A DNA stretch of 64,000 bases, from the NCBI RefSeq assembly GCF_027912835.1, contig NZ_CP115769.1, positions 1-64,000 on the forward strand. The letters run 5' to 3'. Position 1 is the stretch's first letter. The number at the start of each line of letters is the position of its first letter. Below, in pieces: positions 1 to 64,000 of this stretch. Origin of the DNA: Paracoccus sediminicola. GTDB taxonomy: Bacteria; Pseudomonadota; Alphaproteobacteria; Rhodobacterales; Rhodobacteraceae. The notes beneath the pieces were generated by a model that saw nothing but the letters and a program-made list of their open reading frames with translations, was not told the DNA's origin and made no database searches. A program made the translations under genes and the position numbers.

Positions 1-121
1 CCTTTAATCATACTCCTAAATTCAGATAGGCGCGTGGTATCTTCCAATTGCGCCCATAATAGTGCTACTATGAGTGGCGAAACGAGTCGAACTCGGAGTC
101 AACCGAAGTCGGGGCAGCGAT

Positions 122-1480
122 ATGAGCGGAAGTCTAGAACAGTTTTTGACCGACCTGTCACGAGGCTTGGAGCGCACAATGGTCGCCGTCAACAAAGAGT
201 TGACGCTGCGCCATCGTATCAAGCGCACTTGGTCGATGCGACAGTGCGCTCGCTTCTTGAACGTCAGCAGCCAATACTTGACCAAGTTCGCGAATGGTAA
301 CGACGACTTTCCAAAGGGTGAGTACGTTGGACGCGAGCGTGTCTTCAACCTTCATGAACTGATGCATATGCGCGCTTTGATGGCGGCGTCTGCAAAGCGT
401 CCTTTTGACTATCTTGCGTGGCGCAAGCCCGGCGATCCGCTTCCAGTCATTTCATTCGCCAGCCAAAAGGGCGGCACGGCCAAGAGTCTTAGCGCTGCAC
501 ATTTCGCACAGTACCTGAGCCTACATTACGGAATGCGTGTTGGCGTGATGGATGCGGACCCGCAGAGCACGATCACACTTTACTTTGTAGGCGGTGAGGG
601 GTTGTCTCAAATGCCTACTGAAGAAACGCCATCGATGGTGGACTTCGCGGGCCTCTTCCAGTCTGAGGAGGCGCCGTACACGGATCACTCCGCGGAGACG
701 CTGGATAGCTTCTTTTTGAAGACTTCTTGGCCAGGGCTTCGATTGGTTCCAGCGCACGGAGAGACCTCTGAGGGCGAAATTCAGATCGCCCGCTTGGTTC
801 GCGAAGCTCCTGCAGGCAAGAGTTTCTACCGCTACCTTCGGGACGCGATTGATCGCTGGAAAGAAGCGCACCCTCCGGCAACTGCTCCCAATGAACTTGT
901 TACGGATGGAAAGGTCGATCCTGTCCGACTTGAGCATGCGCTGAACGAAACGCTGGATTGCATCATTATTGATTATCAACCGGCGCTGACGCTTTTCCAG
1001 CTCAACAATGTGATAGCCTCTTCATCCCTCGTCATTCCTCAGACCATGAAGGGGTTCGACATCGCAACTCTGTCGACCTTTGTCACCGGCCTGCTAAGTA
1101 TGCTGCAGCACATCTTAGCACATGAGCGTATCGATATTGGCTCGGGTGCCAACATGCTTTTGCCAGCCATTGTGCAGCGTTCCAACGGTCAGGATCTCAA
1201 CCACATCGGCAATCTTCTCGAGCACTGCCCCACGGAGATCTTGCCCGTATTCTATCTTCGGTCAGACGCGATTTCGAACGCTTCAGACGTTTATCAGTCG
1301 GTCTACGAATACGAGCCTGACACGCCTGGCAAGCGAAAAGGTATCAACAGATTTATTGAGAACGCAGACGCGGTGAACGATGCAATCGTCAGCCGTCTGT
1401 GGCCAGGCCTCGAACGTGGTTATGCGAATGCTTGGATGGACACGTTCTATGATGACGATGACGGGGAGACCGCAGCATGA
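122..1480 (+). CDS. repA: Plasmid partition ATPase RepA (ParA family)
   Basis: First gene of a repABC operon; it should drive segregation of the replicon and autorepress the operon. The 452-residue protein has an N-terminal helix-turn-helix-like segment (about residues 37-56), then a deviant Walker A motif QKGGTAKS (about 115-122) and the DADPQST switch motif (about 144-150). The usual ParA loop is KGGTGKT/S, so here the glycine before the lysine is alanine. The ATG at 122 is preferred over a longer frame beginning at 74 because homologues begin with this kind of segment; the ribosome site is weak for either. The stop overlaps the repB start (ATGA). Family assignment is firm; normal ATPase activity is inferred. 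Confidence 0.9.
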   Translation: MSGSLEQFLTDLSRGLERTMVAVNKELTLRHRIKRTWSMRQCARFLNVSSQYLTKFANGNDDFPKGEYVGRERVFNLHELMHMRALMAASAKRPFDYLAWRKPGDPLPVISFASQKGGTAKSLSAAHFAQYLSLHYGMRVGVMDADPQSTITLYFVGGEGLSQMPTEETPSMVDFAGLFQSEEAPYTDHSAETLDSFFLKTSWPGLRLVPAHGETSEGEIQIARLVREAPAGKSFYRYLRDAIDRWKEAHPPATAPNELVTDGKVDPVRLEHALNETLDCIIIDYQPALTLFQLNNVIASSSLVIPQTMKGFDIATLSTFVTGLLSMLQHILAHERIDIGSGANMLLPAIVQRSNGQDLNHIGNLLEHCPTEILPVFYLRSDAISNASDVYQSVYEYEPDTPGKRKGINRFIENADAVNDAIVSRLWPGLERGYANAWMDTFYDDDDGETAA

Positions 1481-2493
1481 AGCGAACTATCCCGAGGTCG
1501 CTGGTTTCGAAAGCGTTGAACCAATCAGCTGAGCCGAGTGGCAATGGCGACGAGGCAAAAGTCGACACTGCACCGTCTTCTACTACTGCACCTTTCAAGG
1601 GAGCGGGTAGTGCATGGAAGGCCGGCGCACTTGCCCAATCGCAGGCAGCGATAGAGCAGGGACGTACGCAGCTCGTCGATGACATTCTGAACGGCCGTCA
1701 CGAACTTCAGATTTCACCGGAACAAGTGCAGGATCCGTTAGGTTCAGATCGTCGTGATGACTGGCTGGCACAAGAGGCCTTTCAAACGCTTGTTAAGAGC
1801 ATCGAAACCAACGGCCAAGACACGCCCATCCTTGTTTGGCCAGAGGATCCGAAATGGAAGCCCGACCCGTTGAGCCCAACAGATGTCGCGGATGCTCGCT
1901 TTATCATGCTGACCGGCAGACGTCGTCATGCTGCAGCGAAAACCTTGGGGCTTAAGCTTCGAGCAATCTTGGCGTCCCCAGAGAAGCGAGGCGCGGAGAA
2001 CGCGCAGTTCGAGATGCTGTTCCTCCGTTTCCGGGAAAACGAGGAAAGGGAGAACCTTGGCGCATTCGAGCGCCTACTGGCTATCGGAGAGATGTACGAG
2101 ACGCTTCGTGAGTCTGGCGAGAAGACGACTGCGGTAGCGTTTGCAGCACGTATTGGAGTCCACGAGAGTATCGTGTCGCGCGCTCGCGCAGTTTTCGGGG
2201 CTCGAGATCAAATCTTGAACGCGTTCAAGAACGCTTACGACATGAGCTTCCAGGATCTGCAAAAAGCGCTGGCCAGCCTTGAGGGCAAGCCGAAGAAGAA
2301 AGTCAGAAAGTCCGCTCAGAAGATCACCGCCAAGCGCAAGGTAGGGGGTCGTAATCTCTCGCTCACGTCAGCGAACGGCAATCTCTCGATCAAAGCAGCA
2401 AGCGTACCGCTGAGCCAAGAGAAGCTTGAGGAGTTGAGCGATCTGATCGCGGACTTCTTGGCAAAGAATAAGGAGGTTCCACCGACGGGCTAG
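1477..2493 (+). CDS. repB: Plasmid partition protein RepB (ParB family)
   Basis: Centromere-binding partner of RepA. The 338-residue protein carries a ParB/Spo0J-type N-terminal domain containing LTGRRRHAAAKTLGLKLRA (about residues 145-163), the RENEERENL segment typical of ParB domains, and a downstream helix-turn-helix (AARIGVHESIVSRA, about 222-235). It overlaps repA by 4 bases, so translation is probably coupled. The first 80 residues are low-complexity and basic, as in RepB proteins. I did not find a convincing palindromic parS site near it by eye. The C-terminus is Lys-rich (KPKKKVRKSAQK), consistent with DNA contact. Confidence 0.9.
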   Translation: MKRTIPRSLVSKALNQSAEPSGNGDEAKVDTAPSSTTAPFKGAGSAWKAGALAQSQAAIEQGRTQLVDDILNGRHELQISPEQVQDPLGSDRRDDWLAQEAFQTLVKSIETNGQDTPILVWPEDPKWKPDPLSPTDVADARFIMLTGRRRHAAAKTLGLKLRAILASPEKRGAENAQFEMLFLRFRENEERENLGAFERLLAIGEMYETLRESGEKTTAVAFAARIGVHESIVSRARAVFGARDQILNAFKNAYDMSFQDLQKALASLEGKPKKKVRKSAQKITAKRKVGGRNLSLTSANGNLSIKAASVPLSQEKLEELSDLIADFLAKNKEVPPTG

Positions 2494-2561
2494 AGCCTGA
2501 ATACCGGTGCATCTCCATACATTGAGGCCACGAGCAAGAAGGAAGAATGTGATCTAAAGGC

Positions 2562-2614
2562 AAAAGAAAAGCCCCCAAGCTGAGGGCCTGAGAGCTGATC
2601 TTATTGGTTTGGTC
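2562..2614 (-). ncRNA. Antisense counter-transcribed RNA of repABC (ctRNA / incA RNA)
   Basis: The repB-repC gap of repABC replicons encodes a short antisense RNA that blocks repC expression and sets copy number and incompatibility. On the minus strand here there is a TTGACA box (2644-2649), a 17-base spacer and TATCTT (2621-2626). About 30 bases further on comes a GC-rich hairpin (GCCCTCAGCTTGGGGGC, 2571-2587) followed by TTTTCTTTTG. That is a complete small transcription unit of roughly 50 nt. The start near 2614 is estimated from the -10 position; the class is known, the exact ends are inferred. Confidence 0.8.
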
Positions 2615-2620
2615 GCCTTG

Positions 2621-2649
2621 AAGATAAGTCTCTCTCGAATCACTGTCAA
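2621..2649 (-). promoter_or_regulatory. Promoter of the antisense ctRNA
   Basis: Minus-strand TTGACA at 2644-2649 and TATCTT at 2621-2626 with a 17-base spacer: a near-consensus sigma-70 promoter firing away from repC. Confidence 0.7.
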
Positions 2650-2712
2650 CAAGAACGCTTCTGAGCGAACGGCTTTCTTTTGCCTCCACACAACTGGAGG
2701 TGAGAAACAGGC

Positions 2713-3993
2713 ATGAAACATACAGGTTGGCGCAAGCCGACACCGGGTCTTGGCATTGCAGAGCAACTTGCCCAAGCCGGTGAACAGGTAGCTGTACCCA
2801 AAGCGCGGGCCTTCGTGGCTGTGAAGCGGGTGGGGGCCTACATTGGCCTCAAGGCAGGAGATATGATGCTCCTCGATACGCTCGGGGCCTTTACACAGGC
2901 CCTGGATTGGGAGGGGGGGCAGCGTCCGATCGTCTGGGCATCGAATGCCTATCTGATGGAGCAGACGGGTTTCTCGCTCTCTACGCTCAAGCGCCATGCA
3001 CGGCGGCTGGCCGAGATCGGCGTGATTTCCTTCCAGGACAGCCCGAACGGCAAGCGGTGGGGCCGCAGGGACGCCGAGGGGCGCATCGTCGAGGCCTATG
3101 GCTTCGATCTGTCGCCGCTGTCGGCGCGCGTCGAGGAGTTCGAGGAGCTTCATGCCGAATTGCAAGCCGAGCGCGAGCTCTGTCAGCGCCTGAAGCGCCA
3201 GATCACGGTTGCACGCCGTATGATCCGCGCTCGGATTGAAGCGGCCGTCAGCAGCGCGCTGCGAGGACCCTGGACGCAATTCATAGGTCTCTTCGAGGAG
3301 CTTCTGAACCGGCTTCCTCGCCGCCATGAAGCTTCAGAACAGCTTGAGCGGCTGCTAATCTGGTTCAAGGGGCTTCAGGAGCGCGTCGAAGCGGCCTATC
3401 TCAAGGCAACCGAGGTCGTTCAGCCTGTGGAAAACACCCCTGAAACCAAGGAACAAGGTTCTAAGAAAATTCAAGAAATGAACCCCAGGGAGGCCATTTT
3501 TGACCCTCATATACTAATTACAAACCAACTTAATCCTGTAACTCGTAATTCCTCGGAAAAAGAGGAAGTCGCGGCCGTGGTGCCCAATGCTCAGACCGAG
3601 GATCAGGTTGACAGGGAGCTGGAAGAGTGGGTTGCCGAGGTGCGCAAGAAGCGCGCCGCGCTGGATCTTCCGACTGTGATACAGGCCTGCCCGGAATTCG
3701 CATCCTGGGCGCGCAATTTGGGCGGGTTCCTGAAGGATTGGGGCGATCTGCACCGAGTCGCTGGTCAACTCAGGCCGATGATCGGCATTTCTGAACATGC
3801 CTGGAACGTGGCGCAGGACCGTTTGGGCAAACAGGTGGCGACAGCGGCGCTCGCGCTTGTCTTCGAGAAGCATTGCGCCGGCGAAGTTTCCTCGCCGGGC
3901 GGCTATCTGCGTGGCATGGTCGAAAAGGCCGGGGCAGGGGAGCTGCACCTCGAACGCAGCTTCTATGGCAGGCTCAGTGGCCAAGCCGCATGA
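2713..3993 (+). CDS. repC: Replication initiator RepC
   Basis: Replication initiator of the repABC family; the origin normally lies inside this gene. The 426-residue protein has the RepC winged-helix N-terminal region with SNAYLMEQTGFSLSTLKRHA (about residues 77-96) and the family signature DSPNGKRWGRRDAEGRI followed by AYGFDLSPL. A charged, probably helical stretch follows (about 140-200). A less conserved linker (about 235-280) has several Asn/Thr/Lys codons and lower GC than the rest, which is where an AT-rich origin would be expected. It is separated from repB by 219 bases that hold the ctRNA. The RBS is GGAGGTGAGAAACAGGC just upstream of the ATG. Confidence 0.9.
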   Translation: MKHTGWRKPTPGLGIAEQLAQAGEQVAVPKARAFVAVKRVGAYIGLKAGDMMLLDTLGAFTQALDWEGGQRPIVWASNAYLMEQTGFSLSTLKRHARRLAEIGVISFQDSPNGKRWGRRDAEGRIVEAYGFDLSPLSARVEEFEELHAELQAERELCQRLKRQITVARRMIRARIEAAVSSALRGPWTQFIGLFEELLNRLPRRHEASEQLERLLIWFKGLQERVEAAYLKATEVVQPVENTPETKEQGSKKIQEMNPREAIFDPHILITNQLNPVTRNSSEKEEVAAVVPNAQTEDQVDRELEEWVAEVRKKRAALDLPTVIQACPEFASWARNLGGFLKDWGDLHRVAGQLRPMIGISEHAWNVAQDRLGKQVATAALALVFEKHCAGEVSSPGGYLRGMVEKAGAGELHLERSFYGRLSGQAA

Positions 3994-4048
3994 GTTGTTG
4001 CTCAACAGGGATCATTGGCATACATTGCCAGCAAAGGAGAGCCGATAG

Positions 4049-4306
4049 ATGGTTACGCGCAATGTTGTTCTGACCGAAACCCAGGACTAGCTGGTGCAGG
4101 CATTGGTGGCGTCTGGGCGTTACCAGAACGTCAGCGAAGCGATGCGCGCGGGGCTTCGTCTGCTGGAGCAGTAAGAAGCGCTGCTCGCCGGTATCCGGCA
4201 GGGCTTATTCGAGGGATTGACGCAAGCAAAGGCGGGTGAATTCGCCGAAGGCAGCGGAGAAGACGTAATCCGGCGGGCCTTTCGACAAGCGCGCGCAACT
4301 TCATGA
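4049..4306 (+). pseudogene. parD: parD-like antitoxin, inactivated by two stop codons
   Basis: Reading from the ATG gives MVTRNVVLTETQD, a TAG stop, then LVQALVASGRYQNVSEAM and so on to LLEQ, a TAA stop, then a remainder ending at a TGA. The pattern is that of a ParD/CopG-type antitoxin (85 codons, the usual length) with two nonsense mutations, both at positions that could have been Gln (TAG/TAA from CAG/CAA). The TGA overlaps the parE start (ATGA), the standard parDE layout. Expressed product is unlikely. Confidence 0.75.
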
Positions 4307-4434
4307 ACCGATCTCTTCGGCTGACGCGCCGCGCTGAGGCGAGCCTCGTCGAAATCGCCAAGTGGACGATCGAAAAATTCCGGCTCAAGCAGGCTGAACT
4401 CTATGAGAGGCATTGCCAAGTTGTTGTGTCGTGA
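4303..4434 (+). pseudogene. parE: parE-like toxin, 3' end lost to an IS6-family insertion
   Basis: Starts MNRSLRLTRRAEASLVEIAK and continues WTIEKFRLKQAELYER, the N-terminal third of a ParE/RelE-type toxin (normally about 95-100 residues). After codon 36 the frame enters the inverted-repeat-like start of the IS remnant (GGCATTGCC at 4409) and stops at codon 44. The toxin was cut by the element, which fits the decayed antitoxin next to it. Confidence 0.75.
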
Positions 4435-4862
4435 AGCCCCTGCTACAGGATTTCGAATGAAAATGCCATCATCCCTGGCGCGCCTTAAGGGCTTCCGCTT
4501 TCCCCGCGAGATCATCGCTTATGCCGTCTGGGCCTATCATCGCTTCGCTCTGAGCTCGGCCGACGTCGAGGACCTTCTGGCAGAGCGCGGCGTGATCGTC
4601 AGCCGCAAAACCGTCCGGCTGTGGGTCAACCGGTTTGGCGCGCATTTCGCCAATTGTATCCGGCGTGACAGGCCCGCGCCGTCGGACAAGTGGCATCTGG
4701 ACGAGGTCGTCATTCCAATTCGTGGCAGGAAGCACTGGCTCTGGCGGGCGGTTGACGCCAATGGCGACACGCTCGACATCCTCGTGCAAACCCGCAGGAA
4801 TGCCAAGGCGGCAAAGCGCTTTCTGGCAAGGCTCATCGCGCGTTTCGGGCGGCCTTTGGGAG
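4409..4862 (+). mobile_element. IS6-family insertion sequence remnant
   Basis: Begins with GGCATTGCC, resembling IS6-family ends (GGCNNTGTTGCAAA type), directly after the truncated parE. It contains the 5' part of an IS6-type transposase and ends abruptly near 4862, where it meets the 3' flank of a ParA gene. Right end not present. Confidence 0.65.
4457..4861 (+). pseudogene. IS6-family transposase, N-terminal fragment
   Basis: Starts MKMPSSLARLKGFRFPREII and includes AYAVWAYHRFALSSADVEDL and the first catalytic Asp in KWHLDEVVIPIRG, all typical of IS6/IS26-group transposases. The match stops after ARLIARFGRPLG, about 135 residues in; a full enzyme is about 235. The second Asp and the Glu of the DDE triad are missing, so it is inactive. 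The frame stays open past the junction to 5194, but that tail is not transposase. Confidence 0.75.
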
Positions 4863-4891
4863 CTCAATCCCGCCACCAAATCCATACTTGC

Positions 4892-5632
4892 TCATGCAGC
4901 CCTCTCTTTCGTGAGTGCATGAATGACAGCCTGAGCGTAATCACGGGCGTTCTCGATAGCCGCGACCACCTGTTTCATGGCCTTGTCCGTAACAGAGGCT
5001 GTCTTGCCTTCGTGTTCGTCCGTGACGATGCCCGGCAACTCCGAAAGAAGCACGCCATCACGGAAAATGCGGGTATAGGGTGCGCGTTTTGCAATGCGGG
5101 TCGGCAGCGTCGGGATGTTGTTGATCTCCATCTCCTGCCGCACGTCGCGCTCATCCGTGGTCTGGAAGGCCGCGTTGGTCCTCGTGAACAGTAGCGAGTA
5201 TGCAATGGGCGCACGGATCATGCTCGATGTGGTTTGTACGAGCCGGACGGCCGCCGCCGCCGCCTGCCTCGCCTCCATGGGCGAGCCATCGAGCGGAATG
5301 ATGCAAAGGTCTGTCCTAGAAAGCGCGAAGGTGACGATCTGATCCTTCGACCCTTCCAAGTCGATGATCAGGTAATCCGTCTCACCAGAAAGCTGATCGA
5401 TCAGCTCAACGGTGTCCTCGGCCTGAGGGCGCGCATAAACCGAAAAGGGCACGTCGCGCCCGTCCGCTTTCCTGCTTTCTGACCACGCAAGGATGTTGGC
5501 GTTCGGGTCTAGGTCGAGAATAGAAACCCGTCCGCCCGAAAGAGCGATTTGCTCAGCCAGAAGCATGCCGGACGTCGTTTTCCCCGAACCGCCCATCGGG
5601 TTTGCGAAGGTAATGACATACCTGCGGACCAT
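4892..5632 (-). CDS. Orphan ParA-like partition ATPase
   Basis: A 246-residue ParA/MinD-type P-loop ATPase: start MVRRYVITFANPMGGSGKTT (Walker A GGSGKTT, about residues 14-20), LDLDPNANI (switch I region), and IIDLEGSKDQI (Walker B region). It lacks the N-terminal DNA-binding domain of RepA at 122, so it is the short type. No parB partner is adjacent; downstream is the broken IS6 element. The upstream 90 bases are markedly AT-rich with repeated AACTTTA/TTAAC-like words, which may be its promoter or operator. The ATG at 5632 is chosen over an upstream start because homologues begin a few residues before the Walker A strand. Confidence 0.8.
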   Translation of the reverse strand: MVRRYVITFANPMGGSGKTTSGMLLAEQIALSGGRVSILDLDPNANILAWSESRKADGRDVPFSVYARPQAEDTVELIDQLSGETDYLIIDLEGSKDQIVTFALSRTDLCIIPLDGSPMEARQAAAAAVRLVQTTSSMIRAPIAYSLLFTRTNAAFQTTDERDVRQEMEINNIPTLPTRIAKRAPYTRIFRDGVLLSELPGIVTDEHEGKTASVTDKAMKQVVAAIENARDYAQAVIHALTKERAA

Positions 5633-5720
5633 GTAAGAGGAATTTAAAGATAAAGTCAACCTTAATTATATCTCTAACTCTAAAGTTACTTTTAACTATT
5701 TTATCCTTCAATCCATCTAT
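5633..5720 (-). promoter_or_regulatory. AT-rich leader of the orphan parA
   Basis: This stretch is far richer in A and T than its surroundings. On the minus strand it contains TATAAT (5665-5670) and several related words (AGTTAAAAG, AACTTTAG, GAGTTAGAG). It is likely the parA promoter with repeated protein-binding words, possibly the centromere-like site of the system. This is inference from composition and repetition. Confidence 0.35.
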
Positions 5721-5751
5721 CCAATGCCTGAAGCCCCCTGACACAGCGGGT

Positions 5752-6291
5752 CTAAGCCCGCCGCACGGTCTTGGTGCTCACGCGGAACAGGGCAGCAATG
5801 TCGGGCAAGGGCCGGCGTTCCACGTCGCGCATACGACGCACCTCAATCTTCTGATCTTCGGTGAGGGCAGGGGGCCTGCCACCAGTGCGGCCGCGCTTCT
5901 TCGCCGCTGCTAGCCCCTCGCGGGTGCGTTCTGAGATACGCTCACGCTCAAACTGAGCGATGGAGGCGAAGACGTGGAAGATGAGCCAGCCGGCCGGTGT
6001 CGTCGTGTCGATGTCCTCGGCCAGCGACCGGAAACCGGCCCCGCGTTCGGCAATGGCTTCCACGATTTCCAGCAGGTTACGAAGCGACCGCGCCAAGCGG
6101 TCATATTTCGTCACCACGATGACATCACCGGCGCGCAGCTGGTCGAGCAGGCGGTCCAGCTCGGGGCGGTTGCGGACAGACCCGCTGCTGCGCTCGGTGA
6201 AGATGCGCTCCGCGCCGGCCGCCGTCAGGGCGTCGGTCTGGGCGTCGAGCTTCTGGTCTTCGGTTGAGACACGGGCGTAACCTAAAATCAT
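5752..6291 (-). CDS. Serine recombinase (small resolvase/invertase family)
   Basis: A 179-residue site-specific recombinase. Its catalytic N-terminal domain starts MILGYARVSTEDQKLDAQ with the nucleophile in YARVS (Ser about residue 8), followed by DRLARSLRNLLEIVE, and it ends in a short helix-turn-helix (LPDIAALFRVSTKTVRR). Size and domains are those of Tn3-type resolvases. The ATG at 6291 is chosen because the preceding reading frame lies inside the res-like repeat A. It sits at one end of a run of gene modules that are each bordered by that repeat, so it is the natural candidate for the enzyme that acts on them. Confidence 0.85.
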   Translation of the reverse strand: MILGYARVSTEDQKLDAQTDALTAAGAERIFTERSSGSVRNRPELDRLLDQLRAGDVIVVTKYDRLARSLRNLLEIVEAIAERGAGFRSLAEDIDTTTPAGWLIFHVFASIAQFERERISERTREGLAAAKKRGRTGGRPPALTEDQKIEVRRMRDVERRPLPDIAALFRVSTKTVRRA

Positions 6292-6301
6292 GCCTGAATC
6301 A

Positions 6302-6451
6302 TGACAAAAACCTCCCAAAACGGCAACGGTTTTGTCCGGAGTTTTAGTCCCGCGTAACTCGTTGGTCCGCCATGTGTGTCTAGGAAGGGACAGAAACGAC
6401 CGTTTTTGCCGTATGGGTTCTGTCAGGGGGGTTGTGTCCGATGTGCGGGAC
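6302..6451 (+). repeat. Res-like repeat, copy A (next to the resolvase)
   Basis: Contains a dyad GACAAAA...TTTTGTC (6303-6336), a second dyad GACAGAAACG-AC-CGTTTTTGCC (6390-6411) and the tail GTTCTGTCAGGGGGGTTGTG...GTGCGGGAC. The dyads, spacing and place directly ahead of the resolvase start look like the bipartite binding sites of a res locus. The tail and central word recur at B, D and E (the central word also at C). Confidence 0.6.
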
Positions 6452-6490
6452 TTTGCTGCCGTCAACGCAAAGACAAAGGATGTCTGCTTT

Positions 6491-7681
6491 TCATTCGACG
6501 GGCGTTCCGAACACAGCGACTGCGGCACCAAGAAGCGCCAGGATTGCGAAGCCCACTGTTTGCCATGAATGCAGGCGTTGCGATGCCCGGATCGCGGCTA
6601 TGCCCGATTGAAGGGCGTAATAGAGGGCAAAGGCTCGCGAAGCATAGCTGATGATTTCGAAGATGTTGGCCATCCACGTCAGCAGAATCCCGATGCCAAC
6701 CAACAGCACATAGGCCGACTTTTCCGTGACGACGCCTCTGGTCGTCTCGGCTATCAAGCCGCCCGAGCCGTTTGTGTCCGCGATTGCGGCGCTGAATTGG
6801 GCGCTAAGGGCTGCAACGACCAAAAGCAGAGGCAGGATCGGGGCAACAACCTGCATCAATTCAATGATTGCTGTTTCGTCCAAAGACAGTGGATCGGCAT
6901 CAAAAGCGTAGGTCAGCAATCCGATATAGAGGCAGTAAATTGCGGTGGATATCCACTGAGCGAGCCGCATGGACTTGATCCGCAAGGGCGCGTCATAGGC
7001 TTGCCTAAGATACCGTGAAGTCTCGAAACCCTGAACCGTCACGATCAGACCGGCCATTAGTGTCACTCCTGCCCACCCGGTGACCTGCGGCGGATCGAAC
7101 TTTAGTGCGCCTTGGCCCGTGACCTGCCCGAAATGCACTGCGAGCCCAAGCAACAGCCCCGCGATGATGGATAGCTTCAGTCCGACCGAGACCTGTTCCA
7201 TACGTTCGAGCGCGCTAAACCCGCGCGTCATCCCCGTGAATAGGATCAGCAGGAAAACGGCGGTGGTCAGCAAGTTGGCGTAGTATGCGTCGTCCAGCGT
7301 TGTCAGGCTCACGCCAAACGCGCCGAAGAGATTGAGATAATAGGCCACGGAAACGATGAAAGCGAAGGCCAGAACAACGGAAGACGCCCGTTCAAGCCCT
7401 AAGAGCAGACGAGACGGCGCAGGGCGTGCATCGATGTCCCCAATGTTGAACCTGATAGCGGCTCCGAACGAATAAGCGATCGCACACAAGCCAAGCATGA
7501 CCAGCGGCGCATATCCGCCGTAGCTGACATCAAGGATCGGCCCTAGAACAAGAAACCCGCTCCCGATGATTGAGGCCAGAGGCGTAATCGTCGCTCTCCA
7601 AACCGGCGCGTTGGAGAGGCGGGGCCAAATCAACAGGGCGCCGACAAGGACCGCGGCTGACAGAATCGCTATGTTCATCAT
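6491..7681 (-). CDS. Multipass membrane protein, transporter-like
   Basis: A 396-residue very hydrophobic protein with about ten to twelve predicted membrane helices, starting MMNIAILSAAVLVGALLIWP. The N-terminal helix pair contains TITPLASIIGSGFLVLGPI, a Gly-rich broken helix like that of APC/LeuT-fold transporters (compare YkvI-type proteins). I do not recognise a specific substrate. It stands alone between res-like repeats A and B and is read toward the resolvase gene. The assignment to the LeuT-fold group is tentative. Confidence 0.6.
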   Translation of the reverse strand: MMNIAILSAAVLVGALLIWPRLSNAPVWRATITPLASIIGSGFLVLGPILDVSYGGYAPLVMLGLCAIAYSFGAAIRFNIGDIDARPAPSRLLLGLERASSVVLAFAFIVSVAYYLNLFGAFGVSLTTLDDAYYANLLTTAVFLLILFTGMTRGFSALERMEQVSVGLKLSIIAGLLLGLAVHFGQVTGQGALKFDPPQVTGWAGVTLMAGLIVTVQGFETSRYLRQAYDAPLRIKSMRLAQWISTAIYCLYIGLLTYAFDADPLSLDETAIIELMQVVAPILPLLLVVAALSAQFSAAIADTNGSGGLIAETTRGVVTEKSAYVLLVGIGILLTWMANIFEIISYASRAFALYYALQSGIAAIRASQRLHSWQTVGFAILALLGAAVAVFGTPVE

Positions 7682-7754
7682 GCCCCGATAAGATCAAAGC
7701 GAAGTCGGCTCGGCAACTTAGCCTGATGTCTTGAAGCAGACCTTCCTTGGACGT

Positions 7755-7905
7755 GCGGCATTAGCCAAAAGGGCTCGATCCGGACCTTTTCCGCAACGCA
7801 AAATGTGCCAAAACTCAGCCGTTTCTGTCATCGGCGATAACCACCGTTTTAGGCGCATTTAGGCGCATAAGTTCTGTCACGGGGTTTATGTCCGGTGTGC
7901 GGGAC
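7755..7905 (+). repeat. Res-like repeat, copy B
   Basis: Shares with C and E the left part (GCRGCATTNGNCAAAAGGGCTC, TCCGGAC, GTGCCAAAAC). It shares with all copies the centre CCGTTTNTGTCANCGG and ACCACCGTTTT, and with A, D and E the tail GTTCTGTCACGGGGTTTATG plus TCCGGTGTGCGGGAC. Same orientation as the other copies. Confidence 0.6.
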
Positions 7906-7984
7906 AATCCGGGCTTTCGCTGCCGTTGCGCGAACGGCGGCTCTGGCAATTGATCATTGAATAGACAGATGTCATCGTCGCGGC

Positions 7985-8836
7985 GTGAAATCAGTCGAAA
8001 TCATACTTGCGCCGTACCACGGTGGCTTACGGGAGGATCGGGTTGGAGCGGGGCCGATCCGCCTGATGGAGATGGGTCTGAAAGAAGCCCTAAAGCACTC
8101 CTGCGTTGAAACCCATGTTTCTGATCTCGGTGACATACCTGAATGCGAGGGCGAGGTGGGTCGGGCATTCGAGGTCAAACGACGGGTGGCAGACGCTGTC
8201 TCTAGAGCCGTAGCCGCCGGTCATTTCCCACTCGTCCTCTCCGGAAACTGCAACGCCGAGGTTGGTACATATGCCGGTCTCGGAAGTCCCGATGTGCCGT
8301 TGATCTGGTTCGACGGTCACACCGATTTCTATACGCCAGACGACATTGACCATGGCTACTTCGACAGCATGGGCGCTGCAACTCTCACGGGGCAGTGTTG
8401 GCAGCGTCTTGCAAAGACGGTTCCGGGGTTCACCCCCTTGGACCCGCATCGTCTGATCTACTGTGGATCACGCCATCTGGAACCTGGCCTTCTGGAACGC
8501 CTTTCAGCAACTGGCGTGTCTATGGTTGAGGGCGGTGCAAACAGATCAGAACCTTTCGCCGACGCACTCGATCGGCTGCTACCGACACGTGTGGACAAGG
8601 TGCTGATTCATCTGGACATGGATTGTATTGATCCATCAGAGGGGATGGCAAACCAATATGCCGAGCCTGGCGGACTTACGGAGAAGGACCTTTTGGCGTG
8701 CCTCGACAAAATCCTGGCTCGGTCTGGGGCGCTTGGTTTGACCGTGGCGTCTTACGATCCGAGCCAAGCGGGAGCCGACAGAATTGGCGAGATCGCAATT
8801 GAGGTGATCAATCGGGTTATGGCTCACCGCGGCTAG
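7985..8836 (+). CDS. Arginase/agmatinase-family protein with a variant metal site
   Basis: A 283-residue ureohydrolase-fold protein beginning at a GTG. The metal-binding loops are visible: WFDGHTDF (DxHxD type, about residue 103) and HLDMDCIDPS (about 205). The loop that normally reads GGDHS, donating a His ligand, is here GNCNAEVG (about 79-86), so one manganese ligand is replaced by Asn. Such variants occur in divergent arginase-family proteins, so the substrate (arginine, agmatine, formiminoglutamate or other) cannot be stated. It is alone in its module between repeats B and C. Confidence 0.75.
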   Translation: MKSVEIILAPYHGGLREDRVGAGPIRLMEMGLKEALKHSCVETHVSDLGDIPECEGEVGRAFEVKRRVADAVSRAVAAGHFPLVLSGNCNAEVGTYAGLGSPDVPLIWFDGHTDFYTPDDIDHGYFDSMGAATLTGQCWQRLAKTVPGFTPLDPHRLIYCGSRHLEPGLLERLSATGVSMVEGGANRSEPFADALDRLLPTRVDKVLIHLDMDCIDPSEGMANQYAEPGGLTEKDLLACLDKILARSGALGLTVASYDPSQAGADRIGEIAIEVINRVMAHRG

Positions 8837-8879
8837 AACAGTACCAGTCGCTCTCCAAAATTAGCCATTCATCGCGAGC

Positions 8880-8980
8880 GCAGCATTTGTCAAAGAGGGC
8901 TCCTTCCGGACCTTCTCTGCGACGCAGGATGTGCCAAAACTCAACCGTTTCTGTCACCGGCGGAATCGACCGTTGTTGTC
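8880..8980 (+). repeat. Res-like repeat, copy C (right part missing)
   Basis: Matches B and E from GCAGCATTTGTCAAAGAGGG through GTGCCAAAACTCAACCGTTT and CTGTCACCGGCGGAATCGAC, then diverges after CGTTGTTGTC. The GTTCTGTCA...GTGCGGGAC tail is absent, so this copy is truncated at the junction with the tetR module. Confidence 0.6.
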
Positions 8981-9004
8981 TTGCCTGCTTATCTCGATAC
9001 AAGA

Positions 9005-9034
9005 TTGACAATAAAGATACATACCGGTAGGTAT
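9005..9034 (+). promoter_or_regulatory. Promoter with TetR-type palindromic operator
   Basis: A TTGACA box (9005-9010) is followed by the 18-bp near-perfect palindrome ATACATACCGGTAGGTAT (9017-9034), six bases before the tetR ATG. The placement over the spacer and -10 region fits autorepression of the tetR-MFS operon. Confidence 0.65.
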
Positions 9035-9039
9035 TATAT

Positions 9040-9582
9040 ATGTCAGAAGCTCATCGCCGAGAAAAGAACCCGGAACGCGTCCGCCAGATGCTGGTCGATA
9101 ACGCGTGCCGCCTCGCATCTGAAAAGGGGTTGACCGCAGTCAGCATCCAGCAACTCTCAGCTGCGGCGGGCGTGACTAAGGGTGCCTTTTTCCATCACTT
9201 TACGAACAAGCAAGACCTAGTTGATGCAGTCTTCAGCGACATGCTGTCGGAGTTCGAGCAAGAGCTTGCAGAAGGCATGTCACGAGACCCTGTTGGGCAC
9301 GGCCGCTTCACCCGAGCCTATCTGAATCTGGTCACGGAAAGCGATGCCCAGGAAAGCCGTTGGCTCTCGGTCTGGGTCTCCATGATCGCTGACGACGCGC
9401 TTCGCTCTGTTTGGCACGAGTGGTTCGGCCGCCAGTTCGCGTCTGTCCTGGAGCGGGAATGCACCCCTGAGCTCCAGGCCGTGCGCATGGCTGCCGATGG
9501 CATCTGGCTGGCCCAGCTTGCCGGAACGCACACCCCGGACAACGCCCTCAACAGCCTTCTCCTGAGGATGACCTACCCATGA
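9040..9582 (+). CDS. TetR-family transcriptional repressor
   Basis: A 180-residue regulator: the N-terminal helix-turn-helix includes GLTAVSIQQLSAAAGVTKGA and FFHHFTNKQDLVDAVFSDML (about residues 28-68), the classic TetR DNA-binding signature. The rest is a variable ligand-binding domain. The stop overlaps the start of the MFS gene (ATGA), so the two are cotranscribed, and a palindromic operator lies directly upstream. It most likely represses the pump until a toxic ligand binds. Confidence 0.88.
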   Translation: MSEAHRREKNPERVRQMLVDNACRLASEKGLTAVSIQQLSAAAGVTKGAFFHHFTNKQDLVDAVFSDMLSEFEQELAEGMSRDPVGHGRFTRAYLNLVTESDAQESRWLSVWVSMIADDALRSVWHEWFGRQFASVLERECTPELQAVRMAADGIWLAQLAGTHTPDNALNSLLLRMTYP

Positions 9583-11093
9583 GTTCACCCAAGGCCGGAG
9601 CCTCGGATAACCCGTGGCTGGTGCTCGCGATCATTTCATGCGCCCTCTTGCCGATCGGCATCGACATGACGGTGCTGAACGTCGCCTTGCCGCGACTGAC
9701 ACAGGAGCTGGGCGCGACCAATGCGGACAAGCTCTGGATGGTCAACGCATACAGCCTCGTCATGGCGGGCCTGCTTCCCGGCTTCGGTGCTCTGGCGGAC
9801 AAGATCGGCCATCGCACGATCTTGCTTGTCGGCATGTCAGTCTTTGGGCTCTCATCTCTCGTAGCCGCGTTTTCCCCGAATCCCGGCGTTCTCATCGTCG
9901 CGAGGGGGGTGCTCGCAATCGGCGCAGCGATGATGTTGCCTGCGACGATCTCGATTGTCCGACTGGTGTTTCTTGAGGATCAGGAACGGGCCACAGCCAT
10001 CGGTATCTGGGGCGGGGTATGGTCCGGCTCTGCGGCCTTGGGTCCCATCCTCGGAGGCCTGCTTCTCTCCCAGTTCTGGTGGGGCTCGGTGTTTCTCATC
10101 AACGTCCCCCTCGTGATCGTCACGTTCATGCTGACGCTTCGCTTCATTCCGCATCTGCCCGGCAACGCGGCCCAGCACTGGGACTTCGTGACCTCGGCGT
10201 TTCTGACGGTGTCCCTGATCGGCCTGCTTTACGCGCTCAAGGGCGTCTTGAAGGTGGACACTCACTGGATTGAAGTTGCGATAGCCCTCGGTGCCGGGCT
10301 TGTGTTCGGCTGGCTGTTTCTGCGTCGGCAGAGCCTGCAACCGTCGCCTCTGGTCGACTTTGGACTTTTCCGCAACCCGCGGTTCTCCGCCGGGGTCGGC
10401 ATTGCCTTTGTCGCAACCTTCGGCGTGATGGGCCTGCAATATGTTATAAGTCAAGAACTTCAACTGGTTCGCGGCTTGTCGCCGCTCGCTGCCGGGCTGT
10501 TCGCTCTTCCCCTTGCCATCGCCTCGTTCGTCAGCGGATTGGTTGCAGGGCGCTACATGCTGGGTGTCGGGATCGGTCGGATGATGTCCCTCACTGTGGC
10601 GGCGACTGCCATCGGCTTCGTCGCCTATAGGTTCACCGGCCACCTGGCCCCGATAGGGCTTGAGTTGACGGTTCTCGCCCTCATCGGCTTTGGAGCTGGT
10701 GGAGCCATGGCCGTGGCTTCGACCGCGATCATGATCAGCGCTCCCGAAGAGCAGGCCGGTATGGCCGGTTCGATTGAATCGATTTCATACGAGCTGGGTG
10801 GCACCATGGGGGTCGCCATACTGGGTAGCGTGCTGGGCAGCGTCTACGCGCGCAGCTTCTCTCCGCCAGCCGAGGCTGATTTACCGCCGGAGTCCTGGGC
10901 GAGCCTGGAGCAGGCGATCGCATCCGCCCAAGACCTGTCCCCCGACTTGACCGAGCAGGTTGCGGATGCCGGACGAACGGCCTACCTGGATGGCGTTTCC
11001 GCGAGCCTTACGTTGGCCTCTGTTGTCATCTTGTTGCTGTTCTGCGCGCTGCTGATGGTTCGCAGGAAGACCACTCGGGTCATCGGATTGTAG
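9579..11093 (+). CDS. MFS multidrug efflux transporter (DHA2, 14-helix type)
   Basis: A 504-residue major-facilitator protein. It has the DHA2 opening (IGIDMTVLNVALPRLTQELG, about residues 26-45), motif A-like GALADKIGHR (about 70) and the antiporter motif region LGPILGGLL (about 152). Fourteen membrane segments are expected from length and hydrophobicity. Similar proteins (EmrB/QacA/SmvA-like) export quaternary ammonium compounds, dyes and drugs in exchange for protons. Coupled to the upstream TetR gene by a 4-base overlap. Substrate not deducible. Confidence 0.88.
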   Translation: MSSPKAGASDNPWLVLAIISCALLPIGIDMTVLNVALPRLTQELGATNADKLWMVNAYSLVMAGLLPGFGALADKIGHRTILLVGMSVFGLSSLVAAFSPNPGVLIVARGVLAIGAAMMLPATISIVRLVFLEDQERATAIGIWGGVWSGSAALGPILGGLLLSQFWWGSVFLINVPLVIVTFMLTLRFIPHLPGNAAQHWDFVTSAFLTVSLIGLLYALKGVLKVDTHWIEVAIALGAGLVFGWLFLRRQSLQPSPLVDFGLFRNPRFSAGVGIAFVATFGVMGLQYVISQELQLVRGLSPLAAGLFALPLAIASFVSGLVAGRYMLGVGIGRMMSLTVAATAIGFVAYRFTGHLAPIGLELTVLALIGFGAGGAMAVASTAIMISAPEEQAGMAGSIESISYELGGTMGVAILGSVLGSVYARSFSPPAEADLPPESWASLEQAIASAQDLSPDLTEQVADAGRTAYLDGVSASLTLASVVILLLFCALLMVRRKTTRVIGL

Positions 11094-11116
11094 TCGGAGC
11101 CACTACAGCAACTACT

Positions 11117-11205
11117 GGACAAAAGGCCGACGTTTTTGTCACCGGACGAAACGACCGTTTTTGACGCACACCTTCTGGCAGGAGGTTTATGTCCGGTGTG
11201 CGGAC
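11117..11205 (+). repeat. Res-like repeat, copy D
   Basis: Has the centre CGTTTTTGTCACCGG and CGAAACGACCGTTTTTGAC, and the tail CTTCTGGCAGGAGGTTTATG plus TCCGGTGTGCGGAC. The left part shared by B, C and E is missing. Same orientation as the others. The following 11206-11412 stretch has no gene I can support. Confidence 0.6.
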
Positions 11206-11412
11206 GAAGGGGCCGTTCAGAGGTCTGAATTCAACGGCCTCTTCAGATACCGACCTTTCGCTGATTTCTTAAGAATCTAGACAGTAAGTATGGCTCGGGT
11301 CTGCGAAGCCGCGGCCAAGCCTCCCCCATCGTTCGGCATTGTGATCGGCGACGGTTTGCTTCATATCAGCGGTTGCTGATACCTTATTCCTTCCAAGCAT
11401 TGATGGCAGGCT

Positions 11413-11991
11413 ATGAGTTCGAAGGATAACCAAGAACAGCGGCGCCGGAGCGGACGGCCGCTCATGATTTTGCCTATTCTTCTGTTTGGGTTGCTGGGCG
11501 TAGTCTTCTACTGGGGCCTCTGGAACAACGACGACCGGTTGCCCTCGACGCTGATCGGAAGACCAATCCCGGAATTCGCGCTCCCGCCCATCGAAGGGCG
11601 GCAGGACGGCCTAGCCTCGGCGAACCTGCTAGACCAGGTTTCTCTCGTCAACGTCTGGGCGTCGTGGTGCGTCCCCTGCCGCACGGAGAACCCGCTTCTC
11701 GTCGATCTTGCCGAAGCGGGCACCGTTCCGATCTACGGTATCAACTACAAGGACAATGCCGAGGAGGCGCTGGGTTTCCTCGAAGAGCTCGGCGATCCCT
11801 TCACCCGCATCGGCGCGGACCGATCAGGCCGCGTTGCGATAGACTGGGGCGTCTATGGAGTGCCGGAAACATACATAATCGACGCCGAGGGGCGCATTGC
11901 ATACAAGCATGTCGGCCCCTTTGATCAGGCCTCGCTTGAGGAGGACATTCTGCCGGTCGTGCGCCGGTTGCAGGCTGAGAGCGACCCGTGA
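11413..11991 (+). CDS. Membrane-anchored thiol:disulfide oxidoreductase, CcmG/DsbE type
   Basis: A 192-residue thioredoxin-fold protein with a single N-terminal membrane anchor (LMILPILLFGLLGVVFYWG, residues 18-36) and a periplasmic domain holding WASWCVPCR (active-site CVPC about residues 84-87). Opening LIGRPIPEFALPP and late GVPETYIID are CcmG/DsbE hallmarks. In its home pathway such a protein reduces apocytochrome c cysteines. Here it leads a four-gene run with a second thioredoxin and a CcdA-type electron donor, so it may instead serve a general periplasmic thiol-repair role. Stop overlaps the next start (GTGA). Confidence 0.85.
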   Translation: MSSKDNQEQRRRSGRPLMILPILLFGLLGVVFYWGLWNNDDRLPSTLIGRPIPEFALPPIEGRQDGLASANLLDQVSLVNVWASWCVPCRTENPLLVDLAEAGTVPIYGINYKDNAEEALGFLEELGDPFTRIGADRSGRVAIDWGVYGVPETYIIDAEGRIAYKHVGPFDQASLEEDILPVVRRLQAESDP

Positions 11992-12509
11992 GGCGACGTG
12001 ACGTCCTTGCCGGAGTCTTGGCGCTTGCGGCAAGCCCTGCCTCCGCCCGACCACCGATCCCTAATCACGGGACTCCGCGTGATCTCCTGTCGCCGCCTTT
12101 CGTGGATGGAGATGGACGGGATCTGACGCTGGCGGACTTCGAGGGACGTGTCGTGCTTCTGAACATTTGGGCGACTTGGTGCCCGCCTTGTCGCGAGGAG
12201 ATGCCGACGCTCGACGCGCTGCAAGCGCGCCTCGGCGGATCGGATTTTCATGTTCTGCCGCTGTCGATCGATCGGGCCGGTCTCGAACCTGTGCGCCGCT
12301 TCTACCGAGAGACCGGCATTCGCAACCTCGATCTCTATATCGCGGAGGATACGCGCGCGATGCTGGCCTTGGCCGTGGTGGGTCTGCCGACAACGATTCT
12401 GATCGACCGCATTGGGCGCGAGCGGGGGCGCCTCGCAGGCCCGGCCGAATGGAACAGCCCCGAAGCCGTTGCGCAGATAAGCGCTCTTATTGACGAACGT
12501 AAGCAATAG
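11988..12509 (+). CDS. TlpA-like periplasmic thioredoxin
   Basis: A 173-residue protein starting at GTG and overlapping the upstream gene by 4 bases. The signal sequence MRRRDVLAGVLALAASPASA is Tat-like (RRRDVL) with a probable cleavage after ASA. The mature part has IWATWCPPCREEMP (active-site CPPC) and VVGLPTTILIDRIG with the cis-Pro Pro-Thr, as in TlpA/ResA proteins. It likely receives electrons from the CcdA protein encoded next. Confidence 0.83.
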   Translation: MRRRDVLAGVLALAASPASARPPIPNHGTPRDLLSPPFVDGDGRDLTLADFEGRVVLLNIWATWCPPCREEMPTLDALQARLGGSDFHVLPLSIDRAGLEPVRRFYRETGIRNLDLYIAEDTRAMLALAVVGLPTTILIDRIGRERGRLAGPAEWNSPEAVAQISALIDERKQ

Positions 12510-12597
12510 GACATGGAAAAGCACGACGACCGCGCCAGCCGTTCCGCTCCGTGCGCACACGTGGTGGCGGTCTACCGATCAGTTTGGAGATGTGGAT

Positions 12598-13326
12598 TTG
12601 ATTGAACTTTCCGTTCTTGGACTAATGGCGGCATTGCTGGCCGGTGCCGTTTCCTTTCTGTCGCCCTGCGTGCTGCCGCTCGTGCCCGGCTACGTATCCT
12701 ACGTTGCCGGACGTACGGTCACCGGCAGTGCAGTTCCTTCGAAGGGGCGGGCCGTCTGGCTCAGCTTCTGTTTCGTCCTTGGCTTCTCCACGATATTCAT
12801 CGCGCTTGGGGCCTCTGCCACCGCGCTCGGTCAGACGCTGCTGCAGTGGCGCTACGAACTCAACCTCGTCGGCGGCGCGATCGTGATCCTGTTCGGTCTG
12901 TTCATGATCGGGGCAGCGCGCCTGTCGGCCATGGAGCGCGACCTGCGTTTCCATCTCGACCTGCCGGGCGGGCAACCGGTCGCCTCCTACGTGCTCGGAC
13001 TCGCCTTCGGTTTCGGCTGGACACCGTGCATCGGGCCGATCCTCGGTGCCATCCTAACCGCCAGCGCGACAAGCGCGACGATTGGCGAGGGCGTCGCATT
13101 GCTTGCCGTCTACTCGGCCGGCCTTGGGATCCCGTTTCTGGTCGTCGCGGGGTTCACCGACAGTATTGCCGGCAGGCTGCGCGGCATCGGTCGTTGGGGT
13201 CGCCGCCTGCATCAGGCTGCGGGCGGCGTCATGATCCTGATGGGCCTGGCGATGATGACCGGGCGGTTGAGCGCACTGGCCTACTGGCTGCTGGACACCT
13301 TCCCTGTCCTTGCGCGGATCGGGTGA
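12598..13326 (+). CDS. ccdA: CcdA/DsbD-type membrane thiol electron transporter
   Basis: An integral membrane protein of six helices that passes reductant from cytoplasmic thioredoxin to periplasmic thioredoxin-like proteins. Conserved features: GAVSFLSPCVLPLVPGYVSY with the first Cys and FGFGWTPCIGPILG with the second, the pair that cycles during electron transfer. The TTG at 12598 is chosen because GGAG at 12586-12589 is correctly spaced; GTG at 12592 is too close to it, and a longer frame from 12490 is unlike the family. Together with the two upstream genes it makes a self-contained reducing system. Confidence 0.85.
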   Translation: MIELSVLGLMAALLAGAVSFLSPCVLPLVPGYVSYVAGRTVTGSAVPSKGRAVWLSFCFVLGFSTIFIALGASATALGQTLLQWRYELNLVGGAIVILFGLFMIGAARLSAMERDLRFHLDLPGGQPVASYVLGLAFGFGWTPCIGPILGAILTASATSATIGEGVALLAVYSAGLGIPFLVVAGFTDSIAGRLRGIGRWGRRLHQAAGGVMILMGLAMMTGRLSALAYWLLDTFPVLARIG

Positions 13327-13330
13327 ACAG

Positions 13331-13945
13331 ATGCGACTGTACGAGAAACATATCCTCCCTCGGCTGACGCATCTGGCGATGGGCCAGGATCAACTTCTTC
13401 CCTACCGGCGCCGCGCCATCTCCGGGCTGCATGGGCGTGTGCTGGAGATCGGAATCGGCTCGGGCCTGAACATTGCGCTCTACCCCGAGGCCGTGCGCCA
13501 GATCATCGGTATTGATCCGTCGCCCGAACTCCTCTCTCGGGCCGCGCAAACCTCCCATGGACTGATGCCCGCGGCCGAGATGATCGAGGGCGTGGCCGAA
13601 GCATTGCCGCTCGAAGATCGCAGCGTCGATTGCGTCGTCGCCACCTGGACACTCTGCAGCGTTTCGGAACCGGAGAAGGCTCTCGCCGAGATCCGGCGCG
13701 TTCTCAAGCCGGATGGCGTCTTCCGCTTCGTCGAGCATGGCCTGGCGCCCGGACCCCGTATCCGGCGCTGGCAACGCTGGCTGACGCCTGTCTGGAAACA
13801 CTGCGCCGGGAACTGCCATCTTGACCGCCCGACGGCCGACTTGATCGAGACAAGCGGCTTCCGCATGGAGCGGCTCAACACCGGTTACGCGACAGGTCCG
13901 AAGCCCTTGGTTTTCATGTATGAGGGACAAGCTCGCCTCTACTGA
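13331..13945 (+). CDS. Class I SAM-dependent methyltransferase
   Basis: A 204-residue methyltransferase with VLEIGIGSGLNIALYP (motif I, SAM loop), IGIDPSPELLSRA (motif II Asp) and ATWTLCSVSEPEKALAEIRR (motif IV region). The C-terminal part GTGYATGPKPLVFMYEG-like segment resembles UbiE/phospholipid N-methyltransferase-type proteins. Begins 4 bases after ccdA, so in the same transcript. The substrate is unknown; arsenite, thiol or lipid methylation are all possible in a metal-stress module. Confidence 0.75.
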   Translation: MRLYEKHILPRLTHLAMGQDQLLPYRRRAISGLHGRVLEIGIGSGLNIALYPEAVRQIIGIDPSPELLSRAAQTSHGLMPAAEMIEGVAEALPLEDRSVDCVVATWTLCSVSEPEKALAEIRRVLKPDGVFRFVEHGLAPGPRIRRWQRWLTPVWKHCAGNCHLDRPTADLIETSGFRMERLNTGYATGPKPLVFMYEGQARLY

Positions 13946-14056
13946 GGAAGCTTGGAAACAGGACAATCTCGGCTTTCGATCCGTGGCGCAACTGATGGCA
14001 AGGTAGCCAATTCTCGCCTCGAACTTTCGCCGAAAATTTTGCGGTGATGAGGTGTT

Positions 14057-14716
14057 ATGAGCAGTCATCAAGATAACCGGCAGGCCAATCTGACGCGCGG
14101 CATCCGGGTCGAGATCGCCAGCCTCGTCTACAACATCATCGAGGTCGTCGTATCCGTCACCGTGGGACTTCTGACCGGCAGCGCAGCGCTGGTGAGTTGG
14201 GGCCTCGACAGTACGGTCGAGGCCACCTCGGCTGCGACTCTGATCTGGCGCTTGAAGAGTGAGGTGGACGGTGCCGACAAGCGCACGGTCCTGCACCGCA
14301 AGAAGGTCGCGCTCTACGTGGTTGCCTGTGCCTTCTGGATCGTCGTCGCGGCGATCCTCTACGAGGCGGTCTCCGCCTTCATTTCGCAGAAGGCGCCGGG
14401 CTTCAACTGGTGGGGTATCGCGATTCTGGGTGCTTCGCTCGTGGCCAACCCGTTCCTCGCCTGGGGCAAGTATCGCTACGGCAAGCGGCTCGATGCGCCC
14501 GCCCTGAAGTACGATGCCAAGGACACCATGATCTGCCAGTATCAGACGATCGTGGTGTTGGCCGGGATCGGTCTGACGCAATGGATGGGCTGGTGGTGGG
14601 CCGACCCGGTGGCGGCGCTTCTGATCGTGCCCTACGTTGCATGGGAGGCGTTCGAGGCCACGAAGGATGCGCGGTCGGTCGATCCGGACGAGGGCGAAGC
14701 TACTGCCGAGGCCTGA
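14057..14716 (+). CDS. Cation diffusion facilitator-like transporter (short)
   Basis: A 219-residue membrane protein with five to six helices, starting MSSHQDNRQANLTRGIRVEI. SLVYNIIEVVVSVTVGLLTG and SAALVSWGLDSTVEATSA match the first helices of CDF proteins, where an Asp-rich metal site lies in helix 2; the second HxxxD-type site is represented by KYDAKDTMICQYQ. The long cytoplasmic C-terminal domain of CzcD-like exporters is absent. Its last 17 bases overlap the convergent P450 gene. It probably exports a divalent metal; the substrate is not known. Confidence 0.7.
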   Translation: MSSHQDNRQANLTRGIRVEIASLVYNIIEVVVSVTVGLLTGSAALVSWGLDSTVEATSAATLIWRLKSEVDGADKRTVLHRKKVALYVVACAFWIVVAAILYEAVSAFISQKAPGFNWWGIAILGASLVANPFLAWGKYRYGKRLDAPALKYDAKDTMICQYQTIVVLAGIGLTQWMGWWWADPVAALLIVPYVAWEAFEATKDARSVDPDEGEATAEA

Positions 14717-15947
14717 CGTTACGCATGATGAACCGAGATTTGGGCATGGGCGGCAGTTCTCCGGTTTCCAGATCCAGATCCTGATCCGGCACTTCGTAGT
14801 CGATGGCGTTCACGAAGAAACTGCAAAACGCCTTCATCTGGCTGATCGCGATCCACTCGCCCGGACAACGGTGGTTCCTGTGGTGATCGCCACCGCCCTG
14901 CGGAATGAACTCGTAGGGAGTGACCTCCCGATCGTGAAACCGCTCGGGCCGGAACTCTTGCGGCGCGTCCCACGAACGAGCGTCGGTATTCGTGCCGTAG
15001 AGGTCGAGCAGAACCCTGTACCCTTTGGGAAAGCGATATCCGCGCCACTCGAAATCGCTCTTCACCCGTGCCGCAACCGCGGGAAAGAACGGATACAGAC
15101 GGCGGACCTCTTGCACGAAAGGTTCGAGCTGTCCCTCGTCGTCCTTCAGCTTTTGCCGCCACTCGGGATGCCGATGTAAAGCATGCGCCGCCTGAACTAT
15201 GAACACGGATACCGCGACGGTCGGGCGCAGGACATTCAACAGCTCTACGGCGGCCACCCTGGGGGTCAACAACTCCCCATCGAGATCGCGCCATGTCGCG
15301 ATGATATGAAGGGCACTTTCCTGCGTCGGCTGAAGCTCACCATCGCGGACCTGTTGGATTATCCGTGCTGCCCATTTTTCCAGGCGGTGGCGCGCCAGAC
15401 GCGCGCGCCAGTGTTTGGGGCCAAGGGCCCCGGCGTCCTGAAAAAGCGCTGTAAGCTGCGCCCTTCGGGTCGCCACCTCAGCTTCATCAAGCGGCACCCT
15501 GGCCCAGGCGCAGACAGCTCTTGTGAGCATTTCGCGCACTTCGTCATAGAGGACGACCTCGTTCCTCGCCTCCCAGTCCGGCGCATATTTGTCCAACATG
15601 TGAAGCGACGTGCCCTGAAGCGCGGCGATCCGCTCGGTCCCCATGAGTGACATGAACATCTTCTTGCGGTGCTGGTGGGCAGCGCCGTCCAATCCCTGAA
15701 CGCCGCCTTCGCCCAGCAGGGTCTTCTGTATGCGGCCCGGCATCGAGCCCGCGCGGATCAGTTTATCCTCGGAATAGAAAACTTCCGCTGCCGCCGCGCC
15801 GGTCATGCAGATCGTCTCTTGAAGGAGGATGCGGGTTTCGAACAGGTCTGTGTCGAGTGCGCGGCAGGTCTCCGAGATGAACCCATATGGGTTGCGCAGC
15901 AGGGCGAGTGTGCTGTCAAAGCCTTTCGCAGATGGTATGCCGAACAT
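14700..15947 (-). CDS. Cytochrome P450, CYP152-type fatty-acid peroxygenase
   Basis: A 415-residue P450. The heme-ligand loop is FIPQGGGDHHRNHRCPGEW (Cys about residue 363), with the GGGDH...HRCPGEW form special to the CYP152 (SPalpha/BSbeta) group rather than the usual FGxGxRxCxG. The I-helix has NVLRPTVAVS, where the Arg-Pro pair replaces the acid-Thr of monooxygenases and binds the fatty-acid carboxylate. Such enzymes use hydrogen peroxide to hydroxylate or decarboxylate fatty acids without a redox partner. It lies 3 bases after lspA, in the CDF-lspA-P450 transcript, so it may be induced with the metal response and could consume peroxide. Confidence 0.85.
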   Translation of the reverse strand: MFGIPSAKGFDSTLALLRNPYGFISETCRALDTDLFETRILLQETICMTGAAAAEVFYSEDKLIRAGSMPGRIQKTLLGEGGVQGLDGAAHQHRKKMFMSLMGTERIAALQGTSLHMLDKYAPDWEARNEVVLYDEVREMLTRAVCAWARVPLDEAEVATRRAQLTALFQDAGALGPKHWRARLARHRLEKWAARIIQQVRDGELQPTQESALHIIATWRDLDGELLTPRVAAVELLNVLRPTVAVSVFIVQAAHALHRHPEWRQKLKDDEGQLEPFVQEVRRLYPFFPAVAARVKSDFEWRGYRFPKGYRVLLDLYGTNTDARSWDAPQEFRPERFHDREVTPYEFIPQGGGDHHRNHRCPGEWIAISQMKAFCSFFVNAIDYEVPDQDLDLETGELPPMPKSRFIMRNVRPRQ

Positions 15948-15950
15948 GGG

Positions 15951-16451
15951 TTACACCCCCGTTGTGTTTTCCTTGCGTTCACTCTGACCAGGCTTGTCCT
16001 TCGCAGAGCGGAAGCTGTCCCAGAACAGCAGGGCTGCGCCGCAGAAAATCGTTACGTCCGCGAGATTGAAGGACGGCCAGTGGTATGATCCGTAATGGAA
16101 GTCGAGAAAGTCAGGAACGGCCTGATAGCGTACGCGGTCAAGAATATTGCCGAGTGCGCCGCCGATGATCAGACCGAGAGCGGCAGCTGTCAGCCTGTCC
16201 GGCGCGCGCCATAACCAGATCAATAGCCATGCCACGATCACGCCAGCAAGCGCGATGAGACCCCACCACGGTACGAACCCGCCGAGCATACCGAAGCTGA
16301 CCCCATCGTTCAGAACCCGCACGAGGTTAAGAAAGGGTAAAACCTCGACCCCGCTCTCGAGCGCCGGTGTGGTCAGGGCGAGCGCCTTGGTGCCCTGATC
16401 GAGACCGAGCGCTGCGATTGCGCAGAGCCCACCGAGAACGCGACCGTTCAT
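15951..16451 (-). CDS. lspA: Prolipoprotein signal peptidase (signal peptidase II)
   Basis: A 166-residue, four-helix protease that cleaves lipoprotein signal peptides. It begins MNGRVLGGLCAIAALGLDQ; catalytic aspartates are in GGALGNILDRVRY and FNLADVTIFCGA, and the family GxxxFG-like GVSFGMLGG is present. The ATG at 16451 overlaps the stop of the upstream CDF gene by 4 bases (ATGA). An extra plasmid or transposon copy of lspA beside a CDF transporter is a recurring arrangement in mobile cadmium/zinc-resistance modules; its benefit is unclear. Confidence 0.88.
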   Translation of the reverse strand: MNGRVLGGLCAIAALGLDQGTKALALTTPALESGVEVLPFLNLVRVLNDGVSFGMLGGFVPWWGLIALAGVIVAWLLIWLWRAPDRLTAAALGLIIGGALGNILDRVRYQAVPDFLDFHYGSYHWPSFNLADVTIFCGAALLFWDSFRSAKDKPGQSERKENTTGV

Positions 16452-17302
16452 GCCGTCGCCTTCAGATCGCCCCGCGCGTCGCGGATGATGGCCCAAGCGG
16501 AGTGCAGGAACAGTCCGGCGATACCGAAGGCGACGATAAGGTCGGGCCACGCGCTGCCCAGCCACGCCACGAGACCGGCGGCGATGACGACCGCCGCATT
16601 GCCGATAGCGTCGTTGCGCGAGAACAGCCAGACAGCCCGCATGTTCGCGTCGCCCTTGCGGAATCGCAGCAGCGGCAGAACGGAGACGACGTTCACGACA
16701 AGGGCGATCATACCGAGCAGGCCCATGAGACCTGCATCCGGCGTCGTCTGTTCGAAGACCCGGACGATGGTCGTGCCGAGGACGCCAAGACCGAGGAGCC
16801 CGAGGAAGATGCCCTGGATCAGAGCCGACCGTGCCCGCCAAGCGAGGCTCCAGCCGATGGCCAGCACGCCGAGGAAGGTGATCGCGCCATCGCCGATGAA
16901 ATCGAGCGCATCGGCCTTCACGGCCTGCGATCCGGAAATGAAACCGCCGATCATTTCGAGGACCCCGTATCCCACGTTCAGGATCACGACGATCCAGAGG
17001 GCACGGCGGTAGGCCGGGTCCTGATGGGCAGGATTCGGCGGAATGTCTTCATCGCCCTCGATCCGGTCGAAGCCATAGCCTGTCACCGCGACTGCCTTTT
17101 CGATGTCCGGCAGGCGCACTTCGGGTGCAGTCAGTGTCATGATGTGCGTCGCGGCCGACACTTTCACATCGCCGGGCGCGACCCCGGCTGCCTGTGCCGC
17201 CCGCTCGATCTGCGCGGCATCCTTGGCGCAATCCATACCGGAAACCCGGTAACGGACGGGCGGGACATCTGCCGTCGATCCGGCATTTTCGGTGTTGGCC
17301 AT
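16448..17302 (-). CDS. CDF heavy-metal efflux protein with N-terminal HMA domain
   Basis: A 284-residue protein: an N-terminal heavy-metal-associated domain (YRVSGMDCAKDA, about residues 18-29, with one Cys instead of the usual CxxC), then a CDF membrane domain. The metal sites are KADALDFIGDGA (DxxxD) in helix 2 and FSRNDAIGNAAV in helix 5. It should export zinc, cadmium or lead by proton antiport. It is divergent from a CmtR-like sensor and is followed by lspA and the P450. Confidence 0.85.
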   Translation of the reverse strand: MANTENAGSTADVPPVRYRVSGMDCAKDAAQIERAAQAAGVAPGDVKVSAATHIMTLTAPEVRLPDIEKAVAVTGYGFDRIEGDEDIPPNPAHQDPAYRRALWIVVILNVGYGVLEMIGGFISGSQAVKADALDFIGDGAITFLGVLAIGWSLAWRARSALIQGIFLGLLGLGVLGTTIVRVFEQTTPDAGLMGLLGMIALVVNVVSVLPLLRFRKGDANMRAVWLFSRNDAIGNAAVVIAAGLVAWLGSAWPDLIVAFGIAGLFLHSAWAIIRDARGDLKATA

Positions 17303-17340
17303 GGTCGCGCTATTCCTGCTAGGATGAATCGAAGAACAAC

Positions 17341-17360
17341 ATATCAGCGAGGAGTGATAT
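17341..17360. promoter_or_regulatory. ArsR/CmtR-type operator between divergent genes
   Basis: ATATCA-8-TGATAT inverted repeat (17341-17346 and 17355-17360) in the 56-base gap between the metal exporter and its regulator; the right arm overlaps the regulator ATG. ArsR-family dimers bind such 12-2-12-like dyads, so this likely represses both directions. Confidence 0.6.
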
Positions 17361-17703
17361 GGCGCAATTGGTCGATGACCGCAAGAGCGCAACCATCGAG
17401 CGACGGGCGAAGCTGTTCCGCGGCTTCGCGGACCCGAGCCGCCTGGCCATCCTCGGTGCACTTTGCAACGAGCCATTGGCCGTTCACGAGCTCGTCGAGC
17501 GGACGGAACTTTCGCAACCCAACGTCTCCAACCATCTGAGGTGCCTGCTGGAGTGCGGGCTTGTCGCCAGCGATCGCGATGGGCGTTTCATCCGCTACCG
17601 TATCAGCAGCCCGCGCATCACGGTTCTTCTGAGCGATGTGGACGCACTTCTCGACGTGGTCGCAGAGGGCGTTGAGGCGTGTGACAATTATCGTGAGGCG
17701 TGA
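17359..17703 (+). CDS. ArsR-family metal sensor, CmtR-like (Cd/Pb)
   Basis: A 114-residue winged-helix repressor. ELSQPNVSNHLRCLLECGLV is the recognition-helix region. Cys62 and Cys66 (RCLLECG) plus Cys108 near the C-terminus (EACDNY) reproduce the three-cysteine pattern of CmtR, which senses cadmium and lead. It is divergent from the HMA-CDF exporter, with a palindrome in between. Metal identity is inferred from the Cys spacing only. Confidence 0.85.
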   Translation: MAQLVDDRKSATIERRAKLFRGFADPSRLAILGALCNEPLAVHELVERTELSQPNVSNHLRCLLECGLVASDRDGRFIRYRISSPRITVLLSDVDALLDVVAEGVEACDNYREA

Positions 17704-17888
17704 GTCAGAACGGACGGCCGGTCGACTCGGCGCAGATCGGTTGGAAAGATGTTGTCCGTGTGCAGGGTCCGACCGGAATCCTGCTGAGGTTCGACAAGCT
17801 GGCTTCGGAAGAGACACCATTCATGTATCACTGCCACATCCTCGAACACGAGGATGCGGGCATGATGGGGCAGCTTACGGTCACATAA
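17700..17888 (+). pseudogene. Multicopper oxidase, C-terminal fragment
   Basis: Only the last 62 codons of a multicopper oxidase (CotA/CueO/bilirubin-oxidase type): GRPVDSAQIGWKDVVRV, then FMYHCHILEHEDAGMMGQL, which contains the HCHxxxH type 1/type 3 copper ligands and axial Met. A full enzyme is about 450-600 residues; the upstream part was lost where the ArsR gene now begins. A GTG overlaps the ArsR stop, but a stable product is unlikely. Confidence 0.8.
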
Positions 17889-18059
17889 CAGGACCCCACC
17901 CGCTCGACACCGGGCGTCGTCAAGAGCTTACGTCTTCTTGCGGCGTTCTATCAGGTGCCGGTGTCGCCTTGTTGAAACGCATTACGGAGTATGTCTAGAC
18001 CCGAACGGAGAACACCTCGCTAAGCTGCGGGTCCGCCGAAGCGGCCGTCCAGTCGCTCG

Positions 18060-18199
18060 GCAGCATTCGTCAAAAAGGGCTCCTTCCGGACGTTCTCCGC
18101 AGCGCAGTATGGGCCCAAACCCGTACGTTTTTGTCACCGGCGCTTACCACCGTTTTTGGCGCATGGGTTCTGGCAGGGAGTTTATGTCCGGTCTGCGGG
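18060..18199 (+). repeat. Res-like repeat, copy E (most complete)
   Basis: Contains every part: GCAGCATTCGTCAAAAAGGG, TCCGGACGTTCTCCGCAGCG, CGTTTTTGTCACCGG, ACCACCGTTTTTGGCGCATG, GGTTCTGGCAGGGAGTTTAT and GTCCGGTCTGCGGG. It ends exactly where a Tn5053-like terminal repeat (TGTAGTTTTTCA) begins. The preceding 17889-18059 stretch shows no gene. Confidence 0.65.
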
Positions 18200-18281
18200 T
18201 GTAGTTTTTCAAGATCAAGTGCAGCAGCCTGTCATAGGCGGTTCAGTGAACAGCAGCAGCGTCGAAACAGCCGTTTGCGCG
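18200..18281 (+). repeat. Left end of the outer Tn5053-like transposon (first part)
   Basis: TGTAGTTTTTCAAGATCAAG and the following CAGCAGCCTGTCATAGGCGG, GTTCAGTGAAC closely match the left end of the intact transposon at 26261 (TGTCGTTTTTCACAAATAAG, CAGCAGCCTGTCACAGACGG). The match is cut by the IS256-family element and continues beyond it (19689 to about 19735: AACGGCCTGAAGGAGCCC, CCAATGCTACGCAA). Confidence 0.65.
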
Positions 18282-19678
18282 GTAGTGCCCCGGGGGATGG
18301 TGTAAGAGCGCCGACCTTCGGAGAGGTCCAAAGCTGATCAGGTCGCCACGGCGGACAGCCTGATGTCGGGATTGTCGGTGACGCGCGCGAGGCTTTCAAG
18401 AGACATATATCTCCGCGCAACCGTCCATTCGTCATTGGTTTCAAGCATCAGCGCGCCGACGAGCCGGATGATTGCCTCGTCGTTCGGGAAGATGCCGATG
18501 ACGTCAGACCTGCGCTTGATCTCCCGGTTCACCCGCTCCAGTGGATTTGTCGACGCGATCTGAGCCCAGTGCTCGCGGGGAAAATCCATGTAGGCGAGCA
18601 CGTCGTCGCGCGAGACGTCCATGAGGGTGCCGAGCCTCGCCTGCTTCTCGCGCAGTGCGTCCGCGACGACCTCCCATTGGGCTTCGGCATCCGCCTTGTT
18701 TTCCTGGGCGAAGATCGTCTTCAGCATGGCTGCCACAGCCGTGCGCTGCTTGGTCGGAGCATGGGCGAGCGCGTTGCGCATCCAGTGAACGCGACAGCGC
18801 TGGTGCGTTGCATCGAACACTCGCCGCGCAGCAGCCCGCAGCCCCTTGTGGTCATCGGCTACGACCAGCTTCACACCGCGCAGGCCACGGTCTGCGAGAG
18901 AGCGCAGGAAGTCGGTCCAGAACGTTTCTGCTTCGGAAGGACCGGTGGCGACGCCGAGAACCTCGCGCTTGCCGTCCTCGTTGACCGCGACGGCGATTAT
19001 CACAGCGCGGCTGACGATCCGTCCGCCCTCACGCACCTTCACGTAGGTCGCGTCGAGCCAGAGATACGGCCAGGCTCCTTCCAGCGGGCGAGAGAGGAAG
19101 GCGTTCACCCGCTCGTCGATTTCGACGCAGAGGCGACTGACCTGGCTCTTCGACATGCCGCCCGCGCCCATGGCCTTCACCAGATCGTCCACGGAGCGCG
19201 TGGAAACACCTTGGACGTAGGCCTCCTGAATCACCGCCACGAGCGCCTTCTCGGCTGTGCGGCGCGGCTCCAGGAAGCTGGGCAGGTAGCTCCCTTTTCT
19301 CAGTTTCGGGATCTCCAGCGCGATCCGCCCGGCACGGGTGTCCCAGTCCCGGTCCCGGTAGCCGTTCCGCTGAACCTCCCGCAGGGGCGAACGTGCGCCC
19401 TTCGCGGCGCCGGTTCGCTCTTCTACCTCCGCTTCCATGATCCGCTCGGCCGCGAAGGCCAGCATCTCGCGGACGAGGTCGCCGTCAGCCTGCTTCTCAA
19501 CCAGCTCGATCAGCGTCATTCTGTCGTCGGTCATCGTCATCTCCGTTCTTGGTTCAAGGTCTCGCAACCCGAACCTGCCCGAAGATCGACGATGGCCGCC
19601 AGCGTCACACCCGGCCGCGCGCTGCGCTACGCCAGGGGCTCCGCGCGCGGCCTCCTACACCAACCGGTGGGGCACTAC
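18282..19678 (-). mobile_element. IS256-family insertion sequence, complete
   Basis: Bounded by inverted ends GTAGTGCCCC (18282) and GGGGCACTAC (19678) and flanked by the direct repeat CGTTTGCGCG (18272-18281 and 19679-19688), which fits the 8-9 bp target duplication of IS256 elements allowing for one ambiguous base. It carries one intact transposase gene. It has split the subterminal repeat region of the outer transposon. Confidence 0.85.
18338..19534 (-). CDS. IS256-family (Mutator-type) transposase
   Basis: A 398-residue DDE transposase. Seen: [38 protein letters not shown] with the first Asp, [19 protein letters not shown] with the second Asp, [14 protein letters not shown], and the C-terminal Glu region [20 protein letters not shown]. 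The ATG at 19534 is preferred because an AACGGAG ribosome site is six bases upstream. Length is normal for the family and no frameshift is visible, so it may be active. Confidence 0.9.
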
Positions 19679-19735
19679 CGTTTGCGCGGTCCTTCGCGAA
19701 CGGCCTGAAGGAGCCCTTCGTGTCCAATGCTACGC

Positions 19736-20230
19736 AACCTCATAGCAACCGTATCTTCCAAGGCTGGCGGGGCTCCCATTCCCGCCGCGTTTAGCACAAA
19801 GCATTTGCGATGATCACGAGCTTGCCCTTCATTTAGAGCTACCATGGCCGCCCAAGCGGACCTTCCTGACGGTTGCCGCACGTGCTTGTTTAATGCTGCA
19901 ACTGCGAAGGCCAGGAGGAGGAGATCCAACAGTTGCCACAGGCGTTAGCGCCATAGCACCCCGCTCGCCAACAGAAGCGGACATGCCGCCATGCCGTCTG
20001 AAGGCCAATCGGCTATTCGTTTGCCGCGCGAAGGCCCCAGTAGGGCTTCGGGCTGTCTATCTGGTGTAGAACCCCAAGATGGATGCCGTCTCCATATCAC
20101 CGCTCTTCACTCTCGCCGCCAGCCAAACTCGCCTGAGGGAGAAATCCCGTTTGGCTTGTGAGAGTGGCGATCTTGCTCATGACATTTGACCTCGGCTACA
20201 GGTTGATCGAATGAAAGCGAGTCAAGTTTC
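19736..20230. other. Intergenic stretch without a supportable gene
   Basis: After the subterminal transposon repeat (ending near 19735) there are about 500 bases with only short frames of no family resemblance. It probably includes the promoter of the following metR-like gene. Confidence 0.4.
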
Positions 20231-21103
20231 ATGATCGATATCCAGCCTCTCGCCATCCTGCGCGAAATCGACCGGACCGGTAGTCTGACCGACGCTGCGG
20301 ATCGCCTGCACCTGACCCAGTCGGCCGTCAGCCATGCCATCCGCCGGTTTGAGGAGCGGCACGGCGTCAAACTGTGGGAGCGTGAGGGGCGCAAGCTGCG
20401 GCTCACGCCGACGGGGGAATATCTGCTGGGGCTGGCCGCACGGGTCTTGCCGCAGCTCGAACACGGCGCTTCAGTGCTGGAGGACTATGCCCGCGGGCGG
20501 CGCGGGGCGATCCGGGTGGGCATGGAATGCCACCCCTGCCAGAACTGGCTGATGCGGATCGTGGATCCGTTTCTTGCCGCATGGCCGGATGTCGATCTGG
20601 ACGTCACCTCGGCCTTCCAGTTCGGGGGGCTCGCCGCCCTGCTTGGGCATGAGATCGATCTGCTGGTCACCCCCGATCCGGTCGAGCGTCCGGGGCTCGA
20701 ATACCGGCCGGTGTTCAACTACGAATTGGTCCTGGCTGTCGCCGACGATCACCCGCTGGCCCGGAAGCGACAGATCGCGCCCGCCGACATGGCCCGCGAG
20801 ACGCTGATCACCTACCCGGTCGCGCGCGAAAGGCTGGATATCTACACGCAGTTCCTCGTGCCTGCCCACGCCCTGCCGCGCCGCCATCGAACGGTCGAAA
20901 CCACCGATCTGATGCTGCGGCTGGTCGCCTCGGGCCGCTCGGTCAGCGCCACGCCCGACTGGCTGCTGCAGGGGGTAAAGGGCGTTACAGGCGTGCGCAT
21001 CGGCGCCGGGATCCCCAAGTCCATCCATCTGGGCTATCGGGCCGGGACTTTGCCAAACTATCTCGAAAGCTTCATCCAACTTGCGGAAACCGTCGAGATC
21101 TGA
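20231..21103 (+). CDS. metR: LysR-family regulator, MetR type
   Basis: A 290-residue LysR-type activator: N-terminal helix-turn-helix with GSLTDAADRLHLTQSAVSHA and IRRFEERHGVKLWEREGR (about residues 17-55), followed by a two-lobed effector domain. The opening and length follow MetR, which uses homocysteine as co-effector to switch on methionine synthase genes. It is encoded just upstream of, and in the same direction as, the mesX-mesD-flavin reductase run, which it most likely controls. Confidence 0.85.
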   Translation: MIDIQPLAILREIDRTGSLTDAADRLHLTQSAVSHAIRRFEERHGVKLWEREGRKLRLTPTGEYLLGLAARVLPQLEHGASVLEDYARGRRGAIRVGMECHPCQNWLMRIVDPFLAAWPDVDLDVTSAFQFGGLAALLGHEIDLLVTPDPVERPGLEYRPVFNYELVLAVADDHPLARKRQIAPADMARETLITYPVARERLDIYTQFLVPAHALPRRHRTVETTDLMLRLVASGRSVSATPDWLLQGVKGVTGVRIGAGIPKSIHLGYRAGTLPNYLESFIQLAETVEI

Positions 21104-21129
21104 CGGCCTGGTCCAGGCACGGGGTCAAC

Positions 21130-21200
21130 AGAATCGCATGACTTCATGTCATTCAGTTTCGATAAGAAGTCATTTTTCTTCATGTATCATATCCGGCAGA
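21130..21200 (+). promoter_or_regulatory. Candidate MetR-controlled promoter region of mesX
   Basis: The 132-base gap before mesX holds overlapping dyads: ATGACTTCATGTCAT (about 21137-21151) and GAAGTCATTTTTCTTC (about 21166-21181). Their TGAA/TTCA character resembles MetR half-sites. Position and content suggest the operator of the cluster, but the site is not proven. Confidence 0.4.
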
Positions 21201-21235
21201 AGGCCTCATGACCTCTGACAGGAGACCGGATCGCC

Positions 21236-22213
21236 ATGACCGAGCCCTTCGCATTCCAGATCAAGCGCCTTCGGTTTGACGAGGGCTACACGCCAGAGGC
21301 CGGCACGAGGTTGACCACCAATTTCGCCAACCTCGCGCGCGGCGCGCACCGGAAGCAGAACCTGGCAAACGCGCTGCGGATGATCGACAACCGGTTCAAC
21401 GATCTGGCCAGCTGGGACAACCGCCACGCCGATCGCTACGCGGTCGAGTTGGACATCGTCTCGGTCGATCTGGACCTTGACGGCAGCGGCACGGCTTTCC
21501 CAGCAATCGAGGTGCTGCAGACCACGATCCTCGACCGCAGGACCGGCGCGCGCCTCCCTGGGCTCGTAGGCAACAACTTCTCCTCCTATGTGCGTGATTA
21601 CGATTTTAGCGTGGTGCTGCCCGAACATAACAAGGGCCGCGATGGCTTCTCGTTGCCTGAAGGGTTCGGCGCGCTGCACGGCCGCATCTTCAAGGCATTC
21701 GTTGCGTCGGAGACCTACCGGGCGCAATTCCCCAAGCCGCCGGTGATCTGCCTGAGCGTGTCGGAGACCAAAAGCTATGAGCGCACCGCCAACATCCATC
21801 CCGTGCTGGGGGTAGAATATGTGCCAAGCGGTGCCTCGCTGACCGAACAGTATTTCGGCAAGATGGGCCTCGGGGTGCGCTACTTCATGCCACCCAAAAG
21901 CGTGGCTCCGTTGGCCTTTTACCACGTGGGCGACCTGCTGAACGATTACACCAATCTCGAGCTGATCGGCACCATCAGCACGATGGAAGCCTTCCAGAAA
22001 ATCTATCGCCCCGAGATCTACAACGCCAATTCCGTGGCCGGGCAGACCTATCGGCCCAGCCTTAGTCACCAGGACTACTCGCCGACCCGCGTGGTCTATG
22101 ACCGTGAGGAGCGCAGCCGTCTGGCGACCGAACAGGGCCGATTTGCCGAGGAAACCTTCATCAAGCCGTATCGCGCGCGGTTAGCCGAATGGGCCGCCCG
22201 GTCCGCCGCCTGA
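21236..22213 (+). CDS. mesX: MesX (DUF1852), partner of the MesD methionine synthase
   Basis: A 325-residue DUF1852 protein, recognisable from the opening FAFQIKRLRFDEGYTPEAGT and RLTTNFANLARGAHRKQNL. Members of this family are always found with MesD and are required for its activity, which is known to need oxygen rather than a folate donor. No membrane segment or signal peptide. It starts after an AGGAGACC site and is followed 19 bases later by mesD. Confidence 0.85.
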   Translation: MTEPFAFQIKRLRFDEGYTPEAGTRLTTNFANLARGAHRKQNLANALRMIDNRFNDLASWDNRHADRYAVELDIVSVDLDLDGSGTAFPAIEVLQTTILDRRTGARLPGLVGNNFSSYVRDYDFSVVLPEHNKGRDGFSLPEGFGALHGRIFKAFVASETYRAQFPKPPVICLSVSETKSYERTANIHPVLGVEYVPSGASLTEQYFGKMGLGVRYFMPPKSVAPLAFYHVGDLLNDYTNLELIGTISTMEAFQKIYRPEIYNANSVAGQTYRPSLSHQDYSPTRVVYDREERSRLATEQGRFAEETFIKPYRARLAEWAARSAA

Positions 22214-22232
22214 CCCCACGACCAAGAAAGAC

Positions 22233-23279
22233 ATGACCATGACCAAACTGCTCCGCACCTCCACCGCCGGCAGCCTGCCGAAACCCTCCTGGCTGGCCGA
22301 GCCCGAAAAACTCTGGTCGCCCTGGAAGGTGGAAGGCGAGGCACTGGCGCAGGCCAAGCAGGACGCCCTGCGCGTGACGCTTGCCGAACAGCGCGGCGCC
22401 GGCATCGACATCGTGAGCGACGGCGAACAGACGCGCCAGCATTTCGTCACCACCTTCATCGAGGGGCTGGAGGGCGTCGACTTCGAAAAGCGCGAAACGG
22501 TGCGCATCCGTGATCGCTATGACGCCAGCGTGCCGACGGTGGTCAGCGCCGTGTCCCGGCCCCGTTCGGTCTTTGTCGAGGATGCGAAGTTCCTGCGCGC
22601 CCAGACCGATGCACCGATCAAATGGGCACTGCCCGGGCCGATGACCATGATCGACACGCTGTATGACGCGCATTACCGCAGCCGCGAAAAGCTGGCCTGG
22701 GAATTCGCCACGCTTCTGAACGAAGAGGCGAAGGAACTTGAGGCCGTCGGCGTCGACATCGTCCAGTTCGATGAGCCCGCCTTCAACGTCTTCTTCGACG
22801 AGGTGAACGACTGGGGCATGGCAACGCTGGAGCGCGCCATGGAGGGGCTGAAATGTCAGAAGGCCGTCCACATCTGCTATGGCTACGGCATCAAGGCGAA
22901 TACAGACTGGAAGGCGACGCTCGGTTCGGAATGGCGGCAGTATGAGATGATCTTCCCGGCGATCCAGAAATCCGGCGTCGATCTGGTGTCGCTGGAATGT
23001 CAGAACAGTCATGTCCCAATGGACCTGATCGAGCTGATCCGGGGCAAGAAGGTGATGGTGGGCGCCATCGACGTCGCGACGAACAAGGTCGAGACGCCCG
23101 AGGAGGTCGCCGCCACCCTGCGCAAGGCGCTGCAATTCGTCGATGCGGACAAGCTCTATCCCTGCACCAACTGCGGGATGACGCCCCTGTCGCGGCAGGT
23201 CGCACGCGGCAAGCTGGAGGCCCTGAGTGCGGGCGCCGAGGTCATCCGGCGCGAGCTGGGGGCCTCTGTGGCGGCATGA
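22233..23279 (+). CDS. mesD: MesD, short folate-independent methionine synthase (MetE catalytic-domain family)
   Basis: A 348-residue protein equal to the C-terminal catalytic half of cobalamin-independent MetE (full length about 750). Motifs: LLRTSTAGSLPKP, GIDIVSDGEQTR, DIVQFDEPAF, VHICYGYG with a His-x-Cys zinc site, and KLYPCTNCGM with the distal zinc Cys. Lack of the folate-binding N-terminal half, together with the adjacent mesX, marks it as the MesD family of core methionine synthases. The methyl donor of this family is not established. The stop overlaps the next gene (ATGA). Confidence 0.87.
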   Translation: MTMTKLLRTSTAGSLPKPSWLAEPEKLWSPWKVEGEALAQAKQDALRVTLAEQRGAGIDIVSDGEQTRQHFVTTFIEGLEGVDFEKRETVRIRDRYDASVPTVVSAVSRPRSVFVEDAKFLRAQTDAPIKWALPGPMTMIDTLYDAHYRSREKLAWEFATLLNEEAKELEAVGVDIVQFDEPAFNVFFDEVNDWGMATLERAMEGLKCQKAVHICYGYGIKANTDWKATLGSEWRQYEMIFPAIQKSGVDLVSLECQNSHVPMDLIELIRGKKVMVGAIDVATNKVETPEEVAATLRKALQFVDADKLYPCTNCGMTPLSRQVARGKLEALSAGAEVIRRELGASVAA

Positions 23280-23770
23280 CCTCGACGCTCCCGGAGTTCG
23301 ACCCTGATGCGCTGCGCGCCTGTTGCAGCCGTTTCGCCACCGGCATGGCGGTCGTGACGACCCGCACGCCCGAGGGCGATCACGGCATGACCATCAGCGC
23401 CTTCATGTCGGTCTCGCTCGACCCGGCGCTGGTGTGCATCTCCGTGGGATGCGGGGCGCGGATGCTGCCCAGACTACGCGCCTCGGGCCACTATGCGGTC
23501 AACATCCTGGCCGAGGACATGCGCCCCCACGCCCTGCATTTCGCCGGACGGCCCGATCCGGGCCTGCGCGATCTGTTCGAAGACCGGCACGGCCTGCCTG
23601 TCCTGCGCGGGGCTGCGGCGGTTCTGGTGACGGATGTGGTCCAGACCATCGAGGCCGGAGACCATGTGCTGCTGATCGGCAAAGTCCGGCATATCGAACA
23701 TGAACCCGTCGCGAGGCCGCTGCTGCATCACGCAGGGCAATTCAGCGGCGTCAGTGCCGCTGTTGCCTGA
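23276..23770 (+). CDS. Flavin reductase-like FMN-binding protein
   Basis: A 164-residue protein of the flavin reductase domain family (HpaC/NTAB type): SRFATGMAVVTTRTPEG, GMTISAFMSVSLDPALVCIS (FMN-binding) and GDHVLLIGKVRHIE. These proteins hand reduced flavin to partner oxygenases. It overlaps mesD by 4 bases, so it is translationally coupled. Since MesD/MesX activity needs oxygen, a flavin reductase as supplier of reduced flavin to MesX is an attractive inference. Confidence 0.82.
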   Translation: MTSTLPEFDPDALRACCSRFATGMAVVTTRTPEGDHGMTISAFMSVSLDPALVCISVGCGARMLPRLRASGHYAVNILAEDMRPHALHFAGRPDPGLRDLFEDRHGLPVLRGAAAVLVTDVVQTIEAGDHVLLIGKVRHIEHEPVARPLLHHAGQFSGVSAAVA

Positions 23771-23787
23771 ACTGGGTGTAGATCAAG

Positions 23788-23817
23788 ATCGGGGCCTGCC
23801 ATGGTGCAGGCCCCGAT
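23788..23817. terminator. Bidirectional terminator-like hairpin
   Basis: Perfect 12-bp arms ATCGGGGCCTGC and GCAGGCCCCGAT with a six-base loop, lying between the convergent flavin reductase and prpB genes. It has no long T run, so efficiency is uncertain. Confidence 0.65.
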
Positions 23818-23834
23818 AGCTTTGATAGAGACGC

Positions 23835-24746
23835 TCAGACAGGTTCCGGCGCGACCGAGGCGATTATGCTCTGGTCCAGCGCCTCGAAGTCATTGAGACG
23901 GATGGTGTCGTATAGCTCCTTCCGGGTCTGCATCTGGTCCAGCATCGCGGTGGTCGCCCCGTCACGGGCCAGCGCGGCATAAAGCCGTTCCTGCGCCTTG
24001 TTCGCCACCCGCAGGGAGGAGACGGGCCAGATCACCATGTCATAGCCAAGTTCTTCAAACTCCTCCGCCGTCAGCGCGGGGGTGCGGCCGAATTCGGTCA
24101 TGTTGGCCAGCAGCTTGACGCCCGGCAGGGCGGCGCGCATCTCGCGGAACATCTCGACGCTGGTCAGCGCTTCGGGGAAGATCGCATCGGCCCCAGCCTC
24201 GACGTAGAGCTTCGCACGCGCCACGGCGCCCTCGATCCCCTCTGACGCGGCCGCATCGGTGCGGGCGATCACCACGAGGTCACGCGACGCCTTTGCCGCC
24301 GCCGCGACCTTGACCGCCATATCCTGCGGCGCGACCAGCCGCTTGTCGTTCAGATGGCCGCATTTCTTTGGCAGGAACTGGTCCTCCAGATGGACCGCCC
24401 CGGCGCCTGCCTCCTCGAAGCAGCGCACCATGTGCATGACGTTCAGCGCCTCGCCATAGCCGGTATCGCCATCCACCAGCAGCGGTAGCCCAGAGGCACG
24501 TGCGATCTGGCGGATGAAGAAACAGACCTCGTCCACCGTGATGATACCAAGGTCCGGCAGACCCATGGAGGCGGTCATCGCTGCGCCCGATAGGTAGAGC
24601 CCGTCGAACCCGGCCGCCTTTGCCTGCAAGGCGGCCTGCCCGTTGTGGGCGCCGGGCAGGCGCAGGATGCCGGGACGGTCCAGCAAGGCGCGGAAGCGTT
24701 GGCCCGCCGTGGCGGTCGGCAAGTCGTCTGCGATCAGATAGGTCAT
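23835..24746 (-). CDS. prpB: 2-methylisocitrate lyase
   Basis: A 303-residue enzyme of the isocitrate lyase/PEP mutase superfamily that splits 2-methylisocitrate to pyruvate and succinate in propionate (methylcitrate) catabolism. It shows LPLLVDGDTGYGEALNV (metal site), the catalytic signature PKKCGHLNDKRLV, and VIARTDAA. Length is normal and the gene looks intact. It follows prpC in the same direction, but prpC is truncated, so the pathway is incomplete on this replicon. Confidence 0.9.
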   Translation of the reverse strand: MTYLIADDLPTATAGQRFRALLDRPGILRLPGAHNGQAALQAKAAGFDGLYLSGAAMTASMGLPDLGIITVDEVCFFIRQIARASGLPLLVDGDTGYGEALNVMHMVRCFEEAGAGAVHLEDQFLPKKCGHLNDKRLVAPQDMAVKVAAAAKASRDLVVIARTDAAASEGIEGAVARAKLYVEAGADAIFPEALTSVEMFREMRAALPGVKLLANMTEFGRTPALTAEEFEELGYDMVIWPVSSLRVANKAQERLYAALARDGATTAMLDQMQTRKELYDTIRLNDFEALDQSIIASVAPEPV

Positions 24747-24750
24747 GCGC

Positions 24751-25077
24751 TTACTCCGCCGCCGCCAAAGGGGTGAACCCGCGCTTGGCGAGCGGCACGA
24801 AGGCCCGGTTCTCGGGGCCGGTGTAGTTGGCCGAAGGGCGGATGATCTTGTTGTCCTGCCGCTGTTCGATCACATGCGCCCCCCAGCCGGCGGTGCGCGC
24901 GATCACGAAGATCGGGGTGAACATGGCCGTCGGCACGCCCAGCAGGTGGTAGGAGACGGCGGAATACCAATCGAGGTTGGGGAACATCTTCTTCGCGTCC
25001 ATCATCACCGCCTCGATCCGTTCCGCGATGGCGAACATCTTCATCGACCCGGCCCCCTGCGAGAGCTGTTTCGCCAA
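24751..25077 (-). pseudogene. prpC: 2-methylcitrate synthase, C-terminal fragment
   Basis: The last 108 or so codons of a citrate-synthase family protein: [39 protein letters not shown] and [14 protein letters not shown], all diagnostic of PrpC. The full enzyme is about 380 residues. The coding sequence ends at about 25078 against a tniA fragment, showing that transposon-linked rearrangement removed the 5' two thirds. The prpB gene just downstream is intact but has lost its promoter. Confidence 0.85.
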
Positions 25078-26260
25078 GGGCGTTCGAGAAATAGCGGATA
25101 TGATCTACGGTGAATCCGTCGCGTTGCAACGTCCTACGCAGAACCGGGAGGAAGTCGATCAGATAGCTGCGCATGTCACGCGGGATGGCGATGCTGCCGC
25201 CAGATCGGCTCAGGGTCACGAGACCTTCCTCCAGCCGCGCAAGAGGTGTGGCCCCGTCCAGAGCGCGTTGCCCGCACAGGTGATAGTCCTTGCAAATCGC
25301 AACCGTCAGCCAGCGTTCCAGTTCTTCAAGGGTCAGGCAGGCCCGTCTTTCGCTGTCGTATGCGCCGCGCTGCGCCGTGTTGGAAAATGTCGTGCCCGGC
25401 AACTGGTGAATACGCCGCATGAGGGTGCCGATCACACGCTCTACAATGCCACCGAACTGAGGTTGCCCCGGCGGTCGCCAGTCGATCTCGATGCCATGTT
25501 GCGCGCACCCGCGCTCGAAAGCCTGCGAGTGGAACTCGCCCGCATTGTCCACGCCGATCTTCTTTGGCTTTCCCGCAATCGGCCACTCCACATCCGTAAC
25601 GCCGCGCGCTGTCATCCAGGCTTTCTTATCGTCGGCGACGTGGGCGAGGCACAGGCCGACGCTCGCGGCGGAAGGGGGATCAAGGCTAAGATGGAAGCCC
25701 GCGATCATCCGGCTCATCACGTCGATCGCAACCGTCAGATATGGCCGCCCGATTGGCAGACGCTCAAACGGATCGACCAGAATGACATCGACCGGCGTGT
25801 GATCGATCTGCACGACGTCGAGCGGGTATTTCGGGATCGGGGTCGCGCCGAGGATCGGCTTTGTTCCCGGATCACTTTCGCGGAGCCGTGACGCGACACC
25901 CTTGTCGATCCGGTTAACCCGTCGCCTGATCGTGGCTTCGCTCGGAGGCGAAATGCCCGCCTTGCGGCACTCGACCTGAACCACCCTCACGATTTCCGAG
26001 GGGCGCGCTTTCTGCCGTTTGAGATAGCGGCCTTCGATGACATGACCGATGATCGCTTCCCGATCCCCCGCAATCCGCGTCTTGCGCGGAGCACCGCGGC
26101 CATCGCGCGGCAAGAGCGCCGTGACCGCGCCGTTTTCCTCACGAAGCCGGCGGATCAGCCTGTAAGCCCAACGTTCGGAAATTTTCAGATCAATCGCTGC
26201 AGCGCGGACGAGATGCGCTGGTGCTTCATCGAGCGCGGCAAGTGGCCGAAGCAAGGCCGC
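25078..26260 (-). pseudogene. tniA: tniA transposase of the outer transposon, central fragment
   Basis: Nearly identical to codons 39-430 of the intact tniA at 41752-43413 (for example EAPAHLVRAAAIDLKISERW, QIDHTPVDVILVDPF and GVDNAGEFHSQAF). It is cut at its 5' side at 26260 by the inner transposon, and its missing first codons lie at 43565-43620. At its 3' side it is fused to prpC at about 25078. The tail of the open frame from there to 24743 is prpC DNA read in another frame. Confidence 0.9.
26256..26260 (+). repeat. Target-site duplication, left (GCCGC)
   Basis: GCCGC immediately before the transposon end TGTCG at 26261; the same five bases follow the right end at 43565-43569. In the uninterrupted tniA the site occurs once (around 43360). 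Confidence 0.85.
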
Positions 26261-26287
26261 TGTCGTTTTTCACAAATAAGTTCAGCA
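26261..26287 (+). repeat. Left terminal inverted repeat of the inner transposon
   Basis: Begins TGTCGTTTTTCACAAATAAG and ends TTCAGCA; matches the inverse of 43538-43564 at 25 of 27 positions. Confidence 0.85.
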
Positions 26288-26551
26288 GCCTGTCACAGAC
26301 GGTTCAGTGAACGGCCGCAGCGTCGAAGCAGCCGTTCGCGCAGATCGCAGCGAACGGCTTGAGGGAGCCCACTTTGACCGATGCTGCGCAATAAACGAAT
26401 GTCGGGTTCAGTGATAGCGCCGCGTTCGCAGCATGGTGTTTCCTATAGTCCTAGACCCGCAGGCCGGTACGTTCCAAAAACCGGTAAGGACGCTGTTGCA
26501 ACGGCCGAACCGTTCCAATTGGTCGTTCTGCAAGAGCGCACCATGCGGAAC
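26288..26551 (+). other. Subterminal non-coding region of the transposon left end
   Basis: Contains GACGGTTCAGTGAACGG, and the pair GCCGTTCGCGC...GCGAACGGC (about 26331-26356), an inverted repeat. These could be internal TniA-binding sites, which Tn402-type ends are known to have. No gene seen. Confidence 0.5.
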
Positions 26552-26911
26552 TCAGTTCGCCTTCATCTCCTTCGGCGCGCCCGTGGCCATGTCGGTGCCG
26601 GTGTAGGGCAGACCGGCCTGCTTCCATGCGCCGAAGCCGCCCTCCATATGCGCGAGTGGCGACAGTCCGGCTTTCAGGGTAATCTCGGCCATCTTGCCGG
26701 ACCGGGCGCCCGAACCGCAGTGTAGAACGATACGCTTTCCGTCCTGCGTGGGCAGCGCCTCGGGACGGAAGAACGCCATGGGCATCAACAGCGCCCCATC
26801 AATATGCTCCATTATGTATTCGGGCGGGGTGCGCACATCGATCAACACGATCTCCTGCGCGTCGAGCACCGCCTTTACCTTTTCGGGAGTCCAGTTTTCG
26901 AGTTGTGCCAT
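26552..26911 (-). CDS. Rhodanese-like sulfurtransferase
   Basis: A 119-residue single-domain rhodanese: VLIDVRTPPEYIMEHIDGA and the active-site loop IVLHCGSGARSGK with the persulfide-carrying Cys. It ends with a short polar tail. It is the last gene of a nine-gene unit for sulfane-sulfur handling and follows the persulfide dioxygenase by 2 bases. It likely moves sulfur between glutathione persulfide, sulfite and thiosulfate. Confidence 0.87.
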   Translation of the reverse strand: MAQLENWTPEKVKAVLDAQEIVLIDVRTPPEYIMEHIDGALLMPMAFFRPEALPTQDGKRIVLHCGSGARSGKMAEITLKAGLSPLAHMEGGFGAWKQAGLPYTGTDMATGAPKEMKAN

Positions 26912-26913
26912 GA

Positions 26914-27813
26914 TCAGAACCTGTTCGCTGGTATCTTGAAGTAGCTGTTTCCATCAGCCTCCGGTTCCGGTAGTCGACCGCCTCGAAGGTTGACTTGGAG
27001 CGCGTGGAGCATCCTGTCGGGCAGGTTGAGCGTCGCGTCGCGTTCCTCGCGCACCTTGACGTAGTCGTCCTTTTCGACGCCGCCGCCCAGATGTTTGTTC
27101 GAGGCTTTCTGCTCGGCCACCGTGCTTTCCCACGCCGGGTCGTCGCGGCCTTCCGCGCCGTAGTCGTGTCCGATGAAGATCCGGAACTCATCGGGCAGCG
27201 CCAGGATCGCCATCAGCGAGTCGTAGAGCATGGCCGCCGATCCGCCGGGGAAGTCTGCGCGCGCGGTGCCGCTGTCGGGCTGCATGAACGTATCATGGGC
27301 GAAGACAGCATCGCCGACCACATAAGTGATCGATCCCAGCGTGTGGCCTGGCGAGAGCATCACGTGCAGGTCAAGATCGCCGATGCGGAACGTGTCGCCG
27401 TCGGCAAGAAGCCGGTCGAAATCGGCCTCCGGGTCGAATGCGCCCGGCGTGTTGTAGAAGTCGCGCCAGAGCCCCGCGATTTCCCGAACCTTCTCGCCTA
27501 TGGCGTTCGGCGCGCCGGTCTTCTGCTTGAGATACGCCGCGGCCATCAGGTGGTCGGCATGAGGGTGCGTGTCGAGGATCCATTCGAGCGTCAGACCCTC
27601 GCGCTCAATCCAGTCGAGCGCCCAGTCGGCAGACTCGGTCGAGGTGCGGGCGCGGGCCGGGTTGAAGTCGAGAACCACGTCGATCAGTGCGCATTTTTTC
27701 GTTGCCGGGTCGATGCAGATATATTGGCAACTTCCTGAAGCTTCGTCGTAGAAACCAACGACATCCGGGCTTCCAGGCCCACGGGATGAACTTTTCGAAT
27801 ATGGGATTGTCAT
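26914..27813 (-). CDS. Persulfide dioxygenase-like MBL-fold protein (ETHE1/Blh type)
   Basis: A 299-residue metallo-beta-lactamase-fold protein with DTHPHADHLMAA (HxHxDH iron/zinc site, about residues 82-93), LSPGHTLGSITYV, FAHDTFMQPDSGTARADFPG (the DSGTxRxDFxGG hallmark of ETHE1-like enzymes) and FIGHDYG. The family oxidises glutathione persulfide to sulfite with O2. The ATG at 27813 has an AAAGGA site. A paralogue is encoded at 31955-32836; the two differ in their ends, so they may act on different persulfides. Confidence 0.86.
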   Translation of the reverse strand: MTIPYSKSSSRGPGSPDVVGFYDEASGSCQYICIDPATKKCALIDVVLDFNPARARTSTESADWALDWIEREGLTLEWILDTHPHADHLMAAAYLKQKTGAPNAIGEKVREIAGLWRDFYNTPGAFDPEADFDRLLADGDTFRIGDLDLHVMLSPGHTLGSITYVVGDAVFAHDTFMQPDSGTARADFPGGSAAMLYDSLMAILALPDEFRIFIGHDYGAEGRDDPAWESTVAEQKASNKHLGGGVEKDDYVKVREERDATLNLPDRMLHALQVNLRGGRLPEPEADGNSYFKIPANRF

Positions 27814-27832
27814 GCAGTCCTTTCCTTTTCGG

Positions 27833-29575
27833 TCATTCTGCGGCTTTGGCCGGGTCGGCCAGTGGTTGGGCAAGCGCCTTCCAGGCGTCGTGCTGGGACA
27901 GGAAGACGCGTCCGTTGAGCTGGTCGAGGAAGTGTGTGGTCTTGAGGCGGTCCATCACCGGACCCTTCACTTCCGAGAGGTGCAGTCCGACCCCCAGATC
28001 CGTGAGCCGGTGATTGATCGCCTCCAGGCTCTCGAGGGCCGAGTAATCGATCTCGTTCACCGCGGAGCACATGAGGATCACGTGGCGCAGAGCGCCGCCG
28101 TCGACCACGCGATCCTGGATCAGATCCTCGAGAAACCGGGCATTTACGAAGTAGAGGCTCTCGTCCACGCGCAGGGTGAGGACATGCGCATCGGTCTCGA
28201 CCTCGTGCCGGTTGATATTGCGGAAGTGGTTCGTGCCGGGAACGAGCCCGACCTCGGCGACATGGGGCTTCGACGTCTTGTAAAGGTGTAGCGCGATGGA
28301 CAGGATCACACCTGAGGCAACGCCAATCTCGACGCCCAGGGTCAGGGTCAGGAAGATCGTTGCCGCGACCGCTGTGAAGTCGGCGCGCGAATAGGACCAA
28401 GTCCTCTTCAGAATAGAGAAATCGACGAGGCTGAGCACGGCGACGACGATTGTTGCGGCCAACGTCGCGTTGGGCAGGTAATAGACCAGCGGCGTCAGGG
28501 CGAGCGCCGCAATCGCGAGGCCGATCGCCGTGAAAGCGCCGGCGGCCGGTGTCTCGGCGCCCGCATCGAAGTTCACGACCGAACGCGCGAAGCCACCGGT
28601 GACAGGATAGCCGCCGGTGAAGGCCGCACCGAGGTTGGCGGCGCCGAGGCCGATGAGTTCCTGGTTCGGGTCGATGCGCTGGCGTTTCTTGGCGGCGAGC
28701 GTCTGCGCGACGGAAATGGATTCCACGAAGCCGATGATGGAGATCAGGATTGCCGGGATCGCCAGTTGACGGATCAGGTCGGGCGCGAAACCCGGAAGGG
28801 TCAGCGGCGGCAGGGCCTGCGGCACCTCGCCGACGATGGAGACGCCTCGGCCTTCAAGATCAAGGACCCATACCGCGAGCGTCGTCACCACGACCGCCGC
28901 CACGGGGCCAGCCTTGGTGACGATGTCGGCCAGAAGCGGACCTGCGCCCATCCTGCGCAGGAGCGGCTTCAGTCCCTTGCGCACCCAGAAAAGAAATGCC
29001 GTCGCCGTGACGCCTATGACCACCGTTATCGGGTTGATCTGCCCCAGATGTGACAGAAGCGCGCCGACCATCTCGATCAGCGTATGGCCGCCCGCCTCGA
29101 TCCCGAGGATATGCTTGAGCTGACTCGTCGCGATCAGGATGCCGGACGCGGTGATGAATCCCGCGATCACCGGGTGGCTGAGGAAATTGGCCAGAAACCC
29201 CAAGCGGAAGACGCCGAGCAGCAACAGGAAGCCCCCGGAAAGCCCCGCAAGCGTCAGCGCGGCGACGGCATAGCCCGCCGTGCCCTGCTCGGCGACCTGA
29301 CCGACGGCGGAGGCTGTCAGAAGCGAGACCACTGCCACAGGCCCAACCGCGAGCGCGCGTGAGGTGCCGAAGACCGCGTAGAGGAGGATCGGTGCGATCG
29401 AGGCGTAGATTCCCGCCTCTGGCGGCAAGCCTGCCAGAAGCGCATAGGCGAGCGACTGCGGGATCAGCATGATCGTCACGATCACCGCCGCGACGAGATC
29501 GTTCGTCAGCGCGGATCGATCATACTGTCGGCCCCATGTAAGGACCGGCAGATAACGGGCAAATCGTAGCTTCAT
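27833..29575 (-). CDS. SulP-family anion permease with STAS domain
   Basis: A 580-residue protein: about 10-12 membrane helices starting VAAVIVTIMLIPQSLAYALL with LPPEAGIYAS (SulP signature), then FTGGYPVTGGFARS, and a C-terminal cytoplasmic STAS domain (VILMCSAVNEIDYSALESLE). SulP proteins move sulfate, bicarbonate or other anions. In a sulfide-oxidation unit it could export the sulfate or sulfite formed, but direction and substrate are inferred. The intergenic spacing on both sides is under 100 bases, consistent with one transcript. Confidence 0.87.
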   Translation of the reverse strand: MKLRFARYLPVLTWGRQYDRSALTNDLVAAVIVTIMLIPQSLAYALLAGLPPEAGIYASIAPILLYAVFGTSRALAVGPVAVVSLLTASAVGQVAEQGTAGYAVAALTLAGLSGGFLLLLGVFRLGFLANFLSHPVIAGFITASGILIATSQLKHILGIEAGGHTLIEMVGALLSHLGQINPITVVIGVTATAFLFWVRKGLKPLLRRMGAGPLLADIVTKAGPVAAVVVTTLAVWVLDLEGRGVSIVGEVPQALPPLTLPGFAPDLIRQLAIPAILISIIGFVESISVAQTLAAKKRQRIDPNQELIGLGAANLGAAFTGGYPVTGGFARSVVNFDAGAETPAAGAFTAIGLAIAALALTPLVYYLPNATLAATIVVAVLSLVDFSILKRTWSYSRADFTAVAATIFLTLTLGVEIGVASGVILSIALHLYKTSKPHVAEVGLVPGTNHFRNINRHEVETDAHVLTLRVDESLYFVNARFLEDLIQDRVVDGGALRHVILMCSAVNEIDYSALESLEAINHRLTDLGVGLHLSEVKGPVMDRLKTTHFLDQLNGRVFLSQHDAWKALAQPLADPAKAAE

Positions 29576-29668
29576 CGAGTTCTCTCAGGATTGGGGAACG
29601 GGGCGCAACCTGTGCGCCCCGCTCGCGAACGCGCGGTGGGCGGGAGGAGATGCCGGCGCGCCGTTCAG

Positions 29669-31348
29669 TTATTTGGCCGCGGTCTCGAGCTTTTCGGGCT
29701 TTGCCATCCATTCGCGGCCCCGGAGCATCGCCTGCCAGTAGATCGGCGGCAGCATCTTTTCCTTGAGGAACCACGCGGCGCGGCTTGGCTTCGTTCCGTC
29801 GATCACGAAGGACGGGAAACTCGGCTTCACCGCCCCTCCGTACCCAAACTCCGCGAGCACGATCTTGCCGCGCTCGACCGTCAGCGGGCACGAGCCATAG
29901 CCGTCGTATTGCGCCACGGCCGAGTGTCCGGCGATGTCGGCGACGATGTTCTCGGCAACGGTCGGCGCCTGTTTCCGCGCCGCTGCCGCAGTCTTGGCAT
30001 TGGGTGCGTTCATCACGTCGCCAAGCGCCCAGATGTTGTCGAAGCTCTTGTGGCGCAGCGTCGCCTGGTCAACGTCGACCCAGCCCGCCGGATCGGCCAG
30101 CGGCGAGACGCGAATGAAGTCCGGCGCTGTCTGCGGCGGGCAGACATGCATCATGTCGAACGCCAACTCGACGCGGCGGGGCTCCCTCTCGGCCTCCTTG
30201 ACCTCGAAGGTGGCCGTCTTCGCCGGCCCGTCGACCGCCACGAGATTGTGGAAGAAGTCCAGCGTCGCGTCGTACTTCTTCACGTATTCCATCAGTGCCG
30301 GCACGTAGTCCTTCACGCCAAAGAGCACGCCGCCCGCGTTGCAGAAGTGGATGTCGATGTCCTTGAGACGACCGGACCGATGCCAGTGGTCGGCCGAGAG
30401 ATACATCGCCTTCTGCGGCGCGCCGGCGCATTTGATTGGCATCGGCGGCTGGGTGAAGAGCGCGGTGCCGCCGCGCATCTCCTGCACCAGTTGCCAGGTG
30501 TAGGGCGCCAGGTCGTAGCGATAGTTCGAGGTCACCCCGTTTCGGCCGAGCGTATCGACAAGGCCTTCGACCTTGCCCCAGTCGAGCTTGAGACCGGGAC
30601 AGACGACGAGACGATCGTATTTCACGACACGGCAACCATCGAGGATGATCGCGTTGTTCTGCGGCTCGAAGGCCGCGACCGCGGCCTTGATCCACTTGAC
30701 CCCTTTCGGGATCAGGCTGCCCATTGTCTTGGCGGTTTCCTGTGCCTCGAATATGCCGCCGCCGACCATCGTCCAGCCGGGCTGGTAATAGTGAATTTCG
30801 GCGGGATCGATGATCGCGATCTCGAGGCCGGGCTTGCGCGACTTGAGGCTTGCCGCGACTGCGATGCCGCCGGCACCCGCGCCGACGATGACCACTTTGT
30901 AGTGCGCATCGCCGGTATCGGTCGGGGTCTTGCCGCCGTTGGCGACGCGGCGCGCGACACCGTTCATGTCATAGCCTGCCGCCTTCGTCATGGCGAGGAT
31001 CTCGGAGACGGGTCGCCTTTTCGCCTCGTGCAGCGACCAGAGTGTCGCCGAGCGTGTGCCGGTCCGGCAGTAGGCCAGGACCGGGCGTTGCACCTCTGCC
31101 AGCGCCTGGCCGAAGGCAGCAACGTCCTGATCGGTCACCATCCCCGACTCAACCGGGACGTAGCGCGTCTCGATTCCCTCGGCCTTGGCAGCGGCCTCGA
31201 TCTCTTCGAAGCTTGGCTGGTCAGCGCCTTCCCCATCGGGGCGATTGCAGATGATCGCACGATAGCCTGCAGCCTTGATCGCGGCCATGTCCATGGCTGC
31301 GATCTGCGGGGACACCGTAGCTTTCGGCGAAATCTTTTTCAGTTCCAT
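29669..31348 (-). CDS. DUF442 domain fused to sulfide:quinone oxidoreductase-like flavoprotein
   Basis: A 559-residue fusion. Residues 1-110 are a DUF442/TIGR01244 phosphatase-like domain with the loop VLAYCRTGTRSATLW (CxTGTRS). Residues about 145-559 are an FAD/NAD-binding flavoprotein: KVVIVGAGAGGIAVAASL (Rossmann FAD motif), YYQPGWTMVGGG (SQR-typical), PIKCAGAPQKAMYL with a redox Cys, and DNIWALGDVMNAPNAKTAAA. SQRs oxidise sulfide and pass electrons to quinone, leaving sulfur on a thiol acceptor. The fused domain is found on Blh-type proteins elsewhere and may help hand on the sulfane sulfur. The start at 31348 has an AGGAATA site. Confidence 0.85.
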   Translation of the reverse strand: MELKKISPKATVSPQIAAMDMAAIKAAGYRAIICNRPDGEGADQPSFEEIEAAAKAEGIETRYVPVESGMVTDQDVAAFGQALAEVQRPVLAYCRTGTRSATLWSLHEAKRRPVSEILAMTKAAGYDMNGVARRVANGGKTPTDTGDAHYKVVIVGAGAGGIAVAASLKSRKPGLEIAIIDPAEIHYYQPGWTMVGGGIFEAQETAKTMGSLIPKGVKWIKAAVAAFEPQNNAIILDGCRVVKYDRLVVCPGLKLDWGKVEGLVDTLGRNGVTSNYRYDLAPYTWQLVQEMRGGTALFTQPPMPIKCAGAPQKAMYLSADHWHRSGRLKDIDIHFCNAGGVLFGVKDYVPALMEYVKKYDATLDFFHNLVAVDGPAKTATFEVKEAEREPRRVELAFDMMHVCPPQTAPDFIRVSPLADPAGWVDVDQATLRHKSFDNIWALGDVMNAPNAKTAAAARKQAPTVAENIVADIAGHSAVAQYDGYGSCPLTVERGKIVLAEFGYGGAVKPSFPSFVIDGTKPSRAAWFLKEKMLPPIYWQAMLRGREWMAKPEKLETAAK

Positions 31349-31427
31349 CGGCGTATTCCTCCCTATTGGTTTCAATCAGGGATCACACAGCAGCGCCGAT
31401 GCGCCGCCATAGGCCCCGATGACCGCT

Positions 31428-31919
31428 TCAAGTGGATGGGTCTTCGTCTTGAATGATTGACACCATTTTCGCGCTGTACGCCCGGTCGCCGATGCGTTCG
31501 ATCAACTCCAGTTGCAGCTCCAACCAGGCCTTATGGCCTTCTTCATCCATGGCGATCCTTTCGAAGAGCATGCGCGATCCGACATCGTTGGCCTCATAGG
31601 CTTGTCGGGCCGCGCTGAGATAGAATTCAATGGCCTCCTCTTCATCGGCAAGGTCGGCCTTGAACATATCCGGCAGGGTTTCCGCGCGCTTGGGCGATTT
31701 TGCGAAAGCAATCTCGGGCGTTCCTTTCAGGAACATGATGCGCTCGATGAACAGGTCGGAGTGTCCGATTTCCTCTGCCTGTTCCTCACGCATCTTGTCT
31801 GCCAGCAAATTGAGGCCCCAATCGTCGAGGACATGCGCGTGCAATTGATACTGATGCGCGGCGCTCATTTCCATTTGAAGCGCCTTGTTCAGGTTCTCCA
31901 CCGTTGCGTTGTTCGACAT
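31428..31919 (-). CDS. bfr: Bacterioferritin-like diiron protein
   Basis: A 163-residue four-helix ferritin-like protein. The helices carry the diiron ligands: LQMEMSAAHQYQLHA (Glu), MREEQAEEIGHSDLFIERI (ExxH) and later RIAMDEEGHKAWLELQL (ExxH). Length and sequence follow bacterioferritins. It could store iron or detoxify peroxide released when iron-sulfur proteins meet sulfide. It lies between two sulfur genes on the same strand (36 bases from the MBL gene). Confidence 0.82.
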   Translation of the reverse strand: MSNNATVENLNKALQMEMSAAHQYQLHAHVLDDWGLNLLADKMREEQAEEIGHSDLFIERIMFLKGTPEIAFAKSPKRAETLPDMFKADLADEEEAIEFYLSAARQAYEANDVGSRMLFERIAMDEEGHKAWLELQLELIERIGDRAYSAKMVSIIQDEDPST

Positions 31920-31954
31920 TGTCTTCTCCTTTCGATGTGTAAGCGCAGTATCTC

Positions 31955-32836
31955 TCAAAGACCGTTCAGGGGCACCTTGAGCATCGGATTGCCATCCTTG
32001 TCGGTCGGCACCTCGCCTGCGCGCATATTCACCTGCAGCGACGGGATGATCAGCTTGGGCATGGCGAGGGTCGCGTCGCGTTCGTTGCGGAACTTGACGA
32101 AATCCTCCTTTGTCTTGCCATCGCCGACATGGATGTTGTGCGCCTTCTCGTCACCCACCGTGGTCTCCCACTGGATGTCGCGCCCGTTCGGCCCGTAGTC
32201 GTGGCACATGAACAGCCGCATCTCGTCCGGCAGGGCCAGGACTTTCTGGATCGAGTCGTAGAGTGTCGCCGCATCTCCGCCCGGGAAATCGGCACGCGCC
32301 GACCCGCCATCGGGCATGAACAGAGTGTCACCCACGAAGGCCGCATTCCCCATGACGTGTACCATACAGGCGGGCGTGTGACCGGGCGTGTACATGGCGA
32401 AGGCGGGCATGTTTCCGACCATGTAGGTGTTGCCGTCGTCGAACAGGCGGTCGAACTGGCTGCCGTCGCGCTGGAACTCGGTGCCTTCGTTGAAGACCTT
32501 TCCAAAGGTCTCCTGCACGACCATGATCTTCGCGCCGATACCGATTTTTCCACCAAGCTTCTGCTGGATGTAGGGAGCGGCTGAAAGGTGATCGGCGTGG
32601 ACGTGGGTCTCGATGATCCACTCCAGCTTCAGCCCCTGCGACTGCACCTGCCGGATCAGTTCGTCCGCATGGTCGTAGGTTATCCGCCCGGCGGCGTAGT
32701 CGATGTCCATGACGCTATCGACGATAGCGCAGGCCGACGAGGACGGGTCCTTGACGATATAGCTGATCGTGTTCGTGGCCTCGTCGAAGAAGGCCTGGAC
32801 CTCGGGTTTGATGGTCATGTCCACGGGGTATGTCAT
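31955..32836 (-). CDS. Second MBL-fold persulfide dioxygenase-like protein
   Basis: A 293-residue MBL-fold enzyme: [15 protein letters not shown] (HxHxDH), [35 protein letters not shown] and [12 protein letters not shown]. It is of the ETHE1/Blh group but has DGGSAR in place of DSGTAR. The C-terminal segment after the MBL core (residues about 230-293) is similar in both paralogues of this transposon. The ATG at 32836 has a GGAG site (AAGGAGAGAAAACC). Confidence 0.84.
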
Positions 32837-32865
32837 GGTTTTCTCTCCTTGAATGGTGCGGTGCC

Positions 32866-33297
32866 TCAGGATGCGACGCGCGGTTGCCCCAGCGACGCGA
32901 AGACGCGGCGCAGCCAGAAACCGACTATGACTGCGGCCAGGAACAGGGCAACTTCCCAGCGCCCGGTTCCGAGGGCCGGAATGGCCGCGCCCGGGCAGAA
33001 GCCGGCGATGCCCCAGCCGATGCCGAACAAGGCCGACCCACCGACGAGCTTCATGTCGATGTCGGTTCCGGTGGGAACCTGGAAACGACCGCCGAAGAGC
33101 GGAGCATTGCGCCGCCATGCCAGTCGGTAGCCGATCGCCGCCACGAGCAGCGCTCCGCCCATGACGAAGGCCAAGCTCGCGTCCCAACTGCCCGCGAGGT
33201 CGAAGAAGTTCAGGACCTTGGCCGGGTCCATCATGCCCGAGAGGGCGATGCCGGTGCCAAAGACGACACCCGTGAAAAGTGCAAAGACAAGCTTCAT
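32866..33297 (-). CDS. YeeE/YedE-family half (DUF6691) membrane protein
   Basis: A 143-residue protein with four membrane helices: [20 protein letters not shown] and [19 protein letters not shown], the latter holding the conserved Cys of the YeeE/YedE sulfur-transport fold. It pairs with the next upstream gene (33301-33732) as two halves of what is one protein in other species (YeeE/TsuA). It probably takes up thiosulfate or moves sulfane sulfur. The genes are 3 bases apart. Confidence 0.84.
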
Positions 33298-33300
33298 TGA

Positions 33301-33732
33301 TCAGCCTCCGAAAACATGGCGGATGAGAAAGACTGTGATCGCGGCCGTTGCCATGAAGGTGGGCACGGCGACCAGCGACCGGACCGACAGACGCGACAAT
33401 CCGCAGACCCCGTGTCCCGACGTGCAGCCGGAGCCGAGGCTGGCGCCGAGCCCCACGATGACGCCGCCTACGGCGATCATCGCCGGGCTGACCGGAACCG
33501 TCAGGACCGGCATCGTGCCGGTCACCGCGAAGATGAGCACGGGTGCGACGACCATTCCGGCGATCAGCGCGAGCCGCCAGGTCATCTCTTCCCGGCTCTC
33601 CGCAAAGATCGCGCCCGACAGGACGCCGGTTGCGCCGAAGATCCGGCCGAGCCCGAGCATCAGAAGGACCGCGCCAAGGCCGATCAGCAGACCGCCGCCG
33701 AACGATGTGATCGGAGTGAACACAGTCTCCAT
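33301..33732 (-). CDS. YeeE/YedE-family sulfur transporter half
   Basis: A 143-residue membrane protein with GGLLIGLGAVLLMLGLGRIF, and SLGSGCTSGHGVCGLSRLS, the cysteine-rich pore motif of TsuA-type thiosulfate transporters. It begins with an ATG directly after the small DUF2892 gene and precedes its partner half by 3 bases. Confidence 0.86.
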   Translation of the reverse strand: METVFTPITSFGGGLLIGLGAVLLMLGLGRIFGATGVLSGAIFAESREEMTWRLALIAGMVVAPVLIFAVTGTMPVLTVPVSPAMIAVGGVIVGLGASLGSGCTSGHGVCGLSRLSVRSLVAVPTFMATAAITVFLIRHVFGG

Positions 33733-33733
33733 C

Positions 33734-33949
33734 TCAGCAGTCCCGGCAGGTCTTGAGGCCGAGCATGGAATAGAGCGGGCACATCTTCATCAGCGACGTC
33801 GCGAGCATGACGACGCCGACGACGGCCGCACCATATTTGAACAGAGGCTCGGCGAAGAGCTGCAGACCGCTGAAGAAGGCGAGATAGAGCAGGACCAGCC
33901 CCAGCGCGGCGCGCAGGATACGGTCGAGGGTTCCGACATTGGTCGTCAT
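33734..33949 (-). CDS. DUF2892 small membrane protein (YgaP C-terminal-like)
   Basis: A 71-residue two-helix protein starting MTTNVGTLDRILRAALGLVL and ending CPLYSMLGLKTCRDC with three Cys. The DUF2892 motif (NVGxxDRxxR) occurs in the membrane tail of the rhodanese YgaP. It is the first gene of the nine-gene sulfur operon and follows a palindromic site and a TTATAA box at 33982-33987. Confidence 0.83.
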   Translation of the reverse strand: MTTNVGTLDRILRAALGLVLLYLAFFSGLQLFAEPLFKYGAAVVGVVMLATSLMKMCPLYSMLGLKTCRDC

Positions 33950-34003
33950 GGCGTCCTCCGGACTTGAAAGTTGACCATGACTTATAAGTTTGGCGGCACC
34001 GCT

Positions 34004-34020
34004 TCAGTGATATTGTCACC
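34004..34020 (-). promoter_or_regulatory. Palindromic operator copy 1 upstream of the sulfur operon
   Basis: On the minus strand GGTGACAATATCACTGA. It differs at one position from copy 2 at 35231-35247. The palindrome centre is about 28 bases upstream of the centre of a TTATAA -10 box, the spacing expected for a class II activator site of a Crp/Fnr protein. Confidence 0.65.
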
Positions 34021-34047
34021 CAGCGATGATTTTTCTTCGGCGATCAG

Positions 34048-34713
34048 CTATGCGCTGTCGGCAAGCTCCCGCAGGGCCGGCTTGTTGGTGAGCTCGATTC
34101 GTCCGCGCGATTGGGCGATGAAGCCGCGCTTCTGGAAATCGTGCAGCACGCGCGAGATGACTTCTCGCGCCGTTCCCAGTTCGGTTGCGATCTGCGCATG
34201 GGTCGCCGCGATCTCCCTGTCGCCGCCTACCAGGGCGAGGAGGCGCTCGGCGAGCCGAACGTCGATCCGGCCGAACGCGACATCGTCCACAACGCGCAGA
34301 AGGTCGATCAGCCGCCGCGAATAGGCTGCGAACACGAAATTGCGAAAGGCCGCTTCATCGGCAACGAGGGCGTCGAAGGCAGGTCTCGGAAGGACGACGA
34401 CGCTGATCTCGGACTCCGCCAGACCCTCAGCGTTGTAAGCCTCTTCCGCCAGCATGCAGGCCGTCGTCAGCACGCAGCTTTCGCCCGCATCGACGCGGTA
34501 TAGCACGATGTCACGTCCGTTCTCGGAAGTCTGCGAGACGCGGATCGTCCCCTCCAGCAGGAACAACAGGCTATCGGGAATGTTGCGCGGACCGAATACT
34601 TCCTGACCTTTGGGATAATTGCGGATCTGCGCGACCTTTAGCAGCCGATCCCGCACACCGCGCGGTAGGGCTCTGGTCCCCTGAAATCGTTCGGTCCAGT
34701 CTCCAGTGCTCAT
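34048..34713 (-). CDS. Crp/Fnr-family transcriptional regulator
   Basis: A 221-residue regulator: a cyclic-nucleotide-binding-fold N-terminal domain (LLFLLEGTIRVSQTSENGRD) and a C-terminal winged helix ATHAQIATELGTAREVISRV (about residues 165-184) with the recognition helix TAREVISRVL. It has no cluster of N-terminal cysteines as in FNR, so it is not an iron-sulfur oxygen sensor of that type; Cys residues at CVLTTACML could respond to sulfane sulfur or heme. It overlaps the rrf2 gene by 4 bases. It is the best candidate to bind the GTGACAATRTCAC palindromes. Confidence 0.83.
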   Translation of the reverse strand: MSTGDWTERFQGTRALPRGVRDRLLKVAQIRNYPKGQEVFGPRNIPDSLLFLLEGTIRVSQTSENGRDIVLYRVDAGESCVLTTACMLAEEAYNAEGLAESEISVVVLPRPAFDALVADEAAFRNFVFAAYSRRLIDLLRVVDDVAFGRIDVRLAERLLALVGGDREIAATHAQIATELGTAREVISRVLHDFQKRGFIAQSRGRIELTNKPALRELADSA

Positions 34714-35180
34714 CGCGCCCTCCGCGATGGCCAAACGATGCCCTCTTCTATTGGCGTGATGCGGGACAACAGCTCGCTCTTGTTCGACGCAATATCCGCA
34801 AGCGTCAGGTCGTCGAGCACCGCCATGAATGCCTTCGTCGCCTCGCTCAGTGCCCGCGATAGCTTGCAGATGCCGATCAACGGACAGGTGTTTTTTTCAG
34901 GGTTGAAGCATTCGACCACATCGAGCGGTCCTTCGGTCAGCCGGATGACATTCCCCACGACGATTTCTTCCGCAGGACGTGCCAGCCTGAATCCGCCGCC
35001 TCTTCCCCGCCTTGTTTCCACAAGTCCAGCCTGTCCCAGTTCGTGCACGATCTTCACTATATGCGGTCGGGCCAGCCCATGCACCCTGACCACGTCATCC
35101 ACGCGGACAAGTTCGGGTGACCTGAGCGCGGCAAGCTGAAGCGATCGGAACGCGTAATTCGAATATGCCGTGAGCTTCAT
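34710..35180 (-). CDS. Rrf2-family regulator with three-cysteine cluster site
   Basis: A 156-residue winged-helix protein of the NsrR/IscR family. It starts MKLTAYSNYAFRSLQLAALR and carries CFNPEKNTCPLIGIC (Cys-x8-Cys-x5-Cys, about residues 90-105), the ligands of a [2Fe-2S] or [4Fe-4S] cluster in NsrR-like sensors. It could sense nitric oxide, redox state or sulfide damage. It is divergent from the peroxiredoxin gene and cotranscribed with the Crp/Fnr gene (4-base overlap). Confidence 0.86.
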   Translation of the reverse strand: MKLTAYSNYAFRSLQLAALRSPELVRVDDVVRVHGLARPHIVKIVHELGQAGLVETRRGRGGGFRLARPAEEIVVGNVIRLTEGPLDVVECFNPEKNTCPLIGICKLSRALSEATKAFMAVLDDLTLADIASNKSELLSRITPIEEGIVWPSRRAR

Positions 35181-35230
35181 CTATGTCTCCCGGTGAAAGT
35201 TCTACTCGGTGTATAACTTTTTGCAGGCTG

Positions 35231-35247
35231 GGTGACAATGTCACTGA
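35231..35247 (+). promoter_or_regulatory. Palindromic operator copy 2 between rrf2 and peroxiredoxin
   Basis: GGTGACAATGTCACTGA, containing the perfect dyad GTGAC-AAT-GTCAC. A GGTAAT -10-like box lies centred about 29 bases to the right, toward the peroxiredoxin gene; to the left a minus-strand TTATAC (35211-35216) could serve rrf2. Hence both directions may be controlled from it. Confidence 0.65.
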
Positions 35248-35300
35248 GCCCGCGCCCCCTCCACGGTAATTGGTGGCCAAACTCATTGAAAGGAAACACC

Positions 35301-35933
35301 ATGCCTCTGCTTCTCGGAGACGTCGTCCCGGACTTCACCGCTGACACGACGACCGGCCCCATCTCGTTTCATGACTGGATCGGCGACGACTGGGCCTTCT
35401 TTTTTAGCCATCCGGGCGACTTCACACCGGTTTGCACCACCGAGATGGGCCGGACCTCGCAGCTCAGCGCAGAATTCGACAAGCGTGGCGTCAAACCGAT
35501 CGGGCTCAGCACCGACTCCGTCGACGAGCATCTGAAGTGGATCGACGACGTGAACGATACCCAGAACACGACGCTGCGGTTTCCGATCGTCGCTGATCCC
35601 GAGCTGAAGATCGCGCGCCTCTACGACATGATCCATCCCGCCGAGTCTGAAACGGCTGCCGTACGCTCGGTCTTCATCATCGACAACAAGAAGAAGCTGC
35701 GCCTGACGATGACCTATCCGATGAGCGTCGGGCGCAACTTCGATGAAATTCTGCGCGCAGTCGATGCCCTGCAGGCGGGCGACAGGCACCAGATTGCCAC
35801 GCCTGCCGACTGGCGACCCGGCGACGAGGTCATCATCCCGCCCTCGATCGACGACGTCGCGGCGAAGGGTCTGTTCCCGCAGGGTTGGACGACACACCGC
35901 CCTTACCTGCGGACCACGCTTGTGCAAGACTGA
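35301..35933 (+). CDS. Peroxiredoxin (1-Cys Prx6 type)
   Basis: A 210-residue thiol peroxidase: LLGDVVPDFTADTTTGPISF and the active-site loop HPGDFTPVCTTEMG with the peroxidatic Cys. The long C-terminal part (PADWRPGDEVIIPPSIDD) is typical of Prx6/AhpC-TSA 1-Cys enzymes, about 210-220 residues. It starts behind AAAGGAAACACC. It would remove peroxides, including those formed by the partly reduced oxidase chain during sulfide stress. First gene of the plus-strand unit leading into the cyd genes. Confidence 0.88.
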   Translation: MPLLLGDVVPDFTADTTTGPISFHDWIGDDWAFFFSHPGDFTPVCTTEMGRTSQLSAEFDKRGVKPIGLSTDSVDEHLKWIDDVNDTQNTTLRFPIVADPELKIARLYDMIHPAESETAAVRSVFIIDNKKKLRLTMTYPMSVGRNFDEILRAVDALQAGDRHQIATPADWRPGDEVIIPPSIDDVAAKGLFPQGWTTHRPYLRTTLVQD

Positions 35934-35966
35934 TTATTGTTCACGGATGAAGAGGAGAGAGACGAC

Positions 35967-36398
35967 ATGAGACGTATCGCATTGGCGGCGCTGGCCTTGG
36001 TGGGTCTCGCCGGAGCCGCGCAGGCGCAGGAAGCGCCGGAGTTGGTGACGGTCCTCGCCTCAGAGGACGCGCAAACTCAGCTGATGGGTATGGTTTTGAC
36101 CATGCAGGCGGTTCAGCAAGGTGCCGACGCACACATCCTGCTCTGCGGCCCGGCCGGCGACCTGGCCTTGAGGGACGCGCCCCCTTCGGCTACGGCCCCG
36201 CAGGAGCCGCAGGGCATGAGCCCCCAAGGGCTGATGCAGAAGATCATGGAAACCGGCACCCAGGTCGAGGTCTGCGCGATCTACCTGCCGAACAAGGGCG
36301 CAGGTCCCGAGGTCTTGCTCGACGGAATCACCCCCGCTGACCCTGCGGCAATGGCCGCGCGGCTGCTGACGCCGAACGCGCGCATCTTGTCCTTCTAA
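35967..36398 (+). CDS. Periplasmic DsrE-like protein
   Basis: A 143-residue protein with a clear signal peptide (MRRIALAALALVGLAGAAQA, cleavage after AQA). The mature part resembles DsrE/F-like sulfur-trafficking folds (VTVLASEDAQTQLMGMVLTM, AHILLCGPAGDLAL, EVCAIYLPNKG with Cys residues). An exported DsrE-like protein would bind or transfer sulfane sulfur in the periplasm. It lies 33 bases after the peroxiredoxin gene and 57 before cydA. Family placement is moderately confident. Confidence 0.7.
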   Translation: MRRIALAALALVGLAGAAQAQEAPELVTVLASEDAQTQLMGMVLTMQAVQQGADAHILLCGPAGDLALRDAPPSATAPQEPQGMSPQGLMQKIMETGTQVEVCAIYLPNKGAGPEVLLDGITPADPAAMAARLLTPNARILSF

Positions 36399-36455
36399 GC
36401 CGCGCCCAGCGGGCGGCCGCGCCGCCCGTCCTACCGCAACCCCGGAGACCACCTC

Positions 36456-37904
36456 ATGCTCGCCTCCTTCGACGCAGTCCTATTGGCCCGCATTCAGTTC
36501 GCCTTCACGGTGAGCTTCCACTTTCTCTTTCCGGCCTTCACCGTCGGCCTCGCGAGCTACCTCGCGGTGCTCAACGGGCTGTGGCTCTGGACGAAGGACC
36601 ACAAGTATCTCGATCTCTTCCGCTACTGGGTGAAGATCTTCGCGCTGGCTTTCGCCATGGGCGTCGTGTCGGGCATCGTGATGTCCTACCAGTTCGGCAC
36701 AAATTGGTCGGTGTTCTCCGACAAGGCCGGGCCGGTCATCGGCGCACCAATGGCCTACGAGGTACTCTCGGCCTTTTTCCTGGAGGCCGGCTTCCTCGGG
36801 ATCATGCTCTTCGGGCGCGAGCGCGTGGGGCCGGGCCTGCACATGACCGCCACGGCGGCCGTGGCCTTCGGTACGTTTTTCTCGGCCTTCTGGATTCTCA
36901 GCGTGAACAGCTGGATGCAGACGCCCGCAGGCTTCTCCATCGACCCGGACACGGGCCAGTTTTTGCCGGAGAACTTCTGGGAAATCATCTTCAATCCCTC
37001 GTTCCCCTATCGCCTCATGCACACGGTGACGGCCGCCTATCTGACAACGGCATTCATCGTGGGTGGCGTGGCGGCTTTCCACCTTTTGCGTCGCCGGAGG
37101 CGGGGCGAGGTGGCGTCCGAAGCCACGAGAACAATGTTCTCCATGGCGATGTGGATGGCAGCCATCGTGGCGCCGATACAGATTTTCCTCGGGGATCTCC
37201 ACGGAATCAACACGCTGGAACACCAGCCCGCCAAGGTCATGGCCATGGAGGGCCATTTCGAGAGCCATCCGGAGGGCGCGCCGCTCTATCTGTTCGGGAT
37301 CCCCAATGACGAAGCGCAAACCCTCGACTACGCCGTCGGCATACCGAAGCTGTCGTCGCTGATCCTCAAGCACGATCTCAACGCTCCGATAGACGGGCTC
37401 GACACGATTCCAGACGACGAACAGCCGCCGGTGGGCATCGTCTTCTGGTCCTTCCGTGTGATGGTCGCTTTGGGCTTTGCTATGCTGGGCATCGGGGCGT
37501 GGTCTCTCTGGGCGCGTTGGCGAGGCCATCTTTTCGAGGCGCCTTGGCTGCACCGTGCCGCTCTGGCTATGGCACCCTCAGGCCTGATCGCGGTCTTGGC
37601 CGGATGGATCACAACTGAGGTCGGACGCCAACCATATACGGTTTACGGTATGCTACGAACCGCTGAGAGCGCGGCGCCGCTTGACGCAGCCGCCGTCGGC
37701 ACCTCGCTCATCGCGTTCATCGTGGTCTACTTCGCCGTGTTTGGCGCTGGCACCTTCTACATCCTGCGTCTGATGAGCCGTCCGCCCGTCTTCGACGAAC
37801 CACGTCTGAAGGATGCCACCAAGGGCCCCATTCGCACGGCCGGCATCACGCCGGCCATCGAGGAAACCATGCGGCGCCCGAACGCCGTCCAGCCGGGGGA
37901 GTGA
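36456..37904 (+). CDS. cydA: Cytochrome bd-type quinol oxidase subunit I (CIO type)
   Basis: A 482-residue membrane protein. LARIQFAFTVSFHFLFPAFT holds the heme b595 His (about residue 22), and FPYRLMHTVTAAY and GWITTEVGRQPYTVYGMLRT are conserved in subunit I. The Q-loop is short compared with E. coli CydA (522 residues), the form called cyanide-insensitive oxidase (CIO). It oxidises ubiquinol and reduces O2; bd oxidases are known to keep working in sulfide that blocks heme-copper oxidases. Its presence as cargo with SQR makes functional sense. Confidence 0.92.
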   Translation: MLASFDAVLLARIQFAFTVSFHFLFPAFTVGLASYLAVLNGLWLWTKDHKYLDLFRYWVKIFALAFAMGVVSGIVMSYQFGTNWSVFSDKAGPVIGAPMAYEVLSAFFLEAGFLGIMLFGRERVGPGLHMTATAAVAFGTFFSAFWILSVNSWMQTPAGFSIDPDTGQFLPENFWEIIFNPSFPYRLMHTVTAAYLTTAFIVGGVAAFHLLRRRRRGEVASEATRTMFSMAMWMAAIVAPIQIFLGDLHGINTLEHQPAKVMAMEGHFESHPEGAPLYLFGIPNDEAQTLDYAVGIPKLSSLILKHDLNAPIDGLDTIPDDEQPPVGIVFWSFRVMVALGFAMLGIGAWSLWARWRGHLFEAPWLHRAALAMAPSGLIAVLAGWITTEVGRQPYTVYGMLRTAESAAPLDAAAVGTSLIAFIVVYFAVFGAGTFYILRLMSRPPVFDEPRLKDATKGPIRTAGITPAIEETMRRPNAVQPGE

Positions 37905-37909
37905 GAACA

Positions 37910-38941
37910 ATGCCGATCGCAGAAGGGGTCGCATTCGACCTCACCTTTGTCTGGGGCTTCCTGATCGCCCTCGCCGTGCTCATCTACGTGGTTCTCGACG
38001 GATTCGACCTCGGGCTCGGGATGCTGTTCGCCGTAGAGCCCGATCGCCGGCATCGCGATGTGATGATGAACTCGGTTGCCCCCGTCTGGGACGGGAACGA
38101 GACGTGGCTCGTTCTTGGGGGCGGAGGTCTCTTTGCGGCGTTCCCGCTGGCCTACGCGCTGATCCTACCAGCGCTCTATGCGCCAATTATCGCCATGCTG
38201 CTGGCGCTTATCTTTCGAGGGGTCGCCTTCGAGTTTCGCTGGCGCACCGAGCGTTGGCGCGGTGTCTGGGACGTCGCCTTCATCGGCGGCTCCGCGGTGG
38301 CCGCACTCAGCCAGGGCATCGCACTCGGCGGGCTTCTCCAGGGCATCACCATCGACAAGACCGCGCGCGCCTATGCGGGCGGCTGGTGGGACTGGCTGAC
38401 GCCCTTCTCGGTGACGGTCGGGTTGGCCGTCATGGTTGGTTACATGCTCCTCGGAGCGACTTGGCTCGTCATGAAGACCGATGGCGAGCTTCAGGATCGG
38501 ATGCGCAGCCGCGCCTGGATCCTGGGAGTCGCTACAGTGGCATTCATCGGCGTGGTCAGCCTATGGACTCCGTTCCTGCAGGAAGGATACTTCGTGCGCT
38601 GGTTCGCTGGCACCCGAATCTTGCTTGCCGGGCTGGTGGGAGCTGCAGTTCTTGCCCTCGCATTCCTGATGTTCCGTGCTCTTCACGTGCATCGTCACGA
38701 CTACTGGCCCTTCCTGCTCGCCTTGGCGATGTTCGGGCTGTGCTTCGTGGGCCTCGGAATCTGCATGTTCCCCTACATCGTGCCAACCGAAGTCACGCTT
38801 TGGGAAGCGGCCGCCCCGTACAGAGCTCAACTCTTCATGATCATCGGTGCGGGCATCCTGATCCCGATCATCCTTGCCTACACGGCCTATGCTTACTGGG
38901 TATTCCGGGGGAAGGTCGATCCTGAAGCGGGGTATCACTGA
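37910..38941 (+). CDS. cydB: Cytochrome bd-type quinol oxidase subunit II (CIO type)
   Basis: A 343-residue membrane protein with eight to nine helices; it starts MPIAEGVAFDLTFVWGFLIA and includes YVVLDGFDLGLGMLF and VWDGNETWLVLGGGGLFAAF (the NETW motif). It stabilises the hemes and forms the dimer with CydA. The ATG at 37910 follows GGGGGAG; a GTG at 37901 is an alternative. It overlaps the next small gene by one base (TGATG). Confidence 0.92.
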   Translation: MPIAEGVAFDLTFVWGFLIALAVLIYVVLDGFDLGLGMLFAVEPDRRHRDVMMNSVAPVWDGNETWLVLGGGGLFAAFPLAYALILPALYAPIIAMLLALIFRGVAFEFRWRTERWRGVWDVAFIGGSAVAALSQGIALGGLLQGITIDKTARAYAGGWWDWLTPFSVTVGLAVMVGYMLLGATWLVMKTDGELQDRMRSRAWILGVATVAFIGVVSLWTPFLQEGYFVRWFAGTRILLAGLVGAAVLALAFLMFRALHVHRHDYWPFLLALAMFGLCFVGLGICMFPYIVPTEVTLWEAAAPYRAQLFMIIGAGILIPIILAYTAYAYWVFRGKVDPEAGYH

Positions 38942-39096
38942 TGCGGCAGCTGAACCGTTCCGAGCATCGGACCGAACACGAGGCGCCCCGGCGCCTCACA
39001 ACCCGGCTTATGTGGTTCGGCGTCCTGTGGATCGCCTCCGTGGCAACCCTGATCGCGGTCGCCTACGGCATCCGCCTGTGGCTGGGCCTGGGATGA
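38941..39096 (+). CDS. Small membrane protein after cydB (DUF2474/CydX-like)
   Basis: A 51-residue protein: a charged N-terminal part (MRQLNRSEHRTEHEAPRR) and one membrane helix (LMWFGVLWIASVATLIAVAY). A short single-helix subunit directly after cydB (CydX, CydZ or DUF2474) is a regular part of bd oxidases. The start overlaps the cydB stop. Too short for routine gene calling. Confidence 0.8.
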   Translation: MRQLNRSEHRTEHEAPRRLTTRLMWFGVLWIASVATLIAVAYGIRLWLGLG

Positions 39097-39106
39097 GGGG
39101 CTGACA

Positions 39107-39700
39107 ATGTGGGACGAACGCTACGCCGCGCCGGGCTACCTCTTCGGAACGGAGCCCGCCCGCTTCTTGGTGGACCAGGCGGTGCATCTGCCGGAGCGGG
39201 GCCGCGTCCTCGTCGTGGCGGACGGTGAGGGCCGGAATTCGGTCTTCCTCGCCGCGCGCGGCTTCGACGTCATGGCGTTCGACGCCTCCCACGTCGCAGT
39301 CGAGAAGGCGCGGGCACTCGCCAAGGGACGTGATGTTCCGGTCCGTTTCGAGGTCTCGAACGTCGATGGCTGGGACTGGGCGCCAAATGCCTACGACGCC
39401 GTCGTCGCGGTCTTCATCCAGTTCGCGCCGCCGCCGATGCGCGCGCGCATCTTCGAGGGCATAAAGCGGACCCTCAAGCCGGGCGGCATGCTGATGCTGC
39501 ACGGCTATCGCCCCGAGCAGATCACCTACGGCACCGGCGGGCCGCCCCACGCGGAAAACATGTACACCGAGGAAATGCTGCGAGAAGGGTTTGGCGACAT
39601 GCGGATCCTGCACCTCGCTGCCTACGACTGCGAGATCGAGGAAGGGAAGGGGCATGCCGGGATGTCGGCGCTGATTGATCTCGTTGCGGTGAAGCGCTGA
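39107..39700 (+). CDS. SAM-dependent methyltransferase (TehB/thiol methyltransferase-like)
   Basis: A 197-residue class I methyltransferase: it opens MWDERYAAPGYLFGTEPARF, then VLVVADGEGRNSVFLAARG (SAM motif I) and VMAFDASHVAVEKARAL (motif II). The DxRY...YxxGxEP opening is shared with TehB-like and thiol S-methyltransferases that methylate chalcogenides or sulfide. In this context it could methylate sulfide to methanethiol, but that is inference. It is the last cargo gene before tniR. Confidence 0.78.
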   Translation: MWDERYAAPGYLFGTEPARFLVDQAVHLPERGRVLVVADGEGRNSVFLAARGFDVMAFDASHVAVEKARALAKGRDVPVRFEVSNVDGWDWAPNAYDAVVAVFIQFAPPPMRARIFEGIKRTLKPGGMLMLHGYRPEQITYGTGGPPHAENMYTEEMLREGFGDMRILHLAAYDCEIEEGKGHAGMSALIDLVAVKR

Positions 39701-39813
39701 CTCGCGGGCGTGTTTCTAACCGATGTTCCAGATGCGTATAGCCAAGCGGTAAAAGCGGCCGTTCATTTATACCGCAGCGAACTCACGCTCTGTCCGCATA
39801 GCAGCCAGCGGAC

Positions 39814-40386
39814 CTAATCCGGGTCTGCGTCCGCTTTGGCACTTCCTGTATCCAGCGCTCTATATACGGTCATGCGCGAAACCCCCAGGTCTCGGGCAAT
39901 CTGGGCTTTGGATGTGCCCGCTGCAGCCAGTCTCTGAATTTCAGCGTCATCGACCTTCTTCTGCCGCCCCTTGTAGATCCCCTTGCCCTTTGCGGCGTTG
40001 ATCCCTGCGCGTTGGCGGTCGCGAATGAACTTCAGCTCCATGTCAGCGACCATGCCGAGGACAGTGATCACCATGCGCCCCATGTCGCCGGCCGTCGTCA
40101 CCTCGGGTTCAAGGATACGCAACGACGCGCCCTTCGCATCCAACTCATGCACCAGATTCAGAACGTCTCGGGTTGACCGCCCAAGGCGGTCGAGGCGATG
40201 CACGACCAGCTCGTCACCTGCACGCAAAAACTCCAGGACGGTTGCCAGTTCGGTGCGACCGTCACGGGATGCTCCAGAGCCGGTTTCGGCGCGGACAATT
40301 TCACAGCCTGCCGCCTTCAGTTTGGCTTTCTGGATTTCGAGATCCTGACTTGTTGAGCTGACGCGGGCGTAACCGATCTTGGGCAT
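39814..40386 (-). CDS. tniR: Transposon resolvase TniR (serine recombinase)
   Basis: A 190-residue resolvase: MPKIGYARVSSTSQDLEIQK (nucleophile Ser about residue 10), EIVRAETGSGASRDGR, LVVHRLDRLGRSTRDVLNLV, and the C-terminal helix-turn-helix ARDLGVSRMTVYRAL. It belongs to the Tn5053/Tn402 tni module, where it resolves cointegrates at the res site lying between tniR and tniQ. The gap 39701-39813 shows nothing recognisable. Confidence 0.88.
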   Translation of the reverse strand: MPKIGYARVSSTSQDLEIQKAKLKAAGCEIVRAETGSGASRDGRTELATVLEFLRAGDELVVHRLDRLGRSTRDVLNLVHELDAKGASLRILEPEVTTAGDMGRMVITVLGMVADMELKFIRDRQRAGINAAKGKGIYKGRQKKVDDAEIQRLAAAGTSKAQIARDLGVSRMTVYRALDTGSAKADADPD

Positions 40387-40395
40387 GTAGAAATG

Positions 40396-40520
40396 TCACT
40401 TTAGGGTGGCTATATTCCTGATACTGTCACAATGCCTGTTGCGCCACTCATTTGTGACATTTTCTGCTGTCACATTCATGCGTCCCTCACGGGTGTGCCC
40501 AAATGTTACGATTTTGGCGG
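40396..40520. promoter_or_regulatory. res site of the tni module
   Basis: Between tniR and tniQ there are several TGTCAC words. They include the inverted pair TGTGACA (40453-40459) and TGTCACA (40468-40474), AATGTCAC (40392-40399), ACTGTCACAATG (about 40424-40435) and a weaker AAATGTTACG. Multiple spaced dyads upstream of the resolvase gene are the layout of a resolvase res site. Confidence 0.7.
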
Positions 40521-40562
40521 GAAAGCCCACTCATATCTTTGTCGGCCCTCGGGCGTGGCTAT

Positions 40563-40853
40563 TCATGCTTCGAGTTCCGCGTATAGGCGTGCGACATTGC
40601 GGCGACGGCGCGCCTCGAAACCGCGCAATTCATCGATTGGAATACCAAGCCCGACAGCGAGGCGCTCCAAGACATCCTCTGTGGGTTGCGTGAAGGAGCG
40701 GGCCTCTTCATCCGCATGCGCAATCTTGAGAGCATGATAGCAGAAGCTTTCGAAGGTGACGCCATAGAGACGGGCTAGGCTTTGCACATATTGCCGTAAA
40801 GTCTCGATCTCCTTGGGGGGCGGGTGCAGCGGCCATGCGGGTTCCCCCGTCAT
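40563..40853 (-). CDS. tniQ: TniQ-like protein, short (N-terminal region only)
   Basis: A 96-residue protein in the tniQ position. PAWPLHPPPKEIETLRQYVQ and LARLYGVTFESFCYHAL are TniQ-like N-terminal features, followed by a helix-turn-helix-like part (LERLAVGLGIPIDELRGFEA). Known TniQ proteins of Tn402-type elements are about 400 residues, so this is a quarter of the usual size. The start overlaps the tniB stop (GTGA/ATGA type, 4 bases). It may be a natural short form or a truncation. Confidence 0.65.
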   Translation of the reverse strand: MTGEPAWPLHPPPKEIETLRQYVQSLARLYGVTFESFCYHALKIAHADEEARSFTQPTEDVLERLAVGLGIPIDELRGFEARRRRNVARLYAELEA

Positions 40854-41746
40854 GCCCGAAGTTCCCGTTCCATCATCTGCCGCCGGTAGGAGGGTGCCTG
40901 GAAAGGGCAGCCCAGCAGGTCTTCTCTCTCGATGCGTTCCCGTCCTTCCGTCAGGGCATGCGCTGCTGCGCTCGAAAGAAGCTGGTGCATTTCTCCGATC
41001 AGGCCCTCCGAGCGCTCCACAATCACCTTGCGCAACGCAGGCAGACCGAGACCGGACCGCCCGCGCAGGGGGATCACTGTCTCGAAGCTGGCCAGCAGCC
41101 GCCCGGTCTCGGCATCGTCACCCCACATCGATAGCAAAAAGGGCTGGAAGCGGTTTTCGAGTTGGTCGTCCAACCGGAGAGCCAGCCATGCATCCTTGGT
41201 CCCAAGCGCGACAATCGGGATACGCAGCTCGTTGCCCAGATACCGGATGAGCCCCAAAATTTCGCGCTGCCGCGATGATGGGCCGCAAAGCAGGTTGTGC
41301 AACTCGTCAATGACGAGCAGCCGCACCCCGCATGCCCGCATGAGATTCAGTGTCAGTGCATTGCGCCGGTCGGTCTTTCGGATGTTCCCGAGAGGTGATC
41401 CCAATGCGTCAAGCAACTGTGCGTAGAAACGGGGCGCGGTCACGTCCGGCATCATCTGGACCGACAGGACCGGAAAGATATGTCGGTCCCTTTCTTCCGA
41501 ACTTCTTCGGGGGTGCTGGCGCTGGAATTTCTCGGCGATGGTCGATTTGCCGTTGTTGCTCGGCCCGACAACCAGCATGTTCTGCGGTCGAACACGGCCG
41601 GGTTGCGTCGCCAACAGCATGTCCATGCGTTTCAGGGCATCCTGCGCGCGGGAATAGCCGATCCAGCGGTCGGTTGCGAAACAATCGAGCCGTTCGATAG
41701 CAGGCTTTTCCGCGATGCGTCGGGCTTCGGGTCGAAGATGGTCCAT
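40850..41746 (-). CDS. tniB: Transposition ATPase TniB
   Basis: A 298-residue AAA ATPase that selects target DNA and activates TniA. Walker A is VVGPSNNGKSTIAEKF (about residues 60-75), Walker B VRLLVIDELHNLL (about 142-154), and sensor region IPIVALGTKDAWLAL. The length is normal. An in-frame GTG at 41758 would overlap the tniA stop; the ATG at 41746 (MDHLRPEARR) is given here as the conventional start. Confidence 0.9.
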   Translation of the reverse strand: MDHLRPEARRIAEKPAIERLDCFATDRWIGYSRAQDALKRMDMLLATQPGRVRPQNMLVVGPSNNGKSTIAEKFQRQHPRRSSEERDRHIFPVLSVQMMPDVTAPRFYAQLLDALGSPLGNIRKTDRRNALTLNLMRACGVRLLVIDELHNLLCGPSSRQREILGLIRYLGNELRIPIVALGTKDAWLALRLDDQLENRFQPFLLSMWGDDAETGRLLASFETVIPLRGRSGLGLPALRKVIVERSEGLIGEMHQLLSSAAAHALTEGRERIEREDLLGCPFQAPSYRRQMMERELRA

Positions 41747-41751
41747 CTGCC

Positions 41752-43413
41752 CTACCACTCTTCAATGTCGGTGAATGGTTGCGGTGGAGCGTCCGGTTGA
41801 TCTTGCGCGAGCTCGCCCAGGCCGAGAGCCTCCGGTTGCTTCGCCAAAGGAGATTGTCGATCCAGCACCGGTCGCGACCGACGGCGGCGGGCACCCTTGG
41901 AGAGCCGGGCCGCGTTGCGCTCGATCTCCTGCATTTCCGCGAAGGCGGTGAAAATGCTGTCCTCGTCCACGGTCGCCGCATTGCGTTCTTGGGCACGTCG
42001 TCGCGCTGCCCGATGTTCCCAGAGCGTGATCGACGGTCGGGAGAGTGTGCGATACGGCACTTCGAGCCAGGAACCGTCGAAAGGGTCGAGAACATAAACA
42101 CGCGAAAGGTCTCGTGGGTCGCGGCGCAGGATCAGATGTCCCTCCGTCCGGACGTCGCGCGAGACGATCCACGGTTTCAGGGCATTCGAGAAATAGCGAA
42201 TATGATCTACGGTGAATCCGTCGCGTTGCAACGTTCTACGCAGAACCGGAAGGAAGTCGATCAGATAGCTGCGCATGTCACGCGGGATAGCGATGCTGCC
42301 GCCAGATCGGCTCAAGGATACGAGACCTTCCTTCAGCCGGGCAAGAGGTGTGGCCCCGTCCAACCCACGATGCCCGGACAGGTGATAATCCTTGCAAATC
42401 GCAACCGTCAGCCAGCGTTCCAGTTCTTCAAGGGTCAGGCAGGCCTGTCTTTCGCTGTCGTATGCGCCGCGCTGCGCCGTGTTGGAAAATGTCGTGCCCG
42501 GCAACTTGTGAATGCGCCGCATGAGGGTGCCGATCACACGCTCTACAATGCCACCGAACTGAGGTTGCCCCGGCGGTCGCCATTCGATCTCGATATTATG
42601 TTGCGCGCACCCGCGCTCGAAAGCCTGCGAGTGGAACTCGCCGGCATTGTCTACGCCGATCTTCTTTGGCTTTCCCGCAATCGGCCACTCCACATCCGTA
42701 ACGCCGCGCGCTGTCATCCAGGTTTTCTTATCGTCAGCGACGTGGGCGAGGCACAGGCCGACGCTCGCGGCGGAAGGGGGATCAAGGCTAAGATGGAAGC
42801 CCGCGATCATCCGGCTCATCACGTCAATCGCAACCGTCAGATATGGCCGCCCGATTGGCAGACGCTCGAACGGATCGACCAAAATGACATCGACCGGCGT
42901 GTGATCGATTTGCACGACGTCGAGCGGGTATTTCGGGATCGGGGTCGCGCCGAGGATCGGCTTTGTGTCCGGATCATCTTCGCGAAGCCGTGACGCGACA
43001 CCCTTGTCGATCAGGTTAACCCGTCGCCTGATCGTGGCTTCGCTAGGAGACGAAATCCCCGCCTTGCGGCACTCGACCTGAACCGCCCTCACGATTTCCG
43101 AGGGGCGCGCCTTCTGCCGTTTGAGATAGTGGCCTTCGATGACATGACCGATGATCGCTTCCCGATCCCCCGCGATCCGCGTCTTGCGCGGAGCACCGCG
43201 GCCATCGCGCGGCAAGAGCGCGGTGACCGCGCCGTTTTCTTCACGGAGCCGGCGGATCAGCCTGTAGGCCCAACGTTCGGAAATTTTCAGATCAATCGCT
43301 GCAGCGCGGACAAGATGCGCTGGTGCTTCATGGAGCGCGGCAAGTGGTCGAAGCAAGGCCGCCCGTTCCTCGGCCTTCTGCCACACGCCTTTCGGAACGG
43401 ATTCCAGGTCCAT
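41752..43413 (-). CDS. tniA: Transposase TniA (DDE, Mu/Tn552 superfamily)
   Basis: A 553-residue integrase-type transposase. N-terminal DNA-binding regions (AIDLKISERWAYRLIRRL) precede the catalytic core: QIDHTPVDVILVD (first Asp), KIGVDNAGEFHSQAF (second Asp) and QFGGIVERVIGTLMR (Glu). A basic C-terminal domain follows (GARRRRSRPVLDR). It starts MDLESVPKGVWQKAEERAA; the ATG at 43413 is chosen because the duplicated 5' copy at 43620 begins the same way. Complete and apparently functional. Confidence 0.92.
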   Translation of the reverse strand: MDLESVPKGVWQKAEERAALLRPLAALHEAPAHLVRAAAIDLKISERWAYRLIRRLREENGAVTALLPRDGRGAPRKTRIAGDREAIIGHVIEGHYLKRQKARPSEIVRAVQVECRKAGISSPSEATIRRRVNLIDKGVASRLREDDPDTKPILGATPIPKYPLDVVQIDHTPVDVILVDPFERLPIGRPYLTVAIDVMSRMIAGFHLSLDPPSAASVGLCLAHVADDKKTWMTARGVTDVEWPIAGKPKKIGVDNAGEFHSQAFERGCAQHNIEIEWRPPGQPQFGGIVERVIGTLMRRIHKLPGTTFSNTAQRGAYDSERQACLTLEELERWLTVAICKDYHLSGHRGLDGATPLARLKEGLVSLSRSGGSIAIPRDMRSYLIDFLPVLRRTLQRDGFTVDHIRYFSNALKPWIVSRDVRTEGHLILRRDPRDLSRVYVLDPFDGSWLEVPYRTLSRPSITLWEHRAARRRAQERNAATVDEDSIFTAFAEMQEIERNAARLSKGARRRRSRPVLDRQSPLAKQPEALGLGELAQDQPDAPPQPFTDIEEW

Positions 43414-43537
43414 GACCGATCCTGCCTCCTGCAACGCGCTGAACCGGTGTCTGACAGTTTTGCAACGCACCGAACTGTTTGGCGATCAGTATTGAAGTCT
43501 TTTGTGACAAGCGCGTGTCAATGAAAACAATGGCCAG

Positions 43538-43564
43538 TGCTGAACCTATTTATGAAAAACGACA
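43538..43564 (-). repeat. Right terminal inverted repeat of the inner transposon
   Basis: Reads TGTCGTTTTTCATAAATAGG plus TTCAGCA on the minus strand; it pairs with 26261-26287 (two mismatches). Confidence 0.85.
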
Positions 43565-43569
43565 GCCGC
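43565..43569 (+). repeat. Target-site duplication, right (GCCGC)
   Basis: Same five bases as at 26256-26260, directly after the transposon end. Confidence 0.85.
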
Positions 43570-43620
43570 CCGTTCCTCGGCCTTCTGCCATACGTCTTTC
43601 GGAACGGATTCCAGGTCCAT
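43565..43620 (-). pseudogene. tniA: tniA of the outer transposon, first codons
   Basis: MDLESVPKDVWQKAEERAA, the N-terminus of a second TniA that ends exactly at the inner transposon insertion. Its continuation is the fragment ending at 26260. The stretch 43565-43771 as a whole repeats 43360-43564 with scattered differences. Confidence 0.85.
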
Positions 43621-43744
43621 GACCGATCCTGTCTCCTGCAACGCGCTGAACTGTTCTCTGACAGCCTTGCAACACACTGAACTGCCTGGTGAGCAGTATT
43701 GAAGTCTTTTATGACAAGCGCGTGTCAATGAAAACAACAGACAG

Positions 43745-43771
43745 TGCTGAACCTATTTATGAAAAACGACA
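43745..43771 (-). repeat. Right terminal inverted repeat of the outer transposon
   Basis: TGCTGAACCTATTTATGAAA plus AACGACA: identical to the inner right end at 43538-43564, 207 bases further on. It marks the edge of the outer copy; flanking DNA (GCTGC) does not match the left flank (GCGGG). Confidence 0.8.
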
Positions 43772-43954
43772 GCTGCCAATCGGGCGGCGAGATCCATCAG
43801 TTACTTCGTGATGGCCGTCTTCGTACTCGCACTGCTCCAGTTTGTCGGCGATCCGGCGCAAGGCCGCTGCCGTCCATGAGGCTACTGTCCTCTCGGCCGG
43901 CCCAGACACGCTCAGTTCGACATCGCATTTGATATGTGGCGTCAGTTCACTCAT
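43757..43954 (-). CDS. Hypothetical protein, 3' end replaced by transposon terminus
   Basis: Starts MSELTPHIKCDVELSVSGPA and runs 65 codons. The last few (GSCRFS) are encoded by the outer transposon end, so the native C-terminus was removed by insertion. I do not recognise the family. It is translationally coupled to the small gene upstream (TAATG overlap). Confidence 0.5.
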   Translation of the reverse strand: MSELTPHIKCDVELSVSGPAERTVASWTAAALRRIADKLEQCEYEDGHHEVTDGSRRPIGSCRFS

Positions 43955-44115
43955 TATTCATCCCTCTTACCGGCGAGATCTGCCAACCTTTCGCGCTCAG
44001 CCTGATCGTCCCATTTCTTCATCTCGGACGCGCTGTCGAAGCCGTACCAGTTGGCCCACAGTTCCGCTTGATCTGCGGCGCCCTGATCCCGTTTCGTTGC
44101 CTCATCTGCGATCAT
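43954..44115 (-). CDS. Hypothetical small acidic/charged protein
   Basis: A 53-residue frame, MIADEATKRDQGAADQAELW to ADLAGKRDE, ending one base inside the start of the next gene. The highly charged, probably helical sequence and coupling suggest a real gene. No family recognised. Confidence 0.5.
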   Translation of the reverse strand: MIADEATKRDQGAADQAELWANWYGFDSASEMKKWDDQAERERLADLAGKRDE

Positions 44116-44165
44116 TCTGAAGCAGCGCTATCAGTCGGTTGAGATTTCATCGCCGCATGGTCCTT

Positions 44166-44585
44166 TCAGGCCAGATCTGTCTTTGAAAAATCATTGCCTT
44201 TGTAGAGAAGCGCGACCCGATAACCTTTTGCACAGGCGTAGGAGAAGCAGTCTCCGAAATTCAGATCGGCCTCGTGCCCAACGGCCTTGCCGTAGGATTG
44301 CGCAGCCGCAAGCGCGCCTACACCGAGGGTATCTGAGATCATCACGCTTTTAGCGCGGGCTTCCTGAAAAAACAGATCGACAGCAGCCTTTGCTGCCTCG
44401 AACTGGTCGCTGTCGGGTGCCTTGTGCTTTCCTGAACGCGACCTGGCCAGGCTTACAACCGCCTCATATCGCGCGAGCGGAGAAAACAGCGGAGGCTTGT
44501 CACTGGCAGCAAGCCGTTTTGCCAATTCGTCGGATCCAGGCTCGCGGTTCAGTATCGCCACCACCGCTGACGCATCTATGAACAT
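44166..44585 (-). CDS. vapC: VapC-type PIN-domain toxin
   Basis: A 139-residue PIN ribonuclease: MFIDASAVVAILNREPGSDE has the first catalytic Asp, and LNFGDCFSYACAKGYRVALL the second acidic site and conserved tail with LLYKGNDFSKTD. VapC toxins cleave specific RNAs, often initiator tRNA. The start overlaps the last base of the antitoxin gene. All acidic positions appear present, so probably active. Confidence 0.87.
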   Translation of the reverse strand: MFIDASAVVAILNREPGSDELAKRLAASDKPPLFSPLARYEAVVSLARSRSGKHKAPDSDQFEAAKAAVDLFFQEARAKSVMISDTLGVGALAAAQSYGKAVGHEADLNFGDCFSYACAKGYRVALLYKGNDFSKTDLA

Positions 44586-44833
44586 CAGTATTCGCCCCAC
44601 ATGGCGTCAGCATCTGCCTTCGCATCGTAGTCAGGGTTTACTGGTCCGATCTTGTCGGCAATAGCTCTCGCAGATTCAAGACGTTCCAGCAAAGGAACTT
44701 GATCCTTTGCCGCGTTGATGGCAGCCTTCAAAGCAGATCGAACAGCCTCTGTTTTATTATCTGCGCCGGTCAGCTTCATAGCCTCCACAGCAAGCGCGTT
44801 AACCGCTTCATCCCTGATGAAAAGTCCCGGCAT
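44585..44833 (-). CDS. vapB: VapB-type antitoxin (Rv0623-like)
   Basis: An 82-residue protein starting MPGLFIRDEAVNALAVEAMK, with the DNA-binding segment TGADNKTEAVRSALKAAI typical of Rv0623-type VapB antitoxins, and an acidic C-terminus (PDYDAKADADAMWGEY) that would plug the toxin. The ATG at 44833 is chosen by homology; a longer frame reaches 44887. Direct repeats upstream are its probable operator. Confidence 0.85.
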   Translation of the reverse strand: MPGLFIRDEAVNALAVEAMKLTGADNKTEAVRSALKAAINAAKDQVPLLERLESARAIADKIGPVNPDYDAKADADAMWGEY

Positions 44834-44837
44834 TGGT

Positions 44838-44880
44838 GTATATCTCTTGTGGTATATCCCGATATTCTTTAATGTATATC
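44838..44880 (-). promoter_or_regulatory. Operator repeats of the vapBC-type pair
   Basis: Three GTATATC words (44838-44844, 44852-44858, 44874-44880) precede the antitoxin start; a fourth related word GATATTC is at 44861. This fits cooperative binding by the VapB-VapC complex. Confidence 0.55.
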
Positions 44881-44959
44881 CAGACATTAGAATGTCAACC
44901 AGGACTTGCTTGATGATTGATTACAACGGCGGCAACAGGCCGCCGGAGGAACCCACAAA

Positions 44960-46156
44960 GTGTCATCGTATCGCATTAACGACTTTGAATTTTCTGCAGA
45001 CGCTCCGAACTTTCAGACCATTCTCGAACGGGCACACAGCCAGAAGCTTCGCCCTGCTTGTCTGTGCAGCCCTGCCCATCCGAAAATGTATGTCGCCCTG
45101 ATTGGCGGCGAATATTACCTGAAGCGGATGCCAGGAACCGGCCATGCCCACGACCCTGGCTGCGCGTCGTTCGATCCGCCGCCCGAGCTGTCCGGACTCG
45201 GACACGTCGCCGGGGCCGCAATCGTCACCGACGACGCCGGCGACACAACGCTGCGGCTGGATTTCTCGCTATCCATGCGTGGCGGCAGCAGCGTACCGGC
45301 GCCCGGCGGTGACACTGAGGCATCCTCTGCCGTCGCCAACCCCAAGAAACTCTCTTTGCTCGGCACGCTTCACTATCTCTGGGATGCCGCCGGCCTCACA
45401 AAGTGGCGTCCGCAATGGCAGCGCCGGAACTGGTGGATTATCCATCGCGAGTTGACCGGGGTGGCACAGAATACCGGGACCAAGGCGCAGCCCTTCGCGT
45501 CGGTCCTTATGGTGCCGCCAGTCTACAATCACGAACGCCGAGATGAACTGGCCCTGGAGCGGCGCAGCTGGTTGCGCGGGCTGGCCCCGCAGCGCGGCAA
45601 GCCTGTCCCGCTTGGTATTGTCGTCGCAGAGTTCAAGTCGATCGAGCCGTCACAATATGGCCGAAAGCTGAAGATGAAGCATCTGCCGGATTTTGCCTTT
45701 TTTATGGACGATGACCTGGCGGCGCGCTTCGACAGGCTTTTTGCGGACAAGATCCATGCCATAGAAGCTGCAGGCGACGGGCATCTGATCCTGATTGCGA
45801 CGTTCAGCATCCGCAATAACTATGCCGAGATCCGGGAGATTGCCGGCATGACGGTCAATGAACACTGGATCCCGTTCGACGGCGACCGCGAGCATCAGCT
45901 TGTTGAGGCACTGAAGGACCGCGCCTATGCCAAGTCGCTGAAATACAATCTTCAATCGTCGGCGCCGGTCGCGAATGCCCTCTTGCTCGACACCGGCGCG
46001 CCAATCGCGCTCTATGTCCCGCCAGACGGGCTGTCGGCCGACGACGAGGAAACCCTGCATGATATTGCCGAGGACGGCGTTTATCAGCCGTGGTTCTGGC
46101 CGGCCGATGAAATCGAGATGCCCGCCTTGCCGGCCCCGGCTGGCGGCGGTCACTGA
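44960..46156 (+). CDS. DUF1173 plasmid protein
   Basis: A 398-residue protein starting at GTG after GGAGG. It has a Cys-His rich N-terminal part (PACLCSPAHPKMYVAL, HAHDPGCASFDPP) and then the DUF1173 region (LLGTLHYLWDAAGLTKWRP, PQWQRRNWWIIHREL). DUF1173 proteins occur on plasmids and integrative elements of proteobacteria with conjugation or mobilisation genes; their role is unknown. No signal peptide or membrane segment. Its 3' end overlaps the convergent yedK-like gene by 7 bases. Confidence 0.8.
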   Translation: MSSYRINDFEFSADAPNFQTILERAHSQKLRPACLCSPAHPKMYVALIGGEYYLKRMPGTGHAHDPGCASFDPPPELSGLGHVAGAAIVTDDAGDTTLRLDFSLSMRGGSSVPAPGGDTEASSAVANPKKLSLLGTLHYLWDAAGLTKWRPQWQRRNWWIIHRELTGVAQNTGTKAQPFASVLMVPPVYNHERRDELALERRSWLRGLAPQRGKPVPLGIVVAEFKSIEPSQYGRKLKMKHLPDFAFFMDDDLAARFDRLFADKIHAIEAAGDGHLILIATFSIRNNYAEIREIAGMTVNEHWIPFDGDREHQLVEALKDRAYAKSLKYNLQSSAPVANALLLDTGAPIALYVPPDGLSADDEETLHDIAEDGVYQPWFWPADEIEMPALPAPAGGGH

Positions 46157-46830
46157 TCCTTGTCAGATGTAATGCCGACGCCCTGTCGCACGATCCGCAT
46201 TTTTTCGGCTGGATAGGGTCGAAGCAGTTTTCCGGCCTCGGATTCGGATCCGTCGAGCCAGGCATCGTAATCGCCGGGATCGAGGATCACCGGCATCCGC
46301 GTCGGGTGGACTGGCTTGACAAGCTCGTTTGCCACCGTCGTCACAACCGTATGGGTCAGCCAGTCACCCTCTTCGCCGTCGACGCCTGGCTGGCCGTCGC
46401 GCCAGAGACCAGCGAAGGCGAAGGGCGGGCGGTCGTCATCGGCTTCGGCTGCGAGGCCGAACCAGAAATCCGTTGCTGGATTTCTGCCCTTGGCCTCGCG
46501 GAACGCCGAAACCGGCACCAGGCACCGCCGGCCAGCAAATGACGACTTCCACAGGCCCGAGCTGGCCACCTTGTCGTCTCGGGCATTGTTCCAGGCGTCC
46601 GGCTTCAGGGGCTTTCCCGTCTTCGCCGAGGTCTTCGGCGTCAGAAAGCCCCATTTCATCAGCACCAGCTCACGTTCACCGTCTCCGTCAATGCGCACGA
46701 CCGGCGCATCATATTTCGGCCAGATAGCTGGGCGAGGCTGTTCATTGCCGAGTCGGTCGCGCTCTGTCGCGACCTTGAACAGTCCCCGCATTGCCTCCTG
46801 CGCCGTCGTATTCGCGTACAGATTGCACAT
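46150..46830 (-). CDS. SOS response-associated peptidase (YedK/HMCES family)
   Basis: A 226-residue SRAP-domain protein. Cys2 (MCNLYANT) forms the covalent link to abasic sites; DAWNNARDD supplies the DNA-contact Asn, SAFREAKG the Glu, and PTRMPVILDPGDYDAW the catalytic His region (VHPTRMP). It protects single-stranded DNA abasic sites. It is encoded with a zinc-ribbon protein just upstream. Confidence 0.9.
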   Translation of the reverse strand: MCNLYANTTAQEAMRGLFKVATERDRLGNEQPRPAIWPKYDAPVVRIDGDGERELVLMKWGFLTPKTSAKTGKPLKPDAWNNARDDKVASSGLWKSSFAGRRCLVPVSAFREAKGRNPATDFWFGLAAEADDDRPPFAFAGLWRDGQPGVDGEEGDWLTHTVVTTVANELVKPVHPTRMPVILDPGDYDAWLDGSESEAGKLLRPYPAEKMRIVRQGVGITSDKDQ

Positions 46831-47079
46831 TCACGCGTCCTCGTTTCGCCAGATCCACCGCGTCACCTTCCTGACCGGACGCCTTATGGTCAAGCCTGCG
46901 GCCAGTTCTGTTGCTGACGGGACGGACCAGGACCAATTGATCCATTCCTTCGTCCGGCAGCGCGCGCAGGGAAACGGCGGGATATGGGCCTGGTGGTCGG
47001 GCCCGATCACCTCAATCAGGTCCTTCGCCCAAAACCGAGCAACGCGCCCGCAGCGCGTACACTTCACCGTCAGCAGCAT
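46831..47079 (-). CDS. Small zinc-ribbon-like protein
   Basis: An 82-residue frame from an ATG at 47079: MLLTVKCTRCGRVARFWAKD, with CxxC at residues 7-10 and a second CxxC (PCARCRT), then a basic C-terminus (TIRRPVRKVTRWIWRNE). It lies directly upstream of the SRAP gene on the same strand. A longer frame to 47214 is not supported by composition. Possible DNA-associated partner; function unknown. Confidence 0.6.
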   Translation of the reverse strand: MLLTVKCTRCGRVARFWAKDLIEVIGPDHQAHIPPFPCARCRTKEWINWSWSVPSATELAAGLTIRRPVRKVTRWIWRNEDA

Positions 47080-47694
47080 CCCGCTCCTCGCCTGATCGCT
47101 AAGGCGCGGGTTTCGGAACGGATTACCTGAAGGTGATCGGGCGGGCATTGATGGAACATATTGCGAACATCCGCCGAGTCGCAACGGCGCATTTCGGAGC
47201 GACACCCCGCCCATGGCGCTGCTGACCAGGCTTTCTGTGTCAGTTCAACGGGCCACCACCGTTCTTGAATTGTGCTGCATATCCCCTGGTGCTGGTTCTC
47301 ACTCAGATCGGCACCCGCTTGCATTAAGCTTCGGCACCCACGTGCACGCCCTTCGGCACCGACAAAAGAGATCGCGACTGCAGTGGTAGCGAAGGCGGGA
47401 AGCGCGAAGACCTCAAATATCGCAGCGATTCTTGCCTTCGCGGTTGTGCTGCGATCAACATGTCGGGCGGGGAGCGGTCGTTCGCTGCGTCGTGGACGAA
47501 CGACAGAGATGCGCACCTGGTCCACATGCCTCGCAACAGAATCTTGATGAACCATGATGCGAAAACATAGATGAACTCCCTGTTTCACCGCGTTCACGAC
47601 CTCCGATGGCTTCCTCAAGTATCGCACGGTAAACGCAGGTGGTTCGCGTTCTTGGAATGTGTGCGACATCACGCTCATAAGTGAGGACTAAAGC
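47080..47694. other. Region without a supportable gene
   Basis: Overlapping open frames exist on both strands, but none shows a known domain, ribosome site or clear codon bias. It separates the SRAP unit from the large NTPase gene. Confidence 0.4.
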
Positions 47695-50142
47695 CTACCG
47701 CCATCCTGTTCTTGGTTTTCCCTGCAGGCGTTCGATCACAAGGAAATCTTTGTTGTTAGCCTCTAGAACCCCCCGGAAATCATAGTAATTCACAGGAAAG
47801 GCAGACGTGTTCCAAGTTTCCAAAAGGTAATGCTTGAAGGCATTCGCCTTTCGGAAGCGATCATTAATATTGAATGAAGATGCGAGATCAAAGACCAGTC
47901 TCCTGGCTTCTGGCTCAAGAATTGGAGTGTCGGTGGATGTCGCGTCCAGATATGGAAAGCTTCCGCACCAATGTCTGATGTGATACAATCCAACCGACGT
48001 TGATCTATAGCTGAACGAAAACGGTGAGACGCCTTCGCTTACTGGAATCTCGCGAAAATGAGAGTGCGGCGTCTCAATTATGCGGCCCTCAGCAGCGCGA
48101 CGCAAAGACTCTGCAATCTGCTCATCTGCGAAGCCGTTCCTAGAAAGCTCGGCTCTTATATCCTCCCCAAAGAAGAACCCATCATTGTCTCTCACGCCCT
48201 GATTTGAGGATAGGAAGGCCACGATTAGAGGCATCAAGAAGTGCTCTCGAGAATCCGCTGAGTGGATATCGAAGATATTTGTCGCCAGCTGAGATGATCT
48301 CGGGTTGTAATACGAATATTCCCCAAGCAGGGCGTGCTTTGTGAACTCATGAAGCGGAACTTTGTAGTTCCCGTACCTTTCTTCGATCTGGATTATCTTC
48401 CTGCAATCTACGTTCGAGCTGCCGCAAAATCCGGTGATCATCTCAATAACTGCGCGAGTATTGCCGCCGCTGATGTTGCTCAAGAACTGGCGGATATCAT
48501 CGTTGGACTTCACTGATCGAAGCGTAGCCTTGAGGAATGTCGCGACGTTGTTAAGGTTGAGTCTGATTCCGTCGAGTGCTGCCGGAGCAGCCTTTCCTTC
48601 AGCAACCCTCAAGGCGAAAGTTAGCCGCTTGACGACAACCTCATCAATGGGGGGAGGGGAAATCGAAAGAATTTTATTTTGATAGGCAGATAGGGCACCT
48701 GTCGTTTTTGATGTCAGGAAAGTGCTTGGCCTCAAAGCAACGAATACAACGAGGTTCCTTGTTGCAGCCAACTCCTGAGCTATGAGAAACGCCTCTTGTT
48801 GAACAGGATAGCTACGCTGGTCTGCATTATCTATGACAAGCGTGATTTGCTTTGCCTGACCTCCAGAGAGGAAGGAGAGGCTTGCATGAAGATGGGAATC
48901 TCTAGCTTCGACTAAGCCCTGAGTGAACTTTATTTTCTCTATCTCGTATGCCTGAGGGTCAATTGCCTTCAACGCGCCCGCCGTGCTGCGGTCAAATTCA
49001 GCCAACCGTTTATGATATATGCTTCCCACGAAATCTCTCTCGAAAATATCAATTCCATAACCTCCAGAAAGAACACGAGGAATCTCAGCGAGGACAAACG
49101 ATTTGACGCTTTCTGTTAGATTGGCCTTTTTCCCCAGATCGATTTTTATATAGATGCTAGACGATGAAGTTTTTGCGGTATTGATCTCCAGGTTTTCAAA
49201 AAATGAAGATTTTCCCACACCAACGTCACCTAGGACTACTATGGGACGGGAGCCGATCCGAGGGGCCGCGCGTTCCAGCAAATCACTTACCGAAGGAGCC
49301 GTAAGCGGTGCGGGAGATGAAGCTTCTTCTCCTGATCTTTTATACCTTCTTTCAATAATGTTCTTGCTTAGAAGAAGGTGCCTGTTGTTTGCTTCCAGAG
49401 AGACGTAACACTCAGAATAGAAGTCCTCTTTTGTCCGCGGATTATCTTCGATCTCCTCAAGCAAAAGAGAGCCGATAAGCTGAAGACTCTCCTGCATATC
49501 ATCTCTATACCTGTGCTTGAACGGCTCAGGTATTGAGCTCGAAGCTTTCGCGGGCATTCTAGGGCTTCTCAATTGCGAAAGCCTTTGAAATGCTCGGCTC
49601 TCTGATATTCCTTCTGGGGAAAGGAGCTCCCAAAGCAGCGGGAAACTTCCAACGAGATCCTTTAGTCCGTTGAACAAAAAACACTGTCCATGTGTGGGTG
49701 GCTCCCCAACGGTTATCGCCTGAAATACAGCAAGTTGTCGACCGTTCGATACAACAGCTACGGGGATCCCACGGTAGGAGCAGTATGGAATGACTTGACG
49801 TACAATATCTGCAAAGTTCTTGCAGGCTTCGATTAACGATCTAAGGTCGCGAGGTCGGTTCGGGCTTCCGCCGGGAGGTATGTTCCATATTTTGGCTTCG
49901 CGCTTCGCTTCTAGTACGGCCCGTGGGGGCTTCCCGAGAATATAGTCAGCCCTGCCGCCAGATTCGTCTGTGCTCTCAACTTCCAGATAGATATGGTCCC
50001 AGCCCAGGCACTCCAAAAGCAAACGATCAATGAATTGGAATCTATTTTGCGCCTCATTCCAATGCTTGCTGCTTTCGGGAAACTCCTCAGAGATCTCCTT
50101 GATCTGCCGCAATCCATCGGCGAGTTCATGTTTGGAATGCAA
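47695..50142 (-). CDS. Nuclease-like domain fused to a STAND-type P-loop NTPase
   Basis: An 815-residue protein. Residues about 25-100 look like a PD-(D/E)xK/HsdR N-terminal nuclease fold: RFQFIDRLLLECLGWDHI, then GGRADYILGKPPRAVLEAKR with the acid and ExK. Residues about 300-570 are a P-loop NTPase: SRPIVVLGDVGVGKSSFFEN (Walker A) and KQITLVIDNADQRSY (Walker B). The rest is helical without clear repeats. It starts at TTG 50142 behind AAGGGGACTTAGAAA; no in-frame ATG is near. Codon use is AT-richer than neighbours, suggesting foreign origin. The nuclease + STAND design resembles antiviral proteins, but no sensor domain is identified. Unlike any named family I can be sure of. Confidence 0.65.
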   Translation of the reverse strand: MHSKHELADGLRQIKEISEEFPESSKHWNEAQNRFQFIDRLLLECLGWDHIYLEVESTDESGGRADYILGKPPRAVLEAKREAKIWNIPPGGSPNRPRDLRSLIEACKNFADIVRQVIPYCSYRGIPVAVVSNGRQLAVFQAITVGEPPTHGQCFLFNGLKDLVGSFPLLWELLSPEGISESRAFQRLSQLRSPRMPAKASSSIPEPFKHRYRDDMQESLQLIGSLLLEEIEDNPRTKEDFYSECYVSLEANNRHLLLSKNIIERRYKRSGEEASSPAPLTAPSVSDLLERAAPRIGSRPIVVLGDVGVGKSSFFENLEINTAKTSSSSIYIKIDLGKKANLTESVKSFVLAEIPRVLSGGYGIDIFERDFVGSIYHKRLAEFDRSTAGALKAIDPQAYEIEKIKFTQGLVEARDSHLHASLSFLSGGQAKQITLVIDNADQRSYPVQQEAFLIAQELAATRNLVVFVALRPSTFLTSKTTGALSAYQNKILSISPPPIDEVVVKRLTFALRVAEGKAAPAALDGIRLNLNNVATFLKATLRSVKSNDDIRQFLSNISGGNTRAVIEMITGFCGSSNVDCRKIIQIEERYGNYKVPLHEFTKHALLGEYSYYNPRSSQLATNIFDIHSADSREHFLMPLIVAFLSSNQGVRDNDGFFFGEDIRAELSRNGFADEQIAESLRRAAEGRIIETPHSHFREIPVSEGVSPFSFSYRSTSVGLYHIRHWCGSFPYLDATSTDTPILEPEARRLVFDLASSFNINDRFRKANAFKHYLLETWNTSAFPVNYYDFRGVLEANNKDFLVIERLQGKPRTGWR

Positions 50143-50619
50143 TTTCTAAGTCCCCTTATCCGTCCGCGGAAAAGAACAGCGTGTTTGAGTGCCATCTGTC
50201 AACCATCGGTGTCAATCGGTCGTAGTCTGGTCAGGTTGATCTGATAGCATACTGCAGTCGTGCCCATCATGGACAGATACCGCGACCAGCCTGGCTCTCT
50301 ACGTTGCCGCTTCAGCTGTGATCGGCAGAAATGGGCTGGCTCCAGTCATCAGCTACACCTCGCACAAAGGTCCGCAAAGGGCCGGCTACGACGATGCCCG
50401 CCTCCCTGCATCTGCCAACGAGGGCGCCGCTGTCGCAGTCAGTAAGGGCTCGAACCGGTCATGCGGCACTGCGGCGTGCCGCCTGGCCACTCCATCGGGG
50501 CCGGATGACACGACCGGCCCTTTGCCGCCGTTCGTGAGGGTGCCGCGCTGCCCTGCAGCATTCACCAGAACCGCCGTTGGTGCGGTTTGCAGCATTTTGA
50601 AACGTCATGGGTAATGACC
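50143..50619. other. Intergenic region between the two NTPase genes
   Basis: No credible gene. It contains the promoter region of the 47695-50142 gene on the minus strand. Confidence 0.4.
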
Positions 50620-53600
50620 TTATGACCGATACAGATGAACGATGATGTCCGTCGACCAAAGCGACGATCCTACCGAAGAGATGATGTCGCGCTCATCCAA
50701 CCACCTGACCAGTTCGCTGTTTTCATTCGTCCTTCTGAGCGCCGGACGTGAATATCCCGTTTGGATCTTCGAATATGGGTCCGGAAGCTGCCCCAAGACC
50801 TCACGAACCTCGTTCTTATCGAGCTTTTCGTGAAGGAGGTTTAGCAGCCGTATCTGTGTGCCTACTGGCTTTGCGTTCACGATAATTGCCTTGACGATAT
50901 CAGTCGTGAGCGAAGGCAGCGTGCAATTAGTCCGCAACAGGATTGGCCCGACGATACCCGCACGGTCGGGAAGGCTGGGAAGACCGCTCAAGTCCATCAA
51001 ACCAATGATCGCACGCTTCTCGTCGTCCGAGATATCGGTGGCAAGCAATCGCTCCCGGAAATCATCGTCGACCGAGAAAGAGCTGGGGTCGCGAAGATAG
51101 GAGGCGATGTTCTGGGCGACGAATGCCGTTTGAAGATCAACCTCGCCATCAAGTGCCGCTAGATTCTCGGCATTGAACGTGACGCGTTGCTCATCGATCA
51201 GTATCTGGCGCTTGTTGGCGCTTACGGCATCTGGAAATTTCTTGAACTCCTTTGGTAGCGCCCGGACATATGCACGATATGCCTCATCCGTGAGAACAAC
51301 TGCATTGAATAGAAACTGTCGGAGAGGTAACGCTTCCTCCGTGTCCGGGATCGGCGTGTCCAGAAGAGCTGCGCGGACCACCTCATCATTGAGGAAGGCG
51401 ATAAGAGCTTCGGTTTCGAAATTTTCAGACTGAATGAAGGCAAGACAGTTGGACCACCTAGGAACGATGCGGGTCCTGCGGAACACCATGGCCTGAAAGC
51501 GCACGGGCACTTCTTCGAATGCCGGCAGTAGCTTAGTTTGGCGTAGGACGAAGGTTTCTACCTCTTCGGCATCAAGCGTATCGTGGGACATCACAGCTAG
51601 AATCGCGTCAATATCCTCCACATCATCATCGTCCATAACTAGCAGCACGTTTGCAAAATACGCTTCAAAATCATTTTCCACCCGGTCGAGGAGCGGTTCG
51701 GCTCCGGATTTTCGAACCGCCGTGTAATGCCGCTTACGCAAGGCCGGGCCGATTTCTTTGCCGAGGATAGAGCCAAAAATGTAGTCGAAGTTCGCATCGT
51801 TCAGGCGGTAATGGCCGACCTCATAAAGCTTGCGAGCAATGTTCGGATATCCATCAATGGCGGCGAGATCCTTCGTCTCGATCTGCAACTCTTCGAGCTT
51901 GACCGGATCCACGCCCTCCAACAGGTCAAGAATGTCGCGGAGGTTGTCGGCCGCGAATGACCGAATCTCGGGGTGCTCCTTGCGTTCGCGAGCCAGCAAA
52001 ACCGGCGGAAGATGTTCGATGAGGCTCGCGATATGCAAGACTGCGGAGGGGCTCTCAAGGGCCACCGGTACGAAACCGCGCCACGCGTCAACGAACTGCC
52101 TCAAAAAATCGGCAACGTGCGATCCCGTCGCATAATAGGCTTCGAAGAACTCCTGCTGGTTCAGAAACTCGTTCGAAAGATGCGCGAAGACTCTCCCGAG
52201 CCGCTCCTTATGCTCATCGCTTGCCAGGAGCGCGTCTACAAGCCGGACGTTCAGCGCATAATCTAGACTGAAATCGTCCTCCCTCATTCCCGCGATGACT
52301 TCGCTGGGATTGTCAATCGGGAAGATGGGCTCAGGTGTGTTGAAAGCCCTGATTTGTATCAGGAACTTGTTGTCGTTCGGCGAAAGCCGTCCAGAGTGGA
52401 ACAGGGAGGTGTACTGATAGTAGCTGTCGTCGAGATGGCCCTCCAGGAGCAGGAAACGGGCGAGATCGCCGCCGTCGCCGAGACCCTTGAAGAGGTCTTC
52501 GACTTCTTGCGTGCTAGACCGCAGCAGGACGCTGAACTTGCTCGTCCGGATCGATTTGATCTCGTTTCTTAAATGGGCGATCCTCCGATGCGCAGTTTTC
52601 TTATGGGTGTCCGCCTTGTGTTCGATGCGTCTCACTCGTTCGGCATAACTTGCTTCGGGGTCGACGCTTCCCTGAAAAGCAGCGTTATTATGCTGATACC
52701 GAAAACCATTGGAAGTGTTGTAGTAAATAGTTTGAACAGTGACGAATTGTTCGAAATCTTTGTGCTCGGATAATTGGGTGGGCCCGACATATGCCTGTCC
52801 GGTCAGGCTCAACCCTGCGATATTGGTTGGCAGCGTTTCGAGCAGAGCCATCGCGTAGATGCGCCGGAGCTCGCGCAAATCCTTCGGAATCTGCTTTTCG
52901 GCCGCTTCGATATCGCGTTCGAGGTCGGCGATCTCGGATCGACAGCTCTGTTCACGCGCGGCGATGAGCTCGTCTTTACGCTCCAAAATTCCAGCGAGAT
53001 ACCCTTCGCGTCGATGCAATCGCTCGAAATCCCTAGGATAAACATTCTTATATATCAGCACGGCAAGAAGCTTCGTGGGATCGAGGATGTTCTCACCATC
53101 TGCTTCCAGATTGGCGACATAGATCGCGTACTCGTTGAAGATGTTGTGGATCAGCCGGAGATCGCTTAGGTAGCGGGACACTTCGCGCAGGAACTGCTTA
53201 TCGAGCCTTCCGTCCAGCTCCAGCCGCTTGCCCTGCGCCAGCACCATATCAATCGAGTTCGAGCTGTTGATAATCGGAATGACGGGTATAATGAACTCGA
53301 AGAACTTTGTCCGGTCGGTGTTGACGAACATGTCGTCGCGCAGCGCGTAGAGGAATCTGATCCGGCGTCTCACGCCCACATTGCCATTCACGAGGCTGTT
53401 GATCTCGCGAAGGGTGACGAAGATATCGGAATCGTCGAAGCGATCAAGATCCTCCACAATGACGAGGTCGTAACGCGTCGACTGGAAGAAATAGATGATC
53501 TCGTCGAGGTGACGGTTAAGGATAGAATCCTGGTCTTCCGAAGACGGTCGTATCTGAATGTCCTTCAACGAAACGCTCTTGAGCGAAACGCCGAAGCTGG

Positions 53601-54225
53601 CGACGTAGAAGTGATGAATCGCAGACCAAAGAAAGATCAGTGCGAAAGCGGCTACGGAGATGTCGAGCCCGTTCGTGAGGTCGAACGGTTTGAAATACGA
53701 TCCATCAAAGATCGCTGCGCGTTTGTCGAACATATGCCAGAGAGCCAGCAGTCCGGTGAGAATGTAGAGTGATCGAAAGATTGACCAGAATCCTGGCGTT
53801 TGGATGCGCTTGAAGCGCGAGAGGGGCAGTTTGTCTGCATCCGCCCCGTAGAGCAGTTGCTGGAGGATACTACGCTCGATCTCCTGTTTGTTCACCGGTG
53901 GCCGCTCATCGACGGCTTCCGGTAAGAAGGCGGCGAGAGAGATGGGTAAGGCTTGGCCGTTATAGGACTTCAGGAACGATCGAATGATACTGCTTTTGCC
54001 CGAGCCATAAGGCCCTGTGAGCGCGATGTTGGATACGTTCGGACTGTCGGTCGCGAATTTCAATGCGGCTGAATACACCCCTCCTTGGTCAGCCTCATCG
54101 GTTGGGGCGAGATCGACGAATTTCGCTGGCTTTACCGACGAAGCGGATCGTAGGCGCAGCGCTTCCGCTATCTCGATGAACTTGTCGGAGATCCAGCGAC
54201 CGATTTTAGTAACACCATTACTCAT
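50620..54225 (-). CDS. KAP/YobI-like P-loop NTPase with membrane segments
   Basis: A 1201-residue protein. An early P-loop ALTGPYGSGKSSIIRSF (about residues 68-84), an insert with two membrane helices (FWSIFRSLYILTGLLALWHM at about 145 and ISVAAFALIFLWSAIHHFYV at about 189), and then Walker B YDLVIVEDLDRFDDSDIF (about 255-272). Membrane segments inside an NTPase domain are the mark of the KAP family, and the N-terminus fits the YobI-type subgroup. A coiled coil follows (LAGILERKDELIAAREQSCR, ~430-470), and the C-terminal 700 residues are helical and unlike known domains. KAP proteins recur in bacterial defence loci and gather at the membrane. Same strand as the nuclease-NTPase gene. Confidence 0.75.
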   Translation of the reverse strand: MSNGVTKIGRWISDKFIEIAEALRLRSASSVKPAKFVDLAPTDEADQGGVYSAALKFATDSPNVSNIALTGPYGSGKSSIIRSFLKSYNGQALPISLAAFLPEAVDERPPVNKQEIERSILQQLLYGADADKLPLSRFKRIQTPGFWSIFRSLYILTGLLALWHMFDKRAAIFDGSYFKPFDLTNGLDISVAAFALIFLWSAIHHFYVASFGVSLKSVSLKDIQIRPSSEDQDSILNRHLDEIIYFFQSTRYDLVIVEDLDRFDDSDIFVTLREINSLVNGNVGVRRRIRFLYALRDDMFVNTDRTKFFEFIIPVIPIINSSNSIDMVLAQGKRLELDGRLDKQFLREVSRYLSDLRLIHNIFNEYAIYVANLEADGENILDPTKLLAVLIYKNVYPRDFERLHRREGYLAGILERKDELIAAREQSCRSEIADLERDIEAAEKQIPKDLRELRRIYAMALLETLPTNIAGLSLTGQAYVGPTQLSEHKDFEQFVTVQTIYYNTSNGFRYQHNNAAFQGSVDPEASYAERVRRIEHKADTHKKTAHRRIAHLRNEIKSIRTSKFSVLLRSSTQEVEDLFKGLGDGGDLARFLLLEGHLDDSYYQYTSLFHSGRLSPNDNKFLIQIRAFNTPEPIFPIDNPSEVIAGMREDDFSLDYALNVRLVDALLASDEHKERLGRVFAHLSNEFLNQQEFFEAYYATGSHVADFLRQFVDAWRGFVPVALESPSAVLHIASLIEHLPPVLLARERKEHPEIRSFAADNLRDILDLLEGVDPVKLEELQIETKDLAAIDGYPNIARKLYEVGHYRLNDANFDYIFGSILGKEIGPALRKRHYTAVRKSGAEPLLDRVENDFEAYFANVLLVMDDDDVEDIDAILAVMSHDTLDAEEVETFVLRQTKLLPAFEEVPVRFQAMVFRRTRIVPRWSNCLAFIQSENFETEALIAFLNDEVVRAALLDTPIPDTEEALPLRQFLFNAVVLTDEAYRAYVRALPKEFKKFPDAVSANKRQILIDEQRVTFNAENLAALDGEVDLQTAFVAQNIASYLRDPSSFSVDDDFRERLLATDISDDEKRAIIGLMDLSGLPSLPDRAGIVGPILLRTNCTLPSLTTDIVKAIIVNAKPVGTQIRLLNLLHEKLDKNEVREVLGQLPDPYSKIQTGYSRPALRRTNENSELVRWLDERDIISSVGSSLWSTDIIVHLYRS

Positions 54226-54291
54226 AAAGGGCTGACCACCATGTTCGAAATCTTGTCCCAGCTGAATGTATAATTTACTCGACCATTCGCG

Positions 54292-54867
54292 TTAAGGGCG
54301 AAAGGTCCGCTGTGCATCGAATGCTTGCCAGGGTTTCGCTGCGGCAGGGTGGATGGCCGCTATCTCAGATAGGTGCCGCTGCCGTCCCTGGCCAATGCCG
54401 ATCATACGGATGCCGAAGGTTTTGAGGACGCCACGAATGTGACCTTCGAGGTCCTTGCGCAACCGGATCAACCGTTCCCGCGCGCCTACCAAGCTGCGAA
54501 GCCGGTCCGCCTCCTCGCTGCGGATGTGAACCGGTGTGAACCAACCGGTGCGCGCAAGCTGTGCCAGACCTTCGGCGTCGGCGGCATCCGACTTGTTGAG
54601 CCGCGCCGACAAGCTCTTGTGTGCCTTCCGGGCATCAATGCAGGTCGCAGGCAGGCCGAGACCTGCGAGGCCGCGCTGCAACCAGATCGATAGCATTCCG
54701 CTTTCATGCACGATCCGTCGCGGCGTAAGTTCGCGGTTGCGAAACCAGCCCGCGACCCCCTCGGGATCAGCGGGACAGACGCCACGCGCTACAGTCTTGC
54801 CATCCCTGTCTACAACGCAGATCGAAATCTCTTTCAGCGACACATCCAAACCGACATAGTATTCCAT
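54292..54867 (-). pseudogene. IS110-family transposase, N-terminal part
   Basis: MEYYVGLDVSLKEISICVVD is the DEDD transposase opening with the first Asp, followed by LNKSDAADAEGLAQLARTG with the third/fourth acidic residues. After about residue 165 the sequence (IGQGRQRHLSEIAAIHPAAA) no longer follows the family and it stops at 191, whereas full IS110 enzymes are about 320-400 residues with a C-terminal Ser. The C-terminal half is gone. Remnant. Confidence 0.75.
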
Positions 54868-54984
54868 AGGTCGTTCTCCTCACGGCTTATATCCATGAGG
54901 CCAACATACCGGACCTCGTTCGCCCCCGGAGAGCGACCGCCGCAATCACACCATGTCTTGTGTCCTGCTTAATGGGTTACAGAT

Positions 54985-55101
54985 TGGATAAAGCGGGGCA
55001 TCGTGCGCCCGGAGCGCATTCTGGCCGTTACCTTCACGGAAGCCTCCGCCGCTGAATTAAGAGAGCGTATATCGGCCCGTTTGATGGCTTCCATGCACCC
55101 G
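54985..55101 (+). pseudogene. UvrD/AddA-type helicase fragment
   Basis: The frame WIKRGIVRPERILAVTFTEA then SAAELRERISARLMASM matches the motif around LVLTFT(N/K/E)AA in UvrD/Rep/AddA helicases. Only about 39 codons remain between the IS110 remnant and a long direct repeat. Inactive debris. Confidence 0.6.
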
Positions 55102-55299
55102 GCGTCTCCCCGTCCTTTGTCCGGGGACCGTGCCCTAGGCTTGTCCGGCAAGCCGGCCTGCGCCCCCAGCCAGTCAGGGCGATGCGACTGGCTGCGGCTT
55201 CTGCGGTCTGTCTCGTCCCGAGCCAGATCCTCGCGCGCCGGTCCTAGTCGCCCTGCCCTGCCCGTCTCGGCCCATCCGGGTGACGGTCACTGGCGCGGG
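55102..55299 (+). repeat. 198-bp direct repeat R3, copy 1
   Basis: Begins GCGTCTCCCCGTCCTTTGTC and ends GGTGACGGTCACTGGCGCGG. Copy 2 is at 60685-60882 and differs at only a few bases. It is non-coding in all frames that are shared; the end carries the dyad GTGACGGTCAC. Confidence 0.8.
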
Positions 55300-55348
55300 G
55301 TCAATTGATTCACCGCCGCACCCCACGATTATCGCCGATCAGGATGTT

Positions 55349-55719
55349 GAAGCCCGCGCCGATGCGCGGGCTTCTGTCGGCCGGGGGATTCGGCCAGGGC
55401 CGAACGCCCCGGCTTTGTCTGGGCCACGTCGCGCTGACGCGCGCCGCGTCCTGGACTGAGGGCCTGTTCCGGCCCTCTTTCCAAGGGGCGGGTCCTCGCC
55501 ATGCTCGCTTCCTCCACCTGCGCCTGGCGGCTTCGGTTCCGTGCAGCTGCGCGTGGCTCCGGTCCCGGCTGCGCCGCCCTTGGAAATTCACCGACCCGGT
55601 TCGCCACCTGGCAAGGCTTCAGGAGAGGGCGCGCTGCGCGCTTCTCGCCTGAAACCTTCGCCCATCATGGGCACCCCGACCGAGGCAAAGACTGAGGCGG
55701 GAACGTCGCGAAAAAGGAG
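55349..55719 (+). repeat. About 370-bp direct repeat R4, copy 1 (leader of a DUF3768 gene)
   Basis: Starts with the hairpin AAGCCCGCG...CGCGGGCTT and ends with the ribosome site AAAAAGGAGAG just before a start codon. Copy 2 is at 61559-61934 in front of another gene. The central region is GC-rich and strongly structured. The repeat supplies the same 5' leader to two different gene groups. Confidence 0.75.
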
Positions 55720-55722
55720 AGC

Positions 55723-56193
55723 ATGATGCTCGATACCGATAATCTGACCTACGCTTGCCGGGCGTGCTGGCATACCTTCGATGCCATCGAACAGCCGTGG
55801 CAATGCCCGAAATGCGCCGCCATTGGAAAGCCCCGTGACTTTCCGACGCTCGAAACCGACCTTATTGCCCGGCAGAACGACGCTTTCCGCAAGGGGATGA
55901 TCGCTGGCCTGCCCCGCGACATGCTTGGCCGGATCGTCAGCACGCCGGGCGTTCGTGCCATGGGACGCGATTTTGAAACCGCCGCCTATGTCGCTGTCGC
56001 CAAAGACACGGTTTTCAGCGAGGCCAATGACCCTTGGGGCGCGCGTGATTTCGGGGCCGTGATCGTCAACGGCACGAAGGTCTGGTGGAAGATCGACCTG
56101 TACAACAACGACTTTGACGGCGGTTCCGAAGCGCCCTGCGATCTCGCGCAGACCCGCCGCCTCGTCACCATCCTCTTGCCGTCAGAATACTGA
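55723..56193 (+). CDS. DUF3768 domain protein with N-terminal zinc ribbon
   Basis: A 156-residue protein: an N-terminal four-Cys zinc ribbon (YACRACWHTFDAIEQPWQCP then KCAAIG) and the DUF3768 region (LIARQNDAFRKG, GVRAMGRDFETAAYVAVAK, ANDPWGARDFGAVIVNG and VWWKIDLYN). DUF3768 occurs in plasmid and integrative-element accessory operons of alphaproteobacteria; function unknown. It begins at ATGATG behind the R4 repeat ribosome site, so either Met may start. Confidence 0.82.
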   Translation: MMLDTDNLTYACRACWHTFDAIEQPWQCPKCAAIGKPRDFPTLETDLIARQNDAFRKGMIAGLPRDMLGRIVSTPGVRAMGRDFETAAYVAVAKDTVFSEANDPWGARDFGAVIVNGTKVWWKIDLYNNDFDGGSEAPCDLAQTRRLVTILLPSEY

Positions 56194-56311
56194 CCCCCGG
56201 ATCGGCCCGCTCCGCTCCGTGCGGGCCGAGGCTGGCCTGTCGAGCAGGCCCAACGGGGAGGGGCGGTCAACGTCCCCCCCACCATCCCGAACCTGAAAGG
56301 AGGTGAGACGA
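56194..56311. other. GC-rich spacer upstream of the small gene
   Basis: Contains the inverted pair GGGCCGAGGCTGGCC (near 56221-56235) and the run GGGGAGGGGCGGTCAACG. No gene. Confidence 0.3.
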
Positions 56312-56419
56312 ATGGATGAATGGCTGCAAGCGCGTATCGCGGAAGCATGGGCGCTTGTCAGGAAGGGCGACACCTTTGGCATTGGACGCCGCTTCCTGAT
56401 CCAGCACGGGGCAATCTGA
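56312..56419 (+). CDS. Small hypothetical protein (35 aa) with a very strong ribosome site
   Basis: MDEWLQARIAEAWALVRKGD and TFGIGRRFLIQHGAI. The start is preceded by AAAGGAGGTGAGACGA, an almost perfect Shine-Dalgarno match at correct spacing, which argues that the frame is translated. Amphipathic helix likely. No family recognised; located between DUF3768 and the ParB-like gene. Confidence 0.55.
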   Translation: MDEWLQARIAEAWALVRKGDTFGIGRRFLIQHGAI

Positions 56420-56425
56420 TTGCCC

Positions 56426-56452
56426 GCTCTGTCCCCCAAAAGGGGGCAGAGC
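56426..56452 (+). terminator. Perfect 27-base hairpin between small gene and parB-like gene
   Basis: GCTCTGTCCCCC-AAA-AGGGGGCAGAGC type stem-loop at 56426-56452. There is no U tract, so it may be a processing or attenuation site rather than a terminator. Confidence 0.5.
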
Positions 56453-56494
56453 ACCAATAGCACAAATCAACGTCGCGAAAAAAGGATAATCACC

Positions 56495-58366
56495 ATGAAA
56501 ACCGAAAAGAACGTCGTCGCCGCCCCGGTCCAGTATTTCCCGCTTGATCGGCTCTATCTGTCGGACATGAACCCGCGCCAGGATGCCGACGCCGAGCGCA
56601 TCGACCTTCTGGCCGACAGCATCATCGCCTGCGGCCTGATCCAGAACCTTGCCGGGCTTGCCGATGCCGATGGACGCATTGCTATCGTCGCCGGGGGCCG
56701 CCGCCTTCGCGCCCTGATCCGCGCATTCGAAAAGCAGCCCAATCTGCTGGACCGCCGCCCGGAACTGGCCGAAATTCCCGTCAGGATTGCGCCCGACGAC
56801 GCGACCGCCCGTGCATGGGCGAATGTCGAAAATGCCGTCCGCGAGGCGCTGAACCCCGCCGATGAAATCCGCGCCTTCGCCAAGATGCGGGATGCTGGCG
56901 CAGATGTGCCCACCATCGCCAAAACCTTCGCCACGAGCGAGGCCGCAATCTATCGCCGTCTCGCCCTATCGGACCTGCCTGCGCCGGTTCTGGCCGCTCT
57001 GAAAGCGGGAAAGATCACCCTGAATATCGCCAAAGCGTTCACCGTCGCAAATGATCCTGACCTTGCGCTTGAGGTGCTGGCCGAGGTTGAGGGCAACCCT
57101 CATGCTTCCGAGCACCGCGTCAAGGCAAGGTTACAGCCGGAGGCTGTCAAGCTGACCGACCGCCGTGCTGCCTTTGTCGGTCTGGATGCCTATACCGCCG
57201 CAGGCGGCGAAGTCACCCGTGATCTGTTCGAGGAAAACGGCACCTATCTGCAAAACCCCGACCTGCTGGATCGACTGTTTTCCGAGAAGCTGGAAGATGC
57301 CGCCACCGCAATCGAGGCCGAAGGCTGGAAATGGGTCGAAGTCATTCCCGACAGCTATGTCAGCTACAGCACCACCGAAAAGCTGACGCGGCTCTACAAG
57401 GTCGAGGTCGAACTGACCGAGGAACAGGCCGAGCGGTATGATGAACTGGCCGAACTCTATCAGGCCGATGCGCTTGATGAAGAAGGCGAGGCCGAACTTG
57501 AAGCTTTGCAGGAACTGGCCGAGGGCGACTATACCGACGAACAGCGTCAGCACGCAGGCGCTTACGTCTATGTGAATAGCAGCGGCATGGTTGACGCCTC
57601 GCGCGGCTATGTCCGCCCCGAGGACCGCGCCGCTGCCGTCGAGGCCAAAATCCTGACCGGCTTCGCCGCGTCCAGCGGCCATGCTGGCAGTGCCGACGAC
57701 ACGCCGAAATCGCCCTATAATGCCGCACTGGTCGAGGATATGCACCGCGCCCGCCTTCACGCCGTTCAGGCGGCGCTGCTGGCAAAGCCGGAACTCGTTC
57801 TTGATCTGCTGGCCTTCGGCCTGTCCGGTCGCGGAGGCGCACATCAAAATGTCTTCGATATTCGCCCGGATCGCGCCAACATAACCCCGGACAAAGCCAA
57901 CGGCCTGACCCCGGAGCCGCGCCTGTCGGATGAAAGTGATCATCACGGCTGGCTTGACGACGAGGAACGCCTCACGGCCTTCACCGACTTCCAAGCCGAA
58001 GGCAAGAAGGCCCGCAATGCCGCACTGACCGAGGGGCTGGCCCGGACCCTGCCCTATCCGATGCAGAAAAGCGCACTGTTCGACCACATCGAGGCCAGCA
58101 CCGGCGCCGACCTGCGCCAAGTCTGGACCCCAACCGCCGAGGGCTTTTTCAAGCGCGTGAATGCCGACTATCTCGACAGCCTCATGCTGGACCTGACCGG
58201 CTGCAATCCGACCGGGAACGGCTTCAAATCGTGGAAGGCGATGAAGAAGTCCGCAAAGGCCGACGCCCTCGAAAAGCTGTTCACCGATCCCGACTATCAG
58301 AAGGCGTGGCACATCGACGTCGAGAAAAAGGCACGGATCGACGCATGGCGTCCCGGCTGCATCTGA
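56495..58366 (+). CDS. ParB/Spo0J-type N-terminal domain protein
   Basis: A 623-residue protein starting MKTEKNVVAAPVQYFPLDRL. Residues 14-120 form a ParB N-terminal (CTPase/nuclease) domain: LYLSDMNPRQDADAERIDLL, IAIVAGGRRLRALIRAF (the GxRRxxA motif) and the ENAVREALNPADEIRAF segment; a helix-turn-helix follows (TIAKTFATSEAAIYRRLAL, about 148-166). The long C-terminal part has acidic stretches (DEEGEAELEALQELAEGDY). The family is common on conjugative plasmids as a large ParB-like protein distinct from RepB. It has its own AAAAAAGGATAATCACC ribosome site. Confidence 0.86.
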   Translation: MKTEKNVVAAPVQYFPLDRLYLSDMNPRQDADAERIDLLADSIIACGLIQNLAGLADADGRIAIVAGGRRLRALIRAFEKQPNLLDRRPELAEIPVRIAPDDATARAWANVENAVREALNPADEIRAFAKMRDAGADVPTIAKTFATSEAAIYRRLALSDLPAPVLAALKAGKITLNIAKAFTVANDPDLALEVLAEVEGNPHASEHRVKARLQPEAVKLTDRRAAFVGLDAYTAAGGEVTRDLFEENGTYLQNPDLLDRLFSEKLEDAATAIEAEGWKWVEVIPDSYVSYSTTEKLTRLYKVEVELTEEQAERYDELAELYQADALDEEGEAELEALQELAEGDYTDEQRQHAGAYVYVNSSGMVDASRGYVRPEDRAAAVEAKILTGFAASSGHAGSADDTPKSPYNAALVEDMHRARLHAVQAALLAKPELVLDLLAFGLSGRGGAHQNVFDIRPDRANITPDKANGLTPEPRLSDESDHHGWLDDEERLTAFTDFQAEGKKARNAALTEGLARTLPYPMQKSALFDHIEASTGADLRQVWTPTAEGFFKRVNADYLDSLMLDLTGCNPTGNGFKSWKAMKKSAKADALEKLFTDPDYQKAWHIDVEKKARIDAWRPGCI

Positions 58367-58425
58367 CGAAAATGGCAAGGGCGGCTTGCGCCGCCCCTGC
58401 CTGTCCGAACAGGGAGATTTCCACG

Positions 58426-58659
58426 ATGCCCGACTTTACCACTCATCGCCACCCGGTTCTGGCCGTTGGGTGCCCGACCTGCTGTAAGCCGCCGGGGGTG
58501 TGGTGCCGCCGCCCGAGCGGCCACCGCGCGGGCGATCTTCACCAGGGTCGAAAGGCCGAGGCTGACCGCGTGTTCATCGCACAGCATGGCGACACTGCCA
58601 GCATCCTGCGTACCGCCGCCGGCTGGCAAATCGACCCGCGCGGCCGCATTCGCGATTAG
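58426..58659 (+). CDS. Small zinc-finger-like protein
   Basis: A 77-residue protein: MPDFTTHRHPVLAVGCPTCC followed by KPPGVWCRRPSGHRAGDLHQ. Three Cys and several His in this order make a probable zinc site seen in small plasmid proteins (CPTC...GxWC...PSGH). The start has an AGGGAG site. It overlaps the convergent nuclease gene by 4 bases. Confidence 0.7.
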   Translation: MPDFTTHRHPVLAVGCPTCCKPPGVWCRRPSGHRAGDLHQGRKAEADRVFIAQHGDTASILRTAAGWQIDPRGRIRD

Positions 58660-59063
58660 CCACACCATCCGGGCCGGGCGCCGCCGTCATATGGTCGCGC
58701 ATGTCCCACACGGATCATTGCCCTTGCCACGTCCTCGCCATCGAGGGCGAGCCTTGCCAGACCGCGCCCATATCGGTCCAGTTCCGGCGCGATCCTCAAT
58801 TCTGCCCGCTGCGCGGCAGCGAGGCGCCCGCGCAGCGCATCTCTTGCCGCCCGCGCCGCCGCCAGTTCAGCCGGGCATTGCGGGCTGAACAGTTCGGGAG
58901 TATCCAGTCCTTGCAGCCGGATGCGCTGACCCTGCCATCGGATCGTGTCCCCATCGACTACCTGAATTTCGGCAGGGTCAACGCCCATTGGTGCCCGACA
59001 GCCGGTGACAGCCAGGGCCAGCCCTGTCATCATCACCACTGTCTTGACCCATCCGCCGCTCAT
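58656..59063 (-). CDS. Thermonuclease (SNase)-family lipoprotein
   Basis: A 135-residue protein: an N-terminal lipoprotein signal with lipobox LAVTGC (Cys about residue 22), then an SNase fold: EIQVVDGDTIRWQGQRIRLQ, LQGLDTPELF (catalytic Arg/Asp region) and ELDRYGRGLARLALDGEDV. Predicted to sit in the periplasm. Such nucleases are common on plasmids of this group; role in DNA uptake or degradation is not known. Confidence 0.85.
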   Translation of the reverse strand: MSGGWVKTVVMMTGLALAVTGCRAPMGVDPAEIQVVDGDTIRWQGQRIRLQGLDTPELFSPQCPAELAAARAARDALRGRLAAAQRAELRIAPELDRYGRGLARLALDGEDVARAMIRVGHARPYDGGARPGWCG

Positions 59064-59443
59064 TACTGCATCCTCTCAAGCCCTGGCTGTCACCATTTGC
59101 CCGGATTTCGGGCTGGTCGTCGAAGCCAACCACCCCAAAATCCGGGCCGGCCCTTCGGGCCGAGCCGCGCTTCGCGCGGCGATCGCCAGCCCATCATCAA
59201 AGATCGCGCCCGGCTGTTAACCTGGCCGTCGCTGCCGCGCCGGCCAGGGCCGGGCAGCACACCACATACGGTCTTGTCATTCTACCATGCGGTTCAAGGA
59301 CGGCGCCGGGCAAGCCCGGCTTGCAAGCGCCCGTGCCGGGCGTCCCTGACCTCGCATGTCCGTCTGCCGGCGACCGTGCGCGGCGGGCATTTGCCTTTCG
59401 CGGGACACGGTTTCATCCTATATTACCATCAAGGAGACCATTC
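59064..59443. other. Intergenic, hairpin-rich
   Basis: Contains hairpins such as CCGGGCAAGCCCGG (about 59306) and the pair CGGGCCGGC...GGGCCGAGC. No gene is supported; probable promoter of the 67-aa membrane protein at its end. Confidence 0.4.
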
Positions 59444-59647
59444 ATGACCGACGCCGATGCAATCAAGCACGAAGCCGAAATCGCAAACCTGAATGCGAAC
59501 ACCGCAAAGCTTCAGGCCGAAATGTCGAAACTGCTGGCCGAAGGCAAGCAGATCAAGGTCAGCACCTTCCTTGCCCCCTTCCTGGCCGCCGCGGCCGTCA
59601 TGGGCGGCGGCGCCGCCCTCGCCCGCCTTTTCTTCATCGGCTCATGA
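59444..59647 (+). CDS. Small membrane protein with coiled coil
   Basis: A 67-residue protein: coiled-coil-like region (IKHEAEIANLNANTAKLQAE, then MSKLLAEGKQIKV), followed by one membrane helix (FLAPFLAAAAVMGGGAALAR, residues 44-63). The start has the site AAGGAGACCATTC. Resembles small plasmid proteins of unknown function. Confidence 0.7.
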   Translation: MTDADAIKHEAEIANLNANTAKLQAEMSKLLAEGKQIKVSTFLAPFLAAAAVMGGGAALARLFFIGS

Positions 59648-59710
59648 ACTCAGCGGCGGCCAGCAGGCCGCCGCTTTCCTTCGTCACCATATCCGGTACC
59701 GCTGCCTCTA

Positions 59711-59772
59711 CCTGTTCAACGGGATCGGCTAGTCGCGCCTACGCGCGCCAGGGGCCGATCCCGTTGAACAGG
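59711..59772. repeat. Long perfect inverted repeat over the 3' end of an XRE gene
   Basis: Two 19-bp arms, CCTGTTCAACGGGATCGGC (59711-59729) and its exact complement (59754-59772), with a 24-base spacer that itself contains GCGCC...CGCGC. The stem includes codons of the HTH protein (HLFNGIG). Possible terminator or recombination site. Confidence 0.75.
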
Positions 59773-60242
59773 TGGTTGAGCATGTCGCCGGCGCCAAGCT
59801 GCGCGCCGGGATTGCCTTCGTAAAGCGCATTTGCGCAGGCGTTCAACGCCGATATGCCACCGATCTCGTACAGGGTCTCGCCTGCCCTATACACCTTCAT
59901 CCGATCATCATGCGAAGCTTGGTGCCAGCCGATCCGATCCTTGAATAACCGATCCATGATCGCCTTCAGCTCCACGAAGGCCGAAAGGACCGCGACCCAT
60001 TGATCCCGTGTGATACGATCCCGTTCATCGCCGGTTAGTAGCCAGCGCGGATCAATGTCAAACCTGTCCACGGCCCTGGCCACGGTCGACGCGCTCGGGA
60101 TCCGCTCAAGGCTGATATAGGTCGCAAGCGCCGACCGGCTGATGCCAAGGCTTTCCGCTTGCTCATCCCGGCTAAGTCCAGTTTCATTCAATTTCGTCTC
60201 AAGACGAGCACCAATTGCTCCGTAAGCTATTTCCCGATCCAT
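59739..60242 (-). CDS. XRE-type helix-turn-helix regulator
   Basis: A 167-residue protein with a phage-repressor-like helix-turn-helix (LSRDEQAESLGISRSALATY, about residues 23-42) and a C-terminal domain with DPRWLLTGDERDRITRDQW. The pattern HTH + FDIDPRWLLTGD is typical of XRE regulators that sense or toggle mobile-element states. It lies on the minus strand with its own start at 60242. Confidence 0.75.
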   Translation of the reverse strand: MDREIAYGAIGARLETKLNETGLSRDEQAESLGISRSALATYISLERIPSASTVARAVDRFDIDPRWLLTGDERDRITRDQWVAVLSAFVELKAIMDRLFKDRIGWHQASHDDRMKVYRAGETLYEIGGISALNACANALYEGNPGAQLGAGDMLNHLFNGIGPWRA

Positions 60243-60338
60243 AATTTTCGTCCCGTTTTGTGGATATGTGTCTACAATCGTGGATTAACGTGCAGCGCGC
60301 AAGGCAATATACGGGTGGTGTGGGGTGCTTTCGGGAAC

Positions 60339-60566
60339 CTATTCTGTGTCGTCTGGTGGGTAACGGTCAGGAAACACCTCAGCAACTGTCCGTCCAACTG
60401 CCGCCGCGAGGGCAGCTTCAATTCTTGCAGAACGGCGGACACCTTGGCTGACGGTTGTCACTGATGCAGGAGTCACGCCAAGATCGCGGGCCAGCTCCGT
60501 CATGTTCGTGCCACGAAGGCGCAGCTCTGTTTTCATTCGCTCGTGGGCAACATTAATTTCTGCCAA
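60339..60566 (-). CDS. Small Ner/XRE-like DNA-binding protein
   Basis: A 75-residue protein: MTELARDLGVTPASVTTVSQ forms a helix-turn-helix (about residues 22-41), followed by GRTVAEVFPDRY, a motif of Nlp/Ner-like regulators. It is upstream of the XRE gene on the same strand and may act with it. Confidence 0.65.
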   Translation of the reverse strand: MAEINVAHERMKTELRLRGTNMTELARDLGVTPASVTTVSQGVRRSARIEAALAAAVGRTVAEVFPDRYPPDDTE

Positions 60567-60684
60567 CGTCAGCCAGATCCATCACAAGTCGTCACATTAG
60601 AACATCCGCCCGCCATGAAGGCGCAGGTCAAGCAAAGAATGCTGTTGCTGTAAAATTCATACAAAAGTCCGTTGAAATTCCGAT
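60567..60684. other. Spacer upstream of repeat R3
   Basis: Nothing recognisable; presumed promoter of the Ner-like gene. Confidence 0.3.
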
Positions 60685-60882
60685 GCGCCTCCCCGTCCTC
60701 TGTCCGGGGACCGTGCCCTAGGCTTGTCCGGCAAGCCGGCCTGCGCCCCGAGCCGTTCAGGGCGATGCGACCGGCTGCGGCTTCTGCGGTCTGTCTCGTC
60801 CCGAGCCAGATCCTCGCGCGCCGGTCCTGGTCGCCCTGCCCTGCCCGTCTCGGCCCATTCGGGTGACGGTCACTGGCGCGGG
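60685..60882 (+). repeat. 198-bp direct repeat R3, copy 2
   Basis: Begins GCGCCTCCCCGTCCTCTGTC, ends CGGTCACTGGCGCGGG. Same orientation as copy 1 at 55102-55299, with few differences. Confidence 0.8.
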
Positions 60883-61307
60883 CGGGGGCACGAAGCGGCG
60901 CCAGAGTCTGCAGTCGCTGCCCTGCCTGCCCTCCAGATCGTCATCCCGCCGCCGGGCCATGCCGTCATTCGGGAAGATGCGACTGTTGCCTGCGCCTGGT
61001 GATTTCCCCGGCCTCGTTGGATCGAGCGATGCGCCTGCACAACCGCCAGTTCCTGCCGTCTTTTTCGTACGATTGACAGGGATGACGGTCCCGAAGCCAT
61101 GCGTTCCGTTCATGTGGTTTTTCTATCTGATGAAACCTAGCAGGCAGTCGGGGCAGACCGGCACATGCTGCCATGCGGCATGTGCCTTCAACGACTAATT
61201 TCCCCTGGCCTGCGGCCATTCCTCGCGAAAGAAATTAGCCGCTGACAGCCCCTTTCCCTGCCCACTCAGTCGTTTTCATCGAAAAACCCATGGAAAGGAA
61301 CTTCAAG
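60883..61307. other. Region without a supportable gene
   Basis: 425 bases without a known domain; promoter of the following small gene probably lies near 61200-61300. Confidence 0.35.
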
Positions 61308-61502
61308 ATGGCTTCTCAAAACTTCACCCTCAAAGTCAAAGCCGGCGAAAAAGACGGCACGACCTTCTGGGATCGCTGCGGCGTGGTCTTCGTGAACACC
61401 AACGAGGCCGGGGAAATCACCTCCATCAGCGTTCGTCACAACATGTTCCCGAATGTCGACATGGTGGCCTTCCCGCGTCGGGAAAAAGACGAGCAGGAAT
61501 AA
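61308..61502 (+). CDS. Small conserved plasmid protein
   Basis: A 64-residue protein starting MASQNFTLKVKAGEKDGTTF, with SISVRHNMFPNVDMVAFPRR near the end. The ATG follows GGAAAGGAACTTCAAG. No motif that fixes a function; probably soluble, beta-rich. Placed between repeats R3 and R4, suggesting it is part of a modular accessory block. Confidence 0.65.
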   Translation: MASQNFTLKVKAGEKDGTTFWDRCGVVFVNTNEAGEITSISVRHNMFPNVDMVAFPRREKDEQE

Positions 61503-61558
61503 GGGCAGGCAAAGGGGCGGCGCAAGCCGCCCCTGGACCGTTTCACGAGCCCGGGTCG

Positions 61559-61934
61559 GAAGCCCGCGCTGATGCGCGGGCTGCTGTCGGCCGGGGGATT
61601 CGGCCAGAGGCCGAACGCCCCGGCTATGCGTGGGCCACGTCACGCTGACGCGCGCCGCGTCCTGGATAAAGGGCCTGTTCCGGCCCTCTTTCCAAGGGGT
61701 GGGTCCTCGCCATGCTCGCTTCCTCCACCTGCGCCTGGCGGCTTCGGTTCCGTGCAGCTGCGCGTGGCTCCGGTCCCGGCTGCGCCGCCCTTGGAAATTC
61801 ACCGGCCCGGTTCGCCACCTGGCAAGGCTTCAGGAGAGGGCGCGCTGCGCGCTTCTCGCCTGAAACCTTCGCCCATTATGGGCACCCCGACCGAGGCAAA
61901 GACCGAGGCGGGAACCTCGCGAAAAAAGGAGAGT
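61559..61934 (+). repeat. About 370-bp direct repeat R4, copy 2 (leader of the next gene)
   Basis: Hairpin start GAAGCCCGCG...CGCGGGCT, centre identical in long blocks to copy 1, and end CGCGAAAAAAGGAGAG in front of the ATG at 61938. Compared with copy 1 it carries scattered substitutions and a few-base length changes. Confidence 0.75.
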
Positions 61935-61937
61935 AGA

Positions 61938-62204
61938 ATGGTTCTCTTTGAATTTTACGTCATGACCGACGATGCCGGCATCTGCCGCGATGCCTGCGAC
62001 GATCTGGAAAGCTGGATCGCGGCCAATGACGCCGAAATCACCGGCTATGTCGATGATCCCCGCGCGCGCAAGGAATTGCAGGGCCTGCCGAAGCTTCACG
62101 GCTGGATTGGCCCGATCATTGGCCCCAATGCCTTCGGCCTGACCCCGGTTATTCAATATGCCGATACCTGGGCCGTCCGCGAACTCGACCGCGTGGGGGC
62201 ATGA
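61938..62204 (+). CDS. Small acidic protein of a plasmid accessory operon
   Basis: An 88-residue acidic protein: MVLFEFYVMTDDAGICRDAC, DLESWIAANDAEITGYVDDP. It starts at 61938 behind the R4 ribosome site and its stop overlaps the next start (ATGA). Five consecutive genes from here to the window end overlap by one to four bases, so they form one operon. No family recognised. Confidence 0.65.
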   Translation: MVLFEFYVMTDDAGICRDACDDLESWIAANDAEITGYVDDPRARKELQGLPKLHGWIGPIIGPNAFGLTPVIQYADTWAVRELDRVGA

Positions 62205-62410
62205 ACATGGCCGCTTTCGACAAGCCCATCACCGCCAGCTTTGACCTGGCCGAAATCTCGGCCATCCTCGCCGGCCTGCGGTTGCTTCAAGGTTCCAACC
62301 GGGTGCCGGCGCCGATCAACCAGATCATGACTAATGGCGGCGACATTGGCCCGCTGTCAGTGGATGAAATCGACGCGCTTTGCCAGCGCATCAACGGCGG
62401 GGATATGTGA
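62201..62410 (+). CDS. Small hypothetical protein
   Basis: A 69-residue protein (MNMAAFDKPITASFDLAEIS...), coupled to both neighbours (ATGA before, TGATG after). An alternative ATG is at 62207. No domain recognised. Confidence 0.65.
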   Translation: MNMAAFDKPITASFDLAEISAILAGLRLLQGSNRVPAPINQIMTNGGDIGPLSVDEIDALCQRINGGDM

Positions 62411-62883
62411 TGATCCCCTATTCCGTCCTTCAATCCGATCATCAGCCCGGTGCTTTCGTGATCACCGTGGTCAGCGCACGCGCGGCCCAGATCTATGCCC
62501 GCCTGCTGGCCGAACGCTTTCCCGGCAACAAATTCGCCATTCAGGAAGGCGGTGCATGGGGCGCGCCCGATTGCCACCCTTCCATCCGCGATAGCGCCCG
62601 TTCGTTCGAGGTGGAACGTCTCGCGGCGACCATGCTCAAGCGGGACGCAGAAACCAACCCCGAAGGGCTGGCGAAGTGGCACGTCTATTTCCTTCGCCGC
62701 CCCGATACCGCAGCGACAACCCGCTGCCGCGCCTATGCCGATCATGACACGGCGATGCGCGGCCGCACCTTTTCAAGCCCCGACTATCTCGGAACCGCAA
62801 TTTTCTATGGCGATCTGCCAACCCCGCATGACCTCGGCGTCATGCTGGAGGATTTCCAAGCCAGCAAGGAGGCCATCGCATGA
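62410..62883 (+). CDS. Hypothetical plasmid protein (157 aa)
   Basis: Starts MIPYSVLQSDHQPGAFVITV and includes VVSARAAQIYARLLAERFPG and DLPTPHDLGVMLEDFQASKE. Soluble, no signal peptide. Coupled by TGATG to the gene before and by a 4-base overlap to the one after. Function not known. Confidence 0.65.
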   Translation: MIPYSVLQSDHQPGAFVITVVSARAAQIYARLLAERFPGNKFAIQEGGAWGAPDCHPSIRDSARSFEVERLAATMLKRDAETNPEGLAKWHVYFLRRPDTAATTRCRAYADHDTAMRGRTFSSPDYLGTAIFYGDLPTPHDLGVMLEDFQASKEAIA

Positions 62884-63332
62884 GCCCCATTTCCTTCAAC
62901 GGACTTTCGGCGGGGGATAGCCCCGCCAGCTTCCGGCGCTTCTGTGTTTCGCCCGTGCGGATCGAGCGCGGCAACCACTATGATGAGGCCATCGAGGTTT
63001 GCCCCCCTGCGGAACGCGCCTTCTGGTCGATCTATGGCGACACCGGCCAAGGCTGGCAGCTTGTCCATGATGCCCAGGACGGCGAGGCTGGCCGCGCCCT
63101 GCTGGCGCTTGAGGTCGCGACCGGCGCACCCGTCCACTATGTCGATTGCGACTGGCGCAGTACCGGCGGGACTGTCGCGGGGCTGGCCGACCGACTGGCC
63201 GAGCGCATCCATGACGAGATCCCCGGATATGATGGCCCCGAGGATTTCCGCGATGACGATTTCGAAAATCATCCGCTGGCCGAGCTGCGCGAACTGCTGC
63301 TGGATGCCACCAACGGGGAGGATCAGAAATGA
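62880..63332 (+). CDS. Hypothetical plasmid protein (150 aa)
   Basis: Starts MSPISFNGLSAGDSPASFRR; the middle has FWSIYGDTGQGWQLVHDAQD, and the end is acidic (DFRDDDFENHPLAELRELLL). Overlaps both neighbours by 4 bases. No recognised domain. Confidence 0.65.
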   Translation: MSPISFNGLSAGDSPASFRRFCVSPVRIERGNHYDEAIEVCPPAERAFWSIYGDTGQGWQLVHDAQDGEAGRALLALEVATGAPVHYVDCDWRSTGGTVAGLADRLAERIHDEIPGYDGPEDFRDDDFENHPLAELRELLLDATNGEDQK

Positions 63333-64000
63333 ACGCCCCGCTGTCCTTCAATGCAGGGGCGCTTGTCGCGCCCCTCAACATCGAGGCCATTTGCATGATG
63401 CGCGAACGCGCGCTGTCCGAGATGGAAGAGGCTATTGCCGCTATTGCGAAGGGCTACGCCCTCGCGCGCGGCGCGGCCGAGACCGCCAAGGGCGCGACCG
63501 CCGGTCACGCCTCTTACCTGCACTACGACGACAACCAGACCGTCGAAAAATCCCTCTATCCCGATTTCGACACCGAAAAGACCTTCGCCACCTACAAGCG
63601 CACCCTGGATGCCGCAATCTGGCGCCGCATCGTCGAGGAAACCCGCCTCAAGGAAATCATGGACCGCACCGAACGCGACCAGCTCGACAAGCAGATGGCC
63701 GCGAACGACATGCCGGAACCGACATTCGAGACGATCCGGGCCACCCTCGCCCGCCTGACCGGCGAGGCCAACCTGATCTTTCAGCGCGGCGTGGCGCGCG
63801 CCTTCGCGTCACTGTCGCCCGCCTTCAAGAGCCACGACGCCTTCAAGATCAACAAGCGCATGATCTTCGAATGGGTGTTCAGCGAAGGGGGGTACTGGTC
63901 CTATTCTGGACATGGCGAACAGTTGCGCCGCACCTTGGCCGACGTTGAGCGGGTGTTTTCGCAGCTTGCCGGCAACCGCAGCTATGGCGCGCTTGAACGT
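63329..64000 (+). CDS. DUF4942 domain protein, truncated by the window end
   Basis: Open from ATG 63329 to the last base without a stop (224 codons visible). It contains the DUF4942 signature: RRIVEETRLKEIMDRTERDQ, LDKQMAANDMPEPTFETIRA, NLIFQRGVARAFASLSPAFK and SHDAFKINKRMIFEWVF. DUF4942 proteins are a fixture of plasmid and integrative-element accessory operons, often before a methyltransferase-like domain; role unknown. Confidence 0.8.
   Translation, partial: MNAPLSFNAGALVAPLNIEAICMMRERALSEMEEAIAAIAKGYALARGAAETAKGATAGHASYLHYDDNQTVEKSLYPDFDTEKTFATYKRTLDAAIWRRIVEETRLKEIMDRTERDQLDKQMAANDMPEPTFETIRATLARLTGEANLIFQRGVARAFASLSPAFKSHDAFKINKRMIFEWVFSEGGYWSYSGHGEQLRRTLADVERVFSQLAGNRSYGALER

Follow-up and report, generated by a model that had tools for sequence, protein, structure and literature searches.

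Results

The resolvase gene and its res region

The window, by which we mean the whole stretch of 64,000 nucleotides analysed here, is part of a Paracoccus plasmid and contains a gene for a small serine resolvase, adjoined by its res region and by gene modules lying between five related sites, A to E (Table 1). The original prediction had placed a serine resolvase at one end of this series with copy A against its start, and the location of A just upstream of the gene agrees with this. Besides the Resolvase domain, Pfam gave a match to HTH_32 below the curated cut-off; the best solved relatives were the Gin DNA-invertase and gamma-delta resolvase, and Tn3 and Sin were also among the solved relatives. 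With a small serine recombinase carrying a Resolvase domain and, upstream of its gene, a res composed of site I and accessory motifs, the locus has the make-up of a serine resolvase/res system. The accessory part was used in the res profile described below. A palindromic site I is located at the equivalent position in the relatives L036, L037, L149 and L143, and in the window its right arm is part of the first cassette. Recombination activity at site I is suggested by the cut points reported below.

Table 1. Features of the resolvase locus and the adjoining modules (positions refer to the window)
Feature	Position	Strand	Remarks
Small serine resolvase gene, 179 aa	5752..6291	-	Pfam PF00239 (Resolvase) 6.5e-47
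Accessory part of res (GACAAAAACC..GGTTTTGTC, then half-site motifs)	6292..6386	+	alike upstream of related resolvases
res site I = junction A	6387..6412	+	central AC 6399-6400, 109 bp upstream of resolvase start
Right half-site opening cassette 1	6401..6451	+	
Cassette 1 (A-B)	6401..7842	+	one ORF: membrane protein 6491-7681 (-)
Site B, both halves	7771..7911	+	central AC 7843-7844; 10-bp insertion after centre
Cassette 2 (B-C)	7845..8968	+	one ORF: arginase-family protein 7985-8836 (+), Pfam PF00491 8.2e-23
Site C, left half only	8896..8982	+	central AC 8969-8970
Module C-D	8971..11153	+	TetR 9040-9582, MFS 9579-11093
Site D, both halves	11106..11208	+	central AC 11154-11155; left half without outer extension
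Module D-E	11156..18148	+	thioredoxin-like (two), DsbD_TM, methyltransferase, cation efflux (two), P450, signal peptidase II, ArsR
Site E, both halves	18076..18205	+	central AC 18149-18150; 96% copy in P. isoporae

Sites and modules in the window

At the centre of every site lies a dyad conforming to GACARAAACG-AC-CGTTTYTGYC, built of arms of about 10 bp around 2 bp, and all five sites lie on the plus strand, pointing the same way as had been predicted. The further claim that each copy contains the same four motifs did not hold: B, D and E possess both halves, A only the right and C only the left, and in D the outer part of the left half is missing. Searching the genome of origin with copy E retrieved B, C and D with similarities far above chance (E values of 1.4e-23, 5.7e-19 and 1.6e-13, respectively), and A was not among the matches. 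Site A consists of res site I of the resolvase itself, fused to the right half of a cassette, the left cassette half being absent; the res region of the resolvase spans 6302-6392 and the right half 6389-6458, and the 56-nt stretch 6393-6448 is 79-80% similar to D and E. An outer 'GGGCTCCTTCCGGACC' extension was considered as part of the site and rejected, being present in some sites only.

The modules expected between the copies (membrane protein, arginase-like, tetR-MFS, and metal and thiol genes) are all present, and the membrane protein had no Pfam match at 1e-3. Positions 6396-7745 of cassette 1 recur with 98% identity in a chromosome-size contig of genome G008, but with a different right half; the boundary of this shared unit probably lies at the outer half-site edge. 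The right-half accessory motif is absent from the start of module C-D, and the terminal portion of module D-E (96-98%, over as much as about 1.5 kb) was found in 15 other loci without a site, stopping at 18079-18105.

Exchange of modules and position of the cut points

A comparison with P. isoporae revealed near-identical flanks of A and E: the left side is 100% identical over 1691 bp, the whole of site A included, and the DNA beyond E on the right is 99.94% identical over 6583 bp, whereas the modules between them differ. Likewise, the backbones of pTB3 and a S. dubius plasmid are 91% identical over 6929 bp, a stretch that extends 6 bp beyond the core, and differ thereafter. Three cassettes recurred in other contexts (L031/L117, 99.7%; L118/L146, 93.3%; L129/L261, 92.6%), and every one of their ends lies 4-33 bp from a dyad centre. 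Module exchange elsewhere, on which the original prediction had been made to depend, was thus found in three forms: another module between A and E in P. isoporae, the recurring cassettes and the plasmid pair. Not all modules end near a centre, and the outer edge of the half-sites marks the end in the window compared with P. isoporae, in L137 compared with L136, in L034 compared with L271-L273, and at the end of module D-E. The search for an empty site corresponding to a chromosomal cassette of genome G100, performed in 101 genomes of the genus, met a surrounding stretch that is not conserved.

Polarity, grammar and content of the arrays

The arrays follow the order res, right half, cassette, any number of full sites each followed by a cassette, and left half. 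This grammar was kept in 41 of 45 same-strand steps in the earlier loci and in 34 of 37 in the later ones. Of 42 pairs of neighbouring sites within 10 kb, 41 have both members on one strand (37 of 38 if the window is left aside), and the later loci gave 37 of 38 neighbouring pairs on one strand. These later, hold-out loci (n=34) were chosen from the profile-match tables, mostly for at least two close matches per contig, and strand was not a criterion; L032, L035, L056, L057, L059, L061, L138 and L148, as duplicates of other loci or as unwanted ones, were excluded from the later-locus and cassette counts, as were L139, L141 and L155 from the delimitation and orientation of cassettes. The outer arms within one array agreed with each other better than re-paired arms did, with values of 7.79 against 6.76 of 12 (19 arrays, reached by 0.05% of shuffles; L127 and L154, with an IS at the core, were retained although they lower the mean), and 8.47 against 7.92 in 19 later arrays (1.26% of shuffles). 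Targets with a poor fit were L127 and L154, with the IS at the centre, and L128 and L133, with weak arms; in a single locus, L139, the halves occur in reverse order.

The cassettes delimited (n=72) have a median length of 1.26 kb and include 42 with a single ORF, half of which (21) are directed toward the right-half end and half (21) in the opposite direction. As cassette genes occur in both orientations, the reading of the repeats as promoters of unrelated genes was dropped. A Pfam match was missing for 10 of the 30 cassette proteins scanned. Cassette sites and res have motifs in common and differ recurrently in layout, with an inverted pair left of the centre and a direct pair right of it in the cassette site.

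Occurrence in other genomes

Profile searches identified sites of this type in 66 of 394 genomes of the family and 72 of 292 of the order, two samples that overlap; scattered occurrences were also seen in further families of Alphaproteobacteria. The centre is AC in 152 of 163 sites. Close resolvases (E <= 1e-55) are encoded in 13 of the 66 site-bearing and 23 of the 328 other genomes (odds ratio 3.25, p 0.0026), a count that assumes the two draws of 394 genomes to be identical, with handles agreeing wherever both list them. A close resolvase is absent from the other 53 of the 66 site-bearing genomes, so the enzyme for most arrays would have to act in trans or have been lost, and in most arrays the resolvase is absent from the retrieved stretch.

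Arrays without a close resolvase mostly start at res-like DNA too. Outside the resolvase-linked set, 25 of 36 left flanks of array starts reached a res-profile score of at least 8 bits compared with 6 of 739 controls; three of the 36 starts (L142, L237, L248) do adjoin a resolvase of 53-55% identity, and one of the high-scoring controls, at L146, has precisely the score of that locus's res and probably represents this res itself. In eight occupied loci (the window, P. isoporae L035, L031, L034, L118, L131, L134 and L247) the array starts at a platform site beside the recombinase gene, and the distance from resolvase start to centre is 108-110 bp, and it is 108-111 bp in three empty loci (L036, L149, L143), the empty sites being palindromic. 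Near L248, L237 and L142 the resolvases, which have 53-55% identity, lie at other distances, of about 99, 179 and 187 bp, and in pTPRO3 the resolvase gene is split.

Discussion

We regard it as likely that a small serine resolvase runs the locus as a gene-cassette array. A layout that recurs with other genes in related bacteria suggests an integron-like gene-collecting system based on a different kind of enzyme. This proposal is built on features that can be read from the DNA itself, namely the sites, their polarity and grammar, the palindromic targets, the near-centre cuts of the three shared cassettes, and the use of the same platform by different cassettes. The res site, which precedes the resolvase gene by about 109 bp, would serve as the platform, and the cassette would be a unit of right half-site, gene or genes, and left half-site. 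In a circular cassette, a form that presumably exists, the two halves would make up a single full site, about 83 bp long, with the asymmetric dinucleotide AC at its centre. By exchange at this centre, a serine recombinase, probably of the family represented in the window, would connect the cassette site with either res site I or one of the full sites in the array, with the accessory half-sites proposed to form the synapse. After insertion, the right half would lie beside the platform and the left half at the far end, and recombination between directly repeated sites could excise the cassette again. The system may still be active. Against this proposal speak the modules that end at outer half-site edges and the lack of a close resolvase in 53 of the 66 site-bearing genomes. 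The resolvase-driven cassette array of the original prediction is thereby supported, at the level of sequence and with corrections, by the sites, polarity, grammar and module exchange.

Our sites could be a by-product, in which res-by-res fusions and deletions of plasmids leave stray half-res sites between modules and no dedicated cassette unit exists. Plasmid exchange through res sites and resolvases is a recognised mechanism according to PMC9501444, which cites Kholodii 2001, cassette sites share motifs with res, and many arrays hold a single cassette, with R>L making up 15 of 34 allowed steps in the later and 11 of 41 in the earlier loci. We nevertheless consider this origin unlikely, given the recurrent non-res layout of the cassette site in 66 of 394 genomes, a single ORF in 42 of 72 cassettes, a median length of 1.26 kb over all cassettes, and three recurring units cut near the centre. 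RecA-dependent homologous exchange between dispersed repeats, which would also swap modules, could account for the exchanges that stop at outer half-site edges, and the halves are often at least 75% alike. However, the three shared cassettes were cut close to the centre at positions flanked by dissimilar halves or arms, and only the arms of about 10 bp are common to target and cassette, which makes this explanation very improbable.

We assign a still smaller, almost negligible chance to the repeats being transposon or IS ends, or marks left by res-hunting transposons; IS ends were already named as a danger to the original prediction. An IS does lie at some cores (L154), and res sites are known targets of res-hunter transposons (PMC12217951). 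On the other hand, neighbouring sites lie on one strand and not inverted, the 30 cassette proteins scanned include no transposase, and three cassettes were cut near a dyad centre of the serine-recombinase type. Tn7-like or Tn5053-like ends with tandem transposase boxes, considered in view of the repeated TTTTTGTC motifs, were rejected on the same grounds of strand and cut position.

A resolvase is normally limited to resolving direct repeats on one molecule. If the cassette array is real, the question of how a resolvase could be made to integrate becomes testable, and the altered accessory layout together with the asymmetric AC centre are candidates for what permits it. A pool of cassettes in Alphaproteobacteria so far unlabelled, of which 72 were delimited, would come into view, and other groups can use the site profile to identify such arrays in genomes. 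We lean, with somewhat better than even confidence, towards a second, independent gene-capture platform beside integrons, in which a resolvase with an attI-like res and attC-like sites of about 83 bp captures, stacks and exchanges often single-gene cassettes as double-stranded DNA in roughly one sixth to one quarter of the genomes sampled from the family and order that include Paracoccus. A search of the open-access literature found no such resolvase-linked cassette system.

Integrons are the textbook bacterial route to stockpiling gene cassettes, and if a resolvase does likewise with double-stranded sites, cassette-type gene capture evolved at least twice. The parallel to integrons (IntI, attI, attC) drawn by the original prediction can be extended: a platform site, here an attI-like res at a near-fixed distance, lies beside the recombinase gene, the cassettes are compact with one site each, and arrays of one polarity occur in many genomes. 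Integron-type arrays without a nearby recombinase gene are known as CALINs, and such arrays occur here too. In contrast to integrons, the recombinase is a serine and not a tyrosine enzyme, and the dyad has a 2-bp centre. Folding of single-stranded DNA, as in attC, was clearly better than in shuffles in one of four sites (z -1.39, 0.63, -2.74, 1.71). While integron cassette genes lie mostly in one orientation, single-ORF cassettes here are split 21:21. The integron integrase profile TIGR02249 matched in none of 40 array genomes and in none of 14 control genomes either.

SCC elements carry a large serine recombinase (Ccr) and form tandem insertions at one site. The present arrays resemble them in enzyme class and tandem insertion, whereas the 179-aa resolvase stays at the platform. 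The pdif modules of Acinetobacter are likewise mobile plasmid segments bounded by short recombination sites (PMC9501444). They use dif-type sites and the host XerC/XerD, whereas here the sites of about 83 bp are directly repeated and contain res motifs, and a linked resolvase occurs at some platforms. Transposons and IS have terminal inverted repeats and a transposase, in contrast to the same-strand sites and the scanned proteins of our cassettes. Tn3-type resolvase/res systems and resolvase-mediated shuffling share the resolvase, site I with accessory sites and exchange at site I, but differ from the system proposed here, in which cassette sites of a non-res layout build multi-cassette arrays and the scanned cassettes encode no transposase.

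Results

The locus lies in a 64-kb window, which is the beginning of a 146-kb Paracoccus contig (genome size 3.5 Mb) and itself opens with repABC-type genes. In an alignment of 66 sites, full sites show a left half, with GCCAAAACTCAACCGTTTCTGTCACCGGCGGAAACG as its core part, joined through a central AC to a right half, CGTTTTTGGCGCATAGGTTCTGGCAGGGGGTTTATGTCC. The original prediction of five directly repeated sites with a common motif order next to a resolvase gene held as far as the repeats themselves are concerned, which are real, but not as to the common order: the set is a mosaic, with only the right half present in A, only the left half in C, and both in B, D and E. An ORF near the resolvase gene is likely a truncated transposase, because only the first part of its IS240-type DDE domain was matched (profile positions 2-59 of 139).

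Coordinates of features in the window and in fetched loci (L) or plasmids
Replicon	Feature	Position	Strand
Window	RepC	2713-3993	
Window	ORF with partial IS240-type DDE domain	4403-5194	
Window	Serine resolvase gene	5752-6291	-
Window	Site A, centre	6399-6400	
Window	Site B, centre	7843-7844	
Window	Site C, centre	8969-8970	
Window	Site D, centre	11154-11155	
Window	Site E, centre	18149-18150	
Window	IS256-family element	about 18281-19679	
Window	Transposase_mut ORF of this element	18338-19567	-
Window	Second resolvase-like stretch, 39% identity to the 5752-6291 resolvase	39934-40377	
L143	Second resolvase of the window's genome	7515-8175	
pTPRO3	Right half	483	
pTPRO3	Sites	1095, 1919, 5795	
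pTPRO3	Left half	7713	
pTPRO3	GNAT cassette	488-1172	
L117	GNAT cassette	169-853	
L139	Half-sites in reverse order	8139-9501	
L154	Two copies of a 1.24-kb element with a cassette between them	about 9321-13626	
L267	Gene-less cassette	5996-6172	

In relatives of the window resolvase, the upstream DNA is a res region: motifs of the GACAAAA..GGTTTTGTC type lie close to the gene, and farther upstream, at 108-111 bp from the resolvase start, comes a dyad around a 2-bp centre. This dyad is palindromic in cassette-free platforms, for instance GGGACAGAAACG-AC-CGTTTGTGTCC in a Mameliella locus (L036, 96% resolvase identity) and GGGACAGAAACG-GC-CGTTTGTGTCCC in L037. The window's own genome combines one filled platform with one empty platform, the latter on a 16.8-kb replicon (L143) with a 77% identical resolvase and a palindromic site I. 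In the occupied platforms of the window, P. isoporae, Salipiger pTPRO3, Phaeobacter pP14_e and four further loci (L118, L131, L134, L247), the right arm runs into a cassette right half. When plasmid records were searched with the resolvase query, 10 of the 40 matches listed (of 985 records) stopped at query positions 707-712, which is the end of the dyad. Upstream of more distant resolvases (53-55%; L142, L237, L248) a right half is found too, at about 187, 179 and 99 bp.

Some cassettes shared between replicons end close to a centre. The pTPRO3 GNAT cassette is 99.7% identical to that of L117 from another genome, the identity beginning 6 bp ahead of one centre and stopping 4 bp past the next. 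Two further pairs (L118/L146, 93.3% over 2088 bp; L129/L261, 92.6% over 815 bp) end 8-33 bp from a centre; the ends are looser, at 4-44 bp, in a fourth pair (L155/L249, 90%). Roseobacter denitrificans pTB3 and a Sulfitobacter dubius plasmid have 6929 bp in common at 91% and diverge 6 bp past a centre. L123 and L129 carry different cassettes between similar flanks, which match at 80% over 94 bp on the left and, starting at the centre, at 76% over 72 bp on the right.

At the left end of the array, the window and a P. isoporae contig (G085:C23) match at 100% over 1691 bp, a stretch that reaches 6451 on the array side and is limited on the other by the end of the fetched contig. To the right of the array, from 19678, the two are 99.94% identical over 6583 bp before the replicons diverge again past 26260; their E sites are 96% alike. 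Between A and E, the window holds four modules (11.7 kb); the corresponding interval in P. isoporae is a single 1.54-kb cassette whose two ORFs resemble the window's cation-efflux and ArsR genes. The IS256-family element of the window (apparent ends GGTAGTGCCCC, 8-bp duplication GTTTGCGC) is absent in P. isoporae.

In this comparison the modules are bounded by the outer edges of the half-sites rather than by the centre. The P. isoporae module in genome G008 (99.6%) and the pP14_e tetR-SMR module in small Sulfitobacter plasmids (99.3-99.4%) are bounded likewise, and no sites were found at those places in G008 and the Sulfitobacter plasmids. The end of module D-E stops at 18079-18105, again the outer edge and not the centre, in 15 other loci, and window cassette 1 is 98% alike in G008 with a different right half, the match ending at 7745, short of site B. 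Judged from these sequences, genes must become joined to half-sites by some process other than central exchange, and cassettes may be born in this way.

The outer arms of an array belong to the target. In 19 two-ended arrays a mean of 7.79 of their 12 bases pair, compared with 3.13 for random and 6.76 for re-paired arms, and 0.05% of re-pairing shuffles attained the observed mean; in 19 hold-out arrays the values were 8.47 and 7.92 for re-paired arms (1.26% of shuffles). A res profile built from 18 resolvase-linked res regions scored at least 8 bits in the left flanks of 25 of 36 array starts outside the linked set and in 6 of 739 control pieces. The core arm itself supplies part of this score; 23 of the 25 alignments cover nearly the whole profile, which argues that most arrays begin at a res even without a close resolvase gene. 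At the ends of some arrays (L237, L242, L249, L264, L132) there is a different inverted motif, GAGTTTTTCACC or GGTGAAAAACTC, possibly a second type of target. A 1.24-kb element with ends TGATTGCGGC was seen at cores in L154, L127, L239 and L240, and two copies of it flank one cassette in L154.

At E <= 1e-3, a 25-site profile matched 66 of 394 family genomes. The 66-site profile matched 72 of 292 order genomes (38 of 112 genera), all in the same family, and 10 of 385 class genomes, seven of them outside the family (three with E below 1e-7, G507, G639 and G712; the other four weaker). A close resolvase (E <= 1e-55) is encoded in 13 of the 66 site-bearing and 23 of the 328 other family genomes; the sites are thus associated with this gene, yet it is absent from most genomes that bear them.

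Among the 25-site-profile matches in family genomes, 41 of 42 neighbouring pairs within 10 kb on a contig (27 genomes) share the strand, as do 37 of 38 pairs in 34 later-fetched loci. A right half or full site is followed by a full site or left half in 34 of these 37 same-strand steps and in 41 of 45 in the earlier loci, which had two opposite pairs. The central dinucleotide is AC in 152 of 163 sites. The clearest array is that of pTPRO3, which has a split resolvase and, all on one strand, a right half, three sites and a left half; of its first two cassettes, one is filled by a GNAT gene and the next by a gene for 199 aa. L139 has its halves the other way round, the left one first and the right one 1.4 kb on, an arrangement that the splitting of a full site would give; a related left half occurs in L141. 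On a Pseudosulfitobacter plasmid (L267), as on plasmids of further strains, a left half 66 bp after a right half makes a gene-less cassette.

The 72 cassettes under 4.2 kb have a median length of 1.26 kb, and 42 contain a single ORF (at least 85 aa), oriented 21:21, so the data do not call for a platform promoter. A domain scan of 30 cassette proteins gave two acetyltransferases, four methyltransferases, a homocysteine methyltransferase, GmrSD-type, lipocalin-like and PNPOx domains, an alpha/beta hydrolase, a redox protein, a PF00144 beta-lactamase-family protein, MFS, LysE, pentapeptide repeats, trypsin-like and TPR matches; two matched below the curated cut-off only, and ten had no match at 1e-3.

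Discussion

Overall, our analysis supports a resolvase-driven cassette array, with the underlying observation partly confirmed in detail. Serine recombinases act on double-stranded dyads and exchange strands at the 2-bp centre. Since AC is non-palindromic, such a centre could set the observed polarity of the arrays. The cassette sites carry res motifs rearranged into an inverted pair left of the centre and a direct pair right of it, an arrangement that may free the enzyme from its usual limit to resolution.

Kholodii reportedly treated 'The shuffling function of resolvases' in 2001. That work is cited in PMC9501444 and PMC12217951, the former of which presents resolvase action at res sites as an established way of exchange between plasmids. 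Among the matches listed in open-access PMC text, no description of resolvase-based cassette arrays was found. The general idea of resolvases shuffling modules is therefore already published, and the novelty of the cassette sites and arrays, not found in the literature searched, is provisional because the search covered open-access text. If an enzyme assay agrees, these arrays would, provisionally, represent a new kind of gene-capture system.
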